The notes under the pieces: model-generated
What the model was told of the DNA's origin: nothing
Databases searched by the model: none
What the model saw: only the letters and a program-made list of their open reading frames with translations
Part shown: piece after piece, positions 1 to 64,000 of the stretch
Layout: each line of letters starts with the position of its first letter
Numbering within the stretch: position 1 is the first letter of the stretch
Position numbers and translations under genes: made by a program
Source: Gelria sp. Kuro-4
GTDB taxonomy: Bacteria > Bacillota > DTU030 > DUMP01
DNA: 64,000 bases
Direction: 5' to 3'
Assembly (NCBI RefSeq): GCF_019668485.1
Contig: NZ_AP024619.1
Coordinates: forward strand, 1,673,001-1,737,000

Positions 1-312
1 ACAGCCAAAAAAGCCCTGGAGCAGGCACTGCAGTGCACCTGCCGAGGTAGCAAGATACTCTTCTTCGCCGGCTTTCCGAAGAATGACTCAGTCATTGCCT
101 TGGATGCGAACTACGTTCACTATAAAGAAATCACCCTACTGGGTTCCTTTGCTTCGACGTTGGAACAGATGAAGCTGGCGATCAGGTACATCGGCGACGG
201 ATTGGTAAAGGTTAAGCCGTTGATTACCCAGGTGGTATCCCTTGACACCCTGACTCACGGAATACAAGCAGTTCGTAAGCAGCAGGGCTTAAAAGTGGTT
301 GTCAAGCCCTGA
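1..312 (+). CDS. Zinc-type (MDR) alcohol/polyol dehydrogenase, C-terminal part
   Basis: This is the last 103 codons of a gene that enters from the left edge, open from base 1 to the TGA at 310-312. The translated tail (LFFAGFPKND, then YKEITLLGSF, ending KVVVKP) has the pattern of the C-terminal NAD(P)-binding and closing segments of medium-chain dehydrogenases of the sorbitol/threonine dehydrogenase type. The catalytic zinc ligands would lie upstream, outside the window. It sits 29 bases before an SDR gene and leads a set with a sugar kinase and an aldolase, so oxidation of a polyol or sugar to a ketose is the likely role. Substrate unknown; family assignment fairly sure. Confidence 0.7.
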   Translation, partial: TAKKALEQALQCTCRGSKILFFAGFPKNDSVIALDANYVHYKEITLLGSFASTLEQMKLAIRYIGDGLVKVKPLITQVVSLDTLTHGIQAVRKQQGLKVVVKP

Positions 313-341
313 AAGAAGAATTGAGGCTAGGAGGATGCTAA

Positions 342-1106
342 ATGGCGGTAAGTATCGACCTAGGAGGACAAGTAGCTATCGTCACCGGGGGAAACCGGGG
401 ACTCGGTTTTGCCATCGCCGAGACTCTAGCAGAAGCTGGAGCTCAGGTTGTCATCATCGCCCGCAATCAGGAAGAAAACGAGAAAGCAGTCGCAAAAGTC
501 ACCTCGAGGGGTTTGAGGTGTAGCGGTGTGTCAGCAGATGTTACGGATACCGTGAGTGTTCAGCAAGCGGTCGGATCAATTCTGGATCAGTTCGGCAAGA
601 TTGACATACTGGTCAACTCTGCTGGCGTGGATATCACAGTTCCAGCAACTGAAGCGACCGAGGAGCAGTGGCGAAAAATTATGGATACCAATCTAAAGGG
701 GGCATTCTTCTTTTGCCAGCTTGTCGGTCGGAGCATGGTGGAACGCCGCAAGGGGAAGATCGTTTCAATTGCCTCCATCCTGTCACAGGTGGTCAAAGTC
801 AACGAGGCCCTTTATGGTGCCAGCAAGGGCGGTCTGGTGCAAATGAGCCGCTGTCTTGCCGCTGAATGGGCACCCTATAACATCAACGTTAACGTAATCT
901 CGCCCGGAAGCGTTCCGACCGAGCTAAACCGTACCTACCTTTCGGTCGAAGAGAATCGCCAGCGCAACCTCCGCAAGATCCCCATGGGGAGGCTGGGGAC
1001 GCCGGCGGAGATCGCTGGGGTGGCGCTGTTCCTGGTATCGGATCTTGCTTCCTACGTGACCGGTCAAAATATATTTGTCGACGGCGGCTGGACGTTAGGC
1101 TGGTGA
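342..1106 (+). CDS. SDR family NAD(P)-dependent oxidoreductase
   Basis: A 254-residue classical short-chain dehydrogenase/reductase. The glycine-rich cofactor motif TGGNRGLG is at residues 15-22, NSAG at 92-95, and the catalytic set is Ser145, Tyr158 and Lys162 (YGASK). The C-terminal DGGWTLGW ending is typical of the 3-oxoacyl-reductase/gluconate-dehydrogenase branch. ATG 342 is preceded by AGGAGG at 329-334. Cytosolic, interconverting a secondary alcohol and a ketone with NAD(P)H. Lying between a polyol dehydrogenase and an FGGY kinase, it most likely acts on a sugar or sugar-acid intermediate. The substrate cannot be read from sequence. Confidence 0.88.
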   Translation: MAVSIDLGGQVAIVTGGNRGLGFAIAETLAEAGAQVVIIARNQEENEKAVAKVTSRGLRCSGVSADVTDTVSVQQAVGSILDQFGKIDILVNSAGVDITVPATEATEEQWRKIMDTNLKGAFFFCQLVGRSMVERRKGKIVSIASILSQVVKVNEALYGASKGGLVQMSRCLAAEWAPYNINVNVISPGSVPTELNRTYLSVEENRQRNLRKIPMGRLGTPAEIAGVALFLVSDLASYVTGQNIFVDGGWTLGW

Positions 1107-1112
1107 ACTCGC

Positions 1113-2603
1113 TTGGGATGGTACCTTGGATTTGACCTGGGAACGACGACTTCTAAGGGCATCCTGGTCGACCGATGTGGACGGCCATTGGGCAGCGAGG
1201 CGGTTACCCACGAGGTTTCTTTCCCGAGACCCGGGTGGGCCGAGCAAGATCCTGAGGCCTGGTGGGAGGAGTTCTCGCGCATCTGCCGTGTCCTTCTGAG
1301 CCGCGGGGATGTCAGACCGGAGGAAGTCAAGGCTATCGGGTGCAGCGGAATGATGCCCACAGTGGTGGCGCTGGATGCATCCAGTACCCCCCTGAGGCCC
1401 GCAATCCTTTACGGGATCGATTCCCGAGCGGCGGATGAGATCCGGATCATACAGCAGATTCAGGCTTCATCCGGCGAAACCGGCCGTGCCTTGACGTCGC
1501 AGTCGGCGGCTCCGAAGGTTCTCTGGCTAAAACGAAACGAACCGGAGGTGTTTCGGAAAGCTTGTACAATCGTCAGCGCAACCGGCTTCTTGGTCTACAG
1601 GTTAACGGGAATCGCCACCATTGACGTGCCTACCGCTGTCGAGTTCAATCCGCTGTTTGACCCGGTCAAGCTGGAGTGGGATCCGAGGTGGTGTTGCGAG
1701 TTGGGTATTCCCCAGGCGATACTTCCGCGGGTCGTGCCGGCCACGGAAGTAGTCGGTAGGGTTACCCCCTGGGCCGCTCAGAAAACTGGTATCCCGGCGG
1801 GGACGCCTGTGATTGCGGGGACGGGCGATGTGCTGGCCGACCGGCTCGCCATGGGAATGACGCTACCTGGGGATTCTGCGTTAACCTACGGGACGACGAT
1901 GACCGTCAGCGTGTTGGTCAAGAGCATCAAAAACGACAGCAGGTTGCTGATCGGACCTTACGTTATTCCCGGCTTGTATCGGGTTTCTGGGGCTACGAAC
2001 GCATCGGGATCGCTTTTGAGCTGGTTGTGCCGGATATTAGGGTCTGACGCGGAAACCGACGATTGGAGACGCCGGATAGAACAGGATGCTTCCGGTATCG
2101 AGCCTGGGTCCGAGGGGTTGATCGTACTTCCCTACTTCAATGGTGAGCGGACTCCGATCTTCGATGACCGGGTCCGGGGTCTGATCGCTGGGCTGACTCT
2201 GAGCCACACTCCGGCCCACATCTATCGAGCTTTTATCGAGGCCACGGCTTACGCCCTCCTTCATAACCTTGAGGTAATGGAGGAGAACGGTTGCCGGCCG
2301 GAACGGGTTGTCTCATCGGGAGGAGGCACCAGAAGTGAACTTTGGCTTCAAATCGTCAGTGATGTAACTGGTCTGGAACAGGTAATCCTGGATCAGCTAT
2401 GGGGGGCGCCGTTAGGGGCTGCTTTTCTGGCGGCAATCGCCACAGGAGCTATAGGGGTTTTTGAAGAGGTCAAGACTTGGACGCGCCCCCAGAGAATAAT
2501 CCGGCCAAACGCTGAGCGGTCAAGGCTTTACGCAGACTACTACCGGGTTTTCCGGCAGCTCTACCTGGCCACCCGGCCCTACCTCCACCAGTTAAGCCGT
2601 TAG
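1113..2603 (+). CDS. FGGY-family carbohydrate kinase (xylulokinase-like)
   Basis: A 496-residue ATP-dependent sugar kinase. The N-terminal phosphate-binding segment GFDLGTTTSKG starts at residue 6. The FGGY_C half carries the ATP-site motif SSGGGTRSELW and then WGAPLGAAFLAA. The length matches XylB/AraB/FucK-type kinases (about 480-560). The start is TTG 1113, only six bases after the SDR stop, with no clear separate ribosome site, so translation is probably coupled. It would phosphorylate a ketose or polyol made by the upstream dehydrogenases, giving the substrate for the aldolase that follows. Specificity within FGGY is unknown. Confidence 0.85.
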   Translation: MGWYLGFDLGTTTSKGILVDRCGRPLGSEAVTHEVSFPRPGWAEQDPEAWWEEFSRICRVLLSRGDVRPEEVKAIGCSGMMPTVVALDASSTPLRPAILYGIDSRAADEIRIIQQIQASSGETGRALTSQSAAPKVLWLKRNEPEVFRKACTIVSATGFLVYRLTGIATIDVPTAVEFNPLFDPVKLEWDPRWCCELGIPQAILPRVVPATEVVGRVTPWAAQKTGIPAGTPVIAGTGDVLADRLAMGMTLPGDSALTYGTTMTVSVLVKSIKNDSRLLIGPYVIPGLYRVSGATNASGSLLSWLCRILGSDAETDDWRRRIEQDASGIEPGSEGLIVLPYFNGERTPIFDDRVRGLIAGLTLSHTPAHIYRAFIEATAYALLHNLEVMEENGCRPERVVSSGGGTRSELWLQIVSDVTGLEQVILDQLWGAPLGAAFLAAIATGAIGVFEEVKTWTRPQRIIRPNAERSRLYADYYRVFRQLYLATRPYLHQLSR

Positions 2604-2648
2604 GAAGACCGGCGATGAGTGTGACGGAAGCTTTGAGGAGGTCAAGCA

Positions 2649-3497
2649 GTGACGATCAGCACCATGTATTCCTTGCTTCAATCGGCGCGTTCCAGTGGTT
2701 ACGCGGTCGGCGCCTTCAACGTCGATAACCTGGAGACAATCGAGGGAGTCGCCCTCGCTGCGGAAGAGGAACGCTCGCCGGTGATCTTCGCCGTCGGACA
2801 GGGGGCACTAAGGTACACCCGGCTGCCATACCTAGCCTCGCTCATTTCGACCGTGGCCGAAGGGCTGACTGTGCCGGCAGCAATACACCTCGACCATGGC
2901 AGTTCTTACGGCCAGGTGCTCGAGTGTTTGTTGCACGGATTTACCTCGGTAATGATCGACGGATCGGCCTTACCGATCGAAGAAAATATCGCTCTGACCA
3001 AGAAAGTGGTTGAAGCAGCCCACTTACTGGGGGCCACCGTTGAGGCTGAGTTAGGGCGGGTCGGCGGGGCCGAAGACTCTGAGGAGAGCGTGGAAGGTAC
3101 GCTCACCAGGGTCGAAGACGCCGTGAGGTTCGTCCAGGAGACGGAAGTTGACGCTCTGGCCGTGGCCATCGGTACTGTTCACGGCCTATACCGGTGGGAG
3201 CCGAAGCTCGATTTTGAGCGCCTCGGGGCGATAGCCAAGGCCGTGGCTGTTCCGCTGGTCCTCCACGGCGGGTCAGGAACGCCAGACGAAAGCATTAGAA
3301 GGGCCATTGAACTGGGGATTGCGAAGATCAACGTCGCTACGGAAATAAGATTAGCTTTCCTCCAGGAACTGGAATCAAGGATTTCGGACCCGGCCACCAA
3401 TCAAGACCTCTTTAAGGTCCTGAGCCCGGCTCGGGAAGCGGTCAAGTCTTTGGCCCAGAGCAAGATGCGGCTTTTTAGAAGCTCTGGGCGAGGCTGA
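2649..3497 (+). CDS. Class II ketose-bisphosphate aldolase (GatY/KbaY/FbaA family)
   Basis: A 282-residue zinc-dependent aldolase. Residues visible are Asp82-His83 (HLDHG; proton donor and zinc ligand), Glu134 in VEAELGRVGG, His178 in GTVHGLY, His206 in HGGSG, and the phosphate-binding KINVATEIR. The Asp82/His83 positions match the numbering of tagatose-bisphosphate aldolases, favouring that branch over the longer glycolytic FbaA. Start GTG 2649 follows a GGAGGTCA ribosome site. Likely role: retro-aldol cleavage of the phosphorylated ketose from the FGGY kinase to a triose phosphate plus an aldehyde, ending the operon's pathway. The substrate is inferred from context. Confidence 0.87.
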   Translation: MTISTMYSLLQSARSSGYAVGAFNVDNLETIEGVALAAEEERSPVIFAVGQGALRYTRLPYLASLISTVAEGLTVPAAIHLDHGSSYGQVLECLLHGFTSVMIDGSALPIEENIALTKKVVEAAHLLGATVEAELGRVGGAEDSEESVEGTLTRVEDAVRFVQETEVDALAVAIGTVHGLYRWEPKLDFERLGAIAKAVAVPLVLHGGSGTPDESIRRAIELGIAKINVATEIRLAFLQELESRISDPATNQDLFKVLSPAREAVKSLAQSKMRLFRSSGRG

Positions 3498-4021
3498 AGC
3501 GGGCGTGTCCGTTAATTCTGGATGAGAACTCTCCAGCATTTTCGCCACAGCAGGCCCGGAATCCAAAAAATTGATCGACAAAGGGGTTTCAGGCTTTAGG
3601 AGAACACCAGGCGGGGAAGGATAGTCATTGCCCTCGACGCAGGGTCGACGCTTTTTTTAGGTAAGCAAATCGTTGGCTACGAGATCGAGAAAAAGCTCTG
3701 TATCTCCGGTCATACAGGGCACATTCAGGGATGTACCGCCTCACCCGGGCCAGTATAGCCCTTCGGCCTGGTGGATAGCAGGGTAGTTAACGTGGGCCGC
3801 GCGGGAATTCTTCTCAGGGGACAAACCGGGGAGGGGCTACCTAGAGTCCCATGAAAAAGTCCTTACAGTAGCATCTTCTCTTACCATGCTGGGCTTCTGC
3901 AACCACGGTTCTTCATCCACTTTTTCTTAATCCTGGCTAATGATCAGTTCCCCGCCTGGAAGCTTAACGTGCTACCCTTCTAAAGTTATAGGCGAGGATC
4001 GATAAGGCTACCCAGCACTTC
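3498..4021 (+). other. Intergenic gap with weak terminator and IS remnant boundary
   Basis: No convincing gene. A weak hairpin at 3518-3536 (five-pair stem with arms CTGGA and TCCAG) followed by a short T-rich stretch may end the aldolase operon. Another short inverted repeat before a run of seven T sits near 3638-3658. The rest has stops in all frames and no recognisable RNA gene. It runs into the truncated transposase, so part of it may be decayed insertion-sequence DNA. Confidence 0.4.
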
Positions 4022-4858
4022 GTGCCCTGGGTTCCGTGGTTTGTCTCGGAGGAGAACTTGGTCACCCTTCAAAACGCCGGCGGGCAGTACATAGCCGGAG
4101 AAAAGTTAAGGAGCGGGAAGGAGACGGCCGAGGCGGCCATCAACCGGGCGGGACGTTACAAGGTGGTGCGCGATAACCTTGAGGTCAAAGAAATCGTCGT
4201 AGGCGAAGGCGAAAGGCGCATCCGGTACGTCCTGGTTCGGAACCCCAAGGAAGTCGAAAAGCAGAAGGTAGAGCGGAAACGGATCATCGCCGAAGTTAAA
4301 GAGCAGCTCAAGCCATCGGCGATCTCAAGGGGAAGCCTCATACCAAGGCCTGCTGAGCTCATCGCCCATCCGGTCTATGGCCGCTACGTCAAGACGGACG
4401 CCAAAGGGCAACCCGTGCTGAACGAGGCCAAGATTAAGCAGGAAGCCAAGCTTGACGGGAAATACCTGCTTCGTACGTCCGATGATACGCTCTCGGCTGA
4501 AGATGTGGCCCTGGGGTACAAGCAGCTTCTTGAGGTGGAGGACGCGTTTCGCAGTCTCAAACAGACGCTGGAGCTGAGACCTGTCTACCATCGTTTGAGC
4601 GACCGAAGTCGTGCCCATGTGCTCCTTTGCTGGCTGGCCCTCTTGATGATTCGGGCAGCGGAGCTGAAGACAGGCCAAACCTGGCGCCACATCCGCGCCG
4701 CGATGGCGCAAATGCACCTGGGTGACTTCCGCAGCCCTGACGGTCGGACCCTGCAACGAACAGAACTTACACTCAGCCAGAAGGCCATCTTCAACGCATT
4801 GGGGGTGGAGGAACCGCCTCTCATCTTCGCTATTGAGCCGGCCAGGAAGCCGGTATAG
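4022..4858 (+). pseudogene. 5'-truncated IS1634/IS4-type transposase
   Basis: About 278 codons match the C-terminal half of IS1634-family DDE transposases (usually 500-600 residues). Residues 7-25 (VSEENLVTLQNAGGQYIAG) resemble the region after the second catalytic Asp. LLEVEDAFRSLKQTLELRPVYHR carries the conserved Glu with the Arg/Lys signature, and AHVLLCWLALLMIRAAELKTG follows. The frame is open only from 3992 (TAG at 3989-3991), so the N-terminal domain and the first catalytic Asp are missing. GTG 4022 has no ribosome site. Probably an inactive remnant. Confidence 0.75.
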
Positions 4859-5065
4859 TAACACGCCACTTTTTCACCGACGCCGCAAACCGGCGCCGGA
4901 TAAGGCTTTGTGCCCTCTTTTTATCTACGCGCTGTAGAACTTGGGTTCGAGGGACCTGGATTAGGAGAGGAAAAGTATTCAGCAGCCAGTTCTCGCCAGT
5001 CCTTACATTTGCGCTTGTAAGCATTATAAGTTTGTTTTTTATTTACGTTGTTGCGGCTTTACAGA
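4859..5065 (+). other. Intergenic region upstream of gntR promoter
   Basis: AT-rich DNA between the transposase remnant and the gntR promoter. It has a short inverted repeat CTTACA/TGTAAG at 5002-5021 with a run of T at 5034-5040, too far from the stem to be a clear terminator. No open frame with a ribosome site was found. Confidence 0.35.
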
Positions 5066-5134
5066 TTGACAGCGTAGACAATTGTTGCTAACATTATGGT
5101 ATACGAAATTAATGTATACAATACCAAAGTATAC
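5066..5134 (+). promoter_or_regulatory. gntR promoter and triple GTATAC operator
   Basis: A sigma-A-type promoter: TTGACA at 5066-5071, a 17-base spacer, TAACAT at 5089-5094. Directly downstream are three copies of the palindrome GTATAC at 5099-5104, 5114-5119 and 5129-5134, each start exactly 15 bases from the last, ending eight bases before the ribosome site. FCD-type GntR regulators are known to bind short TNGTNNNACNA-like palindromes. This array is therefore a probable autoregulatory operator blocking promoter clearance for gntR and the tct operon. The repeat is seen; the binding is inferred. Confidence 0.75.
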
Positions 5135-5154
5135 ACTTCTTGGAGGGTAATGTA

Positions 5155-5850
5155 ATGGAAGTCATCAAGAACAAGACGATGATGGAAGCTGCCTATGACA
5201 CACTCCGGAAAGCGATTGTGACCGGGCATTTTAAACCTGGAGAACAGCTGATCGAGACGGATCTCATCGAATGGCTACAGGTCAGTAGAACTCCTCTTAG
5301 AGAAGCCCTTCGGCGGCTGGAAACAGAGAAGCTGGTGGTTAGCCGTCCCTACAAAGGGGTTTTTGTCAACCAGATTTCCAAGGAATACGCAGAACAGCTG
5401 TACCAAGTCCAGTCTATCCTCGAGGGGCTGGCGGCCAGGCTTGCAACGCAGCACCGGACTCCTGAGTTTCTGGTCGAATTGAGGGAACTGACTCGCCAGG
5501 CCGTGCAGCGCAAACAGATTGGAGATTATGAAGGTATGATTGACAAGACATATGCTTTTCACCAAGCCATCTGGAGACAAAGTAGCAATGAGGTGCTGTT
5601 AGGAGTCCTGGAGACGCTGCAGGCGCAGATTCATCTGCTACGCGGGACGACGTTACTGGACCCGGACCGTAGTGAGGAAAATCTGTACGAGCACGAGAAG
5701 ATCCTAGACGCTCTGTCTGCAGGAAGTTGCGATACTGCGCAGGCCTTAATGTCAGAGCACATCAATAATGCTGCTTGTGCCGCCATAAGAATCTTTCGGC
5801 AAAGACGGGAACAGGAATCCCCTAAGGAGGTGGTCAATGGACAAACTTAA
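5155..5850 (+). CDS. GntR/FadR-type (FCD) transcriptional regulator
   Basis: A 231-residue repressor with an N-terminal winged helix-turn-helix (residues 12-72; recognition segment LQVSRTPLREALRRLE) and a C-terminal FCD ligand domain. The FCD domain carries the usual metal-binding histidine pattern (AFHQAIW, EHEKI, SEHI), suggesting a metal-chelating carboxylate effector. ATG 5155 is chosen because GGAGGG at 5142-5147 sits seven bases before it; an in-frame TTG at 5140 overlaps that site. It lies 36 bases before tctC, so it is the likely local regulator of the carboxylate transport and catabolic operon, acting through the GTATAC array upstream. Confidence 0.88.
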   Translation: MEVIKNKTMMEAAYDTLRKAIVTGHFKPGEQLIETDLIEWLQVSRTPLREALRRLETEKLVVSRPYKGVFVNQISKEYAEQLYQVQSILEGLAARLATQHRTPEFLVELRELTRQAVQRKQIGDYEGMIDKTYAFHQAIWRQSSNEVLLGVLETLQAQIHLLRGTTLLDPDRSEENLYEHEKILDALSAGSCDTAQALMSEHINNAACAAIRIFRQRREQESPKEVVNGQT

Positions 5851-5886
5851 TGAGACCGATCATTATTTGCGAAAGGGGTGTAGGTC

Positions 5887-6885
5887 ATGGTAGGTGCCAA
5901 GTCTGCAAAGAGGTCCGTCGTGTGGATTCTCTGTGTGTGTACAGCCGTTGCGCTGCTATCAACGGGATGTTCGACCAGTTCAAAACACCAGGCTCCTTCA
6001 GCGCCCGAGTTTCCGACTAAACCCATTACTATCATGACCGGTTACGCTGCCGGTAGCGTAACCGATGTGGGCTTGAGGCTCCTGGTCCCCTATTTAGAGA
6101 AAGAATTGGGACAACCCATCACAGTGGTCAACAAGCCTGGTGGAAGCGGTTGGGTTGCGTGGAGTGAGCTGGCCAAGGCTGCTCCCGACGGTTACACCTT
6201 GGCGGTCGTCAATGTTCCCAACTTCCATACCGGGTACCTAAACCCTGAACTTAAGCGAAGCAATAGCGTTAGGGACTTCGACTTCTTGGCCAACCACGTA
6301 TCAGACCCTAGCGCGATATCAGTTAAGACTGACAGCAAGTTCCAGAACGTAAAAGAGATAGTAGAGTATGCTAAGGCAAATCCCGGCAAACTGTCAGTTA
6401 CCACCACTGGTCCCGCAACTGACGATCACCTCATGGCGCTGGCACTTGAGAACTCGAGTGGTGCAAAATTCAACATCGTCCACTGTAAGGGCGGGAACGA
6501 GAGTGTGGCCCAGGTATTGGGTGGACATATTGATGTCTTGATTGAAAATGTTGGCGGAGTAAGGGTTCCCTTTAAAAATGGAGAGATCAAAATGCTTGGG
6601 GTGGCAACAGAACAGCGCGCAGAGCTTGTGCCTGATGTGCCAACATTGAAAGAGCAGGGCTACAACTTCGTTTCGGTTTCTGCTCGCGGGTTCGCTGCCC
6701 CGAAAGGCCTACCCGAAAACGTGAAGAAAAAGCTCGTCGCGGCACTAGAGAAAGCCATCAAGAATCCAGAACATATTGCCAAGATGAAGGAAATGGGACT
6801 GACGGTCCAGTTCATGGGTCCAGACGAATACACCCAATTTATGTTTACACAAGAAGAAGAGGTCAAGAAGCTGATGCAGTGGTAA
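5887..6885 (+). CDS. tctC: Tripartite tricarboxylate transporter substrate-binding lipoprotein
   Basis: A 332-residue TctC/Bug-family binding protein. Residues 1-27 are a lipoprotein signal with a basic start, a hydrophobic core and an LSTGC lipobox, so Cys28 is probably lipidated and the protein anchored outside the membrane. Bug-family features include FPTKPITIMTGYAAGSVTD near the mature start, PDGYTLAVVN, and FAAPKGLPENVKKKL near the end. It should capture a carboxylate and deliver it to TctA/TctB. The substrate is unknown; the downstream enzymes suggest a hydroxy- or oxo-acid. The ribosome site AAAGGGG precedes ATG 5887. Confidence 0.9.
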   Translation: MVGAKSAKRSVVWILCVCTAVALLSTGCSTSSKHQAPSAPEFPTKPITIMTGYAAGSVTDVGLRLLVPYLEKELGQPITVVNKPGGSGWVAWSELAKAAPDGYTLAVVNVPNFHTGYLNPELKRSNSVRDFDFLANHVSDPSAISVKTDSKFQNVKEIVEYAKANPGKLSVTTTGPATDDHLMALALENSSGAKFNIVHCKGGNESVAQVLGGHIDVLIENVGGVRVPFKNGEIKMLGVATEQRAELVPDVPTLKEQGYNFVSVSARGFAAPKGLPENVKKKLVAALEKAIKNPEHIAKMKEMGLTVQFMGPDEYTQFMFTQEEEVKKLMQW

Positions 6886-6897
6886 GAACGGAGGAAC

Positions 6898-6922
6898 GGG
6901 GGGCGCCAACATTGGGCCCCCC
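6898..6922 (+). promoter_or_regulatory. Intercistronic GC hairpin between tctC and tctB
   Basis: A perfect seven-pair stem (GGGGGGC at 6898-6904 with GCCCCCC at 6916-6922) and an 11-base loop lie between the tctC stop and the tctB ribosome site. No T-tract follows, so it is not a standard terminator. Such hairpins after binding-protein genes typically protect the upstream mRNA and lower downstream expression, giving more binding protein than membrane subunit. Confidence 0.6.
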
Positions 6923-6953
6923 ACTCTCGAGAAGCCAAGGGGGTGCAACCACT

Positions 6954-7391
6954 ATGCCCAAGTCTCATGACAGAATAATAGCTCTTCTACTTCTGGTGCT
7001 GAGTCTTTTGGGGCTGCTTCAAACCAAGAACTTCCCGGAGAGAGTTGGGTACTTCCCTGCCGCGGTGCTGGCCGTGCTGCTAGTTTTATCAGTCCTCTTG
7101 TTCTTCGGTACCCTGCGAAAGGACGAAAACAAACAAGCGCAAACGAACCAGGTTATTACGACCAAGGCTATGTTTACATTCGCCGTCTCAGTCCTCTGTG
7201 TTTTATTGATCAACGTTGTAGGGCTTTATATCGCCTCAGGCTTGCTTATTGCAGTCTTAGCATGGTATTTTCGCGGCATCCAGCCGAAGTCTGTGCTGTT
7301 GGCCATTATCGTATTTAACCTGTTCACGTATTTGCTGTTCAGCGTACAGCTTCAAGTGCCTATTCCCGCAGGCATTTTGTTCAGAAGGTGA
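6954..7391 (+). CDS. tctB: Tripartite tricarboxylate transporter, small membrane subunit TctB
   Basis: A 145-residue hydrophobic protein with about four membrane segments (near residues 8-22, 27-49, 62-95 as a pair, and 105-130). This is the size and layout of TctB subunits. The start is ATG 6954, with an AAGGGGGTG ribosome site about ten bases upstream; an earlier in-frame GTG overlaps the end of tctC but would add a non-conserved, charged lead. It pairs with TctA in the membrane. Its sequence diverges strongly in this family, so the call rests on topology and position between tctC and tctA. Confidence 0.82.
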   Translation: MPKSHDRIIALLLLVLSLLGLLQTKNFPERVGYFPAAVLAVLLVLSVLLFFGTLRKDENKQAQTNQVITTKAMFTFAVSVLCVLLINVVGLYIASGLLIAVLAWYFRGIQPKSVLLAIIVFNLFTYLLFSVQLQVPIPAGILFRR

Positions 7392-7401
7392 GGGTTAGTT
7401 G

Positions 7402-8889
7402 ATGGCTGATATCCTCGCGCAGACATTCCAAGTCGAAGTCCTGGCCAGTACCATGCTGGGTATTTTTGCTGGCATGCTAGTTGGGGCAATCCCAGGTTTG
7501 ACGGCTACAATGGCTGTGGCGCTCTTGATTCCGGTCACCTTTGGGATGAGCGGCGCGGCGGCTTTGATCCTCTTGGGAACCATTTACACAGCAGCGACTT
7601 ACGGCGGGAGCTTTTCTGCGATCTTATTTCATACCCCTGGTACACCTAGCTCAGCGGCAACCTGTCTCGATGGTTACGAAATGACCAGGAAAGGCGAAGC
7701 CGGTAAAGCCCTAACAATTTCTACCATTAGCTCTGCGCTAGGTGGCTTGGTTGGGGTCTGCGCATTGCTGTTAATTGCTCCACCTCTATCACTTATCTCA
7801 CTCAAGTTTGGCCCACTCGAGTACTTCCTGTTGGCTGTCTTTGGGTTAAGCATTATTGGCGGGTTAGCTTCTAATAACCTCGTAAAGGGACTAATTGCTG
7901 GATTGCTAGGTTTGGCTTTAAGTACGATTGGCCTTGACCCAATGGCGGCATTTCCACGCTTTACTTTTGGCCTTATCAACCTAGAGTCTGGGATTCCGTT
8001 GGTTCCGGCGCTGATTGGGATGTTTTCGGTATCCCAAGCCATGATTTTGGCTGAGACCGGGAACGTGGTTCAGGTGAACCCAACCGCCAAGGCTATCAAA
8101 ATTACCCTGCCGACATGGCAGGAAATGAAATGCATCGCCCCGATCATCGGCTACTGCTCATTAATAGGCACCTTTATAGGGATACTCCCGGGTGCGGGCG
8201 GTGACGTTGCGACCTGGGTCAGCTACAACGAGGCGCGCCGGATATCCAAGCATCCGGAAAAGTTTGGAACAGGGATAGTTGAAGGGATAGCTGCTTCTGA
8301 ATCAGCTAACAACGCGGTTTGTGCATCTGCTATGATTCCACTACTAACACTGGGTATCCCAGGGAGCAACGTCACAGCTGTGATGCTCGGCGGCCTGCTC
8401 ATCCACGGTCTGGTTCCAGGAAGAGACCTCTTCTCGGTTCAGGCGACGACAACCTACGCGATCATTGTGGGGCTGTTCCTGGCCAATATACTCATGGGAG
8501 TAATCGGGCTACTCATTGCACCCTATGTCCAGCGCCTGGCTCGAATTCCGTACCAGATCTTGGCGTCGACCATCATCTTGTTTGGCGTGGTAGGTTCCTT
8601 TGCCATCAACAACAACTTTGCCGATGTTTACCTTATGATGATCTTCGGCCTGTTTGGCTACCTCATGAGGCGCTATGACTTCCCGGTAGCGGCCACAATT
8701 CTCGGGCTGATTCTTGGTCCCATGGCTGAGAACGGCCTAAGACAAGCAATGGTCATTTCAAGTGGCAATCTGCTCGTGATGCTGCTGCGTCGCCCCATCT
8801 CACTCGTTATTGTGCTGGTAACTCTTTTGTCGATATTATGGCCGGTGCTGTCCAAGAGAATGGCTGGCTCCAAACCTGCCCACGCGTAA
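7402..8889 (+). CDS. tctA: Tripartite tricarboxylate transporter, large permease TctA
   Basis: A 495-residue integral membrane protein with about ten to twelve hydrophobic segments and both TctA hallmarks: GILPGAGGDVATWVSYNEARR near residue 255 and GIAASESANNAVCASAMIPLLTLGIPGS near 297. It forms the cation-coupled translocation channel fed by the TctC lipoprotein. The start is ATG 7402 with AGGTGAGG upstream; the preceding TTG is less likely. It begins ten bases after tctB and is followed, after a 112-base gap, by the PanB-like gene, consistent with one catabolic operon. Confidence 0.92.
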   Translation: MADILAQTFQVEVLASTMLGIFAGMLVGAIPGLTATMAVALLIPVTFGMSGAAALILLGTIYTAATYGGSFSAILFHTPGTPSSAATCLDGYEMTRKGEAGKALTISTISSALGGLVGVCALLLIAPPLSLISLKFGPLEYFLLAVFGLSIIGGLASNNLVKGLIAGLLGLALSTIGLDPMAAFPRFTFGLINLESGIPLVPALIGMFSVSQAMILAETGNVVQVNPTAKAIKITLPTWQEMKCIAPIIGYCSLIGTFIGILPGAGGDVATWVSYNEARRISKHPEKFGTGIVEGIAASESANNAVCASAMIPLLTLGIPGSNVTAVMLGGLLIHGLVPGRDLFSVQATTTYAIIVGLFLANILMGVIGLLIAPYVQRLARIPYQILASTIILFGVVGSFAINNNFADVYLMMIFGLFGYLMRRYDFPVAATILGLILGPMAENGLRQAMVISSGNLLVMLLRRPISLVIVLVTLLSILWPVLSKRMAGSKPAHA

Positions 8890-9001
8890 CTCCGCCGTGG
8901 GTTTACCAGACTTCGGCCGAAGGAGAGGTATCGCATAAGGCCCTGGTGCCAGTCAATGGACGCGCCGGATGCCGAACCAATAAGAGAAAGGAGACTCGAG
9001 G

Positions 9002-9856
9002 ATGCCGAGGCAAAAGCGAACCATCCAGTACCTCTTTGAAAAGAAAGAGAAAGGGGAAAAAATGCCGCGGACGGCTCTCTATGACTACCCGATGGCTGTG
9101 CTAGCCGAACTGGCCGGGATCGACATCATCAATGTTGGTGATTCCATCGCTATGGTGACGTTTGGCTACAACAGCACCTTGCCAGCGAATCTGGACGTTA
9201 TGGTGGAGCATGCCAAGGCCGTGCGTAAAGGTGCCCCCACCGCCTTTATCATGGGCGATATGCCTTTCCTGTCTTACCAGGCGTCAATTCCAGAGGCCAT
9301 CAGGAACGCTGGCAGGTACTTGAGGGAAGCGGACATGGATGCAGTCAAAGTTGAAGGAGGCACTGAGGTTGTTCCCGTAATAAAGGCACTGACCGATGCA
9401 GGCATTCCGGTCATTGCCCACACGGGTCTTACTCCCCAGAGCATTAAATCCATCGGGGGCTACAAAACCCAGGGGCGTGATGCCCAGGCGGCGCTGAAGC
9501 TGATCCACGAGGTCAAAGCCCTAGAGGACGCCGGCGCCGTGGCGGTAGTCATTGAAAGCGTTCCGAGCGAAGTCGGGAAAATCATCTACGAGCGGACTCG
9601 GATCCCCATTTTCGGGACCGGGATTGGCCCGTACACCGACAGCCCCATGATCAATGCCTACGACCTGCTCGGCTTTTTCGACCGCGTCCCCCGCTTTGCC
9701 AAACGGTATGCAAATGTAAAGGAAGTCATAGTAGATGCTTTCAAGAACTTCGTCGATGATGTCGTTACTGGCCAGTATCCTGGTGAAGAGCACTGCTACC
9801 ACATGATACCCGGTGAAGAAGAGAAGCTCTACAACCTGATCGAAACACAAAACTAG
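9002..9856 (+). CDS. PanB-like ketopantoate hydroxymethyltransferase family aldolase
   Basis: A 284-residue member of the PanB/PEP-mutase barrel family. Catalytic positions of PanB are present: Asp47-Ser48 in VGDS, Asp86 in GDMPF, Lys116 in AVKVEGG, Glu185 in VVIESVP, plus the family stretch HTGLTPQSIKSIGGYKTQGR. PanB moves a hydroxymethyl group from 5,10-methylene-THF to 2-oxoisovalerate, in principle reversibly. The usual GAGPDCDGQ-like segment is replaced here by GTGIGPYTDSP, suggesting altered specificity. No panC or panD is near; it sits between a carboxylate transporter and two catabolic enzymes, so a retro-aldol role is inferred. ATG 9002 follows AAAGGAG. Confidence 0.8.
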   Translation: MPRQKRTIQYLFEKKEKGEKMPRTALYDYPMAVLAELAGIDIINVGDSIAMVTFGYNSTLPANLDVMVEHAKAVRKGAPTAFIMGDMPFLSYQASIPEAIRNAGRYLREADMDAVKVEGGTEVVPVIKALTDAGIPVIAHTGLTPQSIKSIGGYKTQGRDAQAALKLIHEVKALEDAGAVAVVIESVPSEVGKIIYERTRIPIFGTGIGPYTDSPMINAYDLLGFFDRVPRFAKRYANVKEVIVDAFKNFVDDVVTGQYPGEEHCYHMIPGEEEKLYNLIETQN

Positions 9857-9869
9857 TGAGGTGGAGAAC

Positions 9870-10943
9870 TTGGCGCTTGTTCGCGTCCAGAGCAAAGACC
9901 TGCAGCACCTAGCGGAGGAAATTCTCCAGAGCGTTGGTGTCCCGGAAGAGGATGCCCACATAATAAGCAGCTGCCTGATTGAGGCAGACCTAAGAGGCGT
10001 TCAAACGCACGGGATGTTCCATTTACCGAAATATGTCGCAAGGATTCAAGTCGGGTCCTTGAAGCCTGTAACGCCGGTAACAACCGTGGCGGAGACTGCG
10101 AACATCGCTGTCTTAGATGGTGGTGGAGGTTTTGGTCATGTCAGCGGCTATCGCGCCATGAAACTCGCAATGGCCAAGGCGAAGCAGGGCGGAATAGCCA
10201 TGGTTTTGGTAAGGAACAGCAATCATTTTGGCATGACAGCCTTTTATGCTATGCTCGCCCTCAGCGAGAACCAGATCGGGATGGCAATGACTAATGCTTC
10301 TCCTACAATAGCGCCAACCGGAGGTGTCTCTCCCCTGTTGGGCAATAACCCCTTTGCCATTGCCGTTCCTGCTGGCCAAAGACCGGCCCCAGTCCTAGAT
10401 GTAGCGCTAAGCGCCTCTAGCCTAAGCAAAATCAAACAGGCGGCAGAGAAAGGCATTCCCATACCGCTGGGCTGGGCGACCGATCCAGAAGGTGAAGAGA
10501 CAACTGATGCTCAAAAGGCGGTTACTGGACTTCTTCTGCCCATTGGGGGCTACAAAGGTTACGGTATGTCTTTTATGATCGACGTGCTCTGCGGTGTTTT
10601 ATCAGGAGCCGCATTTGGCCCATTCGTGGGTAAACATCTGCAGCAACCGAATCAAAAGGCCAACCCGCAGAACCTAGGGCACACATTTGTGGCGATTGAT
10701 GTGAGTAAGTTCATGGGCGTAGACCTGTTCAAGGCTAGGGTGGACCAGTACATCGATACCCTCAAAGCTTCCAAGCTAGGTAAGAGCGCCCAGACAATTT
10801 ACCTTCCAGGTGAGAAAGAGTACTGGACGAAGACGGACTATCTCAAGAATGGCATTCGCATTGAAGAGGCTATTGTGAACGAGGTCGTGGCTTTGGCCAA
10901 TAGTCTTGGGCTGGCCCCGCACCTTAACGTGGCTCTGGAATAA
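9870..10943 (+). CDS. Ldh2/malate dehydrogenase-family NAD(P) oxidoreductase
   Basis: A roughly 357-residue member of the Ldh2 (YlbC/ComC/DlgD) family, which uses a fold distinct from ordinary malate dehydrogenases to oxidise 2-hydroxyacids such as malate, lactate, ureidoglycolate, sulfolactate or diketogulonate. The N-terminal RGVQTHG and the NSNHFG motif with the catalytic His (about residue 119) are present, as is the GGYKGYG segment near residue 225. TTG 9870 is preferred because AGGTGGAG lies just before it; GTG 9861 is the alternative. It starts 14 bases after the PanB-like gene. Substrate unknown. Confidence 0.85.
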   Translation: MALVRVQSKDLQHLAEEILQSVGVPEEDAHIISSCLIEADLRGVQTHGMFHLPKYVARIQVGSLKPVTPVTTVAETANIAVLDGGGGFGHVSGYRAMKLAMAKAKQGGIAMVLVRNSNHFGMTAFYAMLALSENQIGMAMTNASPTIAPTGGVSPLLGNNPFAIAVPAGQRPAPVLDVALSASSLSKIKQAAEKGIPIPLGWATDPEGEETTDAQKAVTGLLLPIGGYKGYGMSFMIDVLCGVLSGAAFGPFVGKHLQQPNQKANPQNLGHTFVAIDVSKFMGVDLFKARVDQYIDTLKASKLGKSAQTIYLPGEKEYWTKTDYLKNGIRIEEAIVNEVVALANSLGLAPHLNVALE

Positions 10944-10983
10944 ACCTTGCACCCCGTGCGGTAAGGAAAAGGAGGCGATCAGA

Positions 10984-11757
10984 TTGATCGGGGCAGCAGA
11001 GTGGGAGAAGTACGAACACCGGCTTGCTGGAGTAGTTCCCAAAGAGAGGTTCGCTCGCTTGAGTTTTCCGCGCCCGAGACCCGAGGTCTTGAGTGTCCTT
11101 AAAGGCATAGAGGATCCGACTCCAACGGTTTCTGACATACTCGACCAATTAGGTATCGCAGGTACTGTTCCGGCAACAATCCTGCATCCAATTTGCGCCG
11201 GCAAAGTTGTGGTTGGCCCGGCTTTAACCATCCGCTATGTTGCAGAGCCACTGGTACCGCGGCAGGCGATGCTCAATTCCGCTAAGGCCCAGCTCGGTGA
11301 CAAAGATGCGTATGCAATTGCCGAACCGGGCGATGTGGTGGTCTTTGATAACAGCGGCCGAGAAGACATTTCTACGATGGGAGGCCTTTCCACGCACTAT
11401 GCCCTGAAAGCTGGGGTTGCTGGCTGTATTGTTGATGGTGGGGTCCGGGATGTTGGACTGATGCGCTCAGTTGGTTTCGGCGTCTGGAGCCGGGGTATAA
11501 CTCCCATTACAGGTAAACTGCGGGTTGCGACATTGGAAATCAACGGACCGGTACAGTGTGCCGACGTGTCGGTGAAGCCAGGCGACCTAGTGGTAGCTGA
11601 TGACAACGGCGTATGCTTTATCCCTGCAGAACGTTTAGATGAGGTAGTGGCTATGGTATTAGAGGCTGCCAAGACGGAAGAGATGTTGATGCAGGCCATT
11701 TCCGGAGGAGGCTCGATGGACAATCTAAGGAGCATTCTACCGCCAGAGAAATGGTAA
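10984..11757 (+). CDS. RraA-like protein (HMG aldolase / oxaloacetate decarboxylase family)
   Basis: A 257-residue RraA-fold protein. The family signature is GCIVDGGVRDVG with Asp151, Arg155 and Asp156, preceded by the GG(x)STHYALKAG loop. In 4-hydroxy-4-methyl-2-oxoglutarate aldolases the Arg-Asp pair binds substrate and the divalent metal, which makes catalysis more likely than RNase E inhibition in this organism. TTG 10984 is chosen from AAGGAGG at 10969-10975, eight bases upstream. Last gene of the carboxylate operon. It could cleave a branched hydroxy-oxo-diacid to pyruvate plus another oxoacid, or decarboxylate oxaloacetate. Confidence 0.83.
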   Translation: MIGAAEWEKYEHRLAGVVPKERFARLSFPRPRPEVLSVLKGIEDPTPTVSDILDQLGIAGTVPATILHPICAGKVVVGPALTIRYVAEPLVPRQAMLNSAKAQLGDKDAYAIAEPGDVVVFDNSGREDISTMGGLSTHYALKAGVAGCIVDGGVRDVGLMRSVGFGVWSRGITPITGKLRVATLEINGPVQCADVSVKPGDLVVADDNGVCFIPAERLDEVVAMVLEAAKTEEMLMQAISGGGSMDNLRSILPPEKW

Positions 11758-11776
11758 GAGACTCCCACGCGTCTCT
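11757..11776 (+). terminator. Weak hairpin at end of carboxylate operon
   Basis: A six-pair inverted repeat (AGAGAC at 11757-11762, GTCTCT at 11771-11776) overlaps the last base of the RraA-like stop codon. No T-tract follows, so it is only a possible operon boundary. The sequence on its right side becomes GC-rich, matching fhs. Confidence 0.3.
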
Positions 11777-11903
11777 AGTCCGGCCGGAAACGACAGGGGG
11801 AGGTGGCTGCCGCTGGATTAGCCAGCACTTATCAGCTGCTCAGCTCTAGTTACTCCGTGTTGTCCGTACAAAGCGCCTGTATAGGGTAAGAAAGGGTGTA
11901 AAC

Positions 11904-13571
11904 ATGCTTTCCGACATCGAAATCGCCCAGGCGGCCCCGATGCAGCCCATCACGGAGGTGGCCGCCGCCCTCGGCCTGGCGCCTGAGGAACTGGAACTCT
12001 ACGGCCGCTACAAGGCCAAGGTGAGCCCGGCGGTGTGGGAGCGGGTAAAGGAGCGGCCGGACGGGAAGCTGATCCTGGTGACGGCCATCAACCCCACACC
12101 GGCCGGTGAAGGCAAGACGACAACCACCGTGGGCCTGGGACAGGCCCTGGCCCGGCGGGGGAAGAAAGTGGCCATCGCCCTGCGCGAACCCTCTTTAGGG
12201 CCCAGCTTCGGCGTGAAGGGCGGCGCCGCCGGCGGCGGGTACTCCCAGGTGGTGCCCATGGAGGACATCAACCTGCACTTCACCGGCGACATCCACGCCG
12301 TGACCACGGCCCACAACCTTCTTTCCGCCCTCATCGACAACCACCTCCAGCAGGGAAACGCCCTCGGGCTGGACCCGCGGCGCATCACCTGGAAGCGGGT
12401 CCTCGACATGAACGACCGGGCGCTCAGGCACATCGTCATCGGCCTGGGGGGTAGGGCCCAGGGCGTCCCGCGCGAAGACGGCTTCGACATCTCCGTGGCC
12501 TCCGAAGTGATGGCCATCCTCTGCCTGGCCGGCAGCCTCAGCGAGCTCAAGGAGCGCCTGGCGCGGATCGTGGTGGGCTACACCGATGGCGGCCGCCCCG
12601 TGACGGCCGGCGACCTCAAGGCCCAGGGGGCGATGGCGCTTCTTCTTAAGGACGCCTTAAAGCCCAACCTGGTCCAGACCTTAGAGCACGTCCCGGCCTT
12701 CATCCACGGCGGTCCCTTCGCCAACATCGCCCACGGCTGCAACTCCATCCAGGCCACGCGGCTGGGGCTCAAGCTGGCCGACTACTTCGTCACAGAGGCC
12801 GGCTTCGGCGCCGACTTGGGGGCGGAGAAGTTCTTCGACATCAAGTGCCGCGTAGCCGGCCTTAAGCCCAGCGCCGCCGTGGTGGTGGCCACAGTGCGCG
12901 CCCTCAAGCTCCACGGCGGGGTACCCAAGGCCGAGCTGGGGCGGGAGAACCTGGACGCCCTCGAGGCGGGCTTCGCCAACCTGGAAAAGCAGGTGGAGAA
13001 CGTGCGCCTCTTCGGCGTGCCGCCGGTGGTGGCCATCAACCGCTTTCCCACCGACAGCGACAGAGAGCTTTCCCTGCTGGCGGAGCTCTGCAGGCGCCTC
13101 AATGTGCCCTTTGCCCTCTCGGAGGTCTGGGCCAAAGGCGGTGCCGGGGGGATCGAACTGGCCGAGAAGGTTCTTACCGCCTGTGAAGGGCCGGCCGACT
13201 TCCACTTTCTCTACGACCCCACGGAAGAGCCCAAGGCGAAGATCGCCGCCATCGCCCGGAAGGTTTACGGCGCCGCGCGGGTGGAGTACACCCCCGAGGC
13301 GGAGCGCGATCTCAAGGCCATCCACGACCAGGGCCTGGATAACCTCCTCATCTGCATGGCGAAAACCCAGTACTCCCTCTCGGACGACCCGGCCCTCCTA
13401 GGGCGTCCGGAAGGCTTTCCCCTTACCGTGCGCGAGGTGCGTCTTTCCGCCGGCGCCGGGTTTATCATCCCGGTTACGGGCCAGATCATGACCATGCCCG
13501 GTCTTCCTAAGCACCCGGCGGCGCTCGACATGGACATAGACGACACAGGGCGCATCACCGGCCTCTTTTAG
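11904..13571 (+). CDS. fhs: Formate--tetrahydrofolate ligase
   Basis: A 555-residue enzyme that uses ATP to make 10-formyl-THF from formate, the first tetrahydrofolate step of the methyl branch in acetogens. The P-loop TPAGEGKT is at residues 65-72, the family stretch [22 protein letters not shown] follows near 95, and the C-terminal [16 protein letters not shown] is intact. The length equals the well-studied Moorella enzyme class (about 559). ATG 11904 follows AAAGGGTG. It is 36 bases upstream of folD, so both C1 enzymes are probably co-transcribed. Strong GC contrast with the operon to its left. Confidence 0.97.
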
Positions 13572-13607
13572 GCCGGCCAAGAGATCTTTAAGGCAGGAGG
13601 GCGGGAA

Positions 13608-14459
13608 ATGAGGGCGGAGATTCTCGACGGCAGGAAGGTGGCGGCGCAGGTTAAGGCTGCGCTCAAAGAAGAGGTGACACAGCTGAAAGGCCGGGGCCTG
13701 ACCCCCGGCCTGGCGGTGATCCTGGTGGGGGACGACCCGGCCTCCCAGGTGTACGTAGGGAACAAAGAGAAGGCCTGCCGGGCGGTGGGCATTGCCTCCT
13801 TTCCCCACCGGTTGCCGGCGGCTACCGGCGAGGAACACCTGCTGCAGCTCATCGGGCGCCTCAACGCCGACCCGGCCGTGCACGGGATCCTGGTCCAGCT
13901 GCCCCTGCCGCGCCAACTGGACGCGAACCGGGTGATCCAGGCCATCGACCCGGCCAAGGACGTGGACGGCTTCCACCCCGTGAACGCCGGCCGGCTGGCG
14001 GCGGGTTTGCCGGCCTTTGTACCCTGCACGCCCCAGGGGGTTATGCACCTGCTCGCAGCCTATAACATCCCGGTTGCGGGGCGGCACGCCGTGGTGGTGG
14101 GGCGGAGCAACATCGTGGGCAAACCCCTGGTGCAGCTTCTCCTGGCCGCGGATGCCACCGTCACCGTCTGCCACAGCAAGACCAGGGACCTGGCCGCCTT
14201 CACCCGCACGGCCGATATCCTGGTGGCGGCGGTGGGTAGGCCGCGCCTTATCACCCGCGACATGGTAAAACCCGGGGCGGTGGTGGTGGACGTGGGCATC
14301 AACCGGCTGCCGGAAGGGCTGGTGGGCGACGTGGATTTCGAGGCGGTGCGCGAGGTGGCGCGTTACATTACGCCCGTTCCGGGCGGCGTAGGCCCCCTGA
14401 CCATCGCCATGCTGCTTAAGAACACGCTGATAGCGGCGCGCGAAACTTTAAAGGAGTGA
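13608..14459 (+). CDS. folD: Bifunctional methylene-THF dehydrogenase / methenyl-THF cyclohydrolase
   Basis: A 283-residue FolD that interconverts 10-formyl-, methenyl- and methylene-THF in the cytosol. Catalytic Tyr49 and Lys53 lie in VYVGNKEKA. The NAD(P)-binding motif [11 protein letters not shown] and the closing [10 protein letters not shown] are present. ATG 13608 follows AGGAGGGCGGG. With fhs it supplies three steps of the Wood-Ljungdahl methyl branch. The coding frame stops at TGA 14457-14459, and an AT-richer in-frame open stretch follows. Confidence 0.97.
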
Positions 14460-14462
14460 GCG

Positions 14463-14597
14463 ATAGAACAGATAATTAGTGATTTCAGTAACAGTGACAA
14501 AAGCCTTAGTAAGAGGCTTCTGGAGAAAAAGGCTCTCAAGGAAGTAATACGTATAAGAAGCCTTATACGATGCCGCGAACGGATGGGCCGTAGGTAA
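14463..14597 (+). other. Possible small ORF in frame after the folD stop
   Basis: After the folD TGA the same frame stays open for 45 codons (AIEQIISDF..., ending RERMGRR) to TAA 14595-14597. An AAGGAG ribosome site at 14451-14456 lies six bases before an ATA codon at 14463. AUA is a very rare start, so this is either an unusual 44-residue basic peptide, a UGA readthrough tail, or chance. Base composition is clearly more AT-rich than folD. No family recognised. Confidence 0.2.
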
Positions 14598-14605
14598 GAC
14601 AATAT

Positions 14606-14770
14606 CCTACCTGTGCGAGAACGTTGGTAGGGTCTTGTGCGGTTTGGGGCGAGGATTTCGAAGATAGGAACAGTTGCGTTGTATATTGTTTGTGACAACG
14701 CAAAAGAGACCCACTTTGATCACGGAAAAGGGGTCTACCCCTGCTAAGGCTGCGCTTAGGGGGTGGCCCC
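14606..14770 (+). ncRNA. Candidate structured RNA of three hairpins ending in a terminator
   Basis: Three stem-loops follow in series: CCTACC/GGTAGG at 14606-14631, a perfect eight-pair TTGCGTTG/CAACGCAA at 14674-14703, and the terminator stem at 14730-14770. There is no coding potential across it. It does not carry the hallmark conserved segments of RNase P, SRP or tmRNA. It could be the folded 3' trailer of fhs-folD or an independent small RNA; identity unknown. Confidence 0.3.
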
Positions 14771-14777
14771 GTTTTTT
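14730..14777 (+). terminator. Rho-independent terminator
   Basis: A nested stem: outer GGGG (14730-14733) with CCCC, ACCCC with GGGGT, and inner CTAAG/CTTAG closing a six-base loop. It is followed by a run of six T at 14772-14777. This is the strongest terminator between folD and the DUF488 gene and probably ends the fhs-folD transcript. Confidence 0.8.
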
Positions 14778-15688
14778 GTAGGCAGAGTGGATGCCTTCTC
14801 TGCGAAAAGGGGCTGCCCTGGCTATGGATAGGGAGCGGTGCTTAAGGAGCCGGCGAGGATAACAGCTCCGCCGGGTTATCACCATGGGTCCACAGGTACT
14901 TAGACAACGCTTCGGCTCCACCTCGCGTTGCCGACGTCTCCACACCCCCGGTGGCGGTGATCTGAACTGTCTCTTTTATTATGGCTTTAGGGAAGGGAAC
15001 CAGCCCTCGGGGTCGTTTCCACGTGGCTATCCAGGTCTTTCTCACTTTTATCTGCCTGAACGTCAAAAAGATGGCGCGAAGAATCGCGTCTCGGCTGGCT
15101 ACGGCCTGAACGTAGTGACGAAGCTTCTTTGGCGATAAACGTAATCTCTTGGTAAAGCGTGCTTACCCCGTCCATAGGTGACGGGGTGGCTGTTTTATAA
15201 TCTGGGAAGGAGGATATACTGGAAGGTTCGCGAATCCTGGTAGCAGGGAAGGAGAAGGGAAGAATCAGAAACAGAACTTCTGCTGTTGTTGTTCTTACGC
15301 TGCCAGTGATTAGTCTTAGTACTAACAGATTGCACAGGGCCGGGCGAGTCCGCCGCAATCTGGACTGGAGGGCCACTACCGGGTCATCTCGACATGGGCC
15401 GCAAAAACGTGTCACAGGAAGGCCATAACTAGTTACTGCACCAACGAGCAAAGCCGAAACGGTGTGGTTTGTACTATCCCATTCCAAGCGCACCTTAAGT
15501 CATGTTCTGGGTTTTTTGGAAGACCGGCGGCTGCTCGCTGGGCGCGCCCCTGTTGGGCAGGGTATCATCGTCTACACATCCGAGGTGATTGTCAGGCAGA
15601 AACTGGGGCTCAGTCAAGATCAGAGGAACGGGTTGGGTTCCGTAGGTTACAGGAATTATCACTATTCAAAGGCTTGGAGGTAATTGAG
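14778..15688 (+). other. Gene-poor, probably degraded stretch
   Basis: About 900 bases without a convincing gene. Minus-strand open frames at 14842-15066 and 14987-15493 overlap, lack ribosome sites and match nothing I recognise. A plus-strand frame at 15219-15428 has AAGGAGG at a proper distance but begins with CTG. A hairpin (ACCCCGTC/GACGGGGT, 15165-15187) followed by TTTT may be a terminator. A TATAAT at 15196-15201 has no matching -35. Likely decayed coding DNA. Confidence 0.4.
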
Positions 15689-16126
15689 TTGCGCGTGTAC
15701 ACAATGGGCTTTTCCCAAAAGTCGGCAGAAGAGTTTTTCCGGAAGCTTCAGGACGTTGGAATCAAGCGCCTTGTAGATGTACGACTTAACAATACCTCCC
15801 AATTGGCAGGATTTACAAAACGTGATGATCTTGCGTTCTTTCTTAAACAACTCTGTGGAGCAGAGTATATTCACGAACCTCTGTTAGCCCCAACTCCGGA
15901 GATGTTCGATGCCTACAGGAAAAAGCAATATACGTGGGAGGATTTCGAACGGAAATTTTTCGCGCTCATGACCGAGCGCAAAATCGAGGAAAGAATAAGC
16001 AGGGATCTTTTTAGTGTCCCGACTGTTCTCTTATGCAGTGAGAGTTCGGCGAAACGCTGCCACCGGCGGCTGGTGATGGAGTATTTACAGGGAAAATGGG
16101 GTGGATTGGAGGTGGTGCACCTATAG
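15689..16126 (+). CDS. DUF488 family protein
   Basis: A 145-residue DUF488 protein. Diagnostic segments are LRVYTMGFSQKSAEEFF at the start, VDVRLNNTSQLAGF with the conserved DVR near residue 32, a central FFLKQLCGAEYIHEPLLAPT, and LLCSESSAKRCHRRLV near 125 with the paired Cys residues of the family. TTG 15689 is chosen because GGAGG at 15676-15680 lies eight bases upstream; the longer open frame has no ribosome site. The function of DUF488 is not established (nucleic-acid or stress roles have been suggested). It stands alone among decayed DNA just before the intron. Confidence 0.8.
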   Translation: MRVYTMGFSQKSAEEFFRKLQDVGIKRLVDVRLNNTSQLAGFTKRDDLAFFLKQLCGAEYIHEPLLAPTPEMFDAYRKKQYTWEDFERKFFALMTERKIEERISRDLFSVPTVLLCSESSAKRCHRRLVMEYLQGKWGGLEVVHL

Positions 16127-16296
16127 ACAGGAAACTACCATATCTGCAAGAATGGCTTTGTAGCAGGCGTTGTGGGCCTCTTGCTCCTTCTCCCGGAATA
16201 GAACATCAACCCCGTCGTCTACAGTCGTCGCGGACGGAGAGAGAAGTCCCGGCCCCACAAGGCTGCGGCGGGTTTACCCAACTTGCTTTAAAAAAG

Positions 16297-16327
16297 GACT
16301 GGCACCGTTTTCCCTACGGTGCCAGTC
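16297..16327 (+). terminator. Perfect hairpin (intron target; minus-strand terminator)
   Basis: Eleven perfect pairs (arms 16297-16307 and 16317-16327) with a nine-base loop. An A-tract lies on its left side, so read on the minus strand it is a canonical terminator with a T-run. The group II intron begins eight bases after its right arm, the expected target arrangement for group IIC introns. Confidence 0.75.
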
Positions 16328-16334
16328 AATTCAT

Positions 16335-18313
16335 GTGCGCCCGGCATGGGCGCTGTCTCTAGGGTGCAAGTCCCGAACGGCGAGGGTAGCAGTAGCCGTA
16401 GCTTAAGGCAAGGGTGTCCGCCGCGAGGTGGAATCTGAAGGAAGCCGGCGGCAAACCTCCGGCCCGAGGACCACGAACCCCAGGCGAGGCTAGTGGCAGC
16501 CGGATGAGCGTGCATGACAACGCGAAGTCGCGGCTCTCGAAGGCTGCCAAGAGTATATGGGGCGGGTAGATGGAGGGAAAGACAGCGTCCTTACCCGGGG
16601 CGGGGGCCCACCGGAGGTGGGTGCTGTCGGTACGCCAGGGGTACTGGCAAGCCGGGTCGAGAGGCCCGGTTGAACCGGCAGGAGTCAGCAGAGGGCATAG
16701 TACCTGGAACGAGGAGCGATGCACGGCCCGGCTAGTGAGGCACTGCCAGACGAAAGAGGCAGCAAACGGATAGGCCGAACCTAAACAGCGCACACCCGGC
16801 CAGGAAAGGCCCGAACATCAAGTCAGAGGTGAACCCGATGAGTTCGCACGGAAGGCAAGGACAGCAGAAAACCCGGGGCAGGGCCTGTCTGCGGGAGGAA
16901 GCGGTGAATACGCGGGGGACCGCAGAAGGGCGGAGCCTTTCGTCGGCACGAAGCGGAAGATCACCTCGCGAGGACCAAGGTGACGGCCTGATGGAGAAGG
17001 TGGTGGCCCGGGAGAACATGCGGGCTGCACTGAAGCAGGTCGAGGAGAACAAGGGAGCAGGCGGAATCGACGGGGTCCAAGTAGATGAACTACGCGACCT
17101 CCTGCGAGAAGTCTGGCCCGAAGTTCGAGAACAGCTCCTCCAAGGGACCTACCAGCCGAAGCCGGTCCGCCGAGTCGAAATCCCGAAACCAGGCGGAGGC
17201 ACGCGGCTTCTAGGGATTCCCACCGTTTTAGACCGCCTGATCCAACAGGCACTTCTGCAAGTACTTACGCCCATCTTCGACCCAACGTTCTCCGAGGCGA
17301 GCTACGGGTTCAGAGCCGGCAGACGAGCCCACGATGCGGTCAGGGTGGCGCGCAGGTACGTGGAAGCCGGATACGACTGGGTCGTGGACATGGACATCGA
17401 GAAATTCTTCGACAGAGTGAACCACGACATCCTCATGGCCCGGGTGGCCCGGAAGGTGAAGGACAAGAGGGTCCTAAAGCTAATCCGCCGCTTCCTGCAG
17501 GCCGGGGTCATGCTTGGCGGAGTGGTCGTACTGACAGAAGAGGGCACCCCTCAAGGAGGTCCCTTAAGCCCGCTACTGGCCAACATCTACCTCGACGACC
17601 TCGACAAAGAGCTTGAGAAGCGGGGCCACAAGTTCGTCCGCTATGCCGATGACTGCAACATCTACGTCCGAAGCCGGCGGGCGGCCGAGCGGGTCATGCA
17701 GAGTATCCGCAACTTCCTGCAGAAACGGTTAAAACTCAAGGTCAACGAAGAAAAGAGCAGCGTGGACCGGCCGTGGAAGCTAAAGTACCTGGGATTCAGC
17801 ATGTACAAGAGCAAGGAGAGAATCCTCATCCGCCTGGCTCCGCAGACCACCCAACGGATCAAGAACAAGATCCGGGAGTTTACCTCCCGCAGCAAACCCG
17901 TGAGCATGACCGACCGGATCCGGCGCATCAATGCCTACCTGGGCGGATGGCTCGGATACTTTGCCTTGGCTGAAACTCCCAGCGTCTTTCAGAGCCTCGA
18001 CGAGTGGCTGAGACGCCGCCTTCGCATGTGCCTCTGGAAGCAGTGGAGACGGGTTCGGACGCGCTACCGCGAACTTCGCGCACTGGGTCTACCAGAACGG
18101 GTTGTCCACCAGCTTGCCAATGCCCGCAAAGGACCCTGGCGCATGGCCCATGGGCCAATGAACAGGGCCCTGGGCATCGCCTACTGGGAAGCCCAGGGCC
18201 TCATGAGTTTAACCGCACGTTACCAAAGCATTCGTCAAGCTTGGTGAACCGCCGTATACCGAACGGTACGTACGGTGGTGTGAGAGGACGGGGGCTAGCC
18301 GCCCCCTCCTAAT
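16335..18313 (+). mobile_element. Group IIC intron with maturase ORF
   Basis: The 5' end GTGCGCCCGG at 16335 opens a roughly 500-base ribozyme region. Its segments (AGGGTGCAAGTCCCGAAC, GGCAAGGGTGTCC, GGAATCTGAAGGAAGC) match domain I of the Oceanobacillus iheyensis IIC intron as I recall it. The maturase follows in domain IV. Domain V at 18246-18280 is ACCGCCGTA...TACGGTGGT with a GAAC loop. Domain VI is GAGGACGGGGGC...CCCCCTCC to about 18310. The 3' splice end is placed near 18313 from the terminal AY rule and may be off by a few bases. All parts are present, so it may be active. Confidence 0.88.
16838..18247 (+). CDS. ltrA: Group II intron reverse transcriptase/maturase
   Basis: A 469-residue intron-encoded protein. 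RT blocks run in order: GGIDGVQVDELRD, SYGFRAGRRAHDAV, VVDMDIEKFFDRVNHD, GTPQGGPLSPLLANIYLD, and YADD at residues 269-272. A maturase/thumb X domain follows (INAYLGGWLGYF near 370). There is no C-terminal HNH endonuclease, the usual state for group IIC proteins, which use DNA hairpins and replication forks for insertion. ATG 16838 follows AGAGGTG; GTG 16829 is an alternative. It aids splicing and retrohoming of the surrounding intron. Confidence 0.93.
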   Translation: MSSHGRQGQQKTRGRACLREEAVNTRGTAEGRSLSSARSGRSPREDQGDGLMEKVVARENMRAALKQVEENKGAGGIDGVQVDELRDLLREVWPEVREQLLQGTYQPKPVRRVEIPKPGGGTRLLGIPTVLDRLIQQALLQVLTPIFDPTFSEASYGFRAGRRAHDAVRVARRYVEAGYDWVVDMDIEKFFDRVNHDILMARVARKVKDKRVLKLIRRFLQAGVMLGGVVVLTEEGTPQGGPLSPLLANIYLDDLDKELEKRGHKFVRYADDCNIYVRSRRAAERVMQSIRNFLQKRLKLKVNEEKSSVDRPWKLKYLGFSMYKSKERILIRLAPQTTQRIKNKIREFTSRSKPVSMTDRIRRINAYLGGWLGYFALAETPSVFQSLDEWLRRRLRMCLWKQWRRVRTRYRELRALGLPERVVHQLANARKGPWRMAHGPMNRALGIAYWEAQGLMSLTARYQSIRQAW

Positions 18314-18386
18314 ACGTTAAACTAACTTAGGAGAACTAGCAGGGTATCGGAAAGCATAGCAGAACTTTTAACTGAGACTTGGTTTT

Positions 18387-18530
18387 CCGGGGAAAGGCTA
18401 CCCCTCCTTGACGGCTCGACCGCTTCGAGTAGACCGTCCTTCCCCGGAACATTATTCGGGTATCACGGGTTATAGAGGGTCGCGCTGTGAGCGCCGGTGT
18501 ATTAGGCCATGCCGTGCCCCGAAGCCAAGC
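18387..18530 (+). ncRNA. Candidate IS110 bridge RNA in the left non-coding end
   Basis: The segment before the transposase folds well. A ten-pair stem (18387-18397 with 18438-18447, one bulge) encloses GACGG/CCGTC (18410-18414/18434-18438) and CTCGA/TCGAG (18415-18419/18425-18429). Then comes a GCGCT-GTG-AGCGC hairpin near 18482-18494. IS110-group elements such as IS621 express a structured bridge RNA from this place that guides target and donor choice. The role here is by analogy. Confidence 0.4.
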
Positions 18531-18557
18531 CCAAAGAGAGGCGGGAGGTTGATAGGT

Positions 18558-19766
18558 GTGTTTTTCGCCGGCATCGATTGGGCCGACGACCACCACGACG
18601 TGGTCATTTTGGGTCCCACGGGATCTCTAGAAGCCGGCTTTCGCGTGACGCACTCTCTGGCCGGCCTCAAGGAACTCATAATTCGGCTTAGGGGTTTGAC
18701 CGGGCGTCCAGAGGATGTTGCCTGTATCATTGAAACCCGTCACGGTCTTCTGGTTACTACCTTGCTGGAAGCGGGCTTCCCAGTCTATCCAGTCAACCCT
18801 AAGACTGTAGATCGGCACCGCAAGCCATCTCGGGCTAAGACAGATGCCATTGATGCTGCCATCCTCGCCCGGCATGGCCTGAAGGGACTCGATGAGCTGC
18901 GACTTCTTAAGCCGGACAACCCCATGATCCAAGAACTCAAGGTTTTGACTCAGGATCAGATGGCCTTAATCCAACAGCAAACCCGTTTGGTTAATCAGCT
19001 AACAGCCTGCCTAAAAGCCTATTACCCAGTAGCCCTAGAGTTCTTCACTAAGCTCCAGCAACCGGTTACGTTAGCTTTTTTGCAGGCCTACCCTACACTG
19101 GAGGCAGTTAGGGCGGCTCACACGGATGAGATCGCTGCCCTTCTGAAGAAGTTCCGGCATCCACGCCCCAATGAAACCGCGCAGCACATCGCCGTTAAGG
19201 CCCATGAGCCCCAGCTTCATGCAGATCCGGTGACTAAGCGGGCTAAGTCTAGGCTCATGCTAGCCATCGTCGCCCAGTTGGCCCCGCTTGTTGACGCTAT
19301 TCGGGAATACGACAAGGCGATTGACAAGGTTTTTACCGCTCATCCTGACAACGAGATCTTCCAGAGCCTTCCTGGGGCCGGGAAGCGCCTGGCGCCAAGA
19401 CTCTTGGCAGAATGGGGCGATGATCGTAACCGCTACGCCTCATATGAGAGCGTGGCTGCCCTTGCAGGGACTTCTCCTGTTCCCTTCCAGAGTGGGCGCT
19501 ACAGCCGAGCCCACAAACGCTATGCCTGTGTGAAGCCTTTTCGCGCTGCTCTCCACAGCTTCGCTTGGCAGTCGACACGTACCGAGTTGTGGGCCAAAGA
19601 CTACTACCTGCGCAAAAGACGTGAAGGCAAGAGTCACAGTGTTGCTGTCCGTGCTTTGTCAAATATCTGGGTTCGAATTATCCACGCCATGTGGCTTAAG
19701 CATGAACAGTACAACCCGACCGAGTTCTTGAACGCTAGGGCAGCCCACCAAGCTCGTGCAGCCTAG
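18558..19766 (+). CDS. IS110 family transposase (bridge-type recombinase)
   Basis: A 402-residue protein with an N-terminal RuvC-like DEDD domain: FAGIDWADDHHDV at residues 3-15, Glu in IIETRHGLL near 60, and KTDAIDAAILARHG near 94. The C-terminal Tnp domain carries LPGAGKRLAPRLLAEWGD and the LAGTSPVPFQSGR segment containing the conserved Ser. GTG 18558 is chosen because GGGAGG lies nine bases upstream and FAGID should be near the N terminus. Length and motifs are complete, so it may be functional. It recombines DNA with help from the element's own RNA. Confidence 0.9.
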   Translation: MFFAGIDWADDHHDVVILGPTGSLEAGFRVTHSLAGLKELIIRLRGLTGRPEDVACIIETRHGLLVTTLLEAGFPVYPVNPKTVDRHRKPSRAKTDAIDAAILARHGLKGLDELRLLKPDNPMIQELKVLTQDQMALIQQQTRLVNQLTACLKAYYPVALEFFTKLQQPVTLAFLQAYPTLEAVRAAHTDEIAALLKKFRHPRPNETAQHIAVKAHEPQLHADPVTKRAKSRLMLAIVAQLAPLVDAIREYDKAIDKVFTAHPDNEIFQSLPGAGKRLAPRLLAEWGDDRNRYASYESVAALAGTSPVPFQSGRYSRAHKRYACVKPFRAALHSFAWQSTRTELWAKDYYLRKRREGKSHSVAVRALSNIWVRIIHAMWLKHEQYNPTEFLNARAAHQARAA

Positions 19767-19963
19767 CATAAACAACTTTGCGCCACCACCTATTGACATA
19801 GAGGGTCTACTCGATCTTTCCAGCATGTCAAGATCTTTCGTGAGCCTGGAGTAACTCCTCCCTGCTTACTCCTCTGAAGTGCTTGTCCATTTTCCACCGT
19901 CTTCCCGGGGATGATGGTAATAAGCCGAATCGAGATTTCGTTATGCGGTTACTGGATCGACCA
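19767..19963 (+). other. Intergenic end region between IS110 and yifB
   Basis: About 200 bases between a plus-strand and a minus-strand gene. It has the second copy of ATAGAGGGTC at 19798-19807 and a direct repeat GATCTTTC at 19813-19820 and 19832-19839. No clear bidirectional terminator or gene is visible. Confidence 0.4.
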
Positions 19964-21493
19964 TTAAGCTTCAATCGCCCGGTCCAGGGCGCGGTACTGT
20001 AGGGCCTCCGCCACGTGTTCCGCGGCGATGCGTTCGCTGCCCGCCAGGTCAGCAATGGTGCGGGCGACCTTGAGGATCCGGCTGTGGGCGCGGGCTGAAA
20101 GCCCGAGCGCGGCATAAGCGTTCCGGAGCAGGTCCTGGCCGCCTTTATCCAGGCGGCAGAAACGCGCGAGCTGCGCCGGTGTCATCTCCGCATTGGTGCG
20201 GGTGGGCGTCCCGTGAAAGCGCTCGCGTTGCACCTGGCGGGCGGCTTCCACCCGCTCCCGGACGGCGGCCGAAGGTTCCGCGCGCGCCTTTGGTTCTGCC
20301 AGGTCGGCGTACGGTACCCGTGGCACCTCTACGTGAAGGTCGAGCCGGTCGAGAATCGGCCCTGACACGCGCGCCCGGTAGCGCTGGATGGCATACGGGG
20401 TGCAGGTGCACGCGCGCGTTACGTCGCCGTAGTACCCGCAGGGGCAGGGATTGCTCGCCGCCACAAGCAGGGGACGGGCGGGGTAGGTGTAGCTGGCCTG
20501 GGCGCGGGAGATGGTGACTACGCCGTCTTCGAGCGGCTGGCGCAGGGCCTCCAGGATGGAGCGAGAGAATTCGGGGAATTCGTCGAGGAAGAGCACGCCC
20601 AGGTGGGCCAGGGTGATCTCACCGGGGCGCGGAAGGTGCCCGCCGCCTACGAGCCCGGCTGTAGAGATCGTATGGTGGGGAGAGCGAAAGGGACGCTGAG
20701 TGATGAGCGAGTTGGTATCGCTGAGCAGGCCGGCCACGCTGTAAATCTGGCTGAGTTCGAGGGCTTCTTCAAAGGTGAGCGACGGGAGGATTCCAGGCAG
20801 GCGGCGCGCCAGCATCGTTTTGCCGGAGCCGGGTGGACCCACCAGGTAAACGTTGTGCCCGCCGGCTGCCGCCACCTCCAGGGCGCGCTTGGCATGCTCC
20901 TGACCGCGCACCTCGGCAAAGTCGGCGCCGGCGGCGGCCGCAGCCGGGTTAAACCGCGCCGGGGGCGCCGGCACCCCCTCGCGGTCGCCGCGCAAAAGTT
21001 CCACCACCTGGCCGAGGGAGTCCAGGGGGTAGGCCTCCGTGCCGGCCACCCAGGCGGCCTCGGCCGCGTTGGCTCGCGGGATGAGAAAACGCTGAAAGCC
21101 CTCTTCTTTAAGTGAGGAAAGCAGCGGGAGAATGCCGTCGATGGGCCGGAGCGAGCCATCCAGTGAGAGTTCACCCAAAAAAACCGCACCCGCCCACTCT
21201 CCTAAAGACACGGTTCCTGCCGCCGCAAGCAGCCCTACCGCCAGCGCCAGGTCAAACGCCGGTCCTTCCTTCGGCAGGTCGGCCGGCGCCAGATTCACCG
21301 TGATGCGCCCGTCGGGGAAAGCAAAGCCGGCATTTTTTATGGCTGAGCGCACCCGTTCGCGCGCCTCGCGCAGCGCAGCGTCCGGGAGGCCCACGATGGC
21401 GAACTGGGGAAGGCCGCTGCCGACATCAACCTCTACCACGATGGGTATCCCTTGCAGGCCGTGTAAAGCGGCCGCGTTCACCTGCGCGAGCAA
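19964..21493 (-). CDS. YifB family Mg-chelatase-like AAA ATPase (ComM)
   Basis: A 509-residue ComM/YifB protein in the order Lon-protease-like substrate fold, AAA+ core with Walker A GPPGSGKTML, sensor/arginine region, C-terminal Mg_chelatase_C. Start TTG (codon 21493-21491) is preferred because AAGGAGGG lies six bases upstream and the family begins L-A-x-V-x-x-A-A-L. A longer frame would add 26 non-conserved residues. In naturally competent bacteria ComM is a helicase promoting branch migration during DNA uptake recombination. Normally it lies co-directional with dprA; here it points the other way. Confidence 0.92.
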   Translation of the reverse strand: MLAQVNAAALHGLQGIPIVVEVDVGSGLPQFAIVGLPDAALREARERVRSAIKNAGFAFPDGRITVNLAPADLPKEGPAFDLALAVGLLAAAGTVSLGEWAGAVFLGELSLDGSLRPIDGILPLLSSLKEEGFQRFLIPRANAAEAAWVAGTEAYPLDSLGQVVELLRGDREGVPAPPARFNPAAAAAGADFAEVRGQEHAKRALEVAAAGGHNVYLVGPPGSGKTMLARRLPGILPSLTFEEALELSQIYSVAGLLSDTNSLITQRPFRSPHHTISTAGLVGGGHLPRPGEITLAHLGVLFLDEFPEFSRSILEALRQPLEDGVVTISRAQASYTYPARPLLVAASNPCPCGYYGDVTRACTCTPYAIQRYRARVSGPILDRLDLHVEVPRVPYADLAEPKARAEPSAAVRERVEAARQVQRERFHGTPTRTNAEMTPAQLARFCRLDKGGQDLLRNAYAALGLSARAHSRILKVARTIADLAGSERIAAEHVAEALQYRALDRAIEA

Positions 21494-21678
21494 TAGAAAC
21501 CCTCCTTGCCGCCAATATTCGCGCTGGGGGGAGAATTTTCCTGCCTCAACCAGGCTCCTGCCTTTCTTCATCCTCCGTGGTGCTCCTTAGCAGGAGAGAG
21601 GTAAACAGCGTATCTTCCAGAGGAGCATCGTATGAAAGGACTGCAGCCAAACCATGCTAAGGGCGAGGAGGGAAAGCC

Positions 21679-22500
21679 ATGCGCTCCATTTGGCGCGGCT
21701 CGGTGAGCTTCGGCCTGGTTAACATTCCCGTACGCCTGTACACCGCTACAGAAAAGCAGGACATCAAGTTTCGCTACCTGCACAAGGAATGCCTGACTCC
21801 CATCCAATATGAGAAGCGCTGCCCTACCTGCCGGCGGGAGGTGACGAGCGACGAGATCGTCTGGGGTTACGAGTACGAAAAGGGCCGCTTTGTGGTCCTC
21901 AGCGAGGAGGACTTCAGCCGGCTGCCGCTCCACACCACCAAAACCATCGACATTCTCGATTTTGTGGCGCTGGAAGAGGTGGACCCGGCCTTTTTTGAGC
22001 GCACTTACTACCTGGAGCCGGCAGAAGGCGGGGCCAAGGCCTACCAGCTGCTGCTGAAGGCCATGGAAGAAACCAAGCGCGTGGCCATAGCCAAGGTGGC
22101 CCTGCGCTCCAAGGAAGCGCTGGCTGCCATCCGCGTGCGGGAAGGCGCCCTGGCCCTGGCCACCATGCTCTATGCGAGCGAACTGCGCTCGCCGCAGGGA
22201 CTCAACCTGGGAGCGGAACAGGTCAAGGTGAGCGACAAAGAGCTGGCCATGGCCGTGCGCCTGGTGGAGGAGCTGAGCACCAGCTTTACGCCGGAAAAGT
22301 ACACCAGCGAGTACCGGACGGCGCTCTCCGAGCTTATCCAGGCCAAGATCGCCGGCGCCGAGATCAAGGAGGTCCAGCCGGCCCCGCGCACCGAGGTGGT
22401 GGACCTGATGGAGGCCCTGCGGGCCAGCCTGAGCGAAGCCAAGAAAGAGAAAGAGCGAAAGCCCAGGCGCAAAAAGGCCCGGGCCGAGACGGCGGTCTGA
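21679..22500 (+). CDS. ku: Non-homologous end-joining protein Ku
   Basis: A 273-residue bacterial Ku. The conserved opening MRSIWRGSVSFGLVNIPVRLY is intact, followed by CPTCRR, the VVLSEEDF segment and the central ring-forming region to about residue 235. A Lys/Arg-rich tail (KEKERKPRRKKAR) matches the DNA-binding and ligase-recruiting extension of other Ku proteins. Homodimers would encircle broken DNA ends and recruit the ligase and polymerase encoded next. A GGAGGG ribosome site precedes ATG 21679. The TGA overlaps the next gene's ATG. Confidence 0.95.
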   Translation: MRSIWRGSVSFGLVNIPVRLYTATEKQDIKFRYLHKECLTPIQYEKRCPTCRREVTSDEIVWGYEYEKGRFVVLSEEDFSRLPLHTTKTIDILDFVALEEVDPAFFERTYYLEPAEGGAKAYQLLLKAMEETKRVAIAKVALRSKEALAAIRVREGALALATMLYASELRSPQGLNLGAEQVKVSDKELAMAVRLVEELSTSFTPEKYTSEYRTALSELIQAKIAGAEIKEVQPAPRTEVVDLMEALRASLSEAKKEKERKPRRKKARAETAV

Positions 22501-23438
22501 TGCTGCCGGAGAGCATCGTGCCCATGGAACCCACCTTGGTGCGCGCCCCCTTTGACGACCCGGCGTTTGTTTTCCAGGTGAAGTGGGACGGCGTCCGGCT
22601 CTTAAGCTTTAGCGAGGCCGGTACCCTGCGCCTGGAGAACCGTCGCCGGCGGCGCCGCGACGGCTTTTACCCGGAACTGGAAACACTTCCCGGCCGGCTG
22701 AAACACAGCGGGCTGGTGCTGGATGGCGAAGTGGTGGCCTTCAAGGGGGGGAAGCCGTCTTTTCCCCTGGTCCTAAGGCGGGAACAGGCCGGCTCGCCGG
22801 CCCGGGCCCGGGAGCTCGCCCGCCGCGTCCCCATAGTGTACCTGGTGTTTGATCTTCTTTACCTGGAGGGCGAGCCCCTGCTGCACCGGCCGCTCAGCGA
22901 ACGCCAGGAGCGGTTGCAGGAGGTGCTGAGGCCGGCGCCCGAAGCCGTAGAGATCGTCGAGAACTTTTCTTCCGGCACGGCCCTTTTCCGGGCGGTTGAG
23001 GCCCAAGGGCTGGAAGGAATAGTGGCCAAGCGCCGGGCCAGCCTGTACGTACCGGGCAAATCGCGGGACTGGCTCAAGGTGAAGGTGCGCCGCCGCATGC
23101 TCTGCCTGGTGGGCGGTTATAGCACCGAAGGCAAGCGGCTTAAATCGCTCCTGCTGGGGGCCTGGCAGGGGCCCGACCTCATCTATCTGGGCCGGGTGGG
23201 CACCGGGCTCAGCGCCCGCGAGTGGGAGGAGCTGGCCGCGGTGTTGCGGGACCTTACGACCGCGGTCTGCCCTTTCCACCGGGCGCCGCGCGGCCGTAGC
23301 TTCCGCTGGGTAGAGCCGGTGCTGCCGGTGTGGGTGGAGTACAGCGAGTGGACCGAGGACCTGCACCTCAGGGCGCCCAGCCTGGTCGGCTTTGCCAGGG
23401 CGGCGCCTGCGGAGTGCCGCCTGGATGCCGAATCGTAA
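22500..23438 (+). CDS. ATP-dependent DNA ligase, LigD ligase-domain type
   Basis: A 312-residue stand-alone ligase with the adenylation lysine in KWDGVR (Lys28). Further nucleotidyltransferase motifs are VLDGEVVAF, YLVFDLLYLEG, LEGIVAKRRASLYVPGKSRDWLKVK, and a C-terminal OB domain to the end. It corresponds to the LigD ligase module without fused polymerase or phosphoesterase. Its ATG shares bases with the ku stop, so the pair is translationally coupled. It seals breaks held by Ku in non-homologous end joining. Confidence 0.92.
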   Translation: MLPESIVPMEPTLVRAPFDDPAFVFQVKWDGVRLLSFSEAGTLRLENRRRRRRDGFYPELETLPGRLKHSGLVLDGEVVAFKGGKPSFPLVLRREQAGSPARARELARRVPIVYLVFDLLYLEGEPLLHRPLSERQERLQEVLRPAPEAVEIVENFSSGTALFRAVEAQGLEGIVAKRRASLYVPGKSRDWLKVKVRRRMLCLVGGYSTEGKRLKSLLLGAWQGPDLIYLGRVGTGLSAREWEELAAVLRDLTTAVCPFHRAPRGRSFRWVEPVLPVWVEYSEWTEDLHLRAPSLVGFARAAPAECRLDAES

Positions 23439-23452
23439 GAGGAGGGATGAGG

Positions 23453-24367
23453 GTGCGCCGGGCCGAAACGCGCGTCGCCATCGCCGGGCGCGAGCTTACT
23501 TTAACCAACCTGGACAAGGTGTTCTGGCCCGACCGGGGGTATACCAAGGCCGATGTCCTGGCTTACTATGTGGAGATGTTCCCTTTCCTCAGCCCGCACC
23601 TAAAGGACCGCCCGCTGGTGGTCACCCGGTATCCCAACGGTATCCAGGGCAAGTCCTTTTACCAGAAGAACCTGCCGGCCCATGCGCCGGCCTGGATCAA
23701 GTCCTGCCCCGTTCCGACCGAAAAGGAGAAACGGGTTATTAATTTTGTCCTTTGCCAGGACTTGCCCACCCTGGTGTGGCTGGTGAACCAGGGGGCGCTC
23801 GAGCTGCATCCCTGGCTGTCACGGTACGACAAACTGGATTACCCGGACTTCGCCGTGTTCGACCTGGACCCGGATCCGCCCAGCGGTCTGGCCGAGGCCC
23901 GGGAGGTGGCCCTGGTGCTCGGGCGCCTGCTCGGCGGCCTGGGCCTCAAGGTTTTTCCTAAAACCTCGGGGGCCACCGGGCTGCACCTTTATGTTCCCTT
24001 GGCCCGGGCCGAAACCTACGAGGAGGTGCGCGAATTCTGCGGCGCCGTAGCGCGTGTGGTCGCCCGGAAGCTGCCGGCCTTGGCCACGGTGGAGCGCCGG
24101 GTGGCCGCCCGGCGGGGGAAGGTGTACATCGACTGGCTGCAGAACATCCGCGGTCAGACCATCTGTGCCCCGTACAGCCTCCGGCCGCTGCCGGGGGCGC
24201 CGGTTTCCACCCCGCTTACCTGGGATGAGGTGCCCACCCTCACGGCGGGCTTTGATATAGAAAGCATTCGCCCGCGGGTGGCCCGGGAGGGCGACCTTTT
24301 CCGCAGCGCCCTGGCCGGGGGCGCAGCGCTTCAGCAGGCCATCCAGGCCCTGAAAAGCCGGGATTAG
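23453..24367 (+). CDS. LigD-type DNA polymerase (primase) domain protein
   Basis: A 304-residue archaeo-eukaryotic primase-type polymerase matching the LigD PolDom. VFDLDPDPPSG holds the two metal-binding Asp, SGATGLHLYVPLA the nucleotide-binding segment, and VYIDWLQNIRGQTICAPYSLRP the third Asp. GTG 23453 lies six bases after AGGAGGG; ATG 23447 is in frame but too close to that site. It would fill gaps and prefer ribonucleotides at ends held by Ku. Third gene of the end-joining cassette; no phosphoesterase module is present in the three genes. Confidence 0.9.
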   Translation: MRRAETRVAIAGRELTLTNLDKVFWPDRGYTKADVLAYYVEMFPFLSPHLKDRPLVVTRYPNGIQGKSFYQKNLPAHAPAWIKSCPVPTEKEKRVINFVLCQDLPTLVWLVNQGALELHPWLSRYDKLDYPDFAVFDLDPDPPSGLAEAREVALVLGRLLGGLGLKVFPKTSGATGLHLYVPLARAETYEEVREFCGAVARVVARKLPALATVERRVAARRGKVYIDWLQNIRGQTICAPYSLRPLPGAPVSTPLTWDEVPTLTAGFDIESIRPRVAREGDLFRSALAGGAALQQAIQALKSRD

Positions 24368-24419
24368 TCGGGAGGAATTCGGCGGGAAGTAGCAAAGTGT
24401 GTAGTAGTTCTGAGTAGTG

Positions 24420-25532
24420 ATGTCGGGGGAGGGGAAGAGGACGGAGAACTTGACAGAACGTGACCTCTGGCTGGCGGTGGCCGGAACGCCCGGGGTGGGA
24501 GCGCGCTCTTTTTTTGAACTGCTGGAGCTGTTTGGGCACTTGACCGCTTTCTGGGAAGCTTCAGAGACGGAAGTGCGCGAGCGGGCGGCGCCCCTGGGCG
24601 CCCGGCGGGTGCAGGCGCTTCTCATGACGCGGCGCAGGTTCAAGCTGGAAGAAGCGCTCAAGCGCCTGGAGCAGGCCGGCGTGCAGTTTGTCACCCTGCT
24701 CGATGCCGCCTACCCGGACAATTTAAAGACCATCTTTGACCCGCCGCCGGTGCTTTACTACCGGGGCGATCTCCGGGCCGGGGACAGCCTGGCCGTGGCG
24801 ATGGTGGGCTCGCGCCGCGCTACTCCCTACGGCCGGGAAATCGCCACCAAATTTGCCCGCGAGCTGGCCGGTGCGGGTGTAACGGTGGTGAGCGGCCTGG
24901 CGCGCGGCATCGACTCCGCCGCCCACCGCGGCGCGCTGGCCGGCGGCGGGCGCACGTTGGCCGTATTAGGCTCTGGCCTGGATGTGATTTACCCGCCGGA
25001 AAACGCCCGCCTCTATGCGCAGGTGGCCGAGCACGGTGCGGTCCTGAGCGAGTTTCCCCTGGGCGCGCAGCCGGAAGCCGGCCATTTTCCCATGCGCAAC
25101 CGGGTGATCAGCGGCCTGGCCCGCGCTGTGGTGGTGGTGGAGGCTGCCCGGACCAGCGGCTCGCTCATCACCGCCGACTGTGCCCTGGAGCAGGGCAGGG
25201 ACGTCTTTGCCGTCCCGGGGCCGGTCACCAGCCCCTTCAGCTGGGGAACGAACAACCTCCTCAAGCAGGGGGCGAAGGTAATGCAGGATGTGAGCGATGT
25301 CCTGGTGGAGCTGGGACTGAGCGAGGCGCCTGCGACAGGGTGCGAGCGGCCCGACTTGACTTCCCAGGAAGAGAAGGTGTATTCTTTGTTTTCGGAGCGC
25401 AGCCTGCACATTGATGAACTGGTACGGCGCTCCGGGTTGACAGCGCAGGAAGTTACTGCCATACTTATGATGCTGGAGCTGAAGGGCCTTGTCCGCCAGC
25501 TACCGGGGAAGATGTTTTTCCGCGTGCCTTGA
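24420..25532 (+). CDS. dprA: DNA-processing protein DprA
   Basis: A 370-residue DprA/Smf: an N-terminal SAM-like helical region, then the Rossmann-type core with MVGSRRATPYGREIA, VVSGLARGIDSAAHRGAL, GSGLDVIYPPEN, FPMRNRVISGLA and EAARTSGSLITAD, and a C-terminal winged helix after residue 300. It loads RecA on incoming single strands in transformation. ATG 24420 is the most upstream plausible start but has no strong ribosome site; TTG 24450 after GGAG is possible. It begins a group with topA and trmFO. Confidence 0.93.
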   Translation: MSGEGKRTENLTERDLWLAVAGTPGVGARSFFELLELFGHLTAFWEASETEVRERAAPLGARRVQALLMTRRRFKLEEALKRLEQAGVQFVTLLDAAYPDNLKTIFDPPPVLYYRGDLRAGDSLAVAMVGSRRATPYGREIATKFARELAGAGVTVVSGLARGIDSAAHRGALAGGGRTLAVLGSGLDVIYPPENARLYAQVAEHGAVLSEFPLGAQPEAGHFPMRNRVISGLARAVVVVEAARTSGSLITADCALEQGRDVFAVPGPVTSPFSWGTNNLLKQGAKVMQDVSDVLVELGLSEAPATGCERPDLTSQEEKVYSLFSERSLHIDELVRRSGLTAQEVTAILMMLELKGLVRQLPGKMFFRVP

Positions 25533-25592
25533 GGGACGGACTGAAGGAAAAAGGAACAACAAAGGATGCCGCTCGGCGGCGGGGGTGTAAGG

Positions 25593-27719
25593 ATGGAAAA
25601 GTGTCTCTTGATCGTCGAATCGCCGGCCAAAGCCAAGACCATCGAGAAATTTCTGGGGAAGGGCTATGCCGTGGCGGCCTCCATGGGCCACGTGCGCGAC
25701 CTACCGCGCAGCCAGTTCGGGGTGGACGTGGAGGACAATTTTACCCCCAAGTATATAACCATCCGGGGCAAGGGCGAGATACTGAAGAAACTGCGCGAGG
25801 CAGCCAAAAAGGCGGACAAGGTGTACCTGGCGGCCGACCCGGACCGGGAGGGGGAGGCCATCGCCTGGCACCTGGCTTATGTCCTCGGCCTCGAGCCTTC
25901 TGCGCCGTGCCGCGTGGAGTTTAACGAGATCACCAAACAGGCGGTGCGCGATTCGCTCAAGAGCCCGCGCGCCATCGACCAGAAGCGGGTCGATGCGCAG
26001 CAGGCGCGCCGGGTGCTGGACCGGCTGGTGGGGTACAACTTGAGTCCCCTCCTCTGGGACAAGGTTAAGCGCGGCCTTTCGGCCGGGCGGGTGCAGTCGG
26101 TGGCCGTGAAGCTCATCTGCGACCGGCAGCGTGAGATCGACGCCTTCCAGCCGGAGGAGTACTGGACCATCACGGCCCAGGTGGCCAAGTCTACCAGGGA
26201 GAAATTCTCCGCCCGCCTGGTGGCGCGCGGCGGCGAGAAGCTGGAGATTAAGGACGAAGCCGGCGCGCAGGCGCTGGTCAGCGAGCTCAAAAGGCAAGAA
26301 CTGCATGTGACAGACATCAGCCGCCGTGAGCGTCGGAAGAACCCGCACCCGCCCTTTACCACCAGCACCCTGCAGCAGGAGGCTGCCCGCCGGCTCGGTT
26401 TCACCGTCAAAAAGACCATGTCGCTGGCGCAGCAGCTTTACGAGGGTTTGGAGGTCGGCAAAGAGGGCAGGGTCGGGCTCATCACCTACATGCGCACTGA
26501 CTCCACGCGCATCTCACCTGTTGCCCGCCGCGAGGCGGTGGAGTACATCGAACGTACCTATGGTGCGGACTACAAGGGCGCCGGGGTGTTCACCGCCGCC
26601 CGCGGCAAGGTGCAGGATGCCCATGAAGGCATCCGCCCGACGCAGGTGACGCGGCTGCCGCAAAACCTGGCCACGTATCTCACGCGCGACCAGCTGCGCC
26701 TCTACACCCTGATCTGGGAACGCTTTCTCGCCAGCCAGATGGCGCCTGCGGTGTACGACAGCGTGACGGCCGAGATCGCCGCCGGGGAGCTTCGGCTCCG
26801 GGCGACCGGCTCGGAGGTGAAGTTCCGCGGTTACACAGCGGTCTACGAAGAAACCAGGGACGGTGAGGGCGAGGAAAAAGAGGCGGTGCTACCGCCGCTT
26901 GTGGTCGGTGAGAAGCTGACGCTGGTGCGCACCGTGCCCGAGCAGCACTTCACCCAGCCGCCGCCGGCTTACACCGAGGCCTCGTTGGTAAAGACGCTGG
27001 AAGAGAAGGGCATCGGGCGCCCCAGTACCTATGCCCCCACCGTGGAGACCATCTTAAAGCGCGGCTACGTGACGCGCGAGAAGAAGAAGCTCAAACCGAC
27101 CGAGCTGGGTTTTTTGGTCACCGACCTCTTGAGCCGCTACTTCCCGGAGATTATCGATGTCCAGTTTACGGCGGAGATGGAGGACAAACTGGACCGGATT
27201 GAGGAAGGCGAGGCCGAATGGCGGCGAGTGGTGGGCGAGTTTTACCCCGCCTTTGCCGAGCAGGTGCGTGCAGCCAAGGAAAACATGGAGGAAGTCCACG
27301 TGGCGGACGAGGTGAGCGACGAAGTGTGCGAACTGTGCGGCCGCCGCATGGTGATCAAGCAGGGGCGCTTCGGCAAGTTTTTGGCCTGCCCCGGTTTTCC
27401 TGCGTGCCGCAACACGAAGCCGCTGCGCGAAGGGACGGGCGTTAAGTGTCCCCAGTGCGGGGGCGAGATCTTAGTAAAGACATCGCGGCGCGGCCGGCGT
27501 TTCTACGGCTGCGAAAACTACCCGGAGTGCAGGTTCGTGACCTGGGATACCCCCACGGAAAAGCGCTGCCCGCGCTGTGGCTCGCTCCTGGTGCGCAAAG
27601 AGAGCCGGCGCCGAGAGCCTTACCTGGCCTGCAGCAACAAGGAGTGCCGCTATACGGAAGACCCGGCGAAAAGCCCGGCTGAGCCGGAAAACGCGCGGCA
27701 AAAGAAGGTGGGTTCATGA
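25593..27719 (+). CDS. topA: DNA topoisomerase I (type IA)
   Basis: A 708-residue TopA. The toprim domain carries Glu9 ([10 protein letters not shown]) and Asp82/Asp84 (DPDREGE). The active tyrosine is Tyr299 in [10 protein letters not shown]. Three C-terminal Cys4 zinc ribbons start near residues 578, 616 and 659 (CELC, CPQC, CPRC). Relaxes negative supercoils. ATG 25593 is chosen since the toprim strand normally begins within a few residues. The stop overlaps the trmFO start (ATGA). Confidence 0.97.
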
Positions 27720-29029
27720 CCGAAGCGGTTACGGTGATCGGGGCCGGCCTGGCCGGCAGCGAGGCCGCCTGGCAGCTGGCCAAGCGGGGCGTCAAGGTGC
27801 GCCTGATCGAGATGCGTCCGGCGAAGTTCACGCCGGCGCACCATACCGACAAGTTCGCCGAACTGGTGTGCAGCAACTCGCTGCGGGCCGCCGCGCTCGA
27901 GAACGCGGTGGGCCTGCTGAAAGAAGAGATGCGGCGGCTGGACTCCTTGATCATGCGTGCGGCGGAGGCGACGCGCGTGCCGGCCGGCGGCGCTCTGGCC
28001 GTGGACCGCGACCGGTTCTCCGACTTTATAACGAGCGCCCTCACGGAGCACCCGGCGGTAAGCGTGGAGCGCCGTGAGGTTACGGAAATCCCGGCGCAAG
28101 GGATCGTAATCATCGCCACCGGCCCCTTAACCTCGGACGCCATGGCGGCGCGGCTGGGTGAGCTTACGGGCACAGAGCACCTTTATTTTTACGACGCGGT
28201 GGCCCCCATTGTCACGCTGGAATCGGTGAACCTGGAACGCTGCTTCTGGGGGTCCCGCTACGGGAAGGGCGAAAAGGCCTACCTGAACTGCCCGCTGACC
28301 CAGGAGGAGTACGAACGTTTCTGGGAAGAACTGGTGCGGGCCGAGCGGCACCCGCTGAAGGAGTTTGAAGAACTTAAGGTGTTCGAAGGCTGCATGCCGG
28401 TTGAGGAAATGGCCCGGCGGGGGCCGGAAACCCTGCGCTTCGGGCCCCTGAAACCGGTGGGGCTGGTTGACCCGCACACCGGCAGGCAGCCGTACGCCGT
28501 GGTGCAGCTGCGGCAGGATAACCGGGAAGGGACACTCTACAACCTGGTGGGCTTTCAGACGCAGCTCAAGTGGGGCGAGCAAAAGCGCGTCTTCGGCCTG
28601 ATCCCGGGCCTGGAGAATGCCGAGTTTGTGCGCTACGGGGTGATGCACCGCAACACCTTTATCGCTTCACCCAAGGTGCTGGCACCCACCTGGCAGCTGA
28701 AGGCGGCACCGCGGCTTTTCGTTGCCGGCCAGGTGACAGGTGTGGAGGGTTACGTGGAATCGGCGGCCTCGGGGCTGGTGGCCGGCATCAATGCGGCCCG
28801 CCTGGCCCGGGGGCTGGACCCTATCGTCCTTTCGCCTGAGACGGCGTGCGGGGCGCTGGCGCACTACGTCACCACCGCCGGCCTGGGGAATTTCCAGCCC
28901 ATGAACGTGAATTTCGGCCTTTTTCCACCCCTGGGCACCCGGGTCCGCGGGCGCCGCGAGCGAAACCTGGCCTTGGCGCAGCGGGCCTTGGCCTGGTTTG
29001 ACAATAATTGGAAACATTTCGAATTATAG
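27716..29029 (+). CDS. trmFO: Methylene-THF-dependent tRNA (uracil-54) methyltransferase
   Basis: A 437-residue flavoprotein of the TrmFO/Gid family. The FAD-binding [11 protein letters not shown] is at residue 8, and the family runs [37 protein letters not shown] and [16 protein letters not shown] all appear. It forms ribothymidine at position 54 of tRNA using 5,10-methylene-THF and FADH2. Four-base overlap with topA. The topA-trmFO-xerC-hslVU order is conserved in Firmicutes. Confidence 0.96.
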
Positions 29030-29031
29030 TG

Positions 29032-29060
29032 TTGCCAAAATAATCTTTTTGTGTTAGTAT
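29032..29060 (+). promoter_or_regulatory. Sigma-A promoter upstream of xerC
   Basis: TTGCCA at 29032-29037, a 17-base spacer, TAGTAT at 29055-29060, in a local AT-rich patch just after the trmFO stop and about 38 bases before xerC. It gives the xerC-hslV-hslU-codY unit its own start. Confidence 0.75.
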
Positions 29061-29098
29061 AGGGCCGTGTCAAGCCAGCATCCAGGGAGGTGGCAGCG

Positions 29099-29995
29099 GT
29101 GGCCTGGGAGAGGGAGCGGGATGATTTTCTGGCCTACCTGGCAGAGGACCGCGCCTACTCGCGGCATACCGTGGCCGCCTACCAGGACGACTTGGAGCAT
29201 TATGCCTGCTTTTGCCGGGAGCAGGCAGTGGACCCACTACAGCCGCCGCGGGGACTCTTACGGGCCTACCTGGCGTACCTCAGCGAAAGGGGTTACGCCC
29301 GCCGTACCATCGCCCGCCGCCTCACGGCCCTGCGCTCCTTTTTCCGCTTCCGCCAGCGCCAGGGTCGCAGCGGCGAAAACCAGGCCGAGCAGCTTCATGG
29401 CCCCAAGCTGGGAAGGAAACTGCCCACCTTTTTGTCGGAGGAGCAGGTGGAGGCCCTGCTGCGGGCGCCCGCTGCGGTCACGCCGCTCGGGAAGCGCGAT
29501 GCCGCCATTTTGGAACTGCTTTACGCTACGGGGGCGCGCGTCGGGGAACTGGTGGCCCTGAACCTGGCCGATCTTAACCTGGGGGCCGGGTGCGCCCGCG
29601 TGCTGGGCAAAGGCCGGCGCGAACGGATTGTTCTTTTGGGCGGGCGGGCCGTGGCCGCGCTCCGGCTCTACCTGACAGCCGGGCGGCCCTTTCTGGTAAA
29701 GGCCGGCAGAGCGGAGCAGGCGGTATTCTTAAACCGCTCGGGCCGGCGCCTGACGGACCGAAGCGTACGCCGGCTGGTGGACAAATACTGCCAGGCGGCG
29801 GCGTTAAACCTGCACATCAGCCCCCATACTCTGCGCCATACCTTTGCCACTCACCTCCTCGAACACGGGGCGGACCTGCGAAGCGTCCAGGAGCTACTGG
29901 GGCACGCCAGCCTTTCCACCACCCAGATTTACACGCACGTTACCCGGCAGCGTCTCTACAGCGAATACCGGGCGGCCCATCCGCGCGCCGAATGA
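29099..29995 (+). CDS. xerC: Tyrosine recombinase XerC/CodV
   Basis: A 298-residue tyrosine recombinase with SAM-like N-terminal DNA-binding domain and C-terminal catalytic domain. Catalytic residues are Arg147 (ATGARVGEL), Lys171, His243 and Arg246 (HTLRH), His269 (LGHAS) and Tyr278 (IYTHV). GTG 29099 is preferred because GGGAGG at 29085-29090 lies eight bases upstream; GTG 29090 overlaps that site. It resolves chromosome dimers at dif. Position matches codV of Bacillus, first gene of the codV-clpQY-codY unit. Confidence 0.93.
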
Positions 29996-30011
29996 GAAGG
30001 GAGGAGGGAGC

Positions 30012-30542
30012 GTGTTTCACGGTACCACAGTAGTCGCGGTCCGGCGGGACGGACACGTGGCCCTGGCGGGCGACGGTCAGGTTACCTTTGGGAACAACAC
30101 CATCATGAAGCAGGGGGCGCGCAAGGTGCGCGGGCTTCATGGCGGCAAGGTGCTGGCCGGGTTTGCGGGTTCCGTGGCTGACGCCATGACCCTCTTTGAA
30201 AAGTTCGAGACCAAACTGGAAGAGTACCATGGTAATTTGCAGCGCGCGGCCGTTGAGTTGGCCAAAGAGTGGCGGCTGGACCGCATGCTGCGCCGCTTGG
30301 AGGCCCTCCTGATCGTGGCCGACACCGAGCGAGTGCTCATCATTTCCGGCAGCGGCGAGGTGATCGAGCCGGACGATGAGGTGGCAGCCGTCGGCTCCGG
30401 TGGCCCCTATGCCCTGGCGGCGGCGCGGGCCCTGCTGAGGCATACGGCCCTCAGTGCGCGCCAGGTGGCGGAGGAGGCCTTGCGCATTGCCGCAGGTATC
30501 TGCGTCTATACCAACGACCAGATAACGGTGGAGGAGTTGTAG
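30012..30542 (+). CDS. hslV: ATP-dependent protease subunit HslV (ClpQ)
   Basis: A 176-residue N-terminal-nucleophile peptidase. [11 protein letters not shown] begins the protein, with a Thr nucleophile exposed after processing; [32 protein letters not shown] and [15 protein letters not shown] are family signatures. GTG 30012 follows GGAGGGAG. A dodecamer forms the proteolytic core capped by HslU, encoded four bases downstream. Confidence 0.95.
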
Positions 30543-30546
30543 GGCT

Positions 30547-31950
30547 ATGCTGGAGGAGCTGCGACCCACCCAGATCGTGGCGGAGCTCGATAAGTACATC
30601 GTCGGCCAGGAGGAAGCCAAGCGCACGGTGGCCATCGCGCTGCGCAACCGCTACCGGCGGGCCCAGCTCCCGCCGGAGCTCAGGGACGAGATCATCCCGA
30701 AGAACATCCTGATGATCGGGCCGACGGGCGTGGGCAAAACCGAAATCGCCCGGCGCCTGGCCAAACTGGTCAATGCTCCCCTGGTCAAGGTGGAAGCGAC
30801 CAAGTTCACTGAGGTGGGGTACGTCGGCCGGGATGTCGATGCCATGATCCGGGACCTGGTGGAGACGGCCATCCGCATGGTGAAGAACGAGCGCATGGCC
30901 GAGGTGCAGGCAAAGGCGGGCGTGCTGGCCGAGGAGCGCCTGTTGGGTCTTTTGGCGCCTTTGCCGGAGCGGCGCAACAGCGCCGTGAACCCCCTCGGCC
31001 TGCTCTTTGGCGTGAAGGAAGACCATGAGCAGCCGGAGGAGGAGGGCTACGGCGCCCGGGTATCCGAGGTCAAGGCCCGGCGGGCGCGCTTGAAAGAGCA
31101 GCTGGCGGCCGGGGAACTGGAAGACCAGCTGGTGGAGATCGAGGTAGAGGACAACGCGCCTCCCATGCTGGAGATCTTCTCAGGCGCCGGCGTCGAGGAG
31201 ATGGGAATCAACCTCCAGGAAGTACTGGGCAACATGTTCCCCAAAAAGCGAAAAAAACGGCGCGTGACGGTGGAGAATGCCCGCCGGATTCTCACGCAAG
31301 AGGAAGCCCAAAAGCTCATCGACATGGACGAGGTGGTGGCAACCGCCGTTCAGCGGGCCGAACAGTCGGGGATCGTCTTTATCGACGAAATCGACAAGAT
31401 AGCGGGGCGCGAGGGCGGCGCGGGCCCGGATGTCTCCCGCGAAGGCGTGCAGCGCGACATACTGCCCATCATCGAGGGCTCAACGGTGATGACCAAGTAC
31501 GGCCCGGTGAAGACGGACCACATCCTCTTCATCGCCGCCGGGGCTTTTCACGTGGCCAAGCCCTCCGACCTTATTCCCGAGCTGCAGGGACGTTTTCCTT
31601 TGCGGGTGGAGCTTAAATCCCTGAGCGAGGAGGATTTTCGCCGCATCCTGACCCAACCGGAGAATGCGCTCATCAAGCAGTATACGGCGCTTTTGGCAAC
31701 CGAAGGTATAAAAGTCAAATTTTCCGCCGATGCTATAGGCGAAATTGCGAAAACGGCCACACTGGTCAACGAAGAGACCGAAAACATCGGTGCCCGCCGC
31801 CTGCACACCATCCTGGAGAAGGTGCTGGAGGACCTTTCCTTCCTGGCCGGGGAAGATGTGACCGGCGAAGTGGTGATCGATGCGGCTTACGTGCGCCGGC
31901 AACTGGAGAGCATCGTTAAGAACCGCGACCTGAGCCGGTATATTTTGTAG
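30547..31950 (+). CDS. hslU: ATP-dependent protease ATPase subunit HslU (ClpY)
   Basis: A 467-residue AAA+ unfoldase. Walker A GPTGVGKT is at residues 58-65, an inserted I domain lies roughly between 110 and 240, Walker B is FIDEIDKI near 280, with sensor and arginine-finger regions after. The C-terminal DLSRYIL is the tail that docks into HslV and opens it. Starts four bases after hslV and is likely coupled. Confidence 0.96.
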
Positions 31951-31977
31951 GGAAAAGTGAAAGAGGAGGAGTCTCAA

Positions 31978-32751
31978 GTGAATCTGCTGGAGAAAACGCG
32001 TAGCCTCAACCGCCTGCTACAAAAGTCCGCGGGGCACCCCGTCGACTTTGACGAAATCTGCCGCGTGTTGAGCGAACTCATCCAAGCCAATGTCTACGTG
32101 GTCAGCCGGCGGGGGAAGATTCTCGGGCACGCCCTGAAAGAAGGATACCGTTGTGATGTGATGGAGGCGGACGTCCTCAAGGCGGAAAAGCTGCCTGGCG
32201 ACTTCAACGACCGCCTGCTCCGGGTTCTCGATACCACCACCATGCAGCAGGAACCCGGGCACTGCGTCTTCGACAGCGAGGTGGGCTGCCTTTTCCCCTC
32301 GCAGGAGCTGACCATTGTGCCGATCAACGGCGCCGGCGAGCGCCTCGGCACGCTCCTGGTGGCCAAGTTCGACGCCGCCTTCACCGAGGAGGACCTGATC
32401 CTCGCCGAGTACGGCGCCACGGTGGTGGGAATGGAGATTCTGCGGGCCAAGAGCGAAGAGATCGAAGAAGAGGCCCGCAAGAAAGCGGCCGTGCAGGTTG
32501 CCCTCGGTACCCTTTCCTACTCGGAGCTCGAAGCGGTGGTTCACATCTTCGAGGAGCTCGACGGGCCGGAGGGCCTCCTGGTGGCCAGCAAGGTGGCCGA
32601 CCGGGTGGGAATTACGCGTTCGGTGATCGTGAATGCCCTGCGCAAGTTCGAAAGCGCGGGCGTGATCGAATCGCGCTCCCTCGGCATGAAAGGAACCTAC
32701 ATCAAGGTGCTGAACGACCGCCTGCTGGACGAACTCAAGAAGATAAAATAG
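31978..32751 (+). CDS. codY: GTP-sensing transcriptional pleiotropic repressor CodY
   Basis: A 257-residue CodY: N-terminal GAF domain binding branched-chain amino acids (to about residue 155), linker, and C-terminal winged helix with [32 protein letters not shown] 31978 lies seven bases after GAGGAG; the frame could extend seven codons upstream but without a better site. It senses GTP and Ile/Leu/Val to repress adaptive genes. It ends the xerC-hslVU-codY transcript. Confidence 0.96.
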
Positions 32752-32764
32752 CCCGGGTGCCCCG

Positions 32765-32794
32765 GCCCCCTTCGACAAGGGGGCTCTTTTTTTT
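32765..32794 (+). terminator. Rho-independent terminator after codY
   Basis: An eight-pair GC-rich stem (GCCCCCTT at 32765-32772, AAGGGGGC at 32777-32784) with a CGAC loop, then TC and eight T at 32787-32794. It separates codY from the riboswitch-controlled flagellar operon. Confidence 0.95.
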
Positions 32795-32855
32795 GTCCAA
32801 AAAGAGGGCTTTAATTTCTGGTAAAATAATACTGGTCGGCAGGAATTTGGCTAAC

Positions 32856-32914
32856 CGTGCCGAAAAAGGAAGATTAAGGGCGAGCAAAACCAGCTCAGGC
32901 GTGCATCCGGCACG
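32856..32914 (+). ncRNA. Unassigned structured leader element
   Basis: CGTGCCG at 32856-32862 pairs perfectly with CGGCACG at 32908-32914, and an internal GAGC/GCTC hairpin lies between (near 32881-32896). It lies between the codY terminator and the GEMM aptamer, probably in the flagellar operon leader. I recognise no known class. Confidence 0.35.
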
Positions 32915-32941
32915 ACCTAAAAGAAGAATTGAACGAGCTGA

Positions 32942-33023
32942 CAGCGAAACAAGGCAAACCTGGCGAAAGCCGGGGACGCAAAGCCACGGGCCTACAGCTT
33001 AAAGCCAAGGCAGCCGGGCTGCC
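32942..33023 (+). promoter_or_regulatory. Cyclic di-GMP-I (GEMM-I) riboswitch aptamer
   Basis: The conserved aptamer parts are in order. GGCAAACC leads into P2 with a GAAA tetraloop at 32965-32968, then GGGACGCAAAGCC, the GGGCCT segment of P3, and the closing GGCAGCCGGG matching the GG(U)AGCCGGG consensus. It lies just upstream of flgB, so intracellular c-di-GMP should control the flagellar operon by transcription attenuation. Confidence 0.9.
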
Positions 33024-33038
33024 GCGCGTCTGGCTGGA

Positions 33039-33074
33039 ACCCCCAAGTGGCCCTGCCAGCTGGGGTATTTTCTT
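33039..33074 (+). terminator. Riboswitch expression platform terminator
   Basis: A bulged stem of about 11 pairs (ACCCC at 33039-33043 with GGGGT at 33062-33066; AGT and GGC with GCCA and CT inside) followed by TATTTTCTT. An alternative pairing GCTGG (33033-33037) with CCAGC (33056-33060) excludes it, the expected two-state layout. The flgB ribosome site begins shortly after. Confidence 0.65.
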
Positions 33075-33094
33075 ATGGGCGAGGAGGTGGGCGC

Positions 33095-33505
33095 ATGCCC
33101 TGGGATCCTGTAACGAGCGGCGTGCTCAGAGAGATAGGGCTCGGCCTGGATTGGGCCGCCTTGCGGCAGCGGGCCATCGCCAATAACCTGGCCAACGTGG
33201 ACACGCCTGGTTACAAGCGGGAGGACGTGGCGTTCCCGGAAGCGCTGCGCCGGGCGCAGGCGGGGGGCGGGCGACCGCTGGCTCTGGCGGTCACGGCGCC
33301 GGGGCACCTGACGCCCCCGGCCGAAGAAGGTTGGGTGGTAGTACGGGACACGGGCACTACATTGCGTAACGACGGCAACAATGTCGACATTGAAGCGGAG
33401 GCGGCGGAGCTGGCCAAGAACGCGCTCTACTACAACGCCTTGGTGAGCCGGGCGGCCGGTTACCTGGCGAGCCTGCGCTATGTCATCAGTGAAGGGAGGC
33501 GTTAG
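33095..33505 (+). CDS. flgB: Flagellar basal-body rod protein FlgB
   Basis: A 136-residue proximal rod protein. The N-terminal rod motif RAIANNLANVDTPGYKREDVAF is followed by the C-terminal helix with ELAKNALYYNALVSRAAGYLASLR. ATG 33095 follows GAGGAGGTGG, right after the riboswitch platform. First gene of the fla/che operon; exported by the flagellar type III system. FlgC starts two bases after its stop. Confidence 0.95.
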   Translation: MPWDPVTSGVLREIGLGLDWAALRQRAIANNLANVDTPGYKREDVAFPEALRRAQAGGGRPLALAVTAPGHLTPPAEEGWVVVRDTGTTLRNDGNNVDIEAEAAELAKNALYYNALVSRAAGYLASLRYVISEGRR

Positions 33506-33507
33506 CG

Positions 33508-33942
33508 GTGTTTGCAGACCTCGATATCGCCGCTTCCGGTCTCAGCGCCCAGCGGCTCCGGTTGGACATCATCGCCAACAACCTGGCCAACGCGGAAACG
33601 ACGCGCACGGCGGCCGGGGGGCCGTACCGGCGCCGGCTGCCGGTGTTCGCTCCACGGGAAGCAACGTCCTTCCAGTACTTTTTCCAGGCGGCGGCCGAAG
33701 GCGGCGTCGGCCGGGGCGTGCGCGTCACCGGCATAGTCACCGATCCCAGTCCGCTGCGGCGGGTATACCAGCCCGGCCACCCGGACGCCGATGCCGCGGG
33801 GTACGTCGCTTACCCCAACGTCAACGTGGTAACCGAGATGGTGGACATGATTTCCGCCAGCCGGGCCTACGAAGCCAACGCGGCCGCCTTCAACGCCGGT
33901 AAGGGCATGGCGCTCGAGGCCTTGGAACTGGGAAGGAGGTAA
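33508..33942 (+). CDS. flgC: Flagellar basal-body rod protein FlgC
   Basis: A 144-residue rod protein with the N-terminal motif ASGLSAQRLRLDIIANNLANAETTRT and the C-terminal NVVTEMVDMISASRAYEANAAAFNAGKGM shared by the rod/hook family. GTG 33508 has the AGGGAGG site inside the end of flgB. It assembles with FlgB to form the proximal rod. Confidence 0.95.
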   Translation: MFADLDIAASGLSAQRLRLDIIANNLANAETTRTAAGGPYRRRLPVFAPREATSFQYFFQAAAEGGVGRGVRVTGIVTDPSPLRRVYQPGHPDADAAGYVAYPNVNVVTEMVDMISASRAYEANAAAFNAGKGMALEALELGRR

Positions 33943-33947
33943 GCTGA

Positions 33948-34241
33948 ATGAATGCGGTCAGTGCCATAGGCACTGCTCGGCCGCTTTGGCCTTCGGCGGC
34001 GCCCGGCGATTCCGAAAGCGGGGCGAGTTTCAGCCAGGTGCTCGGGGAGTACCTGCAGCAGGTCAACCGCCTGCAGCTCGATGCCGAGGCCAAAACGCGC
34101 CAGCTGGTGGCCGGGGAGGATATCGAGCTCCACCAGGTGATGCTGGCGGCGCAAAAGGCCGAAATAGCCTTAGAGCTTACCCAGACATTGCGCAACAAGG
34201 TCATTGAAGCCTATCAAGAGATTATGCGGATGCAGGTTTAA
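33948..34241 (+). CDS. fliE: Flagellar hook-basal body complex protein FliE
   Basis: A 97-residue FliE linking MS ring and rod. The C-terminal half is typical: AGEDIELHQVMLAAQKAEIALELTQTLRNKVIEAYQEIMRMQV. The N terminus is short and variable as usual. AAGGAGGTAAG overlaps the flgC stop, ATG 33948 follows. Confidence 0.94.
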   Translation: MNAVSAIGTARPLWPSAAPGDSESGASFSQVLGEYLQQVNRLQLDAEAKTRQLVAGEDIELHQVMLAAQKAEIALELTQTLRNKVIEAYQEIMRMQV

Positions 34242-34259
34242 GGGCGTGAGGTGGCAGGC

Positions 34260-35774
34260 ATGAACATAAGCATCGGCCAGCTGGGTGCCAAGGCCCGCGC
34301 CTTCTGGCAGGGCGCAAGCCGGGGCCTAAAGCTCAGGCTGCTCATCGGGGTTGTTCTCGGCCTCAGCCTGGTGGGTGCGGTGGTTTTCTTCTCCCGCCCG
34401 AGCTACGACCCCCTTTTCACCAACCTGGCGCCGGCCGACGCGGGAGAAATCGGCCAGCGCCTGCAAGAGCTGAAGGTGCCCTACCGCCTGGGCGGCGACG
34501 GCAAGAGCATTCTGGTGCCGCGGGACAAGGTGTACGACCTGCGCAACCGCCTGGCCATGGAAGGCCTGCCGAAGGGTAATGCGGTAGGCTTTGAGATCTT
34601 CGACCAGACCAAGCTCGGCGTCACCGACTTTGAGCGGCGGGTGCAGTATCTGCGTGCCTTGCAGGGGGAGCTGGCGCGCACCATCGGTCAAATGGACGGG
34701 GTGCGCTCGGCCTCGGTTCAGATTGTGCTCCCTGAGGACAGGCTGTATCAGAAAGACACCCGGCCCCCCACGGCCTCGGTTTTGCTTGACACCGTGGGTC
34801 AAATGGGGGCGGACAAGGTGCGCGCCATCATGCATTTGGTATCGCACAGCGTCGAAGGTTTGACGCCGGAGAACATCACGGTGGTTGACACCAGTGGACA
34901 GGTCCTCTCGGACCTGGTGCAAACGGACGACACGCCGGTAGGGCTTTCCAGCAGCCAGCTGGCCCTGCAGCGCTCGGTGGAGCGGGAGATCGAGCGCAGT
35001 ACCCAGAGCATGCTGGAGACGGTGCTGGGCCCAGGCATGGTGGTGACCCGGGTCAAGGCCGAACTGAACTTCGACCAGCGCGAGGTTACAAATGAGTTCT
35101 TCCAGCCCGTGGCCAACGACGAAGGTATCCTGCGCAGCATGCAGGAGCTGCAGAAAACCTTCGATGGTCAGAGCGGGCCGCAGGGTACGCCGGGGACGCC
35201 CGCCAACATCCCCCCCACCTACCAGACGGGGGCGGGCGGCCCGAGCCACTACGAAGAGCGCCAGGTCACGCGCAACTACGAGGTAAACCAAACGAAGGAG
35301 CACCTGGTGGTGGCCCCGGGCAGCGTTCGGCACCTGAGCGTGGCGGTAATGGTCAACGGCAACCTCACTCCGGCCCAGCAGCAGGCCATTCAGTCTGCCG
35401 TGACCAATGCGGTAGGCCTGCAGCCCAACCGGGGTGATCAAATCAGCGTGGTGTCCTTCCCGTTCCAGGGACAGCCCCTCGCCCAGCAGGCGGCGGCCCA
35501 AGCGGCGGCCGATCAGGCGGCACGCCGGCAGCGTCTCCTGGTGCTGGTGGCTCTAGGAGCATCTCTCCTGGTGCTGGCGGTGTTCCTTGTCCGGCGGCTG
35601 CGGCGGCGCGCACCCGCCGAGGTGGTGCCGCTCCCGGTGGCGGGGGCCGAAGAAGAAGCAGCACCCGCGCGCGAAGAGACAGAACGCGACCGCATCCGGA
35701 AAGAAGTCGAACGCCTTGCCCGGCAGCGACCGCAGGAGGTGGCCCAGCTGCTGGCTACCTGGCTCAGTGAGTAG
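34260..35774 (+). CDS. fliF: Flagellar MS-ring protein FliF
   Basis: A 504-residue MS-ring protein. It has an N-terminal membrane segment (residues 24-43), the periplasmic YscJ-like domain with SRPSYDPLFTNLAPADAGEI, ring-building motifs RVQYLRALQGELARTI and PPTASVLL, a low-complexity Gly/Pro stretch near 310, and a second membrane helix near 430. A C-terminal cytoplasmic FliG-binding tail follows. ATG 34260 lies five bases after GAGGTGG; GTG 34251 overlaps that site. Confidence 0.95.
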   Translation: MNISIGQLGAKARAFWQGASRGLKLRLLIGVVLGLSLVGAVVFFSRPSYDPLFTNLAPADAGEIGQRLQELKVPYRLGGDGKSILVPRDKVYDLRNRLAMEGLPKGNAVGFEIFDQTKLGVTDFERRVQYLRALQGELARTIGQMDGVRSASVQIVLPEDRLYQKDTRPPTASVLLDTVGQMGADKVRAIMHLVSHSVEGLTPENITVVDTSGQVLSDLVQTDDTPVGLSSSQLALQRSVEREIERSTQSMLETVLGPGMVVTRVKAELNFDQREVTNEFFQPVANDEGILRSMQELQKTFDGQSGPQGTPGTPANIPPTYQTGAGGPSHYEERQVTRNYEVNQTKEHLVVAPGSVRHLSVAVMVNGNLTPAQQQAIQSAVTNAVGLQPNRGDQISVVSFPFQGQPLAQQAAAQAAADQAARRQRLLVLVALGASLLVLAVFLVRRLRRRAPAEVVPLPVAGAEEEAAPAREETERDRIRKEVERLARQRPQEVAQLLATWLSE

Positions 35775-35788
35775 AGGGGGAATGCAAG

Positions 35789-36796
35789 GTGCGGCAGGCA
35801 CTGGCAGGTAAGGAGAAGGCGGCCATTCTTTTGATCTCCCTGGGGCCGGAGCTTTCTGCCCAGGTGCTCAAGCATATGCGGGAAGACCAGATCGAGGAGC
35901 TTACCCTGGAGATCGCCGGCCTGAAGCGGGTGGAGCCCGAGCTGCGCGACAAGGTGCTGGAGGAGTTTCACCAACTGTGCCTGGCCCGCGAGTGCATCTC
36001 CCAGGGCGGTATCACATACGCGCGCGAGGTGCTGGAGCAGGCCCTGGGTACACAGCGTGCCCTGGACATCATCAACCGGCTGACGGCTTCGCTGCAGGTG
36101 CGCCCCTTCGACTTCGCCCGCAAAACAGACGCGGGGCAACTTCTTAACTTCATTCAAAACGAGCACCCGCAGACGATCGCCCTGGTGGCGGCCTACCTGC
36201 AGCCGGAGCAGGCGGCGGCGATCCTTTCGGCCCTGCCGCCGGAAAAACAGATCGACGTGGCTAAGCGGATGGCGCTCATGGACAGCACCTCCCCGGACAT
36301 CGTCCTCCAGGTGGAGCAGGTGCTGGAACGCAAGCTTTCCACGCTGACCAGCCAGGAATACGCCCGCGCCGGCGGCGTGGAATCCATCGTCAAGGTTCTC
36401 AATGCGGCCGACCGGGGCACCGAAAAGACCATCTTGGAGGCCCTGGAGCGGGAAGAGCCGGAGCTGGCGGAGGAGATCAAGCGGCGCCTCTTTACCTTCG
36501 AGGACATCATCCAGCTCGACGACCGGGCGGTTATGCGCGTGCTGCGTGAGGTGAACCTGAATCACGACCTGCCGCTCGCGCTTAAGGTGGCCAGCGATGA
36601 GGTGCGCCATAAGATCTTTAAGAACATGTCCAAGCGGGCGGTGGAGACCCTGCAGGAAGAAATCGGTTACCTGGGACCGGTGCGCCTGCGCGATGTGGAA
36701 GATGCGCAGCAGAAGATCGTCAACATCGTGCGCAAACTGGAGGAAAGCGGTGAGATCGTCATCGTTCGCGGTGGGGAGGATGAGCTCGTTGTCTAG
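35789..36796 (+). CDS. fliG: Flagellar motor switch protein FliG
   Basis: A 335-residue rotor protein with N, middle and C-terminal armadillo-type domains. Signatures are KAAILLISLGPELSAQVLKHM, the EHPQTIALVAAYLQPEQAA middle motif and the torque helix region FEDIIQLDDRAVMRVLREV. Start GTG 35789. It binds FliF, FliM/FliY and MotA. Its end overlaps the fliH start. Confidence 0.96.
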   Translation: MRQALAGKEKAAILLISLGPELSAQVLKHMREDQIEELTLEIAGLKRVEPELRDKVLEEFHQLCLARECISQGGITYAREVLEQALGTQRALDIINRLTASLQVRPFDFARKTDAGQLLNFIQNEHPQTIALVAAYLQPEQAAAILSALPPEKQIDVAKRMALMDSTSPDIVLQVEQVLERKLSTLTSQEYARAGGVESIVKVLNAADRGTEKTILEALEREEPELAEEIKRRLFTFEDIIQLDDRAVMRVLREVNLNHDLPLALKVASDEVRHKIFKNMSKRAVETLQEEIGYLGPVRLRDVEDAQQKIVNIVRKLEESGEIVIVRGGEDELVV

Positions 36797-37538
36797 TATT
36801 TGGAAACGGCCATCCCTGAGCCAGCCGGTTACCCTGGCTGCCTGCCTGGCGGCCGAAGAGCCGGAGGAAAAAACATCCCAAGCGCGCTGCAGCGAGTGCC
36901 GGGCGCTATTGGGCGCGACTCTAGAGGCCGACCTCTTGGCGGCGGCGCGCCGGCGCGCAGCGGCCATCGAGCAGGAAGCGCAGCGGCGGGTGGAGGCCAT
37001 GCTGGCGGCCGCCCAGAAGGCGGTGGAGGAGAAAAAGGCGGCGGCGGCAGCGGCTGGGCGGGAAGAAGGTTACCGCGCCGGCTACGCCGCCGGGAAGGCG
37101 GCCGCCGAGGAGCTGATTCAGGCGGCCGAAGACCTTAAGGCCCAGGCGGAAAAAGAGCGCGCCGAACTTGTGGCCGCCCTGGAGCCCCAGGCGGTGGAGC
37201 TGGCCTTTGCACTGGCGCGGCACATCCTGCGGCGCGAGGTGCGCACGGCGCCGGAGGATGTTAAAGAGCTCCTGGCTGCGGCCGCCGCCAAGCTCCCGGC
37301 GGGAGAAAAGGTAACCCTTGAGGTGGCACCGGGTGAGGTCCCGGCCTGGACGGCGGCGCGCAACGTGGTCCAGCAGGCCCTGGGGGATCGCTCTTACACC
37401 GTGGTGGAAAGCGCCAACGTGGCGCCGGGGGAGTTTCTCCTCGCCACGGCGCTCGGCACCGTGGACGCCCGCCTGGAAAACCAGCTCCGCGCCTGCCGGG
37501 AACACCTGCGAGGAGTGCCTGGCCATGCCGCCGAGTAG
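36780..37538 (+). CDS. fliH: Flagellar assembly protein FliH
   Basis: A roughly 252-residue export-ATPase regulator with a variable start, a long Ala/Glu/Lys coiled coil (about residues 60-125) and the C-terminal FliH/V-ATPase-E-like domain with ALARHILRREV. ATG 36780 directly abuts GGGGAGG; TTG 36789, nine bases from that site, may be the true start. It overlaps fliG by 17 bases and fliI by 14, matching the usual fliG-fliH-fliI order. Confidence 0.88.
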   Translation: MSSLSSIWKRPSLSQPVTLAACLAAEEPEEKTSQARCSECRALLGATLEADLLAAARRRAAAIEQEAQRRVEAMLAAAQKAVEEKKAAAAAAGREEGYRAGYAAGKAAAEELIQAAEDLKAQAEKERAELVAALEPQAVELAFALARHILRREVRTAPEDVKELLAAAAAKLPAGEKVTLEVAPGEVPAWTAARNVVQQALGDRSYTVVESANVAPGEFLLATALGTVDARLENQLRACREHLRGVPGHAAE

Positions 37539-38862
37539 CGTCAGCCTGGAACGGTATCGGCGGCAGTTGGAAGGCTTCGATTCCCTGCCGGTGTGGGGAA
37601 GGGTGACGCGGCTGGTGGGGCTGACGGTGGAGTCGCAGGGCCCGCCGGCCGAGGTGGGGGAAGTGTGCCTCATTCACGGCTGCGGGGAGCGGCCGATTAA
37701 GGCCGAAGTGGTGGGCTTTCGCGAACAGCAGCTCATCCTCATGCCCATCGGTGACCTGGCCGGCGTAGGCCCCGGCAGCCCGGTGCGCGCCACGGGCCGG
37801 CCGCTGACCGTGGCGGTCGGACCCGAGCTTAAGGGCAGGGTGCTGGACGGGCTGGGGCAGCCCCTGGACGGCGGCGGCCCCATAGCCAGCCGCCTGCTTT
37901 ACCCGCTCGAGGCCCGCGCCCCCCACCCGCTCAAGCGGCAGCGCATCCACGAACCGCTGGCACTGGGCATCAAGGTGGTAGACGGGCTCTTGACCTGCGG
38001 GAAAGGCCAGCGCCTGGGCATCTTTGCCGGCAGCGGCGTGGGCAAGAGCACCCTCCTGGGGATGATGGCGCGCAACACCGCCGCCGATATCAACGTGGTG
38101 GCCCTCATCGGGGAGCGCGGGCGCGAGGTGCGCGAGTTCATCGAAGAATCGCTGGGCGAGGCGGGTCTGGCCCGATCGGTGGTGGTGGTGGCCACCGCCG
38201 ACCAACCGCCGCTCATCCGCGTCAAGGGCGCCCTGGTGGCCATGAGCATTGCCGAGTACTTCCGCGATCAGGGGCAGGACGTCCTCTTTATGATGGATTC
38301 GCTCACCCGCTTTGCCATGGCCCAGCGCGAGATAGGGCTGGCCAGCGGCGAGCCTCCCACCACCAAAGGGTACACGCCTTCGGTGTTCGCCCTGTTACCA
38401 CAGCTGCTGGAACGGGCCGGGGCCGCCGAGCGCGGTACGATCACCGGCTTGTTCACGGTGCTGGTGGACGGCGACGATATGCTGGACCCCATAGCCGATG
38501 CGGCGCGCAGCATCCTGGACGGTCACATCGTGCTCAGCCGGGCCCTGGCCAGCCGCAACCACTACCCGGCGGTGGATGTGCTGCAAAGTGTCAGCCGGGT
38601 TATGGGCGAGGTGGTACCGCCGGCGCACCTGAAGTTGGCCCAGGCGGCCCGACAGGTGGTGGCGGTGTACCGGGAGGCGGAAGACCTCATCAATGTGGGG
38701 GCGTATGTTGCCGGCAGCAACCCGGCCATCGACCGGGCCCGCCAACTGATTGAGCCGGTGGAGGCCTTTCTCCGGCAGGACGTCGCGGAGAGCTATCCGC
38801 TGGAGAAGACCCGCCGGCTTCTGGCCCAGGCTTTGGGTGAAGCAGGGGAGGAATCGGCGTGA
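37525..38862 (+). CDS. fliI: Flagellum-specific ATP synthase FliI
   Basis: A 445-residue F1-beta-like ATPase of the flagellar type III export apparatus. Walker A GSGVGKST is at residues 169-176, Walker B around DVLFMMDSLTRFAMAQREIGL, and GYTPSVFALLPQLLERAG follows. ATG 37525 lies inside the 3' end of fliH. Energises unfolding and export with FliH and FliJ. Confidence 0.96.
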   Translation: MPPSSVSLERYRRQLEGFDSLPVWGRVTRLVGLTVESQGPPAEVGEVCLIHGCGERPIKAEVVGFREQQLILMPIGDLAGVGPGSPVRATGRPLTVAVGPELKGRVLDGLGQPLDGGGPIASRLLYPLEARAPHPLKRQRIHEPLALGIKVVDGLLTCGKGQRLGIFAGSGVGKSTLLGMMARNTAADINVVALIGERGREVREFIEESLGEAGLARSVVVVATADQPPLIRVKGALVAMSIAEYFRDQGQDVLFMMDSLTRFAMAQREIGLASGEPPTTKGYTPSVFALLPQLLERAGAAERGTITGLFTVLVDGDDMLDPIADAARSILDGHIVLSRALASRNHYPAVDVLQSVSRVMGEVVPPAHLKLAQAARQVVAVYREAEDLINVGAYVAGSNPAIDRARQLIEPVEAFLRQDVAESYPLEKTRRLLAQALGEAGEESA

Positions 38863-39317
38863 GCTTTCATTTCCGACTGGCGCGGGTGCTGGCGGTGAAA
38901 AAAATTCGGGAGAACCAGGCCATGCTTAAGCTGGCGGAGCGCACCGCCGAGCGCCGAAAGGAGGAGTACCGGCTGGAGCTGGAAACGCGGCGGCTGGCTG
39001 CCGCCTGGCACGGTTTGACGGTGGCAGGCTGCCGCTCGGGCGGGGAGCTGGCCGGCCGGGCCCTCTGGACCCAGGCGGCGCGCCGGAGCTGCCGGGAGCA
39101 GCAGCACCGCACGCATGAGGTTAGAAACGCTTGGGCGGGAGCGCGCGGGGAATTTCTGGCGCGCCGGGCCGAGCGACAGGCCTTAACCGCCCTGCGCAAT
39201 AAAGCCGAGGCCGCCTACCAGGACACAGCCCGGCGGGAGGAGAGCAAGGAACTCGACCAGGTAGCCGGGGTCGCCTACCTGAGACGGCAAAGGGAGGGAT
39301 TAAGGTGGCGCGGGTAG
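38859..39317 (+). CDS. fliJ: Flagellar export protein FliJ
   Basis: A 152-residue, highly charged two-helix coiled-coil protein (FHFRLARVLAVKKIRENQAM at the start, Arg/Glu-rich throughout), the size and style of FliJ. GTG 38859 overlaps the fliI stop by four bases. It is thought to act like the gamma subunit stalk in the FliI hexamer and to carry chaperones. Sequence is weakly conserved; position is decisive. Confidence 0.88.
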   Translation: MSFHFRLARVLAVKKIRENQAMLKLAERTAERRKEEYRLELETRRLAAAWHGLTVAGCRSGGELAGRALWTQAARRSCREQQHRTHEVRNAWAGARGEFLARRAERQALTALRNKAEAAYQDTARREESKELDQVAGVAYLRRQREGLRWRG

Positions 39318-39859
39318 CAACCCTGCCGCGGAACCAGGCCCAGACCCGGCCCCGGGCCTGGGTAACGGCTCTGGTGGTGCTCCTCATCCTGGCCCTCATC
39401 GCCGGCCTCGCGGTACTGCTCCTCAGCTTCATGGGCGTAAAGCCGCCCGCCGCCCTTGCAGGACTCGTGCCGGGAGGAACCAAAAGCGGCGGTACTGCGG
39501 AACAGGCGACTAGTGAGCTGGCCACACTCCGGGCCGCCCAGGCCGCTTTAGAAGCCCAGCGGACACAGCTTGAGACGCAGCTTCAGGAAAAAGAGGCCCA
39601 GGTGCAGATGCTCACCGCCCAGGTAAACAAGTTGCAGGCGGACCTGGCGGCGGCAGAAAAGAAGAACACCGACCAGAAGGCAGTGGCGGGGATCTATGCC
39701 AGCATGCAGCCCAAAGACGCAGCGCAGATCCTCACGGAGCTGCCGGATGCGCAGGTGGTGCCCATCCTGGCCCAGCTGAAAAATGACCAGGCAGCGGCTA
39801 TCCTGGCGGCCATGGATAGTAAGCGCGCTGCCCGCTTAACCCAGGCGCTGGGCGGCTAG
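39305..39859 (+). CDS. MotE/YlxF-like flagellar protein with MgtE_N-like domain
   Basis: A 184-residue protein: cytoplasmic N-terminal tail, one membrane helix (residues 19-42), a coiled coil of Gln/Glu/Ala (about 75-125) and a C-terminal MgtE-N/FliG-like helical domain (ASMQPKDAAQILTELPDAQVVPILAQLKNDQAAAIL). It holds the place of ylxF in the Bacillus fla/che operon. MotE-type proteins help flagellar assembly or motor function. GTG 39305 follows GGGAGGG and overlaps fliJ. Confidence 0.8.
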   Translation: MARVATLPRNQAQTRPRAWVTALVVLLILALIAGLAVLLLSFMGVKPPAALAGLVPGGTKSGGTAEQATSELATLRAAQAALEAQRTQLETQLQEKEAQVQMLTAQVNKLQADLAAAEKKNTDQKAVAGIYASMQPKDAAQILTELPDAQVVPILAQLKNDQAAAILAAMDSKRAARLTQALGG

Positions 39860-39902
39860 GGCCCGATCGGGGAAGGTGGACCCTGAAAGGAGGTGATGAC
39901 AA

Positions 39903-41189
39903 ATGGCCATGGCACTCAGCACAACGCCTGCATCTTCCGGCGCCCAGGCGCTTCTTCCCGGTACCACCCGGCGGGCGGGCGCGGCGGCGGAGCCGGCCGA
40001 CGCGGGCGGTGACGCCTTCAGTGCGCTCTTGGCCGCACTGCTCGGTTGGGGAGCCGTCCCGGTGCCGCTGCCGGCGGCGGTTGACCTGGAGGCGGCGGCC
40101 GGGGAAGGCGGCGCCTGCGGGGGAACGCCGGGCCGGGTGGCCGCAGGCGCACAGGCCCCTACCGGTTTAGCGGGCGGGACGGGCCTTAACCCCCATGGGT
40201 GGCAGGCGGTACCTGCGGGTGGGGCACTCCCTGGTACGGCGGCGGCTACGACTGCTGCTGCGCCGCCCGCCGCGGCTGACGCAGCGCCGCCGGCCGCGCC
40301 AGTTGCGTCGGCTTTGGAAAAGGCCGCCGCTGCGGTGCAGGCAGGCACAGGAGAGACGACGCCGCATCTTGCCCCAGGTAGCGGTCCGGCGACCGGTGCC
40401 CCGGAGACGGCTCGAGCGGCTCCGGCCGCATCTTCTCCCGGGCGCGACACAGGCACGGTTAAGCCCGGCGCCGCCGCTGCCGCTCAGGTCGAGCCGGCTC
40501 CGCCCGCTGCATCCCAGCCGCCCGGGCCGGCGGCAAAGAGCCGGGGAGAAGGGGCGGCCGCCCGTAAGGCCCAGGACCAGAGCCCGCCGGTCGGGACAGG
40601 GGCTCAGGGACAGGGGCGCGTGCAGCCGCCGGGCCCGGAGGTGCAAACAGCACCCCGGCTGCAGCTGGTACGTGAACCGGCTGCCCGCAGCCGACCGGAA
40701 AGCCATGGGGCCGCGCCGCCACCCGGCACCCAGCCGCAGCCCGGGCCGGTGGCGGTCGAGGACGTACCGCTCGTCTTCCGGCGCCTGCTGGACGAGGCCC
40801 GCTGGACACAGGCACCGGGCCGGCAGGAGGTAACTCTGCAGCTCGAGCCGGAAAAACTGGGCCGGGTGCACCTGACGGTGCTGCAGCAGGGAGGAGCAGT
40901 GAGCGCCCGCCTTGAGGTAGAGAACCAGGCGGCCCGCGAGGTGCTGCAGGCGGGACTTCTGGAGCTTAAGCAGGACCTTGCGGCGCAGGGCGTACGGGTA
41001 AATGAACTTAACGTGCTGGTGGGGCAGAACCTAAGCGGTGGCAGCGGCGGCTCTGCCGGGCACAGCGGTGCTTTTTCCGCCGGCCGGCACGGTGGCGGCC
41101 CGGCGCCTTTCCTGGGGCAAAACCCAGCGACGGCTGCAGGCGCTGCCGCCGGCCCAACCGGGGGGACCGGCCTCGACCTGCGCGTGTAA
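39903..41189 (+). CDS. fliK: Flagellar hook-length control protein FliK
   Basis: A 428-residue protein with a long, low-complexity Ala/Pro/Gly-rich N-terminal two-thirds (ruler-like, disordered) and a compact C-terminal Flg_hook domain: QEVTLQLEPEKLGRVHLTVLQQ, then EVENQAAREVLQAGL and VNELNVLVGQ. AAGGAGGTGATGAC is a near-perfect ribosome site before ATG 39903. It sets hook length and switches export specificity through FlhB. Confidence 0.9.
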   Translation: MAMALSTTPASSGAQALLPGTTRRAGAAAEPADAGGDAFSALLAALLGWGAVPVPLPAAVDLEAAAGEGGACGGTPGRVAAGAQAPTGLAGGTGLNPHGWQAVPAGGALPGTAAATTAAAPPAAADAAPPAAPVASALEKAAAAVQAGTGETTPHLAPGSGPATGAPETARAAPAASSPGRDTGTVKPGAAAAAQVEPAPPAASQPPGPAAKSRGEGAAARKAQDQSPPVGTGAQGQGRVQPPGPEVQTAPRLQLVREPAARSRPESHGAAPPPGTQPQPGPVAVEDVPLVFRRLLDEARWTQAPGRQEVTLQLEPEKLGRVHLTVLQQGGAVSARLEVENQAAREVLQAGLLELKQDLAAQGVRVNELNVLVGQNLSGGSGGSAGHSGAFSAGRHGGGPAPFLGQNPATAAGAAAGPTGGTGLDLRV

Positions 41190-41202
41190 AGGAGGTGGAA
41201 AT

Positions 41203-41661
41203 ATGAACGTAACGGCGACAACAGCCGCGGCCGAAGCCGCGAGCTCACAGCCTCAGTCGACGCCCGACCTGGGACGCGAGGATTTCCTGCAGCTTTTGGT
41301 TACCCAGCTGCGCCTGCAGGACCCGCTGGAGCCGGTGAAGGAAAAGGACTTCATCGCGCAGCTGGCCCAGTTTGGTACCTTGGAGGGGGTCAATAACCTC
41401 TCAGATGAAATAAAGAAGCTCAGCGATCTCTTTCAGACGCAGCTGCTGCAGAACGCCGGCCGGGAAGCCGTCGAGCTCATCGGCCGCCGGGTCACGGTGA
41501 CCACCGAGAATGGAAGCGTGACCGACGTGGTGACCGGCGTGCGCTGGGTAGACGGCTGGCCGCAAGTGGTGGTGGGCGGAGAGGGTTACGGCCTGGCACA
41601 GGTCGAGGAAGTGTTCCTGGCGACCGCGGCCGGAGGGGAGGAAGCGAGTTATGCCGGATAA
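41203..41661 (+). CDS. flgD: Flagellar basal-body rod modification protein FlgD
   Basis: A 152-residue hook cap scaffold. The N-terminal FlgD motif GREDFLQLLVTQLRLQDPLEP is clear, followed by KDFIAQLAQFGTLEGVNNL and a short C-terminal beta domain. AAAGGAGGTGG precedes ATG 41203. Short relative to enterobacterial FlgD (about 230) but normal for Firmicutes. Stop overlaps the next gene. Confidence 0.93.
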   Translation: MNVTATTAAAEAASSQPQSTPDLGREDFLQLLVTQLRLQDPLEPVKEKDFIAQLAQFGTLEGVNNLSDEIKKLSDLFQTQLLQNAGREAVELIGRRVTVTTENGSVTDVVTGVRWVDGWPQVVVGGEGYGLAQVEEVFLATAAGGEEASYAG

Positions 41662-42031
41662 GGTGTTTCTCCCGCCACCCATCCTGAGCCCGGTAGGGCG
41701 GGGGCCTGGGGTACGCCCGCCGCAGAAGGCGGATGAGCCGGAAAAAGGCTTCGCTTCCCACCTGGCAGAAGCGGCTGCAGGACTGCACATCTCACACCAT
41801 GCCCAGGAGCGCCTGGCCCAGCGGCGCATCCCGCTGAGCGGCGAGACCTGGGGGCGGGTGCTGGCGGCTGTCGCCAGGGTGGCGGAGAAGGGCGGCCGGG
41901 ACTCGCTGGTGCTGGTGGACAACCTGGCCCTGGTGGTGAACGTACCGAACCGGACGGTGGTCACCGCCGTGGACGGGGAGAGCATGAAGGAACGGGTTTT
42001 TACCCAGATCGATAGTGCGGTAATCGCATAG
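41651..42031 (+). CDS. TIGR02530-type flagellar operon protein
   Basis: A 126-residue protein with a Pro-rich first 35 residues and a conserved core HISHHAQERLAQRRIPL, DSLVLVDNLALVVNVPNRTVVTAVD and KERVFTQIDSAVI, as in the small protein found between flgD and flgE in many Firmicutes. Function not established. It overlaps flgD by 11 bases, so it is translated with the hook genes. Confidence 0.85.
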   Translation: MPDKVFLPPPILSPVGRGPGVRPPQKADEPEKGFASHLAEAAAGLHISHHAQERLAQRRIPLSGETWGRVLAAVARVAEKGGRDSLVLVDNLALVVNVPNRTVVTAVDGESMKERVFTQIDSAVIA

Positions 42032-42103
42032 GGCCGGACCTTTCCGGAGGCCCTGCGCTGCCGACCGACGGAAGCAGCGCCCAGGCGAAAGGAGGAAAGC
42101 GTC

Positions 42104-43438
42104 ATGATGCGTTCCATGTACGCGGCCGTCTCCGGCCTGCGTAACCACCAGACGCGCATGGATGTCATCGGCAACAACATCGCCAACGTGAACACCATCG
42201 GCTTCAAGAAGAGCCGCGTCACCTTCCGGGATGCCTTCAGCCAGATCCTGCGCGGCGCCAGCCGCCCCGAGGGCGGGCAGGGCGGCACCAACCCCATGCA
42301 GGTGGGCCTGGGGATGGTGCTCGGCTCCATCGATACCATCCACACCAAGGGCAACACCCAGACCACCGGCAACATGACGGATCTCGCCATCGACGGCGCC
42401 GGGTACTTCATCTTGAACAGCGGGAGCGGCTCCCCCGTTTACACCCGCGCCGGGGCCTTCCGCTTCGACGGCGAGGGCAACTTCGTGAACCCGGACGGGC
42501 TCAAGGTGCAGGGCTGGTACCTGGACGAGCAGGGGAACCGGCTGGCCGGCCCCGGCGGTACCGTTGACCCCACCGCCGATCCCACCGATCTGGCCCTGAT
42601 CCCGGCCCTCACCAAGAGCCCGCCCAAGCCAACCAGCAGCGTGAAGCTGAGCGGGAACCTGGATGCAGGGACGGCGGCGGGCGAGAGTTTCACGCGCAGC
42701 TTTACCGTATACGACAAGCTGGGGAATCCGTACTCGGTCAGCGTGAGGTTCACTCCCACCACAAACGCCAACGAGTGGACGTGGGAGATTCCAAACCCAG
42801 CTTCAACCACCACTCCTTTTGTAAGCGGCACGTTAACCTTCGGTGCCGATGGTACGTTTTCAAGCGTCTCAGTGGATGCAAGCAATGGGGATAAGTGGAG
42901 CGGAACTGTCAATCAGAGCGGAAGCTCTGTCACGCTAACCTTCAGCCCTGACGGGACAATAGACAATCCTCCTTACAGCCAGGATGACTGCCCCCAGACC
43001 TTCGACTTTTCCGGCATCACCCAGTACGCCGACCCGCGGGGGGAGTCGCTCATCAACGTGACGCAGGACGGGTACACCAAGGGTGACCTGGAGGAGATTA
43101 CAGTGGACGCCGGCGGTGTGGTCTCGGGGAGTTACTCGAACGGGGTGAGCCGGCCGCTCCTTAAGGTAGCGCTGGCCACCTTCACCAACCCCGGCGGCCT
43201 CATCAGTAAAGGTGGCTCGCTCTTCGCCGTTTCCAACAACTCCGGTGCCCCGGAGGTGAGCGAGCCGGGCAGCGGCCAGGCCGGGGCGATCGCGCCCAGC
43301 TCGCTCGAGATGTCCAACGTGGACCTCTCCGAGGAGTTCACCGACATGATCGTGACCCAGCGCGGTTTCCAGGCCAACTCCCGGGTGATCACCGTTTCCG
43401 ACGAAATGCTGCAGGAACTCGTGAACCTGAAGCGGTAA
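42104..43438 (+). CDS. flgE: Flagellar hook protein FlgE
   Basis: A 444-residue hook protein. N-terminal YAAVSGLRNHQTRMDVIGNN with ANVNTIGFKKSRV, the surface domains in the middle, and the C-terminal VDLSEEFTDMIVTQRGFQANSRVITVSDEMLQELVNLKR are all typical. ATG 42104 follows AAAGGAGGAAAG. Codon use in the middle third (42,720-42,980) is more AT-rich than the flanks, common for hook surface domains. A stable hairpin follows the gene. Confidence 0.96.
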   Translation: MMRSMYAAVSGLRNHQTRMDVIGNNIANVNTIGFKKSRVTFRDAFSQILRGASRPEGGQGGTNPMQVGLGMVLGSIDTIHTKGNTQTTGNMTDLAIDGAGYFILNSGSGSPVYTRAGAFRFDGEGNFVNPDGLKVQGWYLDEQGNRLAGPGGTVDPTADPTDLALIPALTKSPPKPTSSVKLSGNLDAGTAAGESFTRSFTVYDKLGNPYSVSVRFTPTTNANEWTWEIPNPASTTTPFVSGTLTFGADGTFSSVSVDASNGDKWSGTVNQSGSSVTLTFSPDGTIDNPPYSQDDCPQTFDFSGITQYADPRGESLINVTQDGYTKGDLEEITVDAGGVVSGSYSNGVSRPLLKVALATFTNPGGLISKGGSLFAVSNNSGAPEVSEPGSGQAGAIAPSSLEMSNVDLSEEFTDMIVTQRGFQANSRVITVSDEMLQELVNLKR

Positions 43439-43457
43439 GCCCGGCCAGGCCAATGGT

Positions 43458-43482
43458 GGGGGGCCCGCCACCCGGGCCCTCC
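43458..43482 (+). promoter_or_regulatory. Intercistronic GC hairpin between flgE and motA
   Basis: A perfect seven-pair stem (GGGCCCG at 43461-43467, CGGGCCC at 43473-43479) that extends to ten pairs using one G-T, with a five-base loop and no T-tract. Probably stabilises flgE mRNA or lowers readthrough into motA; the hook is needed in many copies, the stator in few. Confidence 0.55.
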
Positions 43483-43504
43483 TCCTCCGAATGGAGGTAG
43501 CGAG

Positions 43505-44293
43505 ATGGACATTGGGACAGTGATCGGCATCATCTCCGGGGTAGCCCTCATTCTCATCGCCGTAAGCAGCACCGGGAGCCTGCTGACGTACTGGGACGTT
43601 CCCTCCCTGATGATCACCATGGGCGGCACCATCGCAGGTACGCTTATCGCTTACCCCCTCAGCCAGATTGTCGGCGTGCTCAAGGTAGTGCGGAATGTCT
43701 TGCAGCGGCGGTTGCCATCCCCGGAGACCATGATCCAGCGGCTGGTCTATTTCACCGAAAAAGCCCGGCGCGAAGGCATCCTGGCCCTGGAAGACGAGGT
43801 AGAAACCCTGGACGACGAATTTTTCAAGAAAGGTCTACAGCTGGTGGTGGACGGGAGCGACCCGGAACTGGTGCGCAACATCCTGGAGACAGAGCTCGCC
43901 TTTGTGGAGGAGCGCCACAAATCCGGTCAGGGGATTTTCATCACCATGGCCACCCTGGCCCCGGCCTTCGGTATGATCGGGACCCTGATCGGCCTGATCA
44001 ACATGCTCAAGCACCTGGATGACCCGGCCGTTATCGGCCCCAACATGGCCGTGGCTCTGATCACCACCTTTTACGGTGCCCTCTTCGCCAACCTCATCTG
44101 CATTCCAATTGCAAGCAAACTCAACATTCGCTCGGGGCAGGAGGTCCTGCTCAAGGAGCTGGTCATTGAGGGCGTGCTGTCGCTCCAGGCGGGAGAAAAC
44201 CCACGGCTGGTGGAGGAGAAGCTCAAGGCCTTCCTGCCGCCCAAAGCCCGTAACGCCCTGAACGCCCGCCAGGGTGCCCAGGTAGGTGGTTAG
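43505..44293 (+). CDS. motA: Flagellar motor stator protein MotA
   Basis: A 262-residue stator subunit with four membrane segments (near residues 4-22, 31-50, 145-170, 180-200), the cytoplasmic loop between the second and third with charged rotor-contact residues, and PAFGMIGTLIGLINML plus the Pro-bearing IGPNMAVALITTFYGALFANLICIPIASKL. GGAGGT precedes ATG 43505. Located between flgE and fliL rather than elsewhere as in Bacillus. Partner MotB is three bases downstream. Confidence 0.95.
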   Translation: MDIGTVIGIISGVALILIAVSSTGSLLTYWDVPSLMITMGGTIAGTLIAYPLSQIVGVLKVVRNVLQRRLPSPETMIQRLVYFTEKARREGILALEDEVETLDDEFFKKGLQLVVDGSDPELVRNILETELAFVEERHKSGQGIFITMATLAPAFGMIGTLIGLINMLKHLDDPAVIGPNMAVALITTFYGALFANLICIPIASKLNIRSGQEVLLKELVIEGVLSLQAGENPRLVEEKLKAFLPPKARNALNARQGAQVGG

Positions 44294-44296
44294 CGC

Positions 44297-45070
44297 ATGA
44301 CCAAGCGGAAGCGGCGCGACAGCGGCCTGGAACTACCTGCCTCCCCGGGCTGGATGACCACTTACGGTGACATGACCACGCTCATCCTGACTTTCTTTGT
44401 GCTGCTCTTTTCCTTTTCCCGTATCGACGTCACCCGTTTCCAGGACGTCATCATTTCCGTCCAGGGAGCCCTGGGCATATTGGAGGGCGGAAGCACCCTC
44501 AGCCCGGAGGCGCTCCCCGGCGGCGCGGGCGACGAGGCCACCTTGGAGTGGCAGGCGGAGCAGCGGCGCTTGGAGGAGCTCCTGGGCAAGGTCAAGGACT
44601 ACGTGGAGAAGAACGGCCTGGAGAAAAAGGTTCACGTCTCGCTGGATGAACGGGGCCTGGTGATACGCTTTCTCGACACGGCACTCTTCGACCTGGGACA
44701 GGCGGATCTTAAACCCGAGGCGCGCCCTATTTTAAACCATGTGGCGCAGCTTTTAACCAGCGTCCCCAACCTGATCCGCGTGGAGGGGCACACCGATAAC
44801 CTGCCCATCCACACCTACCGGTTTCCTTCCAACTGGGAACTTTCCACCGCCCGGGCCACCACCGTGGTGCGCTACTTTGTTGAGAACTACGGCATCGCTC
44901 CCGAACACCTGTCGGCGGCCGGTTACGGCGAATGGCGGCCGGTGGCGCCCAACGACACATCCGAACACCGCGCCCAGAACCGCCGGGTGGACATTGTGGT
45001 GCTGCGTACCAGCGTGGCCAAGGAGGAGCCGCAGGGCCCGGCAGGGGCGAAAGGGGGTGGAGAGGAGTGA
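44297..45070 (+). CDS. motB: Flagellar motor stator protein MotB
   Basis: A 257-residue stator subunit. A basic start (TKRKRRDSG), a single membrane helix with the ion-binding Asp25 (TTYGDMTTLILTFFVLLFSF), a plug/linker, then an OmpA-type peptidoglycan-binding domain (VEGHTDNLPI, NWELSTARA, RAQNRRVDIVVL). Translationally close to motA; its stop overlaps the fliL start. Whether protons or sodium drive it cannot be decided from sequence alone. Confidence 0.95.
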   Translation: MTKRKRRDSGLELPASPGWMTTYGDMTTLILTFFVLLFSFSRIDVTRFQDVIISVQGALGILEGGSTLSPEALPGGAGDEATLEWQAEQRRLEELLGKVKDYVEKNGLEKKVHVSLDERGLVIRFLDTALFDLGQADLKPEARPILNHVAQLLTSVPNLIRVEGHTDNLPIHTYRFPSNWELSTARATTVVRYFVENYGIAPEHLSAAGYGEWRPVAPNDTSEHRAQNRRVDIVVLRTSVAKEEPQGPAGAKGGGEE

Positions 45071-45528
45071 GTGAAAGCAAGCCAGCCTGGACTCCCGGCC
45101 GGCTGATCCTTATTGTTGTTCTGCTCCTGGTGCTTTTCGCTCTAGCTACGCTCGGCATGGTACATTACCTCCTGGCGGCCAAGGCCGGCCCCGCGGTGAG
45201 CGCAGAGAAGGCCCAGCCCGGCCTGGGGCCGGCTTACTCCCTGGACACTTTCAACGTCAACCTGGCCGACCCGGACAGCCGTCACTTCCTCAAGGCGACG
45301 GTCAGCCTGGAGCTGGGGACGCAAAGTCTCAGCCGGGAACTTGAAAAGCGGCAGGCCCAGGTGCGCGACATTATCATCACGCTTCTGCGGGAGAAAAAAG
45401 CCGGGGAGCTGAAGAACGGGAATGCGGCCGTGGAGGAGCTGAAAAGGGAAATACGCGACCGGCTCAATGCGGTCCTGACAACAGGCAAGGTAACGGCTGT
45501 TTACTTCACCGAGTTCATCGTTCAGTAG
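45067..45528 (+). CDS. fliL: Flagellar basal body-associated protein FliL
   Basis: A 153-residue single-pass membrane protein: helix at residues 12-34, then a periplasmic FliL domain (YSLDTFNVNLADPDSRHFLKATVSLEL, RDIIITLLREKKAGEL, VYFTEFIVQ). GTG 45067 overlaps the motB stop. FliL surrounds stators and tunes torque. Confidence 0.92.
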   Translation: MSESKPAWTPGRLILIVVLLLVLFALATLGMVHYLLAAKAGPAVSAEKAQPGLGPAYSLDTFNVNLADPDSRHFLKATVSLELGTQSLSRELEKRQAQVRDIIITLLREKKAGELKNGNAAVEELKREIRDRLNAVLTTGKVTAVYFTEFIVQ

Positions 45529-45543
45529 GAAGAAGGTGACGCT

Positions 45544-46536
45544 GTGGCGGAGGTACTCTCTCAGGCCGAGATTGACGTCCTTTTGGCCGCACTCTCCAAC
45601 GGCAGCGTAAGCGTTGAACATATCAAACAGGAAGAAGAGGAGAAGCGGGTCCGCGTTTACGACTTTAAGCGGCCCAACCGCTTTTCCAAAGAGCAGATTC
45701 GCACCCTTTCTATGCTGCACGACAACTTCGCGCGGCTTCTCAGCACTTTTCTTTCCGCCCAGCTGCGGGCACCCGCCCGGATAAGCCTGCTTTCCGTACA
45801 GGAGATGACCTACGATGAGTTTATCCGCTCTGTTCCCAATCCCACGCTGATGGCCATCACCACCCTCAAGCAGCTAGGCGGCCAGATGGTGGTGGAAATG
45901 AACCCGACGCTGGCCTTCGCGTTGATTGAACGCCTGTTCGGCGGGAAGGCGACCCCGGGCGCCGGCCTGCGGCCGCTGACCGACATCGAACTGGCCGTGC
46001 TGGAGCGCATCTTGGTGCGGCTCCTTGCGGTACTCGACGAGGCCTGGTCGCATGTTTCGGCGCTGAAGCCCGAGCTGGATCGCCTGGAGACCAATCCCCA
46101 GTTTGTGCAGATTATTTCGCCCAGCGAAATGGTGGCGCTGGTCTCCATTAAGGTGGAGGTGGATGCTGCCGAGGGCCTGCTCAACCTCTGCTTCCCTTAC
46201 CTGGTTTTCAAACCGGTGGCGGCGAAACTGAGCGCGCATCACTGGTTCTCGACCATGGAGCAGGGTGTCAGCGGGGGTGGAAAGGAGGTCCTCAGCCGGA
46301 GTCTCGCCCGCACCGATGTACCTGTGGTGGCGCTTCTGGGGCGGGCCGGCATCACCGTCCGGGAGCTTCTAAACCTGCAGGTAGGCGACGTCATCGAACT
46401 GGAGAACCGGGCCGGGGATGAGATCCAGGTCCTGGTGGGCAGCCGTCCCAAGTTTTTGGCTCGGCCCGGGCAGGTCGGCAGGCACTTGGGCGTGCAGATC
46501 ACCGCCCGGTATAAAGGAGATGAAAACGGTGGATGA
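45544..46536 (+). CDS. fliM: Flagellar motor switch protein FliM
   Basis: A 330-residue switch protein. It begins with the CheY-binding peptide LSQAEIDVLLAAL, then the CheC-like middle domain (GGQMVVEMNPTLAFALIERLFGG) and the C-terminal SpoA/FliN-like domain (VALLGRAGITVRELLNLQVGDVIEL). GTG 45544 after GAAGGTG. Binds CheY-P and FliG. Its end overlaps the fliY start. Confidence 0.95.
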   Translation: MAEVLSQAEIDVLLAALSNGSVSVEHIKQEEEEKRVRVYDFKRPNRFSKEQIRTLSMLHDNFARLLSTFLSAQLRAPARISLLSVQEMTYDEFIRSVPNPTLMAITTLKQLGGQMVVEMNPTLAFALIERLFGGKATPGAGLRPLTDIELAVLERILVRLLAVLDEAWSHVSALKPELDRLETNPQFVQIISPSEMVALVSIKVEVDAAEGLLNLCFPYLVFKPVAAKLSAHHWFSTMEQGVSGGGKEVLSRSLARTDVPVVALLGRAGITVRELLNLQVGDVIELENRAGDEIQVLVGSRPKFLARPGQVGRHLGVQITARYKGDENGG

Positions 46537-47647
46537 CAAGCTGCTTTCACAAGAAGAAATCGATGCCCTGCTGAAGGGGCAGCCGGGCAGTGCGAACCAG
46601 AAACTTGAGGACATTGAAGTGGATGCGCTGGGCGAGATCGGCAACATCTCCATGGGCACGGCAGCCACAACCCTCTCCATGCTGCTGGGCCAGGAGGTCA
46701 AGATCACCACGCCGCGCGTTTCAGTGACCACCGAGGAAGAACTGCGCCGGGAGTATCCCTATCCCTACGTGCTCCTCGAGGTGCGTTTTGTTCAGGGACT
46801 GGAAGGGAGCAACCTCCTGGTGGTGCAGGAGAAGGATGCCCTGCTTATCTCTGAGCTCATGATGGGGGGAGCGGGCCAGCCCAATGCGGAAAAACTGGAT
46901 GAAATGCGGCTGTCGGCCGTGGGCGAGGCCATGAACCAGATGATGGGCTCAGCGGCCACCGCCATCTCTACCGTCTTTCAAAAGAAAGTGAACATCTCGC
47001 CCCCTGACGTGCACTATGTGAACCTGGCGGAGAGCAACCTCGACCTGGGCAGCCAGACCGACTACCTGGTGAAGATCTCTTTCCGCATGACCATCGGCTC
47101 CCTGGCCGATACAGAGATTATGCAGATCCTGCCGCTCGATTTCGCCCGGCACATGGTAAATACCCTGATGGGTTCGCTCAGCCAGGGCGAAGCAGCGGGG
47201 AAAGAGGCTGCCGAACTGGCCGCCGTTCCTGCTCCCGAGCCAGCGGCAGCGGTGGCGGCGCCACCGCAGCCCGAGGCGCCGCCCGCCCGCGAGGCGCCAA
47301 AGCCGGGCCAGGCGCCGGCGGCCGAAGGGAAAACGGTGCGCCCGGTGAATTTTGCGCCGCTGGTGGCCGCCCAGCCGGAAGAGGCGGGAGGCAACCTGGG
47401 ACTACTCCTCGACATCCCCCTGGAGGTCACCGTCGAGCTCGGCCGCACCAAGCGCTTGATTAAAGAAGTCCTGGAGCTGGGCGTAGGGTCGGTCATCGAA
47501 CTCGAAAAACTGGCCGGCGAGCCGGTGGATGTCCGGGTGAACGGCAAGCTGGTGGCACGTGGTGAGGTGGTGGTGATTGACGAGAACTTCGGCGTCCGGA
47601 TTACAGAAATCATTACGCCAGCCGAACGGGTTAAGCAACTGCAATAA
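46529..47647 (+). CDS. fliY: Flagellar motor switch phosphatase FliY
   Basis: A 372-residue FliY rather than short FliN. An N-terminal LSQEEIDALLKG peptide is followed by two CheC-type phosphatase motifs (EIGNISMGTAATTLSMLLGQ and AVGEAMNQMMGSAATAI), an Ala/Pro linker (about 215-290) and a C-terminal SpoA domain (DIPLEVTVELGRTKR, GEPVDVRVNGKLVARGEVV). GTG 46529 lies nine bases after AAAGGAG; ATG 46520 is too close to that site. It is part of the C ring and dephosphorylates CheY-P. Confidence 0.93.
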   Translation: MDDKLLSQEEIDALLKGQPGSANQKLEDIEVDALGEIGNISMGTAATTLSMLLGQEVKITTPRVSVTTEEELRREYPYPYVLLEVRFVQGLEGSNLLVVQEKDALLISELMMGGAGQPNAEKLDEMRLSAVGEAMNQMMGSAATAISTVFQKKVNISPPDVHYVNLAESNLDLGSQTDYLVKISFRMTIGSLADTEIMQILPLDFARHMVNTLMGSLSQGEAAGKEAAELAAVPAPEPAAAVAAPPQPEAPPAREAPKPGQAPAAEGKTVRPVNFAPLVAAQPEEAGGNLGLLLDIPLEVTVELGRTKRLIKEVLELGVGSVIELEKLAGEPVDVRVNGKLVARGEVVVIDENFGVRITEIITPAERVKQLQ

Positions 47648-47662
47648 ACAGGAGGGGTCGAA

Positions 47663-48025
47663 GTGGCAGCGCGAGTACTGATCGTCGACGACGCCGCCTT
47701 TATGCGGATGATGCTCCGGGATATTCTGACCAAGAACGGGTATGAGATAGCGGGGGAAGCCCCTAATGGTGCTGTGGGGGTGGAGAAGTACAAGGAAACA
47801 CAACCCGACCTGGTAACCATGGACATCACCATGCCGGAGATGGACGGCATCACCGCCGTCAAGGAAATCAAGAAGCTGGACCCGCAGGCGCGGGTCATCA
47901 TGTGCAGCGCCATGGGCCAGCAGGCCATGGTCATCGAGGCCATCCAGGCCGGGGCCAGGGATTTCATCGTCAAACCCTTCCAGCCCGAACGGGTGCTAGA
48001 AGCGGTGCGGAAAAACCTGAGCTAG
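47663..48025 (+). CDS. cheY: Chemotaxis response regulator CheY
   Basis: A 120-residue single-domain receiver: Asp9-Asp10 acidic pocket, phospho-acceptor Asp54 in VTMDITMPEMDG, Ser82 and Lys104 switch residues. GTG 47663 follows GGAGGGG. Located directly after fliY as in Bacillus. Phosphorylated by CheA; binds FliM/FliY. Confidence 0.95.
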   Translation: MAARVLIVDDAAFMRMMLRDILTKNGYEIAGEAPNGAVGVEKYKETQPDLVTMDITMPEMDGITAVKEIKKLDPQARVIMCSAMGQQAMVIEAIQAGARDFIVKPFQPERVLEAVRKNLS

Positions 48026-48036
48026 GGGGTCGGGCC

Positions 48037-48615
48037 ATGTCGCGCAGGCTCCTTGGCTGTGTCGTCTTCGGCCTCGTCATTTTGCTCGCGCTGGCGAACG
48101 CGGCCTCAGTCCAGGGTAAGGCGCCTGCTCCCGAGCCACCCGGGCAGGCCGGTGCGCCCTACGCCGAGGAAAAACCCGCACCCGTCGGCACCGAGACGGC
48201 GGCCGGCGGCGGGGGTTTCAACCCCACCCTGCTGGTACTGCGCATGCTGCTCGGCCTGGGCCTGGTGCTGGTGCTGCTTTTTGCGGCGGGGCGCCTCATC
48301 ACGCGCCGCCTGGGCCTGCCGCGCGGGGCGGGACGCCACCTGGCGGTTCTTGACACCCTGCCCCTGGGACCGGGCAAGGGTATCCTGCTGGTGCGCGCCG
48401 GTAAAAGGCGTCTCATCATCGGCGTAACGGGAGAAAAAATCTCCTTCCTGCGCGAGGTCCGCGCCGAAGACCTGGCGGAAGATGAAGGAACGACGGATTT
48501 CCGCTTCGCCCTGAGCGGGGCGGTGGAAAGAGAAAGGCCGGCCGGGCCGAACCTATGGCAGGAAGCGGCGGCCGCCATCCGCCAGCAAGTCGAGCGCCTG
48601 CGCACCCGGCAGTAG
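48037..48615 (+). CDS. fliO: Flagellar biosynthesis protein FliO (FliZ)
   Basis: A 192-residue protein with a signal-like N terminus (residues 4-25), a Pro-rich periplasmic linker, a membrane helix (residues 64-85) and a cytoplasmic FliO domain (LGLPRGAGRHLAVLDTLPLGPGKGILLVRAGKRRLIIGVTGEKI). Helps assemble the FliP export channel. Weakly conserved family; position before fliP and topology support it. Confidence 0.88.
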   Translation: MSRRLLGCVVFGLVILLALANAASVQGKAPAPEPPGQAGAPYAEEKPAPVGTETAAGGGGFNPTLLVLRMLLGLGLVLVLLFAAGRLITRRLGLPRGAGRHLAVLDTLPLGPGKGILLVRAGKRRLIIGVTGEKISFLREVRAEDLAEDEGTTDFRFALSGAVERERPAGPNLWQEAAAAIRQQVERLRTRQ

Positions 48616-48636
48616 GCTTAAGAGGGGGAAAAGATC

Positions 48637-49308
48637 ATGCTGCCCCAGCTGCAACTCGGGGTGGGCGCGGCGCAAGGGCCGCAAGAAGTAGCGGTGAGCC
48701 TGCAACTCCTCTTTCTTCTCACGGTGCTTTCGCTGGCCCCTGCTATCTTAATTCTTACCACGTCCTTCACCCGTATCGTCGTCGTGCTGTCCTTCTTGCG
48801 CAGTGGTCTCGCCGCCCAGCAGGTCCCGCCCAACCAGGTGGTCATCGGGCTGGCCCTCTTCTTGACCTTTTTTGTCATGGCACCCTACTGGCAGCAGACC
48901 AATCAGGCGGCCCTGCAGCCCTACCTGGCGGGCCAAATAAGCGCCGCTCAAGCGCTGCAGCGCGGCGCCGAACCCATCCGGGCGTTTATGTTCAAGGAAA
49001 CCCGGGAAAAGGACCTGGCGCTCTTTGTCAGCCTGGCCGGCTTGGCCCGGCCCCAAGGCCCGCAGGACATCCCAACCCATGTCCTTATCCCCGCCTTTGT
49101 GATCAGTGAACTGAAGACGGCCTTTGAGATTGGTTTCTTGATCTACCTGCCCTTTCTTATCATCGACATGGTGGTGGCCAGCACGCTGATGTCCATGGGG
49201 ATGTTGATGCTGCCGCCGGTGATGATTTCCCTGCCCTTTAAGCTGCTCCTTTTTGTGCTGGTGGACGGCTGGCACCTGGTGGTGCAGGCCCTGCTGCAGA
49301 GCTTTTAG
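48637..49308 (+). CDS. fliP: Flagellar export gate protein FliP
   Basis: A 223-residue core export-gate protein with four membrane helices. [37 protein letters not shown] and the C-terminal [25 protein letters not shown] are strongly conserved. GGGGGAAA before ATG 48637. Five copies form the channel with FliQ and FliR, both encoded downstream. Confidence 0.96.
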
Positions 49309-49363
49309 CCCGCTGGACCGGCGGCGGATGTCAAGGCAAAGTGTAAGGCAAAGAAGGGATAGA

Positions 49364-49633
49364 GTGAGCGAAGAGCTGGTGATAAGCTTGGGACGCGACG
49401 CGCTCCTGACCGCGCTCCTGGTGGCAGGCCCGCTTTTGGGGCTCAGCCTCTTGGTGGGCCTCGTGGTGAGCATCTTTCAGGCCACCACTCAGATTCAGGA
49501 TCAGACGCTGGCCTTTGTACCGAAGATAGTAGCCGTTCTAATTGGTATCGTCGTCTTCGGTCCCTGGATGCTGCAGGTGCTCACCCAGTTCACCCTGCAT
49601 CTTTTCGCCGCCCTGCCTACCTACCTGAGGTGA
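49364..49633 (+). CDS. fliQ: Flagellar export gate protein FliQ
   Basis: An 89-residue protein with two membrane helices, the invariant size of FliQ. Motif SIFQATTQIQDQTLAFVPKIVAV with a GPWMLQ segment near the second helix end. GTG 49364 follows AAGGGA; a longer open frame upstream is not conserved. Confidence 0.94.
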   Translation: MSEELVISLGRDALLTALLVAGPLLGLSLLVGLVVSIFQATTQIQDQTLAFVPKIVAVLIGIVVFGPWMLQVLTQFTLHLFAALPTYLR

Positions 49634-49637
49634 GCGC

Positions 49638-50423
49638 ATGCTGGACCTCACTTACTGGTCGCAGGCCTACTTTTTGTTTCTCTTGCTTGTCGCCCGCCTG
49701 GGCGGGTTCTTAACGGCGGCCCCCTTCTTCGGGAGCCGTAATATCCAGCCGAGCCTGCGTTTTTTCCTGGCCCTCCTTTTGGCCTTAACATTTCTGCCCC
49801 TTTTTCCAGCCGCCGCCTACCGGCCACCGGAAGCGCTGCTGCCCTTGGCGCTGGTGCTGGTGCGGGAGCTGGTTTTGGGTGTGGTGCTGGGGTACGCGGC
49901 CGGGGTGATTTTATCCGCCTTTACCGTGGCCGGCCAGGTCCTGGACCTTGAGATCGGCTTCGGCATTGTCAATGTCTTCGACCCCCAGAGCGGCGTGCAG
50001 GCACCGCTTTTGGGGAACCTGCTTTACTTGATGGCCCTGGTTATTCTCCTCAGCAGCGACGGACACCACCTTCTCCTGCAGGGCCTGTGGACAAGCTGGC
50101 AGGCCGTCCCCCCGGGCGGTTTCTGGGGCAGGCCGGGACTGCTCTGGGAGGCGGTGCGCGCGACCATAGTGATGTTCATAGCCGGTATCGAAATCGCCGC
50201 CCCCGTCCTGGCCTCCATTTTCCTGGCCGATTTGGCCCTGGCTGTGGTAGCCCGCACCATGCCCCAGCTCAACATCTTTGTCGTCGGCCTGCCGCTTAAG
50301 TCCATCCTGGGCCTGGGGGTTCTGGCCCTTTCCCTGCCCGCCTTCGGTGTTCTCCTGCGCGCCCTGCTGACGGAGGTGCAAAACAGCTTTGCAGCTATTC
50401 TTGCCCTGCTCCCTCCCGCTTAA
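49638..50423 (+). CDS. fliR: Flagellar export gate protein FliR
   Basis: A 261-residue protein with six or so membrane helices. Signatures are RLGGFLTAAPFFGSRNIQPSLRFFLAL, GQVLDLEIGFGIVNVFDPQSGVQAPLLGNLLYL and PQLNIFVVGLPLKSILGL. ATG 49638 begins four bases after fliQ. Its 3' end overlaps the start of flhB by about 35 bases. Confidence 0.95.
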   Translation: MLDLTYWSQAYFLFLLLVARLGGFLTAAPFFGSRNIQPSLRFFLALLLALTFLPLFPAAAYRPPEALLPLALVLVRELVLGVVLGYAAGVILSAFTVAGQVLDLEIGFGIVNVFDPQSGVQAPLLGNLLYLMALVILLSSDGHHLLLQGLWTSWQAVPPGGFWGRPGLLWEAVRATIVMFIAGIEIAAPVLASIFLADLALAVVARTMPQLNIFVVGLPLKSILGLGVLALSLPAFGVLLRALLTEVQNSFAAILALLPPA

Positions 50424-51519
50424 GTACGCTCCGCCCGGGCGCCGGCGCGGCTTTGACCTGCAGCTCTTCGCCGGTGAGGAGAAAACCCAGCCCGCCACCC
50501 CGCACCGGCGGCAGGAGGCGCGCCGCAAGGGCCAGGTTTTTCACAGCGTCGAGTTCAACGCCGCGGCCACCTTGCTGGCCGTCGGGCTCACGGTTTTCCT
50601 CGCTTTGCCCTTTTGGGGGTACGAGCTCTTGACCCTGAGCCGGGAGCTTTTCCTGCTGGCACCAGGGGATTTTACGCCGGCGGGGGTTTACAGCCTGGGC
50701 CTTTACCTTCTGGCCCACTTTGGGCTGCTGGTGGCGCCCGTCCTTGCGGCCGCCCTGGCCAGCGCCCTGCTGGCCGGCTATTTGCAGGTAGGGTTCATTT
50801 TCAGCCTCGAGCCGGTTGCACTGCGGCTGGACCGGCTCAACCCGGTAAGCGGTTTTCAGCGCCTCTTTTCGCGGCGCTCACTCACGACGCTGGTACGAAA
50901 CCTGGCCAAGCTTCTGCTCGTGAGTTGGGTGGCGTTCAGCAGCCTCAGAGGCGCCTACACTTTCTTCCCGCAGCTGCCGCTCATGGGTCTGGAGGGCTTT
51001 CTCACCTTCTGCCGCTCCCTCACCTTCAGACTGCTCTGGCAGAGCGGTCTCGCCATCCTGGTTTTGGCCCTCTTGGACTATGCCTACCAGCGCTGGGAGT
51101 ACGAGCAGAGCCTGCGCATGTCGCAGCAGGAGGTCAAAGAGGAATTAAAACAAAACGAGGGCAGCCCGGAGGTGCGCTCCCGGATACGAGAGCGCCAGCG
51201 CCAGCTGGCGCGGGCGCGCATGCTGCACCGCGTGCCCGAGGCGGACGTGGTGATCACCAACCCGACGCATTATGCCATTGCCTTAAAGTACGAGGCCGGC
51301 CGGATGGCGGCCCCGGAGGTGGTGGCCAAAGGGGCGGGCCGGGTGGCGGAACGCATCAAGCGCATTGCCTGGGAACACGGCGTAAGCGTGGTTGAGAACA
51401 AACCCCTGGCTCAGGCCCTCTACCGGGCGGTGGAAGTGGGCGAGAGCATTCCGGCCGCATTTTACCGGGCGGTGGCGGAGGTCCTGGCTTACGTTTACCG
51501 GCAGAAAGGTTTGCTTTAA
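50389..51519 (+). CDS. flhB: Flagellar export switch protein FlhB
   Basis: A 376-residue export-apparatus protein with a basic start (DLQLFAGEEKTQPATPHRRQEARRKGQ), four membrane helices, and a cytoplasmic autocleavage domain carrying the NPTH site (VITNPTHYAIALKY). TTG 50389, with GGAGGTG ten bases upstream, is the best start; TTG 50401 is an alternative. Both lie within fliR. Cleavage at Asn-Pro drives the switch from hook to filament export. Confidence 0.93.
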   Translation: MQLFLPCSLPLKYAPPGRRRGFDLQLFAGEEKTQPATPHRRQEARRKGQVFHSVEFNAAATLLAVGLTVFLALPFWGYELLTLSRELFLLAPGDFTPAGVYSLGLYLLAHFGLLVAPVLAAALASALLAGYLQVGFIFSLEPVALRLDRLNPVSGFQRLFSRRSLTTLVRNLAKLLLVSWVAFSSLRGAYTFFPQLPLMGLEGFLTFCRSLTFRLLWQSGLAILVLALLDYAYQRWEYEQSLRMSQQEVKEELKQNEGSPEVRSRIRERQRQLARARMLHRVPEADVVITNPTHYAIALKYEAGRMAAPEVVAKGAGRVAERIKRIAWEHGVSVVENKPLAQALYRAVEVGESIPAAFYRAVAEVLAYVYRQKGLL

Positions 51520-51536
51520 AGCAGGAGGTAAGGAGC

Positions 51537-53600
51537 GTGCCCCAACTGGAAAGTGCAGCGCCGGCGCGCGAGATAAAATTCGGCGACCTAGGAGTAAGCA
51601 TCGCCGTGGTGGCTGTGGTGGGCATGCTGATCATCCCGCTGCCCACCTGGCTGCTTGACCTTTTCCTCACCTTTAATATTACCTTTGCCCTGACGGTCCT
51701 TTTGGTGACGATGTATGTGCGCCGGCCGCTGGAGATAGCGGTTTTCCCCTCCCTGCTCCTTATCGCCACCCTCTTCCGGCTGGCCCTTAACGTCTCTTCA
51801 ACCCGGCTCATTCTGCTCCAGGGCTACGCCGGTCAGGTCATCCAGGCCTTCGGGCAGTTCGTGGTGGGCGGCAATCCGGTGGTGGGTTTCATCGTCTTTC
51901 TGATCCTCGTGGTTATCCAGTTTATTGTCATCACCCGCGGCGCGGAGCGCGTGGCCGAGGTGGCGGCCCGTTTCACCTTGGACGCGATGCCGGGCAAACA
52001 GATGAGCATCGACGCCGATCTAAACGCCGGTATCATCACCGAGGATGAGGCCCGGGCGCGCCGGCAGGAGGTCCGGCGGGAAGCCGACTTTTACGGCGCG
52101 ATGGATGGTGCCAGCAAATTCGTCAAAGGTGATGCCATCGCCGGCATTATTATCACCCTGGTCAACATCCTGGGCGGCTTTGTCATCGGCGCCCTGCAGG
52201 GAAACATGTCCCTTACCGAAGTCCTGGCCCGCTACACGCTGCTCACCGTGGGCGACGGGCTGGTCAGCCAGTTGCCGGCGCTTCTTATTTCCACGGCGAC
52301 GGGCATCATCGTTACCCGGGCCGCCTCGGAAGGAAACCTGGGGCAAGACCTTACCGCCCAGGTCTTCGGCGAGCCCAGGGTGCTTGGGGTGGCGGCGGGT
52401 CTCTTGGCGGTCCTCGGGCTGGTCCCCGGCCTGCCCCACGTGGCCTTTTTTGTCCTGGCGGCCCTGTTCGCCTTTTTGGCGGCACGCCTTGGCAGCGCGC
52501 CGGCGGAAGTGCCGCAGGCGGCTCCGGCCCGGGCGGGCGAGCTGGAAGAGCTGCGCCGGCCGGAGGCGGTGGCGGCGCTCCTGCCCGTTGATCCGCTCGA
52601 GGTGGATTTGGGTTACGGCCTCATCAGCCTGGCCGACGCCGGGCAGGGCGGCGACCTCTTGGACCGCGTGGTGCTGCTCCGACGGCAGCTGGCTCTGGAG
52701 CTGGGGCTTTTGGTACCCACCGTGCGCATCCGCGACAGCATAACGCTGCCGCCGAACACGTACGTTGTGCTCCTGAAGGGGGTGGAGGTGGCGCGCGGAG
52801 AAGTCGTGCCCGGCCACTTCCTGGCCATGGGTGAAGCCAGGGACGGGCACGGCCCCGGGCAGCCCACCCGGGAGCCGGCTTTTGGGCTGCCGGCGTGGTG
52901 GGTCACGGCGGCGGAAAAAGAAAGAGCCGAACGAGACGGGTTTACCGTGGTGGATCCAGCCACGGTCATCGCCACCCACCTGACCGAGGTGATCAAGGCG
53001 CATGCCGATGAGCTCCTCGGGCGCCAGCAGCTGGAGGTTATGCTGGACACGCTCCGCAAGGAAAACGCCGTGCTGGTGAACGAGGTGGTCCCCGGCGTCA
53101 TTTCCGCGCTGGATCTAAAGAAGATCCTCGGCAACCTCCTGCACGAAGGGGTCTCCATCCGCGATCTGGCCACCATCCTGGAGACGGTGGGCAACTTCGG
53201 GCGGCTGACCAAGGACACCGACACCCTTACCGAGTATGTGCGGCAGGCCTTAGGCCGCCAGATTTCACGCCAGCTCTGCCCGGAAGGCGGCCCGCTGGTG
53301 GCCCTGACCTTGGACCGCGAAGTGGAAGAGGCTGTTGAGAAAGGGCTGCAGCGCACTGAGCAGGGGACCTACCTGGCCCTGGAACCGGCCGAAGTGGAGC
53401 GCATCCTGGCCGCGCTGCGAGCGCAGCTGAAGCACCTACCGCCGGGCCGTGGCCAACCGGTGGTGCTGTGTTCGCCCCTGGTGCGCTTTTACTTCAAGCG
53501 GCTCACCGAGCGGCTGCTGCCGCGCCTGAGCGTACTCTCATACAACGAACTCGACCCCAGTATTGAGGTGGAAGTTGTGGGGAAGGTGGGGCTGAAGTGA
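51537..53600 (+). CDS. flhA: Flagellar export protein FlhA
   Basis: A 687-residue membrane protein with about eight N-terminal helices, the FHIPEP motifs (YVRRPLEIAVFPSLLLIATLFRLALNVSSTRLIL; DAMPGKQMSIDADLNAG) and a large C-terminal cytoplasmic domain that docks chaperone-substrate complexes. GTG 51537 follows GGAGGTAAGGAG. The stop overlaps flhF. Confidence 0.97.
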   Translation: MPQLESAAPAREIKFGDLGVSIAVVAVVGMLIIPLPTWLLDLFLTFNITFALTVLLVTMYVRRPLEIAVFPSLLLIATLFRLALNVSSTRLILLQGYAGQVIQAFGQFVVGGNPVVGFIVFLILVVIQFIVITRGAERVAEVAARFTLDAMPGKQMSIDADLNAGIITEDEARARRQEVRREADFYGAMDGASKFVKGDAIAGIIITLVNILGGFVIGALQGNMSLTEVLARYTLLTVGDGLVSQLPALLISTATGIIVTRAASEGNLGQDLTAQVFGEPRVLGVAAGLLAVLGLVPGLPHVAFFVLAALFAFLAARLGSAPAEVPQAAPARAGELEELRRPEAVAALLPVDPLEVDLGYGLISLADAGQGGDLLDRVVLLRRQLALELGLLVPTVRIRDSITLPPNTYVVLLKGVEVARGEVVPGHFLAMGEARDGHGPGQPTREPAFGLPAWWVTAAEKERAERDGFTVVDPATVIATHLTEVIKAHADELLGRQQLEVMLDTLRKENAVLVNEVVPGVISALDLKKILGNLLHEGVSIRDLATILETVGNFGRLTKDTDTLTEYVRQALGRQISRQLCPEGGPLVALTLDREVEEAVEKGLQRTEQGTYLALEPAEVERILAALRAQLKHLPPGRGQPVVLCSPLVRFYFKRLTERLLPRLSVLSYNELDPSIEVEVVGKVGLK

Positions 53601-54697
53601 GGATTCGGCGCTACGTAGCGACCTCATTACCGGAGGCCGTGGCCCAGGTGCGCAAAGACCTGGGCCCGGAAGCGATGATTCTGGAGGTGCGGCGGGTGCG
53701 CGCCCCCGGGCTGAGGGGCTGGTTCGGGCGGCGGCGTGTGGAGGTGACCGCCGTTGCCGCGGAGCGTCCCTCCCCGGCGCCTGTGGCCGGTGGGTCTTTG
53801 AGCGCGGCTGCCCCACCGGCGGCCGCTCCTGCGCACCCGCCCGCCCAGCGCGCAGCGCCTATAACAGCGGCTCCACCGGAAGAGCTTTTACCGGAGCGCT
53901 GGCGGCGGGCTTCCTCCCTGGCGCGTGAGCAGGTGGAGCGTTTAGTGGAACAGGGGGTGCGCTTAGCGCTGGCGCGCACCTTGGTAGAGCGGGCGCTGGC
54001 AGAGCTGCCGGAGGGAGAGCTGGGCGACGGCCAGGCCCTGAGCGCCGGCGTGCGCCGGGAGATACTGCGGCTTTTTCCCGCCCGGCCGGCCGATCCCCTG
54101 GCGGGGCGTATCTTCGCCTTTGTCGGCCCCACAGGGGTGGGTAAAACCACCACCATCGCCAAGCTGGCGGCCGTTTACAGCCTGCAGAAGGCCAAACGGG
54201 TGGCCCTGGTCACGGCGGATACGTACCGAATCGCAGCGGTGGAGCAATTGAAGCGCTACGCTGAGATCTTGCGCCTGCCGCTGGAGGTTGTCTTCACTCC
54301 GGAGGACCTGCCGGCGGCCCTTGCACGGCAAAAGGAAGCCGACCTCATCTTGGTGGACACAGCCGGGCGGAGTCCGGCCCAGGGCATGCACCTGGCGGAG
54401 CTGCGCAGCTTTCTGGCCCGCTGCCCCGAGGTCCAGACGGTGCTCGTGCTGAGTGCCACCACCAAGTCCGCCGACCTGGACCAGGTTTTTGAACGCTTCT
54501 CAGCCCTGGCGCCGGACCAGCTGGTGTTTACAAAGCTGGACGAAACGACGAGCGCGGGCTCCCTGCTGAACCTGGTAGAACGGGCCCGGATGCCGGTAGG
54601 CTATCTCACCAACGGGCAAAACGTGCCCGACGACCTGGAACTGGCCCGCCCTGAACGCCTGGCTGAGCTGATTTTGGGGGGTAACAGCCGTGCCTGA
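53597..54697 (+). CDS. flhF: SRP-like GTPase FlhF
   Basis: A 366-residue SRP-family GTPase with a short basic start (RIRRYVATSLPEAVAQVRKDLGPEAMIL), an Ala/Pro-rich B domain, N domain and G domain: [46 protein letters not shown]. Marks the site for flagellum assembly. Overlaps flhA by four bases and flhG by eight. Confidence 0.95.
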   Translation: MRIRRYVATSLPEAVAQVRKDLGPEAMILEVRRVRAPGLRGWFGRRRVEVTAVAAERPSPAPVAGGSLSAAAPPAAAPAHPPAQRAAPITAAPPEELLPERWRRASSLAREQVERLVEQGVRLALARTLVERALAELPEGELGDGQALSAGVRREILRLFPARPADPLAGRIFAFVGPTGVGKTTTIAKLAAVYSLQKAKRVALVTADTYRIAAVEQLKRYAEILRLPLEVVFTPEDLPAALARQKEADLILVDTAGRSPAQGMHLAELRSFLARCPEVQTVLVLSATTKSADLDQVFERFSALAPDQLVFTKLDETTSAGSLLNLVERARMPVGYLTNGQNVPDDLELARPERLAELILGGNSRA

Positions 54698-55547
54698 TCA
54701 GGCGGAGCGCTTGCGTGAGCTTGTCAAAGAGTGGGGCCGGCGCCAGAAGCAGCGGCTCAGCCGCACCATCGCCGTAACGAGCGGCAAGGGGGGCGTGGGA
54801 AAAACCAACTTTACCGTTAACCTGGGGCTGGCCCTCAAAGAGCAGGGCTGGACGGTAACCGTGTTTGATGCCGACTTGGGGCTGGCCAACGTGGACGTGG
54901 TGCTGGGATTTACGCCGTCCTACACCCTGGCGCACGTAGCCCGCCGCGAGAAAACCTTCGCGGAGGTTGTCTGCACAGCCCATGACCTGCAGGTGGTGGC
55001 CGGCGGCAGCGGTATCGAGGAACTGGCCGAGCTGCCAGAGGGCGAGCTGACGCGTCTGGTACAGGAAGCCACCCACCTCGCCAGCGATTTCTTCCTGATC
55101 GACACCGGGGCGGGTATTGCGCGTCCGGTAATCAACCTGGCCCTGGCGGCGCAGGAGGTGGTGGTGGTGACCACTCCGGAACCCACCGCCCTCACGGATG
55201 CCTACGCCCTCATCAAGGTTCTCCACCGGCGCAACCCGGAGGTGGTGCTTCATCTCGTGGTCAACCGGGCGCAAAGCCTGGCGGAAGGGGAACAGGTGGC
55301 CGCGAACCTCAGGCGCGTGGCGGCGGAGTTTCTCGATGCCCGCCTCAACTACCTGGGGGCGATCCCCGAGGACGGTGCGGTGCGCGCTGCCGTGGCCCGG
55401 CAGGAACCGCTGCTGACCTTTCGTCCCGAGGCCCCGGCGGCGCGCCAGCTGCGGCGCATTGCGGCCAACCTCTCGGGCGAAACGGTGTCCGTGGCCGGCG
55501 ATGGTGTGCGCGGTTTTCTCGGACGGTTGCGCCTTTTCTTCCGCTAG
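54690..55547 (+). CDS. flhG: Flagellar number regulator FlhG (MinD-like ATPase)
   Basis: A 285-residue ParA/MinD-type ATPase with the deviant Walker A TSGKGGVGKTNFTVNLGLAL, then FDADLGLANVDVVLG and DTGAGIARPVINLALAAQEVVVVTTPEPTALTDAYA. It acts with FlhF to set number and placement of flagella. GTG 54690 within the 3' end of flhF. Confidence 0.95.
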   Translation: MPDQAERLRELVKEWGRRQKQRLSRTIAVTSGKGGVGKTNFTVNLGLALKEQGWTVTVFDADLGLANVDVVLGFTPSYTLAHVARREKTFAEVVCTAHDLQVVAGGSGIEELAELPEGELTRLVQEATHLASDFFLIDTGAGIARPVINLALAAQEVVVVTTPEPTALTDAYALIKVLHRRNPEVVLHLVVNRAQSLAEGEQVAANLRRVAAEFLDARLNYLGAIPEDGAVRAAVARQEPLLTFRPEAPAARQLRRIAANLSGETVSVAGDGVRGFLGRLRLFFR

Positions 55548-55558
55548 GAGGTTTAGTA

Positions 55559-56200
55559 ATGACGACGCTTGCGCCCAATCAGAAGGTGGAAATCGAAAAG
55601 GTCGTCAGTGAACGGCGCCAACTTTACCCCTCGTATATCGTGGATGTCGGCGAGGAAACGGTGACCCTGGCGGCACCGCTTACGCACGGCCGCTTCGTCT
55701 TTTTCGCTCCAGGGGAGACCCTGCGCCTCTACGCCGGTACGACTGTCTTTGGCTGTGCCGTGGTGGGGCGAGAATTCGTACCTCATCCCCTGCTGATCGT
55801 CACCCGGCCGGAAGTGCTGGGGAAAATGCAGCGCCGCAGCTTTATCCGCCTGGAGGTGAGCCTGCCGGTGACGGTGCGCGTCCTGGATGTGAAGGAAGGG
55901 GTGCCGCCCCAGGTGCGGGAAGAGGTGAAGGCCGTAACGGTGGACCTGAGCGCCGGCGGGGTCTTGCTGGCCTTTCCGCATGAGCTGGCGCGGGATACCT
56001 GGGTGGAGCTGGATCTTTTCCTGGCGGCGGAGAAGCTCACCCTGCGGGGCAGGGTCCGGCGCGTTGCCCCGGCGGCGGGCAGGGGAGAGCCGGCACGCCT
56101 GGGTGTGGAATTTGTGGAGCCACATCCGCGGCAACAAGACAAGATTGTCAAGTTCATCTTTGAACGCCAGCGGGAACTGCGGCAGAAAGGGCTCTTATGA
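55559..56200 (+). CDS. PilZ domain, YcgR-like c-di-GMP-binding flagellar brake
   Basis: A 213-residue protein: N-terminal YcgR-type beta domain (residues 1-85), then a PilZ domain with both c-di-GMP motifs, R93-SFI-R97 and D129-LSAGG134. AGGAGG before ATG 55559. YcgR proteins bind c-di-GMP and slow the motor. With the GEMM riboswitch this gives a second c-di-GMP input to motility in the same operon. Its end overlaps cheB. Confidence 0.9.
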   Translation: MTTLAPNQKVEIEKVVSERRQLYPSYIVDVGEETVTLAAPLTHGRFVFFAPGETLRLYAGTTVFGCAVVGREFVPHPLLIVTRPEVLGKMQRRSFIRLEVSLPVTVRVLDVKEGVPPQVREEVKAVTVDLSAGGVLLAFPHELARDTWVELDLFLAAEKLTLRGRVRRVAPAAGRGEPARLGVEFVEPHPRQQDKIVKFIFERQRELRQKGLL

Positions 56201-56778
56201 AAGTAGTGGCACTGGCGGCATCCACGGGCGGGCCCCAGGCCCTGACCCGGCTTTTCCAGCTTCTGCCGGCGGATCTCCCCGCCGCCTTTCTGGTGGTTCA
56301 ACACCTGCCGCCGTCCTTCGTGGCTCCCTTTGCCCAGCGTCTGGCGGCGCTGACTCCCTGGCGAGTCCAGGTGGCGCAGGACGGCGAGAACCTGGCCCCG
56401 GGCGTGGTTTTGGTGGCACCGGCCGGGACCCATCTCCGGGTGCTGGGTACGGGCCCACCCCCGGCGGGCTGGCGGGTGGCGTTGAGCCATGAACCGCCGC
56501 TCGGCGGGCACCGACCGTCAGCGGATCCCCTGTTTGCTTCTGTGGCTGCGGCCTGCGGCCCCTTAGGCATCGGCGTAATCCTCACGGGGATGGGCAGCGA
56601 CGGCGCGGAAGGCCTGCTCAAGCTGCGGCGCGCCGGCGGGGTTACCCTGGGTGAAGCTGAAGCCAGCTGCGTCGTTTTCGGCATGCCCCGAGCGGCGTGG
56701 GAAAAGGGGGCGGTGACCCGGCTGCTGCCACTACCGGAGCTGGCGACGGCCGTTGCGGCGGCGGTGCTCTCCCCATAG
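56197..56778 (+). CDS. Stand-alone CheB methylesterase domain (no receiver)
   Basis: A 193-residue protein covering only the CheB methylesterase domain. Catalytic triad Ser9 (AASTGG), His36 (VQHLPPSF), Asp135 (GMGSDG) and the GGHRPSADPLF loop are present. Typical CheB is about 350 residues with an N-terminal receiver; none is encoded upstream, where the PilZ gene overlaps by four bases. It should deamidate or demethylate receptors without phospho-control. No cheR lies in the window. Confidence 0.88.
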   Translation: MKVVALAASTGGPQALTRLFQLLPADLPAAFLVVQHLPPSFVAPFAQRLAALTPWRVQVAQDGENLAPGVVLVAPAGTHLRVLGTGPPPAGWRVALSHEPPLGGHRPSADPLFASVAAACGPLGIGVILTGMGSDGAEGLLKLRRAGGVTLGEAEASCVVFGMPRAAWEKGAVTRLLPLPELATAVAAAVLSP

Positions 56779-56838
56779 TCCACATCGCAGGCCGCCTTCC
56801 TATAAAGGCACAAGATGTCTGACAAAGAGGTGAAAGAG

Positions 56839-58860
56839 ATGACCAATGATTCAGCTCGCTACCGGGAAGTCTTTTTCGCAGAGTCCCAGGAACACCTGCA
56901 GGAACTCAACGACGGTCTCTTGACACTGGAAAAGGACCCGGCGGCGGAAGAGGCCATTAACACTGTGTTTCGCGCGGCGCATACGATCAAAGGTATGGCC
57001 GCCACCATGGGGTTCCAAACCATTACTACCCTAACGCACCGGCTGGAGGACGTACTGGACCGCCTGCGCAGCCATGTGCTCAGCCTGACGCCGGAGCTGT
57101 CCGACCTGCTCTTTCAAGCGGTGGACAGGTTGGAAGGCTTCCTCAGCGATGCGCAGGCCGGCGATGAACCGCCGCTGTCCGCCCTGGAGGACATCCTGCC
57201 GGAGCTCACCCGCTGGGCGGGGAGGGAGGAGAAGCCGGCCGCCCCGGGCGCACCCGCGGCGGCGGCACCCGGCGACGGCGCCTTGAGCCCTTACGAGGCC
57301 CATGCCATCGCGGAGGGCAGCCGCCAGGGCTTTCAGGCCTTCTTCGTGACCGTGCGCCTGGCACCGGATTGCTTAATGAAGGGGGTCAGGGCCTTCCTGG
57401 TCTTTCAGAAACTGGAAGGCAGGGGCGAGGTGCTGCGGGCGGAACCGCCGGTAGAGGACCTGGAAGAGGAAAAGTTCGCCGACAGTTTCCGTCTGCTCTT
57501 TTTAACCCGGGAAAAAGCCGTGACCTTAAAGGCGCTTCTTGCCGGGATCAGCGATGTGGCGGCGGTGGAGGTTACCCCGGTGACGGGGCAGGCGCCGGCG
57601 GCCGCGAGCGCCGCTTCTCCCCCGAAGCGCGCGGGCCACGGCGCGGGCGGCGAAGAAAAGCCGCGTCATCTCAGTACCCAGACCGTGCGCATCGACATCC
57701 GCCGCCTGGACAACCTGATGAACCTGGTGGGCGAACTGGTGATCACCAAAACCCGGCTCGAACAGTTGCTGCTCACGGCTTCTTCCCCGGACCTGGAGGA
57801 GACCATGAAGTCGCTCACGCGGGTGGCCGGGGGCCTACAGGATGCGGTGATGAAGGCACGCATGGTGCCCCTGGACCAGGTCTTCAGCCGCTTCCCACGC
57901 ATGGTGCGGGACCTGGCGCGGGAGCTGGGCCGCGAGGTGGAGTTTGCCATCGAGGGTGAGGACACGGAGCTCGACCGGAGCGTCATCGACGAGATCGGCG
58001 ACCCACTGGTTCACCTCCTGCGCAATGCCGTGGACCACGGCGTCGAGCCGCCGGCCGACCGCAGGCAGCGGGGGAAGGAACCCACCGGCCACGTGCGCCT
58101 GAGCGCCTGTTACGAGGGCAACCATGTGCTGATCGCCGTGGAGGATGACGGTGAGGGCATCAACCGGGAGGCGGTTGTGAAGAAGGCCGCGGAGCGCGGC
58201 CTGATCTCGGCGAAGGAGGCCCAGGAGCTGAGCGAAGAAGAAGTCTACCGGCTGCTCTTCTTACCGGGCTTCTCCACGGCGGCCAAGGTGACAGACGTCT
58301 CGGGGCGCGGTGTAGGCCTGGACGTGGTGCAGAACAAGATCGAGTCCCTGGGCGGCAGCGTGGAGGTCACCAGCCGGCTGGGTGAAGGCACCCGCTTTGC
58401 CATCCGGCTGCCGCTTACCCTGGCCATCATCCAGGCTCTGCTGGTAAGCCTGGGCAGCGAGACCTACGCCATTCCCCTGGAGAGCGTGGAAGAGATTCAG
58501 GTGATCCGGCGGGGGGCCGTCAAGAGGGTGCGGGGGCGCGAAGTGATCCTGTTGCGCGGCGAAGTTGTACCCCTGGTGTACCTGGATGCCTTGCTGGGGG
58601 TGTCGGGTGCGGCCGCCCCGGGGGACGAGGTATCCATCGTCGTGGTGCGCGGCAGCAGCAGCCGGGCGGGCCTTGTGGTGAGCGGCTTGGTGGGACAGCG
58701 CGAGATAGTCATTAAATCCTTGGGCCGCTTCTTAGGCAACATACCCGGCATAGGCGGGGCGACAATCCTCGGTGATGGCCGCGTGGCGCTTATCCTGGAT
58801 ACCGGCGGAGTACTGGCCCTGGCGGAAGGCCGCAACGATAAGCGGCGGTTGGCTTCCTAA
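56839..58860 (+). CDS. cheA: Chemotaxis histidine kinase CheA
   Basis: A 673-residue class II kinase. HPt domain with phospho-His48 (AAHTIKGMAATMGF), a P2-like region (about 155-250), dimer domain (LDNLMNLVGELVITKTRLEQL), ATPase (LLRNAVDHGVE, VEDDGEGI, DVSGRGVGLDVV) and a C-terminal CheW-like domain. ATG 56839 is preferred because GAGGTG lies eight bases upstream; ATG 56815 has no site. Phosphorylates CheY. Confidence 0.96.
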   Translation: MTNDSARYREVFFAESQEHLQELNDGLLTLEKDPAAEEAINTVFRAAHTIKGMAATMGFQTITTLTHRLEDVLDRLRSHVLSLTPELSDLLFQAVDRLEGFLSDAQAGDEPPLSALEDILPELTRWAGREEKPAAPGAPAAAAPGDGALSPYEAHAIAEGSRQGFQAFFVTVRLAPDCLMKGVRAFLVFQKLEGRGEVLRAEPPVEDLEEEKFADSFRLLFLTREKAVTLKALLAGISDVAAVEVTPVTGQAPAAASAASPPKRAGHGAGGEEKPRHLSTQTVRIDIRRLDNLMNLVGELVITKTRLEQLLLTASSPDLEETMKSLTRVAGGLQDAVMKARMVPLDQVFSRFPRMVRDLARELGREVEFAIEGEDTELDRSVIDEIGDPLVHLLRNAVDHGVEPPADRRQRGKEPTGHVRLSACYEGNHVLIAVEDDGEGINREAVVKKAAERGLISAKEAQELSEEEVYRLLFLPGFSTAAKVTDVSGRGVGLDVVQNKIESLGGSVEVTSRLGEGTRFAIRLPLTLAIIQALLVSLGSETYAIPLESVEEIQVIRRGAVKRVRGREVILLRGEVVPLVYLDALLGVSGAAAPGDEVSIVVVRGSSSRAGLVVSGLVGQREIVIKSLGRFLGNIPGIGGATILGDGRVALILDTGGVLALAEGRNDKRRLAS

Positions 58861-58880
58861 CGGCGAAGGGAGGAGAAAGC

Positions 58881-59369
58881 ATGCAAAGCAAAGAACGGCA
58901 GCTTGTTGTTTTCACCTTGGGGCAGGAGGAGTACGGGGTTGACATCCTTGAGGTGCAGGAGATTAAACGACTGACGGAGATAACCCGGGTGCCGAATGCC
59001 CCCGCCTTCGTAGAGGGTGTCATCAACCTTAGGGGTAACGTGATTCCGGTGATCGATCTGCACAAACGCTTCGGGCTGGGTGCTTTCAAGCCCACCGAAG
59101 AAAGCCGTATTGTCATCGTGACAGTGCGCGATCTCACGCTGGGCATCATGGTGGACTCTGTGTCCGAGGTACTGACCCTGGAAGAGGCGGCCATCGCCCC
59201 GCCGCCGCCCCTGGTGGCCGGCATCGAGGCCACCTTCCTTCAGGGCATCGGAAAGCTCGACAACCGCCTGCTCATCCTGCTTAACATGGACCGAATCCTG
59301 GGGCTGGAAGAAGTCGCGGCCGCCCGCGAGGTAAAGGAGCAGGCGACGGAGGCGGGTGCTGGCCAGTGA
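58881..59369 (+). CDS. cheW: Chemotaxis coupling protein CheW
   Basis: A 162-residue SH3-like adaptor: VVFTLGQEEYGVDILEVQEI, VPNAPAFVEGVINLRGNVIPVIDLHKRFGL and MVDSVSEVL are typical. A GGAGGA site precedes ATG 58881. Links CheA to receptors. Overlaps cheC by four bases. Confidence 0.95.
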   Translation: MQSKERQLVVFTLGQEEYGVDILEVQEIKRLTEITRVPNAPAFVEGVINLRGNVIPVIDLHKRFGLGAFKPTEESRIVIVTVRDLTLGIMVDSVSEVLTLEEAAIAPPPPLVAGIEATFLQGIGKLDNRLLILLNMDRILGLEEVAAAREVKEQATEAGAGQ

Positions 59370-59974
59370 CGGAAGGCTGGTCGGAGCTCTACTACGACGT
59401 GCTGCGCGAGGTGGGCAACATTGGGGCGGGCAACGCGGCCACCGCTTTGGCCCAGCTGGTGGGACGGCCCATTAAGATGGAGGTGCCCTCGGTGCTCTGG
59501 GTCCCGCTGGGGGAGGTGGCAGCACGGCTCGGGGGCGCCGAGAAAGCGGTGGCCGGGATCCTCCTGGGGGTGGAGGGCGAGGCGCCGGCCAGTATCCTCT
59601 TTGCCCTGCCGCTGGAGCAGGCCCATGTTCTCCTGGACATCGTTTTAGGCCGTGCGGTTGGCACCACACAGGCCCTGGACGAACTGGAGCGCTCCGCCCT
59701 GCAAGAAATCGGCAACATCCTGGCCGGCTCCTACCTTAACTCCCTCAGCACCTTCACGCACCTAAACTTCCGGCCGACGGTGCCGGCCTTGGCCGTGGAC
59801 ATGGCCGGGGCCGTACTGGATTACGTGCTGGCCGAGTTCGGCCAAATGGCCGACCAGGTACTGCTCATCGAAACCGAGTTTCAGGCGGCCAGCCAGGAGG
59901 TAACCGGCTATTTCTTCCTGGTTCCCCAACCTTTGTCGCTCGGCGTCATCTTCCAGGCACTGGGGGTGGCTTAA
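59366..59974 (+). CDS. cheC: CheY-P phosphatase CheC
   Basis: A 202-residue CheC with two phosphatase signatures, REVGNIGAGNAATALAQLVGR (Glu/Asn pair) and LQEIGNILAGSYLNSLS, plus the intervening PLEQAHVLLDIVLG. GTG 59366 overlaps cheW. It works with CheD in adaptation. Stop precedes cheD by two bases. Confidence 0.93.
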   Translation: MTEGWSELYYDVLREVGNIGAGNAATALAQLVGRPIKMEVPSVLWVPLGEVAARLGGAEKAVAGILLGVEGEAPASILFALPLEQAHVLLDIVLGRAVGTTQALDELERSALQEIGNILAGSYLNSLSTFTHLNFRPTVPALAVDMAGAVLDYVLAEFGQMADQVLLIETEFQAASQEVTGYFFLVPQPLSLGVIFQALGVA

Positions 59975-59976
59975 GG

Positions 59977-60459
59977 TTGAGGGAAGTACGCCGGGTGGGG
60001 ATGGCAGACCTGGCGGTGGGGAAAAGCCCGGTGGTACTCATGACCATCGGTTTGGGCTCGTGCGTCGGCGTGGCGCTTTATGACCCCCGGGCGCGCATCG
60101 GCGGGCTGGCCCACATCATGCTGCCGCAGGCCGATGGCGCAGCCGTGTCCAATCCGGCCAAGTTTGCCGATACCGCTCTACCCCTATTAGTGCGCAACCT
60201 GGAAGCCCTGGGGGCTGTGGCCGGGCGTTTAACCGCCAAGGTAGCCGGCGGGGCGCAGATGTTTCAGCTGGCCCGGCCCACGGAGACGATGCGCATCGGC
60301 GAACGCAACACGGCGGCGGTACTGGCGTGGCTGCGGGCGGCCGGCATCCCCCTCTTGGCCCAGGACACGGGGGGCAACTGGGGCCGTACCGTGGAGCTCG
60401 ACACGGAAACCGGGGAACTACTGGTGCGGACCATCACCCACGGGGAAAAGACGCTGTAA
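59977..60459 (+). CDS. cheD: Chemoreceptor glutamine deamidase CheD
   Basis: A 160-residue CheD. Catalytic Cys29 (IGLGSCVGVALYD) and His46 (GGLAHIMLP), with KVAGGAQMF and IGERNTAAV. Start TTG 59977 after TTAAGG. Deamidates receptors and stimulates CheC. Confidence 0.94.
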   Translation: MREVRRVGMADLAVGKSPVVLMTIGLGSCVGVALYDPRARIGGLAHIMLPQADGAAVSNPAKFADTALPLLVRNLEALGAVAGRLTAKVAGGAQMFQLARPTETMRIGERNTAAVLAWLRAAGIPLLAQDTGGNWGRTVELDTETGELLVRTITHGEKTL

Positions 60460-60494
60460 GCGCGGGGCGCGTCACCGGAAAGGGAGTGACGCTG

Positions 60495-61301
60495 GTGGAC
60501 CACGAGGACCTTTGGCGGCGTTATAAAGAGAACAAGGATCATGCGGCTTGGGAGGCCTTGGTGGAGCTTTACGCACCGCTGGTCAAGCATGTGGCCGCCC
60601 GGTTGCGGCTTGTCCTGCCGGCGCACGTGGAGTTCGAAGACCTGCTGGGAAGCGGTGTCTTTGGGCTGCTCTCCGCCCTGGAACGCTTTGAGCCCGAGCG
60701 GGGCATTAAGTTTGAAACCTTTGCCACAACCCGTATCCGAGGGGCGATTCTCGACAGCCTCCGGGCGGCGGATTGGGCGCCCCGTTCCATCCGCCAGCGC
60801 GAGCGACGCCTGGCTCAGGCTTACGCCAAGCTGGAACGGCGGCTGGGCCGCCCGGCCTCGGCGCGGGAGGTGTGCCAGGAACTGGGTTTAACTTTAAAGG
60901 AGCTTAAGACACTGGAGCGCGAGGTGAGCCAGGCCGCACTTTTGTCCCTGGACGCTGCTTTAAAGGGGCCGGAAGAAGGCGAAACCGTCGCCTTGGGCGC
61001 TAAGATCGCCGCCGAGCAGGGTGATCCGCTAATGGCTTTGGAACAGGAGGAGAAGAAACGGCTCCTGGCGGAGGCCGTCAGCGGGCTGCCGGAGAAGGAA
61101 CGGCTGGTGGTGACGTTGTATTACTATGAAGACCTTAACATCAAGGAGATTGCCCAGCTTCTCAAGGTGACCGAGTCCCGGATCTCACAGCTGCACTCCC
61201 GGGCGGTGATCCGGCTGCGCAGCAAGCTCAGCAATTACACCGAAGAACTGGAGCTCGGCCTGCGCGCCCGGCCGGCGCGGGCGGCGGGCGAACGGAACTG
61301 A
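60495..61301 (+). CDS. fliA: Flagellar RNA polymerase sigma factor FliA/SigD
   Basis: A 268-residue sigma-28: region 2 (LVKHVAARLRLVLPAHVEFEDLLGSGVFGLLSALERFEPERGIKFETFATTRIRGAILDSLR), region 3, and region 4 helix-turn-helix (LNIKEIAQLLKVTESRISQLHSRAV). GTG 60495 is eight bases after GGAAAGGGAG. It transcribes late flagellar genes such as flagellin, which are not in this window. The anti-sigma flgM is not here. Confidence 0.94.
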   Translation: MDHEDLWRRYKENKDHAAWEALVELYAPLVKHVAARLRLVLPAHVEFEDLLGSGVFGLLSALERFEPERGIKFETFATTRIRGAILDSLRAADWAPRSIRQRERRLAQAYAKLERRLGRPASAREVCQELGLTLKELKTLEREVSQAALLSLDAALKGPEEGETVALGAKIAAEQGDPLMALEQEEKKRLLAEAVSGLPEKERLVVTLYYYEDLNIKEIAQLLKVTESRISQLHSRAVIRLRSKLSNYTEELELGLRARPARAAGERN

Positions 61302-61319
61302 GGAGGTGTGCGGGCTGCC

Positions 61320-61622
61320 ATGAAAGGGGTGGAGCTGCAGGTTTTGGTGCCGCGGCTGGAGGATGTAAGCCGGATCCAGCGGCGCGGCGATGAAGGAGCG
61401 GCGCAGGAGCGCTTCTCCGCCCAGCTCAACCAGCAGGTGGAAGAGCGCCGGCAAACCGTCCCCGAAACGGCAAAGACGGCCCAAGAACGGGTTTCCGACT
61501 CTACCCCGCGGGAAAGACGGCAGCAGCAGCCGGAAAGCCGAGCAGACAAACGCAGGCGGCCCCCGAAAGAAGAGGCCGAAACGCCGTCCGAACGGGGCCG
61601 GCGCCTGGATGTACGCGTTTAA
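61320..61622 (+). CDS. Hypothetical charged protein in the fliA cluster
   Basis: A 100-residue hydrophilic protein, rich in Arg, Glu and Gln, no membrane segment, mostly predicted disordered (QERFSAQLNQQVEERRQTV then many Arg/Pro/Glu). GAGGAGGTG lies ten bases before ATG 61320; a GTG at 61308 is too close to that site. It is between fliA and the SwrB-like gene, so probably flagellar or regulatory. No family recognised. Confidence 0.6.
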   Translation: MKGVELQVLVPRLEDVSRIQRRGDEGAAQERFSAQLNQQVEERRQTVPETAKTAQERVSDSTPRERRQQQPESRADKRRRPPKEEAETPSERGRRLDVRV

Positions 61623-61658
61623 GACGGGGACGGTGCAGCGAGGGAAGGAGGCGGCGCT

Positions 61659-62117
61659 GTGCAAGAAGTAGCGGTGCTCTTCGGGGCTGCAGTGGCCGGG
61701 TACGTCGGCGGCTGGTTGGCGTGGCATAAGACCCGGCGCCGCAATGAGCAAGAACTTAAGGAGGCGGTAGCGGCGCTGCTCTCTGAACTCACCCTTGCCG
61801 CGGCTCAAGCGACGGAACGGGTAAGCCGTGAACGCGCCAAACTGGAGGAGCTGCTGGCGGCCGCTTCCGGTGCGGCGCCCAACGGTGGAGCACCGGGGGC
61901 GGGCGGGGAGCGGGCTGCGGCCGCCGCGACCAGCCCGAAAGAGGTGGAAGAACAAAGCTTACCTGACCCGGTGCAGGCCAAGGTACTGGCCCTGGCCGCC
62001 CGCGGGCGGGAGCCTGTGGCGATAGCGCAGGAGCTGGGGCTGGGCCGCGGCGAGGTGGAATTAATACTGAACCTCAAAACCCTGGGCAGCTCCGGTAGCA
62101 GTAAAACCCCGGCCTAA
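61659..62117 (+). CDS. DUF6115 / SwrB-like membrane protein
   Basis: A 152-residue protein: an N-terminal membrane helix (residues 5-22), a coiled-coil stretch (30-68), an Ala/Gly linker and a C-terminal small helical motif VLALAARGREPVAIAQELGLGRGEVELIL resembling a helix-turn-helix. This layout and place between sigD and rpsB match Bacillus swrB, which promotes assembly of the flagellar C ring and export gate. GTG 61659 follows GGAGGCG. Moderate certainty. Confidence 0.68.
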   Translation: MQEVAVLFGAAVAGYVGGWLAWHKTRRRNEQELKEAVAALLSELTLAAAQATERVSRERAKLEELLAAASGAAPNGGAPGAGGERAAAAATSPKEVEEQSLPDPVQAKVLALAARGREPVAIAQELGLGRGEVELILNLKTLGSSGSSKTPA

Positions 62118-62171
62118 GGGCGGTAATAATATTGTCTCCGGCCGGCATAATATACCACGAGGTGGTAGAGA

Positions 62172-62699
62172 GTGCTGCCGATAGAGGCCGACCGGAGGCG
62201 CGGTTTCCGCCGGGGACTCATGCTGGGTTTCGGCCTGGGCCTTGGCTTTTCTTTTCTCTGCCTGGCCGCTGTCGTTGGGCGGGGTATAGTGCTCCACGTG
62301 CCGGCGGGGCCCCTGGCGCGGGCCTTAAGCGTTGAGGCCCAGGCTCGGCTTGAGGAAAGCCTGCCTTCGCTCCTCGGCACCGCCCGGGGCCGGGTGCCGG
62401 AATTAGTGCGCCCGGAGTTAAAGCGGCGCCTGACAACAGCTAAGATAGAGTTCTACGGTGTGAGCATTGCCGTGCCACCTGAGTCGCTCGGCGGCCTGGA
62501 GACATACCTGGTGGGCGTTGTAGAGCAGACCGTCGGCCGGGTTTTGGATGGCATGGCACGGGAGCTTACCGGCGAGGAAACAGCGACTCCATTATGCGAA
62601 TTTTTAGAGAAAACGTTGCGGCAGGATCTAAACGGTAAAATGTTGCGGGTGAGTCTGCCGGGCGGGTTGACGCTGCCGGTTACGGTGCAGGTGGAATAG
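62172..62699 (+). CDS. Hypothetical single-pass membrane protein
   Basis: A 175-residue protein with basic N terminus (EADRRRGFRRG), one membrane helix (residues 16-38) and an extracytoplasmic domain rich in amphipathic helices (LSVEAQARLEESLPSLL, VGVVEQTVGRVLDGMA), ending in a beta-like GGLTLPVTVQVE. GTG 62172 follows GAGGTGG. Not recognised. It lies after the flagellar cluster and just before the rpsB promoter, so its transcription may extend from fliA. Confidence 0.6.
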   Translation: MLPIEADRRRGFRRGLMLGFGLGLGFSFLCLAAVVGRGIVLHVPAGPLARALSVEAQARLEESLPSLLGTARGRVPELVRPELKRRLTTAKIEFYGVSIAVPPESLGGLETYLVGVVEQTVGRVLDGMARELTGEETATPLCEFLEKTLRQDLNGKMLRVSLPGGLTLPVTVQVE

Positions 62700-62729
62700 C
62701 AGCGTGCCGCCGCCGGCCGCCGTGCAATA

Positions 62730-62758
62730 TTGCTATGCCCGGCAATGTATGGTATACT
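62730..62758 (+). promoter_or_regulatory. Sigma-A promoter of rpsB-tsf
   Basis: TTGCTA at 62730-62735, a 17-base spacer, TATACT at 62753-62758. Transcription would start near 62765, leaving a leader of about 95 bases before rpsB, in which autoregulation by S2 could act. Confidence 0.78.
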
Positions 62759-62858
62759 ACTTCCGGTTAACACACACGCTCCCCGACCTGACCAGGCGTG
62801 CCGGCGACGGTCCCGGCCGGGAAAGACGGGGGCGGCGGAAGAACAAGGAGGTCAGTTT

Positions 62859-63566
62859 ATGGCAGTCATCACCATGAAACAGCTGTTGGAATCCGGTGTA
62901 CACTTCGGACACCAGACGCGGCGCTGGAACCCTAAGATGGCGGAGTATATTTTCACCGAGCGCAACGGTATCTACATCATCGACCTGCAGAAAACAGTGC
63001 GCAAGGTGGAAGAGGCGTACAATTTTGTACGCGACCTGGCGGCGCAGGGCGGGTCGATTCTGTTTGTCGGGACGAAAAAGCAGGCCCAGGAGTCGATCAA
63101 AGAGGAAGCCGAGCGCTGCGGCATGTACTATGTGAACGTGCGCTGGCTGGGCGGCATGCTGACCAATTACCAAACCATCAAGCAGCGTATCACGCGCCTG
63201 GAAGAACTGGAGAAGATGGAAACCGACGGCCTGTTCAGCGTGTTGCCTAAGAAAGAGGTTATGCAGCTTGAGGCGGAGAAGGAGCGCCTCAACAAGTACC
63301 TGGGCGGCATCAAGAATATGCCGGGGTTACCGCAGGCCCTGTACGTGGTTGACCCGCGCAAGGAACGGATCGCGGTGGCCGAGGCCCGCAAACTCGGGAT
63401 TCCGATTGTCGCTATTGTCGATACCAACTGTGACCCGGATGAAATTGACTACATTATCCCCGGCAACGACGATGCCATTCGGGCGGTAAAGCTGCTTACG
63501 TCCAAGATTGCCGACGCCGTACTGGAAGGCAAGCAGGGCGAGCAACTGGCAGAAGAAGCAGAGTAG
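62859..63566 (+). CDS. rpsB: 30S ribosomal protein S2
   Basis: A 235-residue S2. [47 protein letters not shown] and [34 protein letters not shown] are diagnostic. ATG 62859 follows AAGGAGG. It joins tsf as in most bacteria. Confidence 0.98.
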
Positions 63567-63574
63567 GGAAATGA

Positions 63575-63622
63575 GGTAGGGGTAGAGGCGGGGGTGAGAG
63601 GCCCTACCTACCCTTACTTTTT
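63575..63622 (+). terminator. Intercistronic terminator-like hairpin between rpsB and tsf
   Basis: GGTAGG plus TAG (63575-63585, two-base bulge) pairs with CTACCTACC (63604-63612), and a run of five T follows at 63618-63622. It may attenuate tsf relative to rpsB. Confidence 0.5.
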
Positions 63623-63645
63623 ATCATGTCAGGGAGGTAAGAAGA

Positions 63646-64000
63646 GTGGCAATAACAGCGGAGATGGTCAAGGCGCTCCGGGAAAAAACCGGCGCCGGTA
63701 TGATGGACTGCAAACGGGCCCTCCAGGAAACCGGCGGCGATATGGATAAAGCCACCGAGTACTTAAGGGAAAAAGGCCTGGCGGCCGCCGCCAAGCGGGC
63801 GGGCCGGACCGCCGCCGAAGGTCTCGTGGACGCCTATATCCACCTGGGCGGGAAGCTGGGTGTCCTGGTGGAGGTGAACTGCGAAACCGATTTTGTGGCC
63901 CGTACCCCGGAGTTCCGCGAGTTTGTGCGGGACATCGCCATGCAGGTAGCGGCTGCCAACCCGCAGTATTTGGCCAAGGAAGACGTACCGGCCGCGGTGC
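63646..64000 (+). CDS. tsf: Translation elongation factor Ts (N-terminal part)
   Basis: The gene starts at GTG 63646 after GGGAGGTAAGAAG and runs off the right edge after 118 codons. Residues 2-26 ([25 protein letters not shown]) contain the UBA-like domain, and [19 protein letters not shown] begins the core that contacts EF-Tu, so it is EF-Ts. It would recycle EF-Tu-GDP to GTP. Right part not visible. Confidence 0.97.

Follow-up and report, generated by a model that had tools for sequence, protein, structure and literature searches.

FadR-subfamily operators follow the consensus NyGT-Nx-ACNy, and in several groups the site takes the form GT-N2-AC (PMC4494728). For Atu1419 of Agrobacterium fabrum, a GntR/FCD regulator of the VanR group, the complex has been solved on ATGTATACAT, a site with a GTATAC core (PDB 6z74/6za0/6za3/6za7/6zab; PMC7797058). 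In that complex a G is read by Arg45 and an A by Thr46, and changing this G plus its C partner abolished binding (PMC7797058). E. coli NanR binds (GGTATA)3 as an array of three dimers, with a cooperativity that needs a 32-residue N-terminal extension (PMC8012715).

Here, we analyzed a 64,000-nucleotide stretch of the Gelria sp. Kuro-4 genome (the window), in which three GTATAC palindromes precede the gntR gene of a carboxylate operon. The relevant features, in window coordinates, are as follows.

5066..5094, + strand: sigma-70-type promoter, TTGACA-17-TAACAT, with 10/12 consensus matches
5099..5104, no strand: GTATAC site 1, context TGGTATACGA, overlapping the expected transcription start
5114..5119, no strand: GTATAC site 2, context ATGTATACAA, of the three sites the nearest to the Atu1419 site
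5129..5134, no strand: GTATAC site 3, context AAGTATACAC
5142..5147, + strand: ribosome site GGAGGG, read directly, 5' of the ATG at 5155
5155..5850, + strand: gntR, open reading frame for a GntR/FCD regulator of 231 aa from the ATG (Pfam GntR and FCD)
5887..8889, + strand: tctC, tctB and tctA, tripartite carboxylate transporter (Pfam TctC, TctB, TctA)
9002..11757, + strand: genes for PanB-like, malate/sulfolactate-dehydrogenase-like (Ldh_2) and RraA-like enzymes, 3' of tctCBA

The first-pass annotation of this DNA had reported identical hexamers starting at 5099, 5114 and 5129, between a TTGACA/TAACAT promoter and the gntR ribosome site, and both the three starts and this placement were confirmed in the sequence. 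The promoter boxes occupy 5066-5071 and 5089-5094, with a 17-base spacer between them and a TG preceding the -10. Because the -10 ends at 5094, transcription is expected to start near 5101, so that site 1 would cover the start while sites 2 and 3 would lie in the early transcribed region. The window holds nine GTATAC copies against 2.75 expected. When the 295-base intergenic region (4860-5154) was shuffled 20,000 times with dinucleotides preserved, at least three copies arose in two shuffles, and equally spaced triples in none. The triplet before gntR is not chance. Furthermore, the three 15-mers of the array have only the hexamer in common and their spacers differ, hence the array is not a recently duplicated minisatellite or tandem duplication; a hexamer that is shared between spacers that are not argues for selected sites. 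The outer bases also differ among sites 1 to 3.

A DDE transposase remnant (4022-4858) lies directly upstream of the promoter region of the regulator, and no full second copy of it was found in the genome. Its end lies approximately 240 bases upstream of the array, and the low GC content of the array region (43%, versus 62% for the window) favors GTATAC; the array might thus be a product of chance or debris of the neighboring insertion sequence. We regard this as very improbable, since such an array hardly ever arises when the region is shuffled with its composition unchanged and since GTATAC recurs before other FCD genes. An insertion-sequence origin in particular was ruled out by the lack of a second copy of the array region in the genome, where only positions 3838-4036 find matches elsewhere, at 74-77% identity.

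The gntR product has an N-terminal GntR winged helix and a C-terminal FCD domain, both above the Pfam cut-off (GntR 4.2e-18, FCD 1.1e-25), which places it in the GntR/FCD family (FadR subfamily). An alternative start, TTG at 5140, would add five residues; the Pfam GntR domain begins at residue 16 of this 236-aa form, or at about residue 11 of the 231-aa form. All three sites read GT-AT-AC and so conform to the palindromic NyGT-Nx-ACNy pattern of FadR-subfamily operators, sites 1 and 2 each matching TKGTATACMA at 9/10 positions. The regulator as a whole bears little similarity to Atu1419 (phmmer E=1e-10), and it has Gln31 in place of Arg31. Nevertheless, residues 29-67 align to Atu1419 (6z74) without a gap, with Glu34, Ser44, Arg45, Thr46 and Arg49 identical, and because the contact residues are identical the regulator is predicted to read GTATAC directly. 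In the FCD domain, mapped by spacing rather than by structure, His 136, 180 and 202 are kept at the likely metal site, and Thr132 sits where Atu1419 has Asn.

Genome-level statistics, built on pattern searches and fetched stretches, extend this picture to the other FCD genes. The Gelria genome gave 15 FCD matches, one of them a fragment, leaving 14 genes. GTATAC occurs within 150 bp upstream of five of these 14, versus 1/122 other genes of the fetched stretches (p=3e-5), or 1/47 when only intergenic upstreams are counted (p=0.002), with paralogous FCD genes treated as independent. The five are the present gntR and the FCD genes of loci L021, L024, L026 and L028, of which that in L026 heads a nitrilase-type and TRAP-transporter cluster and that in L028 a transketolase cluster. 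The exact hexamer is missing before the remaining nine, hence not every FCD protein uses GTATAC. Two GTATAC copies separated by 2-30 bases are found at just five places in the 2.88 Mb genome, and two more of these close pairs are also at FCD genes. The L021 regulator (L100:5356-6164) has one GTATAC upstream, and a pair, CTGTATACAAG...CTTGTATACG, with copies 32 apart, lies before the next gene, which encodes a Gate-domain membrane protein and is followed by genes for a carbamoyltransferase and an apparent carbamate kinase. The sequence suggests that this regulator has sites both for its own control and for control of a target.

These paralogues also bear on who owns the sites before gntR. With GTATAC upstream of at least four other FCD genes, cross-talk is possible, and in two other genomes GTATAC pairs with a 15-base step precede MarR genes; the sites could therefore belong to a different FCD paralogue or to, for example, a MarR-type protein, the local gntR being only a target. 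We consider such an owner quite unlikely, given that the adjacent gene itself encodes an FCD regulator in which all base-reading residues are conserved, and that autoregulation is usual in the GntR/FCD family.

Relatives were sampled through 100 tctA neighborhoods of the phylum, which contain 38 FCD genes whose starts were set by a rule and could be wrong by some codons. GTATAC lies within 200 bp upstream of 8/38 of these genes versus 25/1031 others (p=9e-6, in sets that include paralogues and related genomes, with related genes treated as independent). With near-duplicates removed, GTATCC (5.6e-6) and GTATAC (5.7e-6) ranked above all other hexamers in enrichment before these FCD genes, at approximately 0.012 after correction for all hexamers. 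The motif thus recurs before FCD genes over other genes both in the Gelria genome and in relatives, as would be expected of a FadR-subfamily operator, and GTATAC/GTATCC is suggested as a core common to the upstream regions of FCD genes in the phylum, which helps to predict their regulons.

No orthologue of the regulator above approximately 41% identity was found in 399 genomes of the phylum: the best matches, at 36-41%, nearly all belong to one different conserved subgroup, and a search over genome contigs returned distant matches of 24-26% only. None of the 36 closest FCD relatives, which form this subgroup, has GTATAC upstream; their genes are probably read from the promoter of an upstream gene. 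PanB-like relatives (52-56% identity) have unrelated neighborhoods with no FCD gene.

The operator hypothesis that the first-pass annotation had put forward for the adjacent GntR/FCD regulator is therefore supported by the shuffle statistics, the paralogues, the relatives and the homologous solved complex. Collectively, these comparisons of sequence make the GntR/FCD-operator reading of the array well supported, with the three GTATAC very probably being ordinary binding sites of the adjacent repressor.

The special weight that had been placed on the 15-base period, by contrast, was unsupported, since FCD arrays occur with steps of 7, 11, 19, 28 and 32. At FCD loci of the Gelria genome the steps are 19 (L028), 32 (the L021 target) and 11 (degenerate copies in L026); close GTATAC pairs near tctA of relatives have a step of 7 (L164 and L203) or 28 (L144), and none has 15. 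The geometry had been correctly stated: a 15-base step is not a whole helical turn, and neighboring sites face different sides of the DNA. At 10.5 bp per turn, the computed rotation is 154 degrees per step, with sites 1 and 3 approximately 51 degrees apart. Several GntR/FCD dimers could be recruited, as the first-pass annotation had proposed.

It is conceivable that this phase is itself functional, with the spacing selected and three dimers cooperating on alternating DNA faces in a fixed array like that of NanR, which gives a precedent for a three-dimer FCD array (PMC8012715); the exact equal spacing, absent from all the shuffles, points the same way. We nonetheless think this unlikely. None of the other 13 FCD genes in the Gelria genome and none of the 38 tct-neighborhood FCD genes has the 15-base step, so the same spacing does not define a conserved class of FCD operators. 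GTATAC pairs at this step occur nowhere else in the 2.88 Mb genome, where the only two are the overlapping pairs of the array. Across the phylum they were found in 48/399 genomes versus approximately 70 for the reversed control (counted from the table), hence without excess, and at 29 checked loci with such a pair no FCD gene lay within 1.5 kb; the 15-base pair was therefore ruled out as a phylum-wide marker. In addition, the GntR domain begins so close to the ATG that the extension behind NanR cooperativity is missing, and strong cooperativity is consequently not predicted. Cooperation of three dimers at a 1.43-turn phase, in which each dimer would face nearly away from the one before it and the NanR-type extension would be lacking, is unlikely; if true, this geometry would be new for cooperative binding at palindromic FCD sites. 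The regular 15-base spacing is probably peculiar to this promoter rather than a required geometry.

The same step was seen in other settings. At two of the 29 checked loci, from different genera of the phylum (L083:1501-1544 and L086:1501-1548), the 15-base GTATAC pair is of the CAGTATACTGA type and lies downstream of a -10-like box, just before a MarR-family gene starts. Such a pair is likely an operator for autoregulation by MarR that shares the 15-base step. In another genome, a long open reading frame contains several GTATAC at 15-base intervals (L073:1501-1914), apparently as a coding repeat.

Returning to autoregulation by the adjacent repressor, we consider it highly likely that the three GTATAC form the operator of gntR downstream of its promoter, bound by up to three dimers and relieved by a carboxylate. 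From the presence and position of the sites, the motif enrichment before FCD genes and the conserved DNA-contact residues, we infer binding, repression, ligand and number of dimers as follows. Regulator dimers, one per palindrome, would bind at about +1, +16 and +31, immediately downstream of the -10, and would block initiation or early elongation; occupancy of the sites at the same time is geometrically plausible at the rotations computed above, much as NanR occupies its tight array (PMC8012715). The PanB-like, Ldh_2 and RraA-like genes probably share an operon with gntR-tctCBA, as judged from their spacing. Transcription of gntR-tctCBA and these enzyme genes would remain repressed until the FCD domain binds the carboxylate carried by Tct, or its product, which would weaken DNA binding. 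Multiple sites might provide a higher local affinity or a steeper response. The uncharacterized regulator of this Tct carboxylate operon is thereby assigned a concrete predicted operator.

In comparison with known systems, the locus resembles that of Atu1419 in its FCD regulator, its GTATAC core and its predicted autoregulation through promoter sites. Atu1419, however, has one palindrome per site, with sites 190 or 109 bp apart that are bridged by a tetramer, whereas three palindromes here fall within 36 bp downstream of the -10. The palindromic TKGT/ACMA boxes are shared with FadR-subfamily operators, in which extra boxes near the main sites are common; those are weaker half-sites 7-12 nt from the site center (PMC4494728), unlike the full palindromes at 15 nt found here. 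As with NanR, three evenly arranged sites precede an FCD-regulated carboxylate operon; the NanR sites are tightly spaced direct repeats, whereas the present array consists of palindromes, and as a naturally occurring triplet it can be used to test how DNA is shared among FCD dimers.

Follow-up and report, generated by a model that had tools for sequence, protein, structure and literature searches.

Genes and leader at the flgB locus

The window, by which we mean the whole stretch of 64,000 nucleotides of Gelria sp. Kuro-4 DNA that was analysed, contains a long run of motility genes starting with flgB. Between codY and flgB lies a leader with a class I c-di-GMP aptamer and, downstream of it, a terminator-like hairpin. 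The features of this region are:

31957..32751, + strand, codY, likely its own transcription unit (Pfam CodY, HTH_CodY)
32819..32827, + strand, promoter-like TGGTAAAAT of the extended -10 type (sequence)
32940..32942, + strand, 5' strand GAC of the P1 extension, pairing with GUC at 33028-33030 (folding)
32943..33027, + strand, class I c-di-GMP aptamer (RF01051, RF03167, pocket alignment)
32983..32990, + strand, 5' strand of aptamer P3, GCCACGGG, candidate antiterminator (AT') (folding)
33030..33034, + strand, 5' arm CUGGC of a candidate antiterminator, pairing with GCCAG at 33055-33059 (folding)
33041..33074, + strand, intrinsic terminator-like hairpin (33041-33065) plus UAUUUUCUU (folding)
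33083..33087, + strand, Shine-Dalgarno GGAGG of flgB (sequence)
33095..33505, + strand, flgB, first gene of the run (TIGR01396 over cut-off)
within 33508..55547, + strand, flgC, fliE, fliF, fliG, fliH, fliI, fliJ, a collar-like ORF, fliK, flgD, TIGR02530, flgE (family models)
within 33508..55547, + strand, motA, motB, fliL, fliM, fliY, cheY, fliO, fliP, fliQ, fliR (family models)
within 33508..55547, + strand, flhB, flhA, flhF, flhG-like ATPase (family models)
55559..56200, + strand, PilZ/YcgR-type protein (PF07238, PilZ, and PF12945, PilZNR, over cut-off)
56197..60459, + strand, cheB, cheA, cheW, cheC, cheD (Pfam / NCBIfam)
60327..61301, + strand, sigma factor, SigD/FliA-like by position (Sigma70 r2, r3, r4)
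61308..62117, + strand, two further ORFs, one unassigned and one DUF6115 (family search, ORF list)

All genes from flgB up to the one that ends at 62117 are co-directional, with a largest gap of 72 bases on the mechanical starts of the ORF list. This bears out the extent of the motility gene run, about 29 kb after flgB, given in a preliminary description of this DNA. Several assignments (fliH, fliJ, the collar-like ORF, motA, motB, fliL, cheY and the flhG-like ATPase) fall below the curated NCBIfam cut-offs; cheB, cheA and cheD are over the Pfam cut-offs, while cheW and cheC are below those of NCBIfam. From the gene spacing, we infer that about 28-29 kb of flagellar, chemotaxis and sigma-factor genes are co-transcribed behind the switch. 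Elsewhere in the window, a group II intron at 16417-18247 (RF02001, 121.6 bits; RF01998, 54.2 bits) is followed by a reverse transcriptase/maturase ORF.

On its 3' side codY is followed by a terminator-like hairpin (32764-32785) and a T run, as found by the terminator scan. The promoter-like TGGTAAAAT recurs in every one of the six family genomes with a readable codY-flgB gap, whether or not an aptamer is there. The consensus scan missed it, as that scan depends on a -35 element, and no convincing -35 is seen in front of it. Judging from this putative promoter, the leader RNA likely starts near 32834, a few bases past TGGTAAAAT. A conserved GGCAGGAATTT after the promoter was considered as a genome-wide motif and rejected, since its four copies are matched by five in the reversed control and its recurrence is therefore attributed to chance. 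The aptamer was said to sit directly before flgB, and it does lie between codY and the flgB ATG at 33095: its end is 55 bases from the Shine-Dalgarno and 67 bases from the ATG. The terminator-like hairpin also occupies the 5' leader, ending 29 bases before the same ATG.

A genome search for PilZ at E <= 0.001 returned a single match, the gene at 55559-56200. Its presence inside the flagellar operon had been noted before and holds up: besides the Pfam PilZ and PilZNR domains, the protein carries the RxxxR and DxSxxG ([DN]xSxxG) motifs, a pair that constitutes a c-di-GMP signature. As inferred from its family, the protein probably acts on existing motors. Because its gene stands inside the flagellar run, cells would make this brake only while they make flagella. 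Thus, c-di-GMP would hit old motors via pre-made PilZ protein and new motors via the RNA.

Aptamer class and c-di-GMP genes of the genome

Two covariance models match the + strand at 32943-33027 in full length: RF01051 with 80.1 bits (gathering score 35) and, in the cmscan search of the whole window, RF03167 (c-di-GMP-I-GGC) with 69 bits (gathering score 59; E 3.2e-14). Rfam clan competition ranks RF03167 first on E-value, while the bit score is higher for RF01051. The same covariance searches gave no match for either model in 14 control genomes. We take the letters GGC in the name of RF03167 to be the contact letters. In the Vc2 riboswitch, G20, A47 and C92 are reported as the ligand contacts (PMC4744006, PMC11218506, PMC9049102). 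An alignment of 21 aptamers, 12 before flgB and nine others, places G, A and C at these positions of the window aptamer, where C92 may be read as either of two adjacent C. The A at position 47 and the C at position 92 are found in all 21 aptamers and the G at position 20 in 20, the exception being Symbiobacterium, with A. At the equivalent of Vc2 A47 the consensus of RF03167 shows a strongly conserved G (the upper-case G of GACGCGAA), and this is where the window aptamer, with its A, departs from that family; with respect to RF01051, no departure relevant to membership was seen. As the pocket letters are canonical, with A at the A47 position, the GGC label is unfit for annotation. The aptamer described earlier as GEMM-I is thus, by model score and pocket letters, a canonical class I c-di-GMP (GEMM-I) riboswitch, with c-di-GMP as its predicted ligand.

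Both same-genus relatives have AGGGC immediately 5' of the conserved AAACC; the window reads AAGGC there. The P1 extension (GAC/GUC) is kept in all three same-genus genomes, and was equalled by 31 of 300 shuffles. Weak R1 matches in the window at 50558-50618 (17.1 bits, E 0.008) and 22438-22511 (15.8 bits, E 0.02), three weaker ones and another at locus L099 (13.8 bits) were set aside, because none attained an Rfam gathering score when the window and L099 were scanned with Rfam.

Four places in the genome (2.88 Mb, one contig) pass the cut-offs of both RF01051 and RF03167, in searches that scored 150 of 493 and 150 of 222 first-look candidates. Besides the one before flgB, the aptamers precede an HD-GYP-type (HD_5) gene, a gene for a methyl-accepting chemotaxis protein and a TPR/Cu_amine_oxidN1 gene; together these make up a coherent predicted c-di-GMP regulon. 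A FliD-like gene lies directly upstream of the aptamer of the TPR/Cu_amine_oxidN1 gene (L009:3701-6637). The genome has four GGDEF matches. One of these domains (L166, G000:C1:2382900-2383700) reads GHLAGN where two other readable ones have GD, at what is presumably the base-recognition site; another match (L165) shows no exact GG[DE]EF motif.

Folding of the leader and direction of control

The hairpin at 33041-33065 contains UGGC/GCCA and is directly followed by UAUUUUCUU, an interrupted U tract. Its hairpin-plus-U-tract score of -14.5 kcal/mol was equalled in 7 of 200 dinucleotide shuffles of 33028-33094 (shuffle mean -2.2); the overall folding energy of the leader is not unusual (z -0.00 and -0.31) and is uninformative. 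The hairpin is kept in the three same-genus genomes (G000, the window's own, G001 and G002), with one compensatory change, from C-G to U-A, in G002. In the predicted folds the terminator can coexist with a closed extended P1, as in an OFF-type switch, at a cost of 0 (G000), 0.9 (G001) and 1.5 kcal/mol (G002).

Two pairings could act as antiterminator. The CUGGC/GCCAG form lies above the terminator form by 8.5, 7.0 and 5.3 kcal/mol in G000, G001 and G002, and shows no covariation, since it is invariant in the three genomes. Alternatively, the P3 strand GCCACGGG may pair with the 5' half of the terminator, CCC...GUGGC (33041-33043 and 33047-33051). In the window this form is more stable than the terminator form by 0.8 kcal/mol; in G001 and G002 it is less stable, by 3.0 and 2.9. 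When the limits of the folded stretch were changed a little, the most stable fold without the terminator came out 3.5 below the terminator form in the window and 4.6 and 6.1 above it in G001 and G002, and in G002 that fold no longer uses the P3 strand. The predicted probability of the terminator without ligand is 0.50 in the window for a stretch ending at the U tract and 0.90 for 32931-33130; it is 0.999 in G001 and 0.892 in G002.

We also folded ten flgB leaders: those of the window, its two same-genus relatives, three of the second family of the class, Carboxydocella, Bu52, Symbiobacterium and L053, a set that leaves out the tandem aptamers of L106 and the leader of G011. In 7 of the 10 terminator-less folds the terminator 5' arm pairs at least partly with aptamer nucleotides; this is so in G009, G010 and G012, of the same class as the window. 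When random hairpins were placed on the same aptamer, the energy balance was reached by at most 5 of 100 in three of the ten leaders (window 4, Bu52 2, G012 0). The corresponding counts per 100 are 9 for G010, 11 for Symbiobacterium, 20 for G009, 35 for Carboxydocella, 45 for L053, 47 for G002 and 55 for G001.

The preliminary description spoke of a clear, mutually exclusive terminator/antiterminator pair. The terminator half of this statement has some support, while "clear" overstates the antiterminator: one pairing is 5-9 kcal/mol less stable than the terminator, and the other beats the random controls in the window but not in G001 or G002. With two possible pairings and mixed controls, an antiterminator is plausible but not clear in these models. 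Both candidates break aptamer or P1 pairs, so that the ligand should favour the terminator. A stability below that of the terminator does not disqualify an antiterminator, because that of Cd1 is reported to be transiently stable and to refold to the terminator with time (PMC9262584).

We think it highly probable that this is a c-di-GMP-binding leader that works as a transcriptional OFF switch, by premature termination before the flgB run. The leader RNA, started near 32834, would carry the aptamer. At high c-di-GMP, the ligand would bind the three-way junction and hold P1 and P3 closed. Aptamer-side nucleotides would then be kept off the downstream hairpin, the terminator at 33041-33065 would form and RNA polymerase would halt about 20 bases upstream of flgB, a termination that would also end synthesis of the PilZ protein together with that of the motors. 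At low c-di-GMP, aptamer or P1-side nucleotides would pair with one terminator half long enough to let the polymerase through, and transcription would extend from flgB as far as the genes for the sigma factor and DUF6115 (33095-62117). The observations behind this proposal are the aptamer with its pocket letters, the hairpin and U tract, the order of the genes and the fact that the arrangement recurs; the predicted ligand, the putative promoter, the candidate antiterminator and the presumed co-transcription of all genes complete it. OFF is the most likely direction, judging from the anatomy of the leader and from the C. difficile flgB riboswitch. Because the folding controls are mixed and the terminator probability depends on the stretch folded, it is mainly geometry and this precedent that point to OFF.

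The same riboswitch could act as an ON switch if ligand binding blocked the terminator. Class I riboswitches are not always OFF: expression of the C. difficile gene behind Cdi-1-1 rises with c-di-GMP, and published SHAPE probing shows the terminators of Bc1 unfolding when c-di-GMP is present. The terminator is, moreover, the more stable ligand-free fold in two of three relatives. However, an ON switch would require P1 to capture one strand of the terminator, whereas here P1 and terminator do not overlap and coexist at 0 to 1.5 kcal/mol; as the precedent at the same gene in C. difficile is also OFF, we consider an ON switch unlikely. Control of flgB translation via the ribosome binding site, instead of transcription, seems to us very improbable, although the Shine-Dalgarno is only 55 bases past the aptamer end and its predicted accessibility differs between antiterminator states (0.10 versus 0.39). 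That accessibility is equal with the terminator forced or unforced (0.32, 0.31) and the antiterminator states straddle it, so no consistent translational switch emerges, and a hairpin with a U tract stands between aptamer and Shine-Dalgarno.

Two further readings concern the aptamer itself. If it were a true c-di-GMP-I-GGC variant with altered ligand specificity, the first rank of RF03167 on E-value in the clan competition would be accounted for; but the A at the A47 position, in the window and in 21 of 21 aptamers, and the higher bit score of RF01051 argue against it, and we give this reading very little credence. The three sister-genus genomes that have the same promoter-like sequence without an aptamer behind it might suggest a decayed or non-functional aptamer in a constitutive leader. 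Yet the aptamer is kept in 3 of 3 same-genus genomes, the hairpin is maintained by a compensatory change and the pocket letters are intact, all of which makes decay exceedingly improbable. Control by c-di-GMP through termination, as first suggested for this DNA, is the reading best supported by the pocket letters, the hairpin and the C. difficile precedent.

Distribution, origin and known systems

In the family of the window's genome, RF03167 matches at E <= 0.001 in 7 of 8 genomes and over the cut-off in 6 of 8. The flgB-linked aptamer is found in three, all of the window's genus (G000, G001, G002). In the sister genera, G004, G005 and G007 have codY-flgB and no aptamer in the gap; the contig of G003 starts too near flgB to judge, and no flgC orthologue was found in G006. 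The sister-genus gaps L030, L031 and L033 keep a promoter-like CTGGTAAAATAA(T/G)ACTGG stretch and have no aptamer before flgB. At the level of the class, RF01051 matches occur in 12 of 13 genomes and flgB-linked aptamers in 7 of 13 (G000, G001, G002, G009, G010, G011 and G012); a flgC orthologue was looked for in G008 and not found.

Among the best 80 flgC loci of named genomes, R1 and Rfam scans placed an aptamer before flgB in six:

L047 (matches the G002 contig in length and position)
L053
L055, Carboxydocella thermautotrophica 41
L075, Bacillota Bu52
L102, Symbiobacterium sp.
L106, with two tandem aptamers

The switch could have been missed in at least 5 of these best 80 loci, because they hold less than 1 kb upstream of flgC. 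codY is upstream in 36 of the 80, and 4 of those 36 have the aptamer. The tandem class I aptamers of L106 (1670-1890; Bacillota isolate JPNG_metabat.97) lie before flgB and downstream of a cluster of five tRNA matches, with no codY match in the stretch examined.

For the 45 rows in which all three genes were present, 10 of them with an aptamer (L053 and L106 were left out, codY not being readable), a quick midpoint-rooted CodY+FlgB+FlgC tree requires at least four changes of the aptamer label, three of them forced by well-supported branches. Shuffled labels change 9.3 times on average, and none of 500 shuffles is as low as 4. This tree places two long aptamer-bearing branches, Bu52 and Symbiobacterium, side by side, a grouping to be read with caution. 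The flgB aptamers differ much between the two families of the class. In a comparison that leaves out the aptamer of G011, three second-family aptamers share 53-56% identity with the window aptamer, the Bu52 aptamer shares 74% and the paralogues of the window aptamer share 62-68%. In the three second-family aptamers (L136, L151, L152), P2 bears a GUGA loop, and P3 is shortened and lacks the usual CUAAA-like stretch. Either the junction has recruited aptamers repeatedly, or a single ancient origin was followed by rapid change; the pattern is compatible with both.

In Symbiobacterium, the aptamer before flgB (L102:1942-2032) has A at the G20 position. We take an A at this position to be the mark of cGAMP-binding GEMM-Ib riboswitches, and by this letter the aptamer may sense cGAMP instead. 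A cGAMP-selective GEMM-Ib subclass does exist, according to PMC6456294. It is tempting to propose that dissimilar c-di-GMP-I riboswitches have landed repeatedly at the codY-flgB junction in Bacillota: aptamers with different terminators may have been inserted independently between an old promoter and flgB, and lost elsewhere. In the window's genus, the P3 strand of the aptamer itself may serve as the antiterminator. Taken as a whole, with this P3-strand antiterminator and the cGAMP specificity in Symbiobacterium, the proposal is tentative and we regard it as rather doubtful. If true, c-di-GMP has taken control of the choice between motile and sessile life more than once, each time at this gene.

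The arrangement of the window is already known from C. difficile, and is therefore less novel than the title of the preliminary description suggests. There, a class I riboswitch before the flgB operon terminates transcription on c-di-GMP binding (PMC6200980, PMC3649979, PMC11477304, PMC9262584). That operon spans 23 kb and 29 flagellar genes, sigD included (PMC6200980), its promoter lies 496 bp upstream of flgB (PMC3649979), and an invertible flagellar switch is located upstream of it (PMC7446863). Outside C. difficile, a flgB-linked c-di-GMP riboswitch did not turn up in a mostly open-access literature, which is weak evidence of absence; the one paper found that names both Carboxydocella and riboswitches mentions a manganese riboswitch there. 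The novelty is mainly comparative, and consists in the same-site distribution across the class and in other Bacillota.

With the C. difficile riboswitch Cd1 / Cdi-1-3, the window shares a class I aptamer in the leader of a large operon with flgB first, a flagellar sigma factor in that operon and a terminator downstream of the aptamer. Cd1 is OFF in C. difficile, and OFF is what we expect here. Unlike C. difficile, the window has codY directly upstream and a hairpin 29 bases before the ATG, and its run includes che genes and the only PilZ gene of the genome. If the proposed termination and co-transcription are right, a single small molecule controls synthesis of the flagellum and of its sigma factor, expression of the chemotaxis genes, and production of the sole PilZ protein of the genome. 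Carboxydocella thermautotrophica 41, Symbiobacterium sp. and Bu52 have the same codY-aptamer-flgB order, the same aptamer class and a terminator-like hairpin, while their platform sequences differ from that of the window and Symbiobacterium has its A at position 20. The C. difficile arrangement is thus not peculiar to one pathogen. Same-site switches with varied aptamers and platforms, together with sister genera that lack them, form a natural series for the gain and loss of such wiring.
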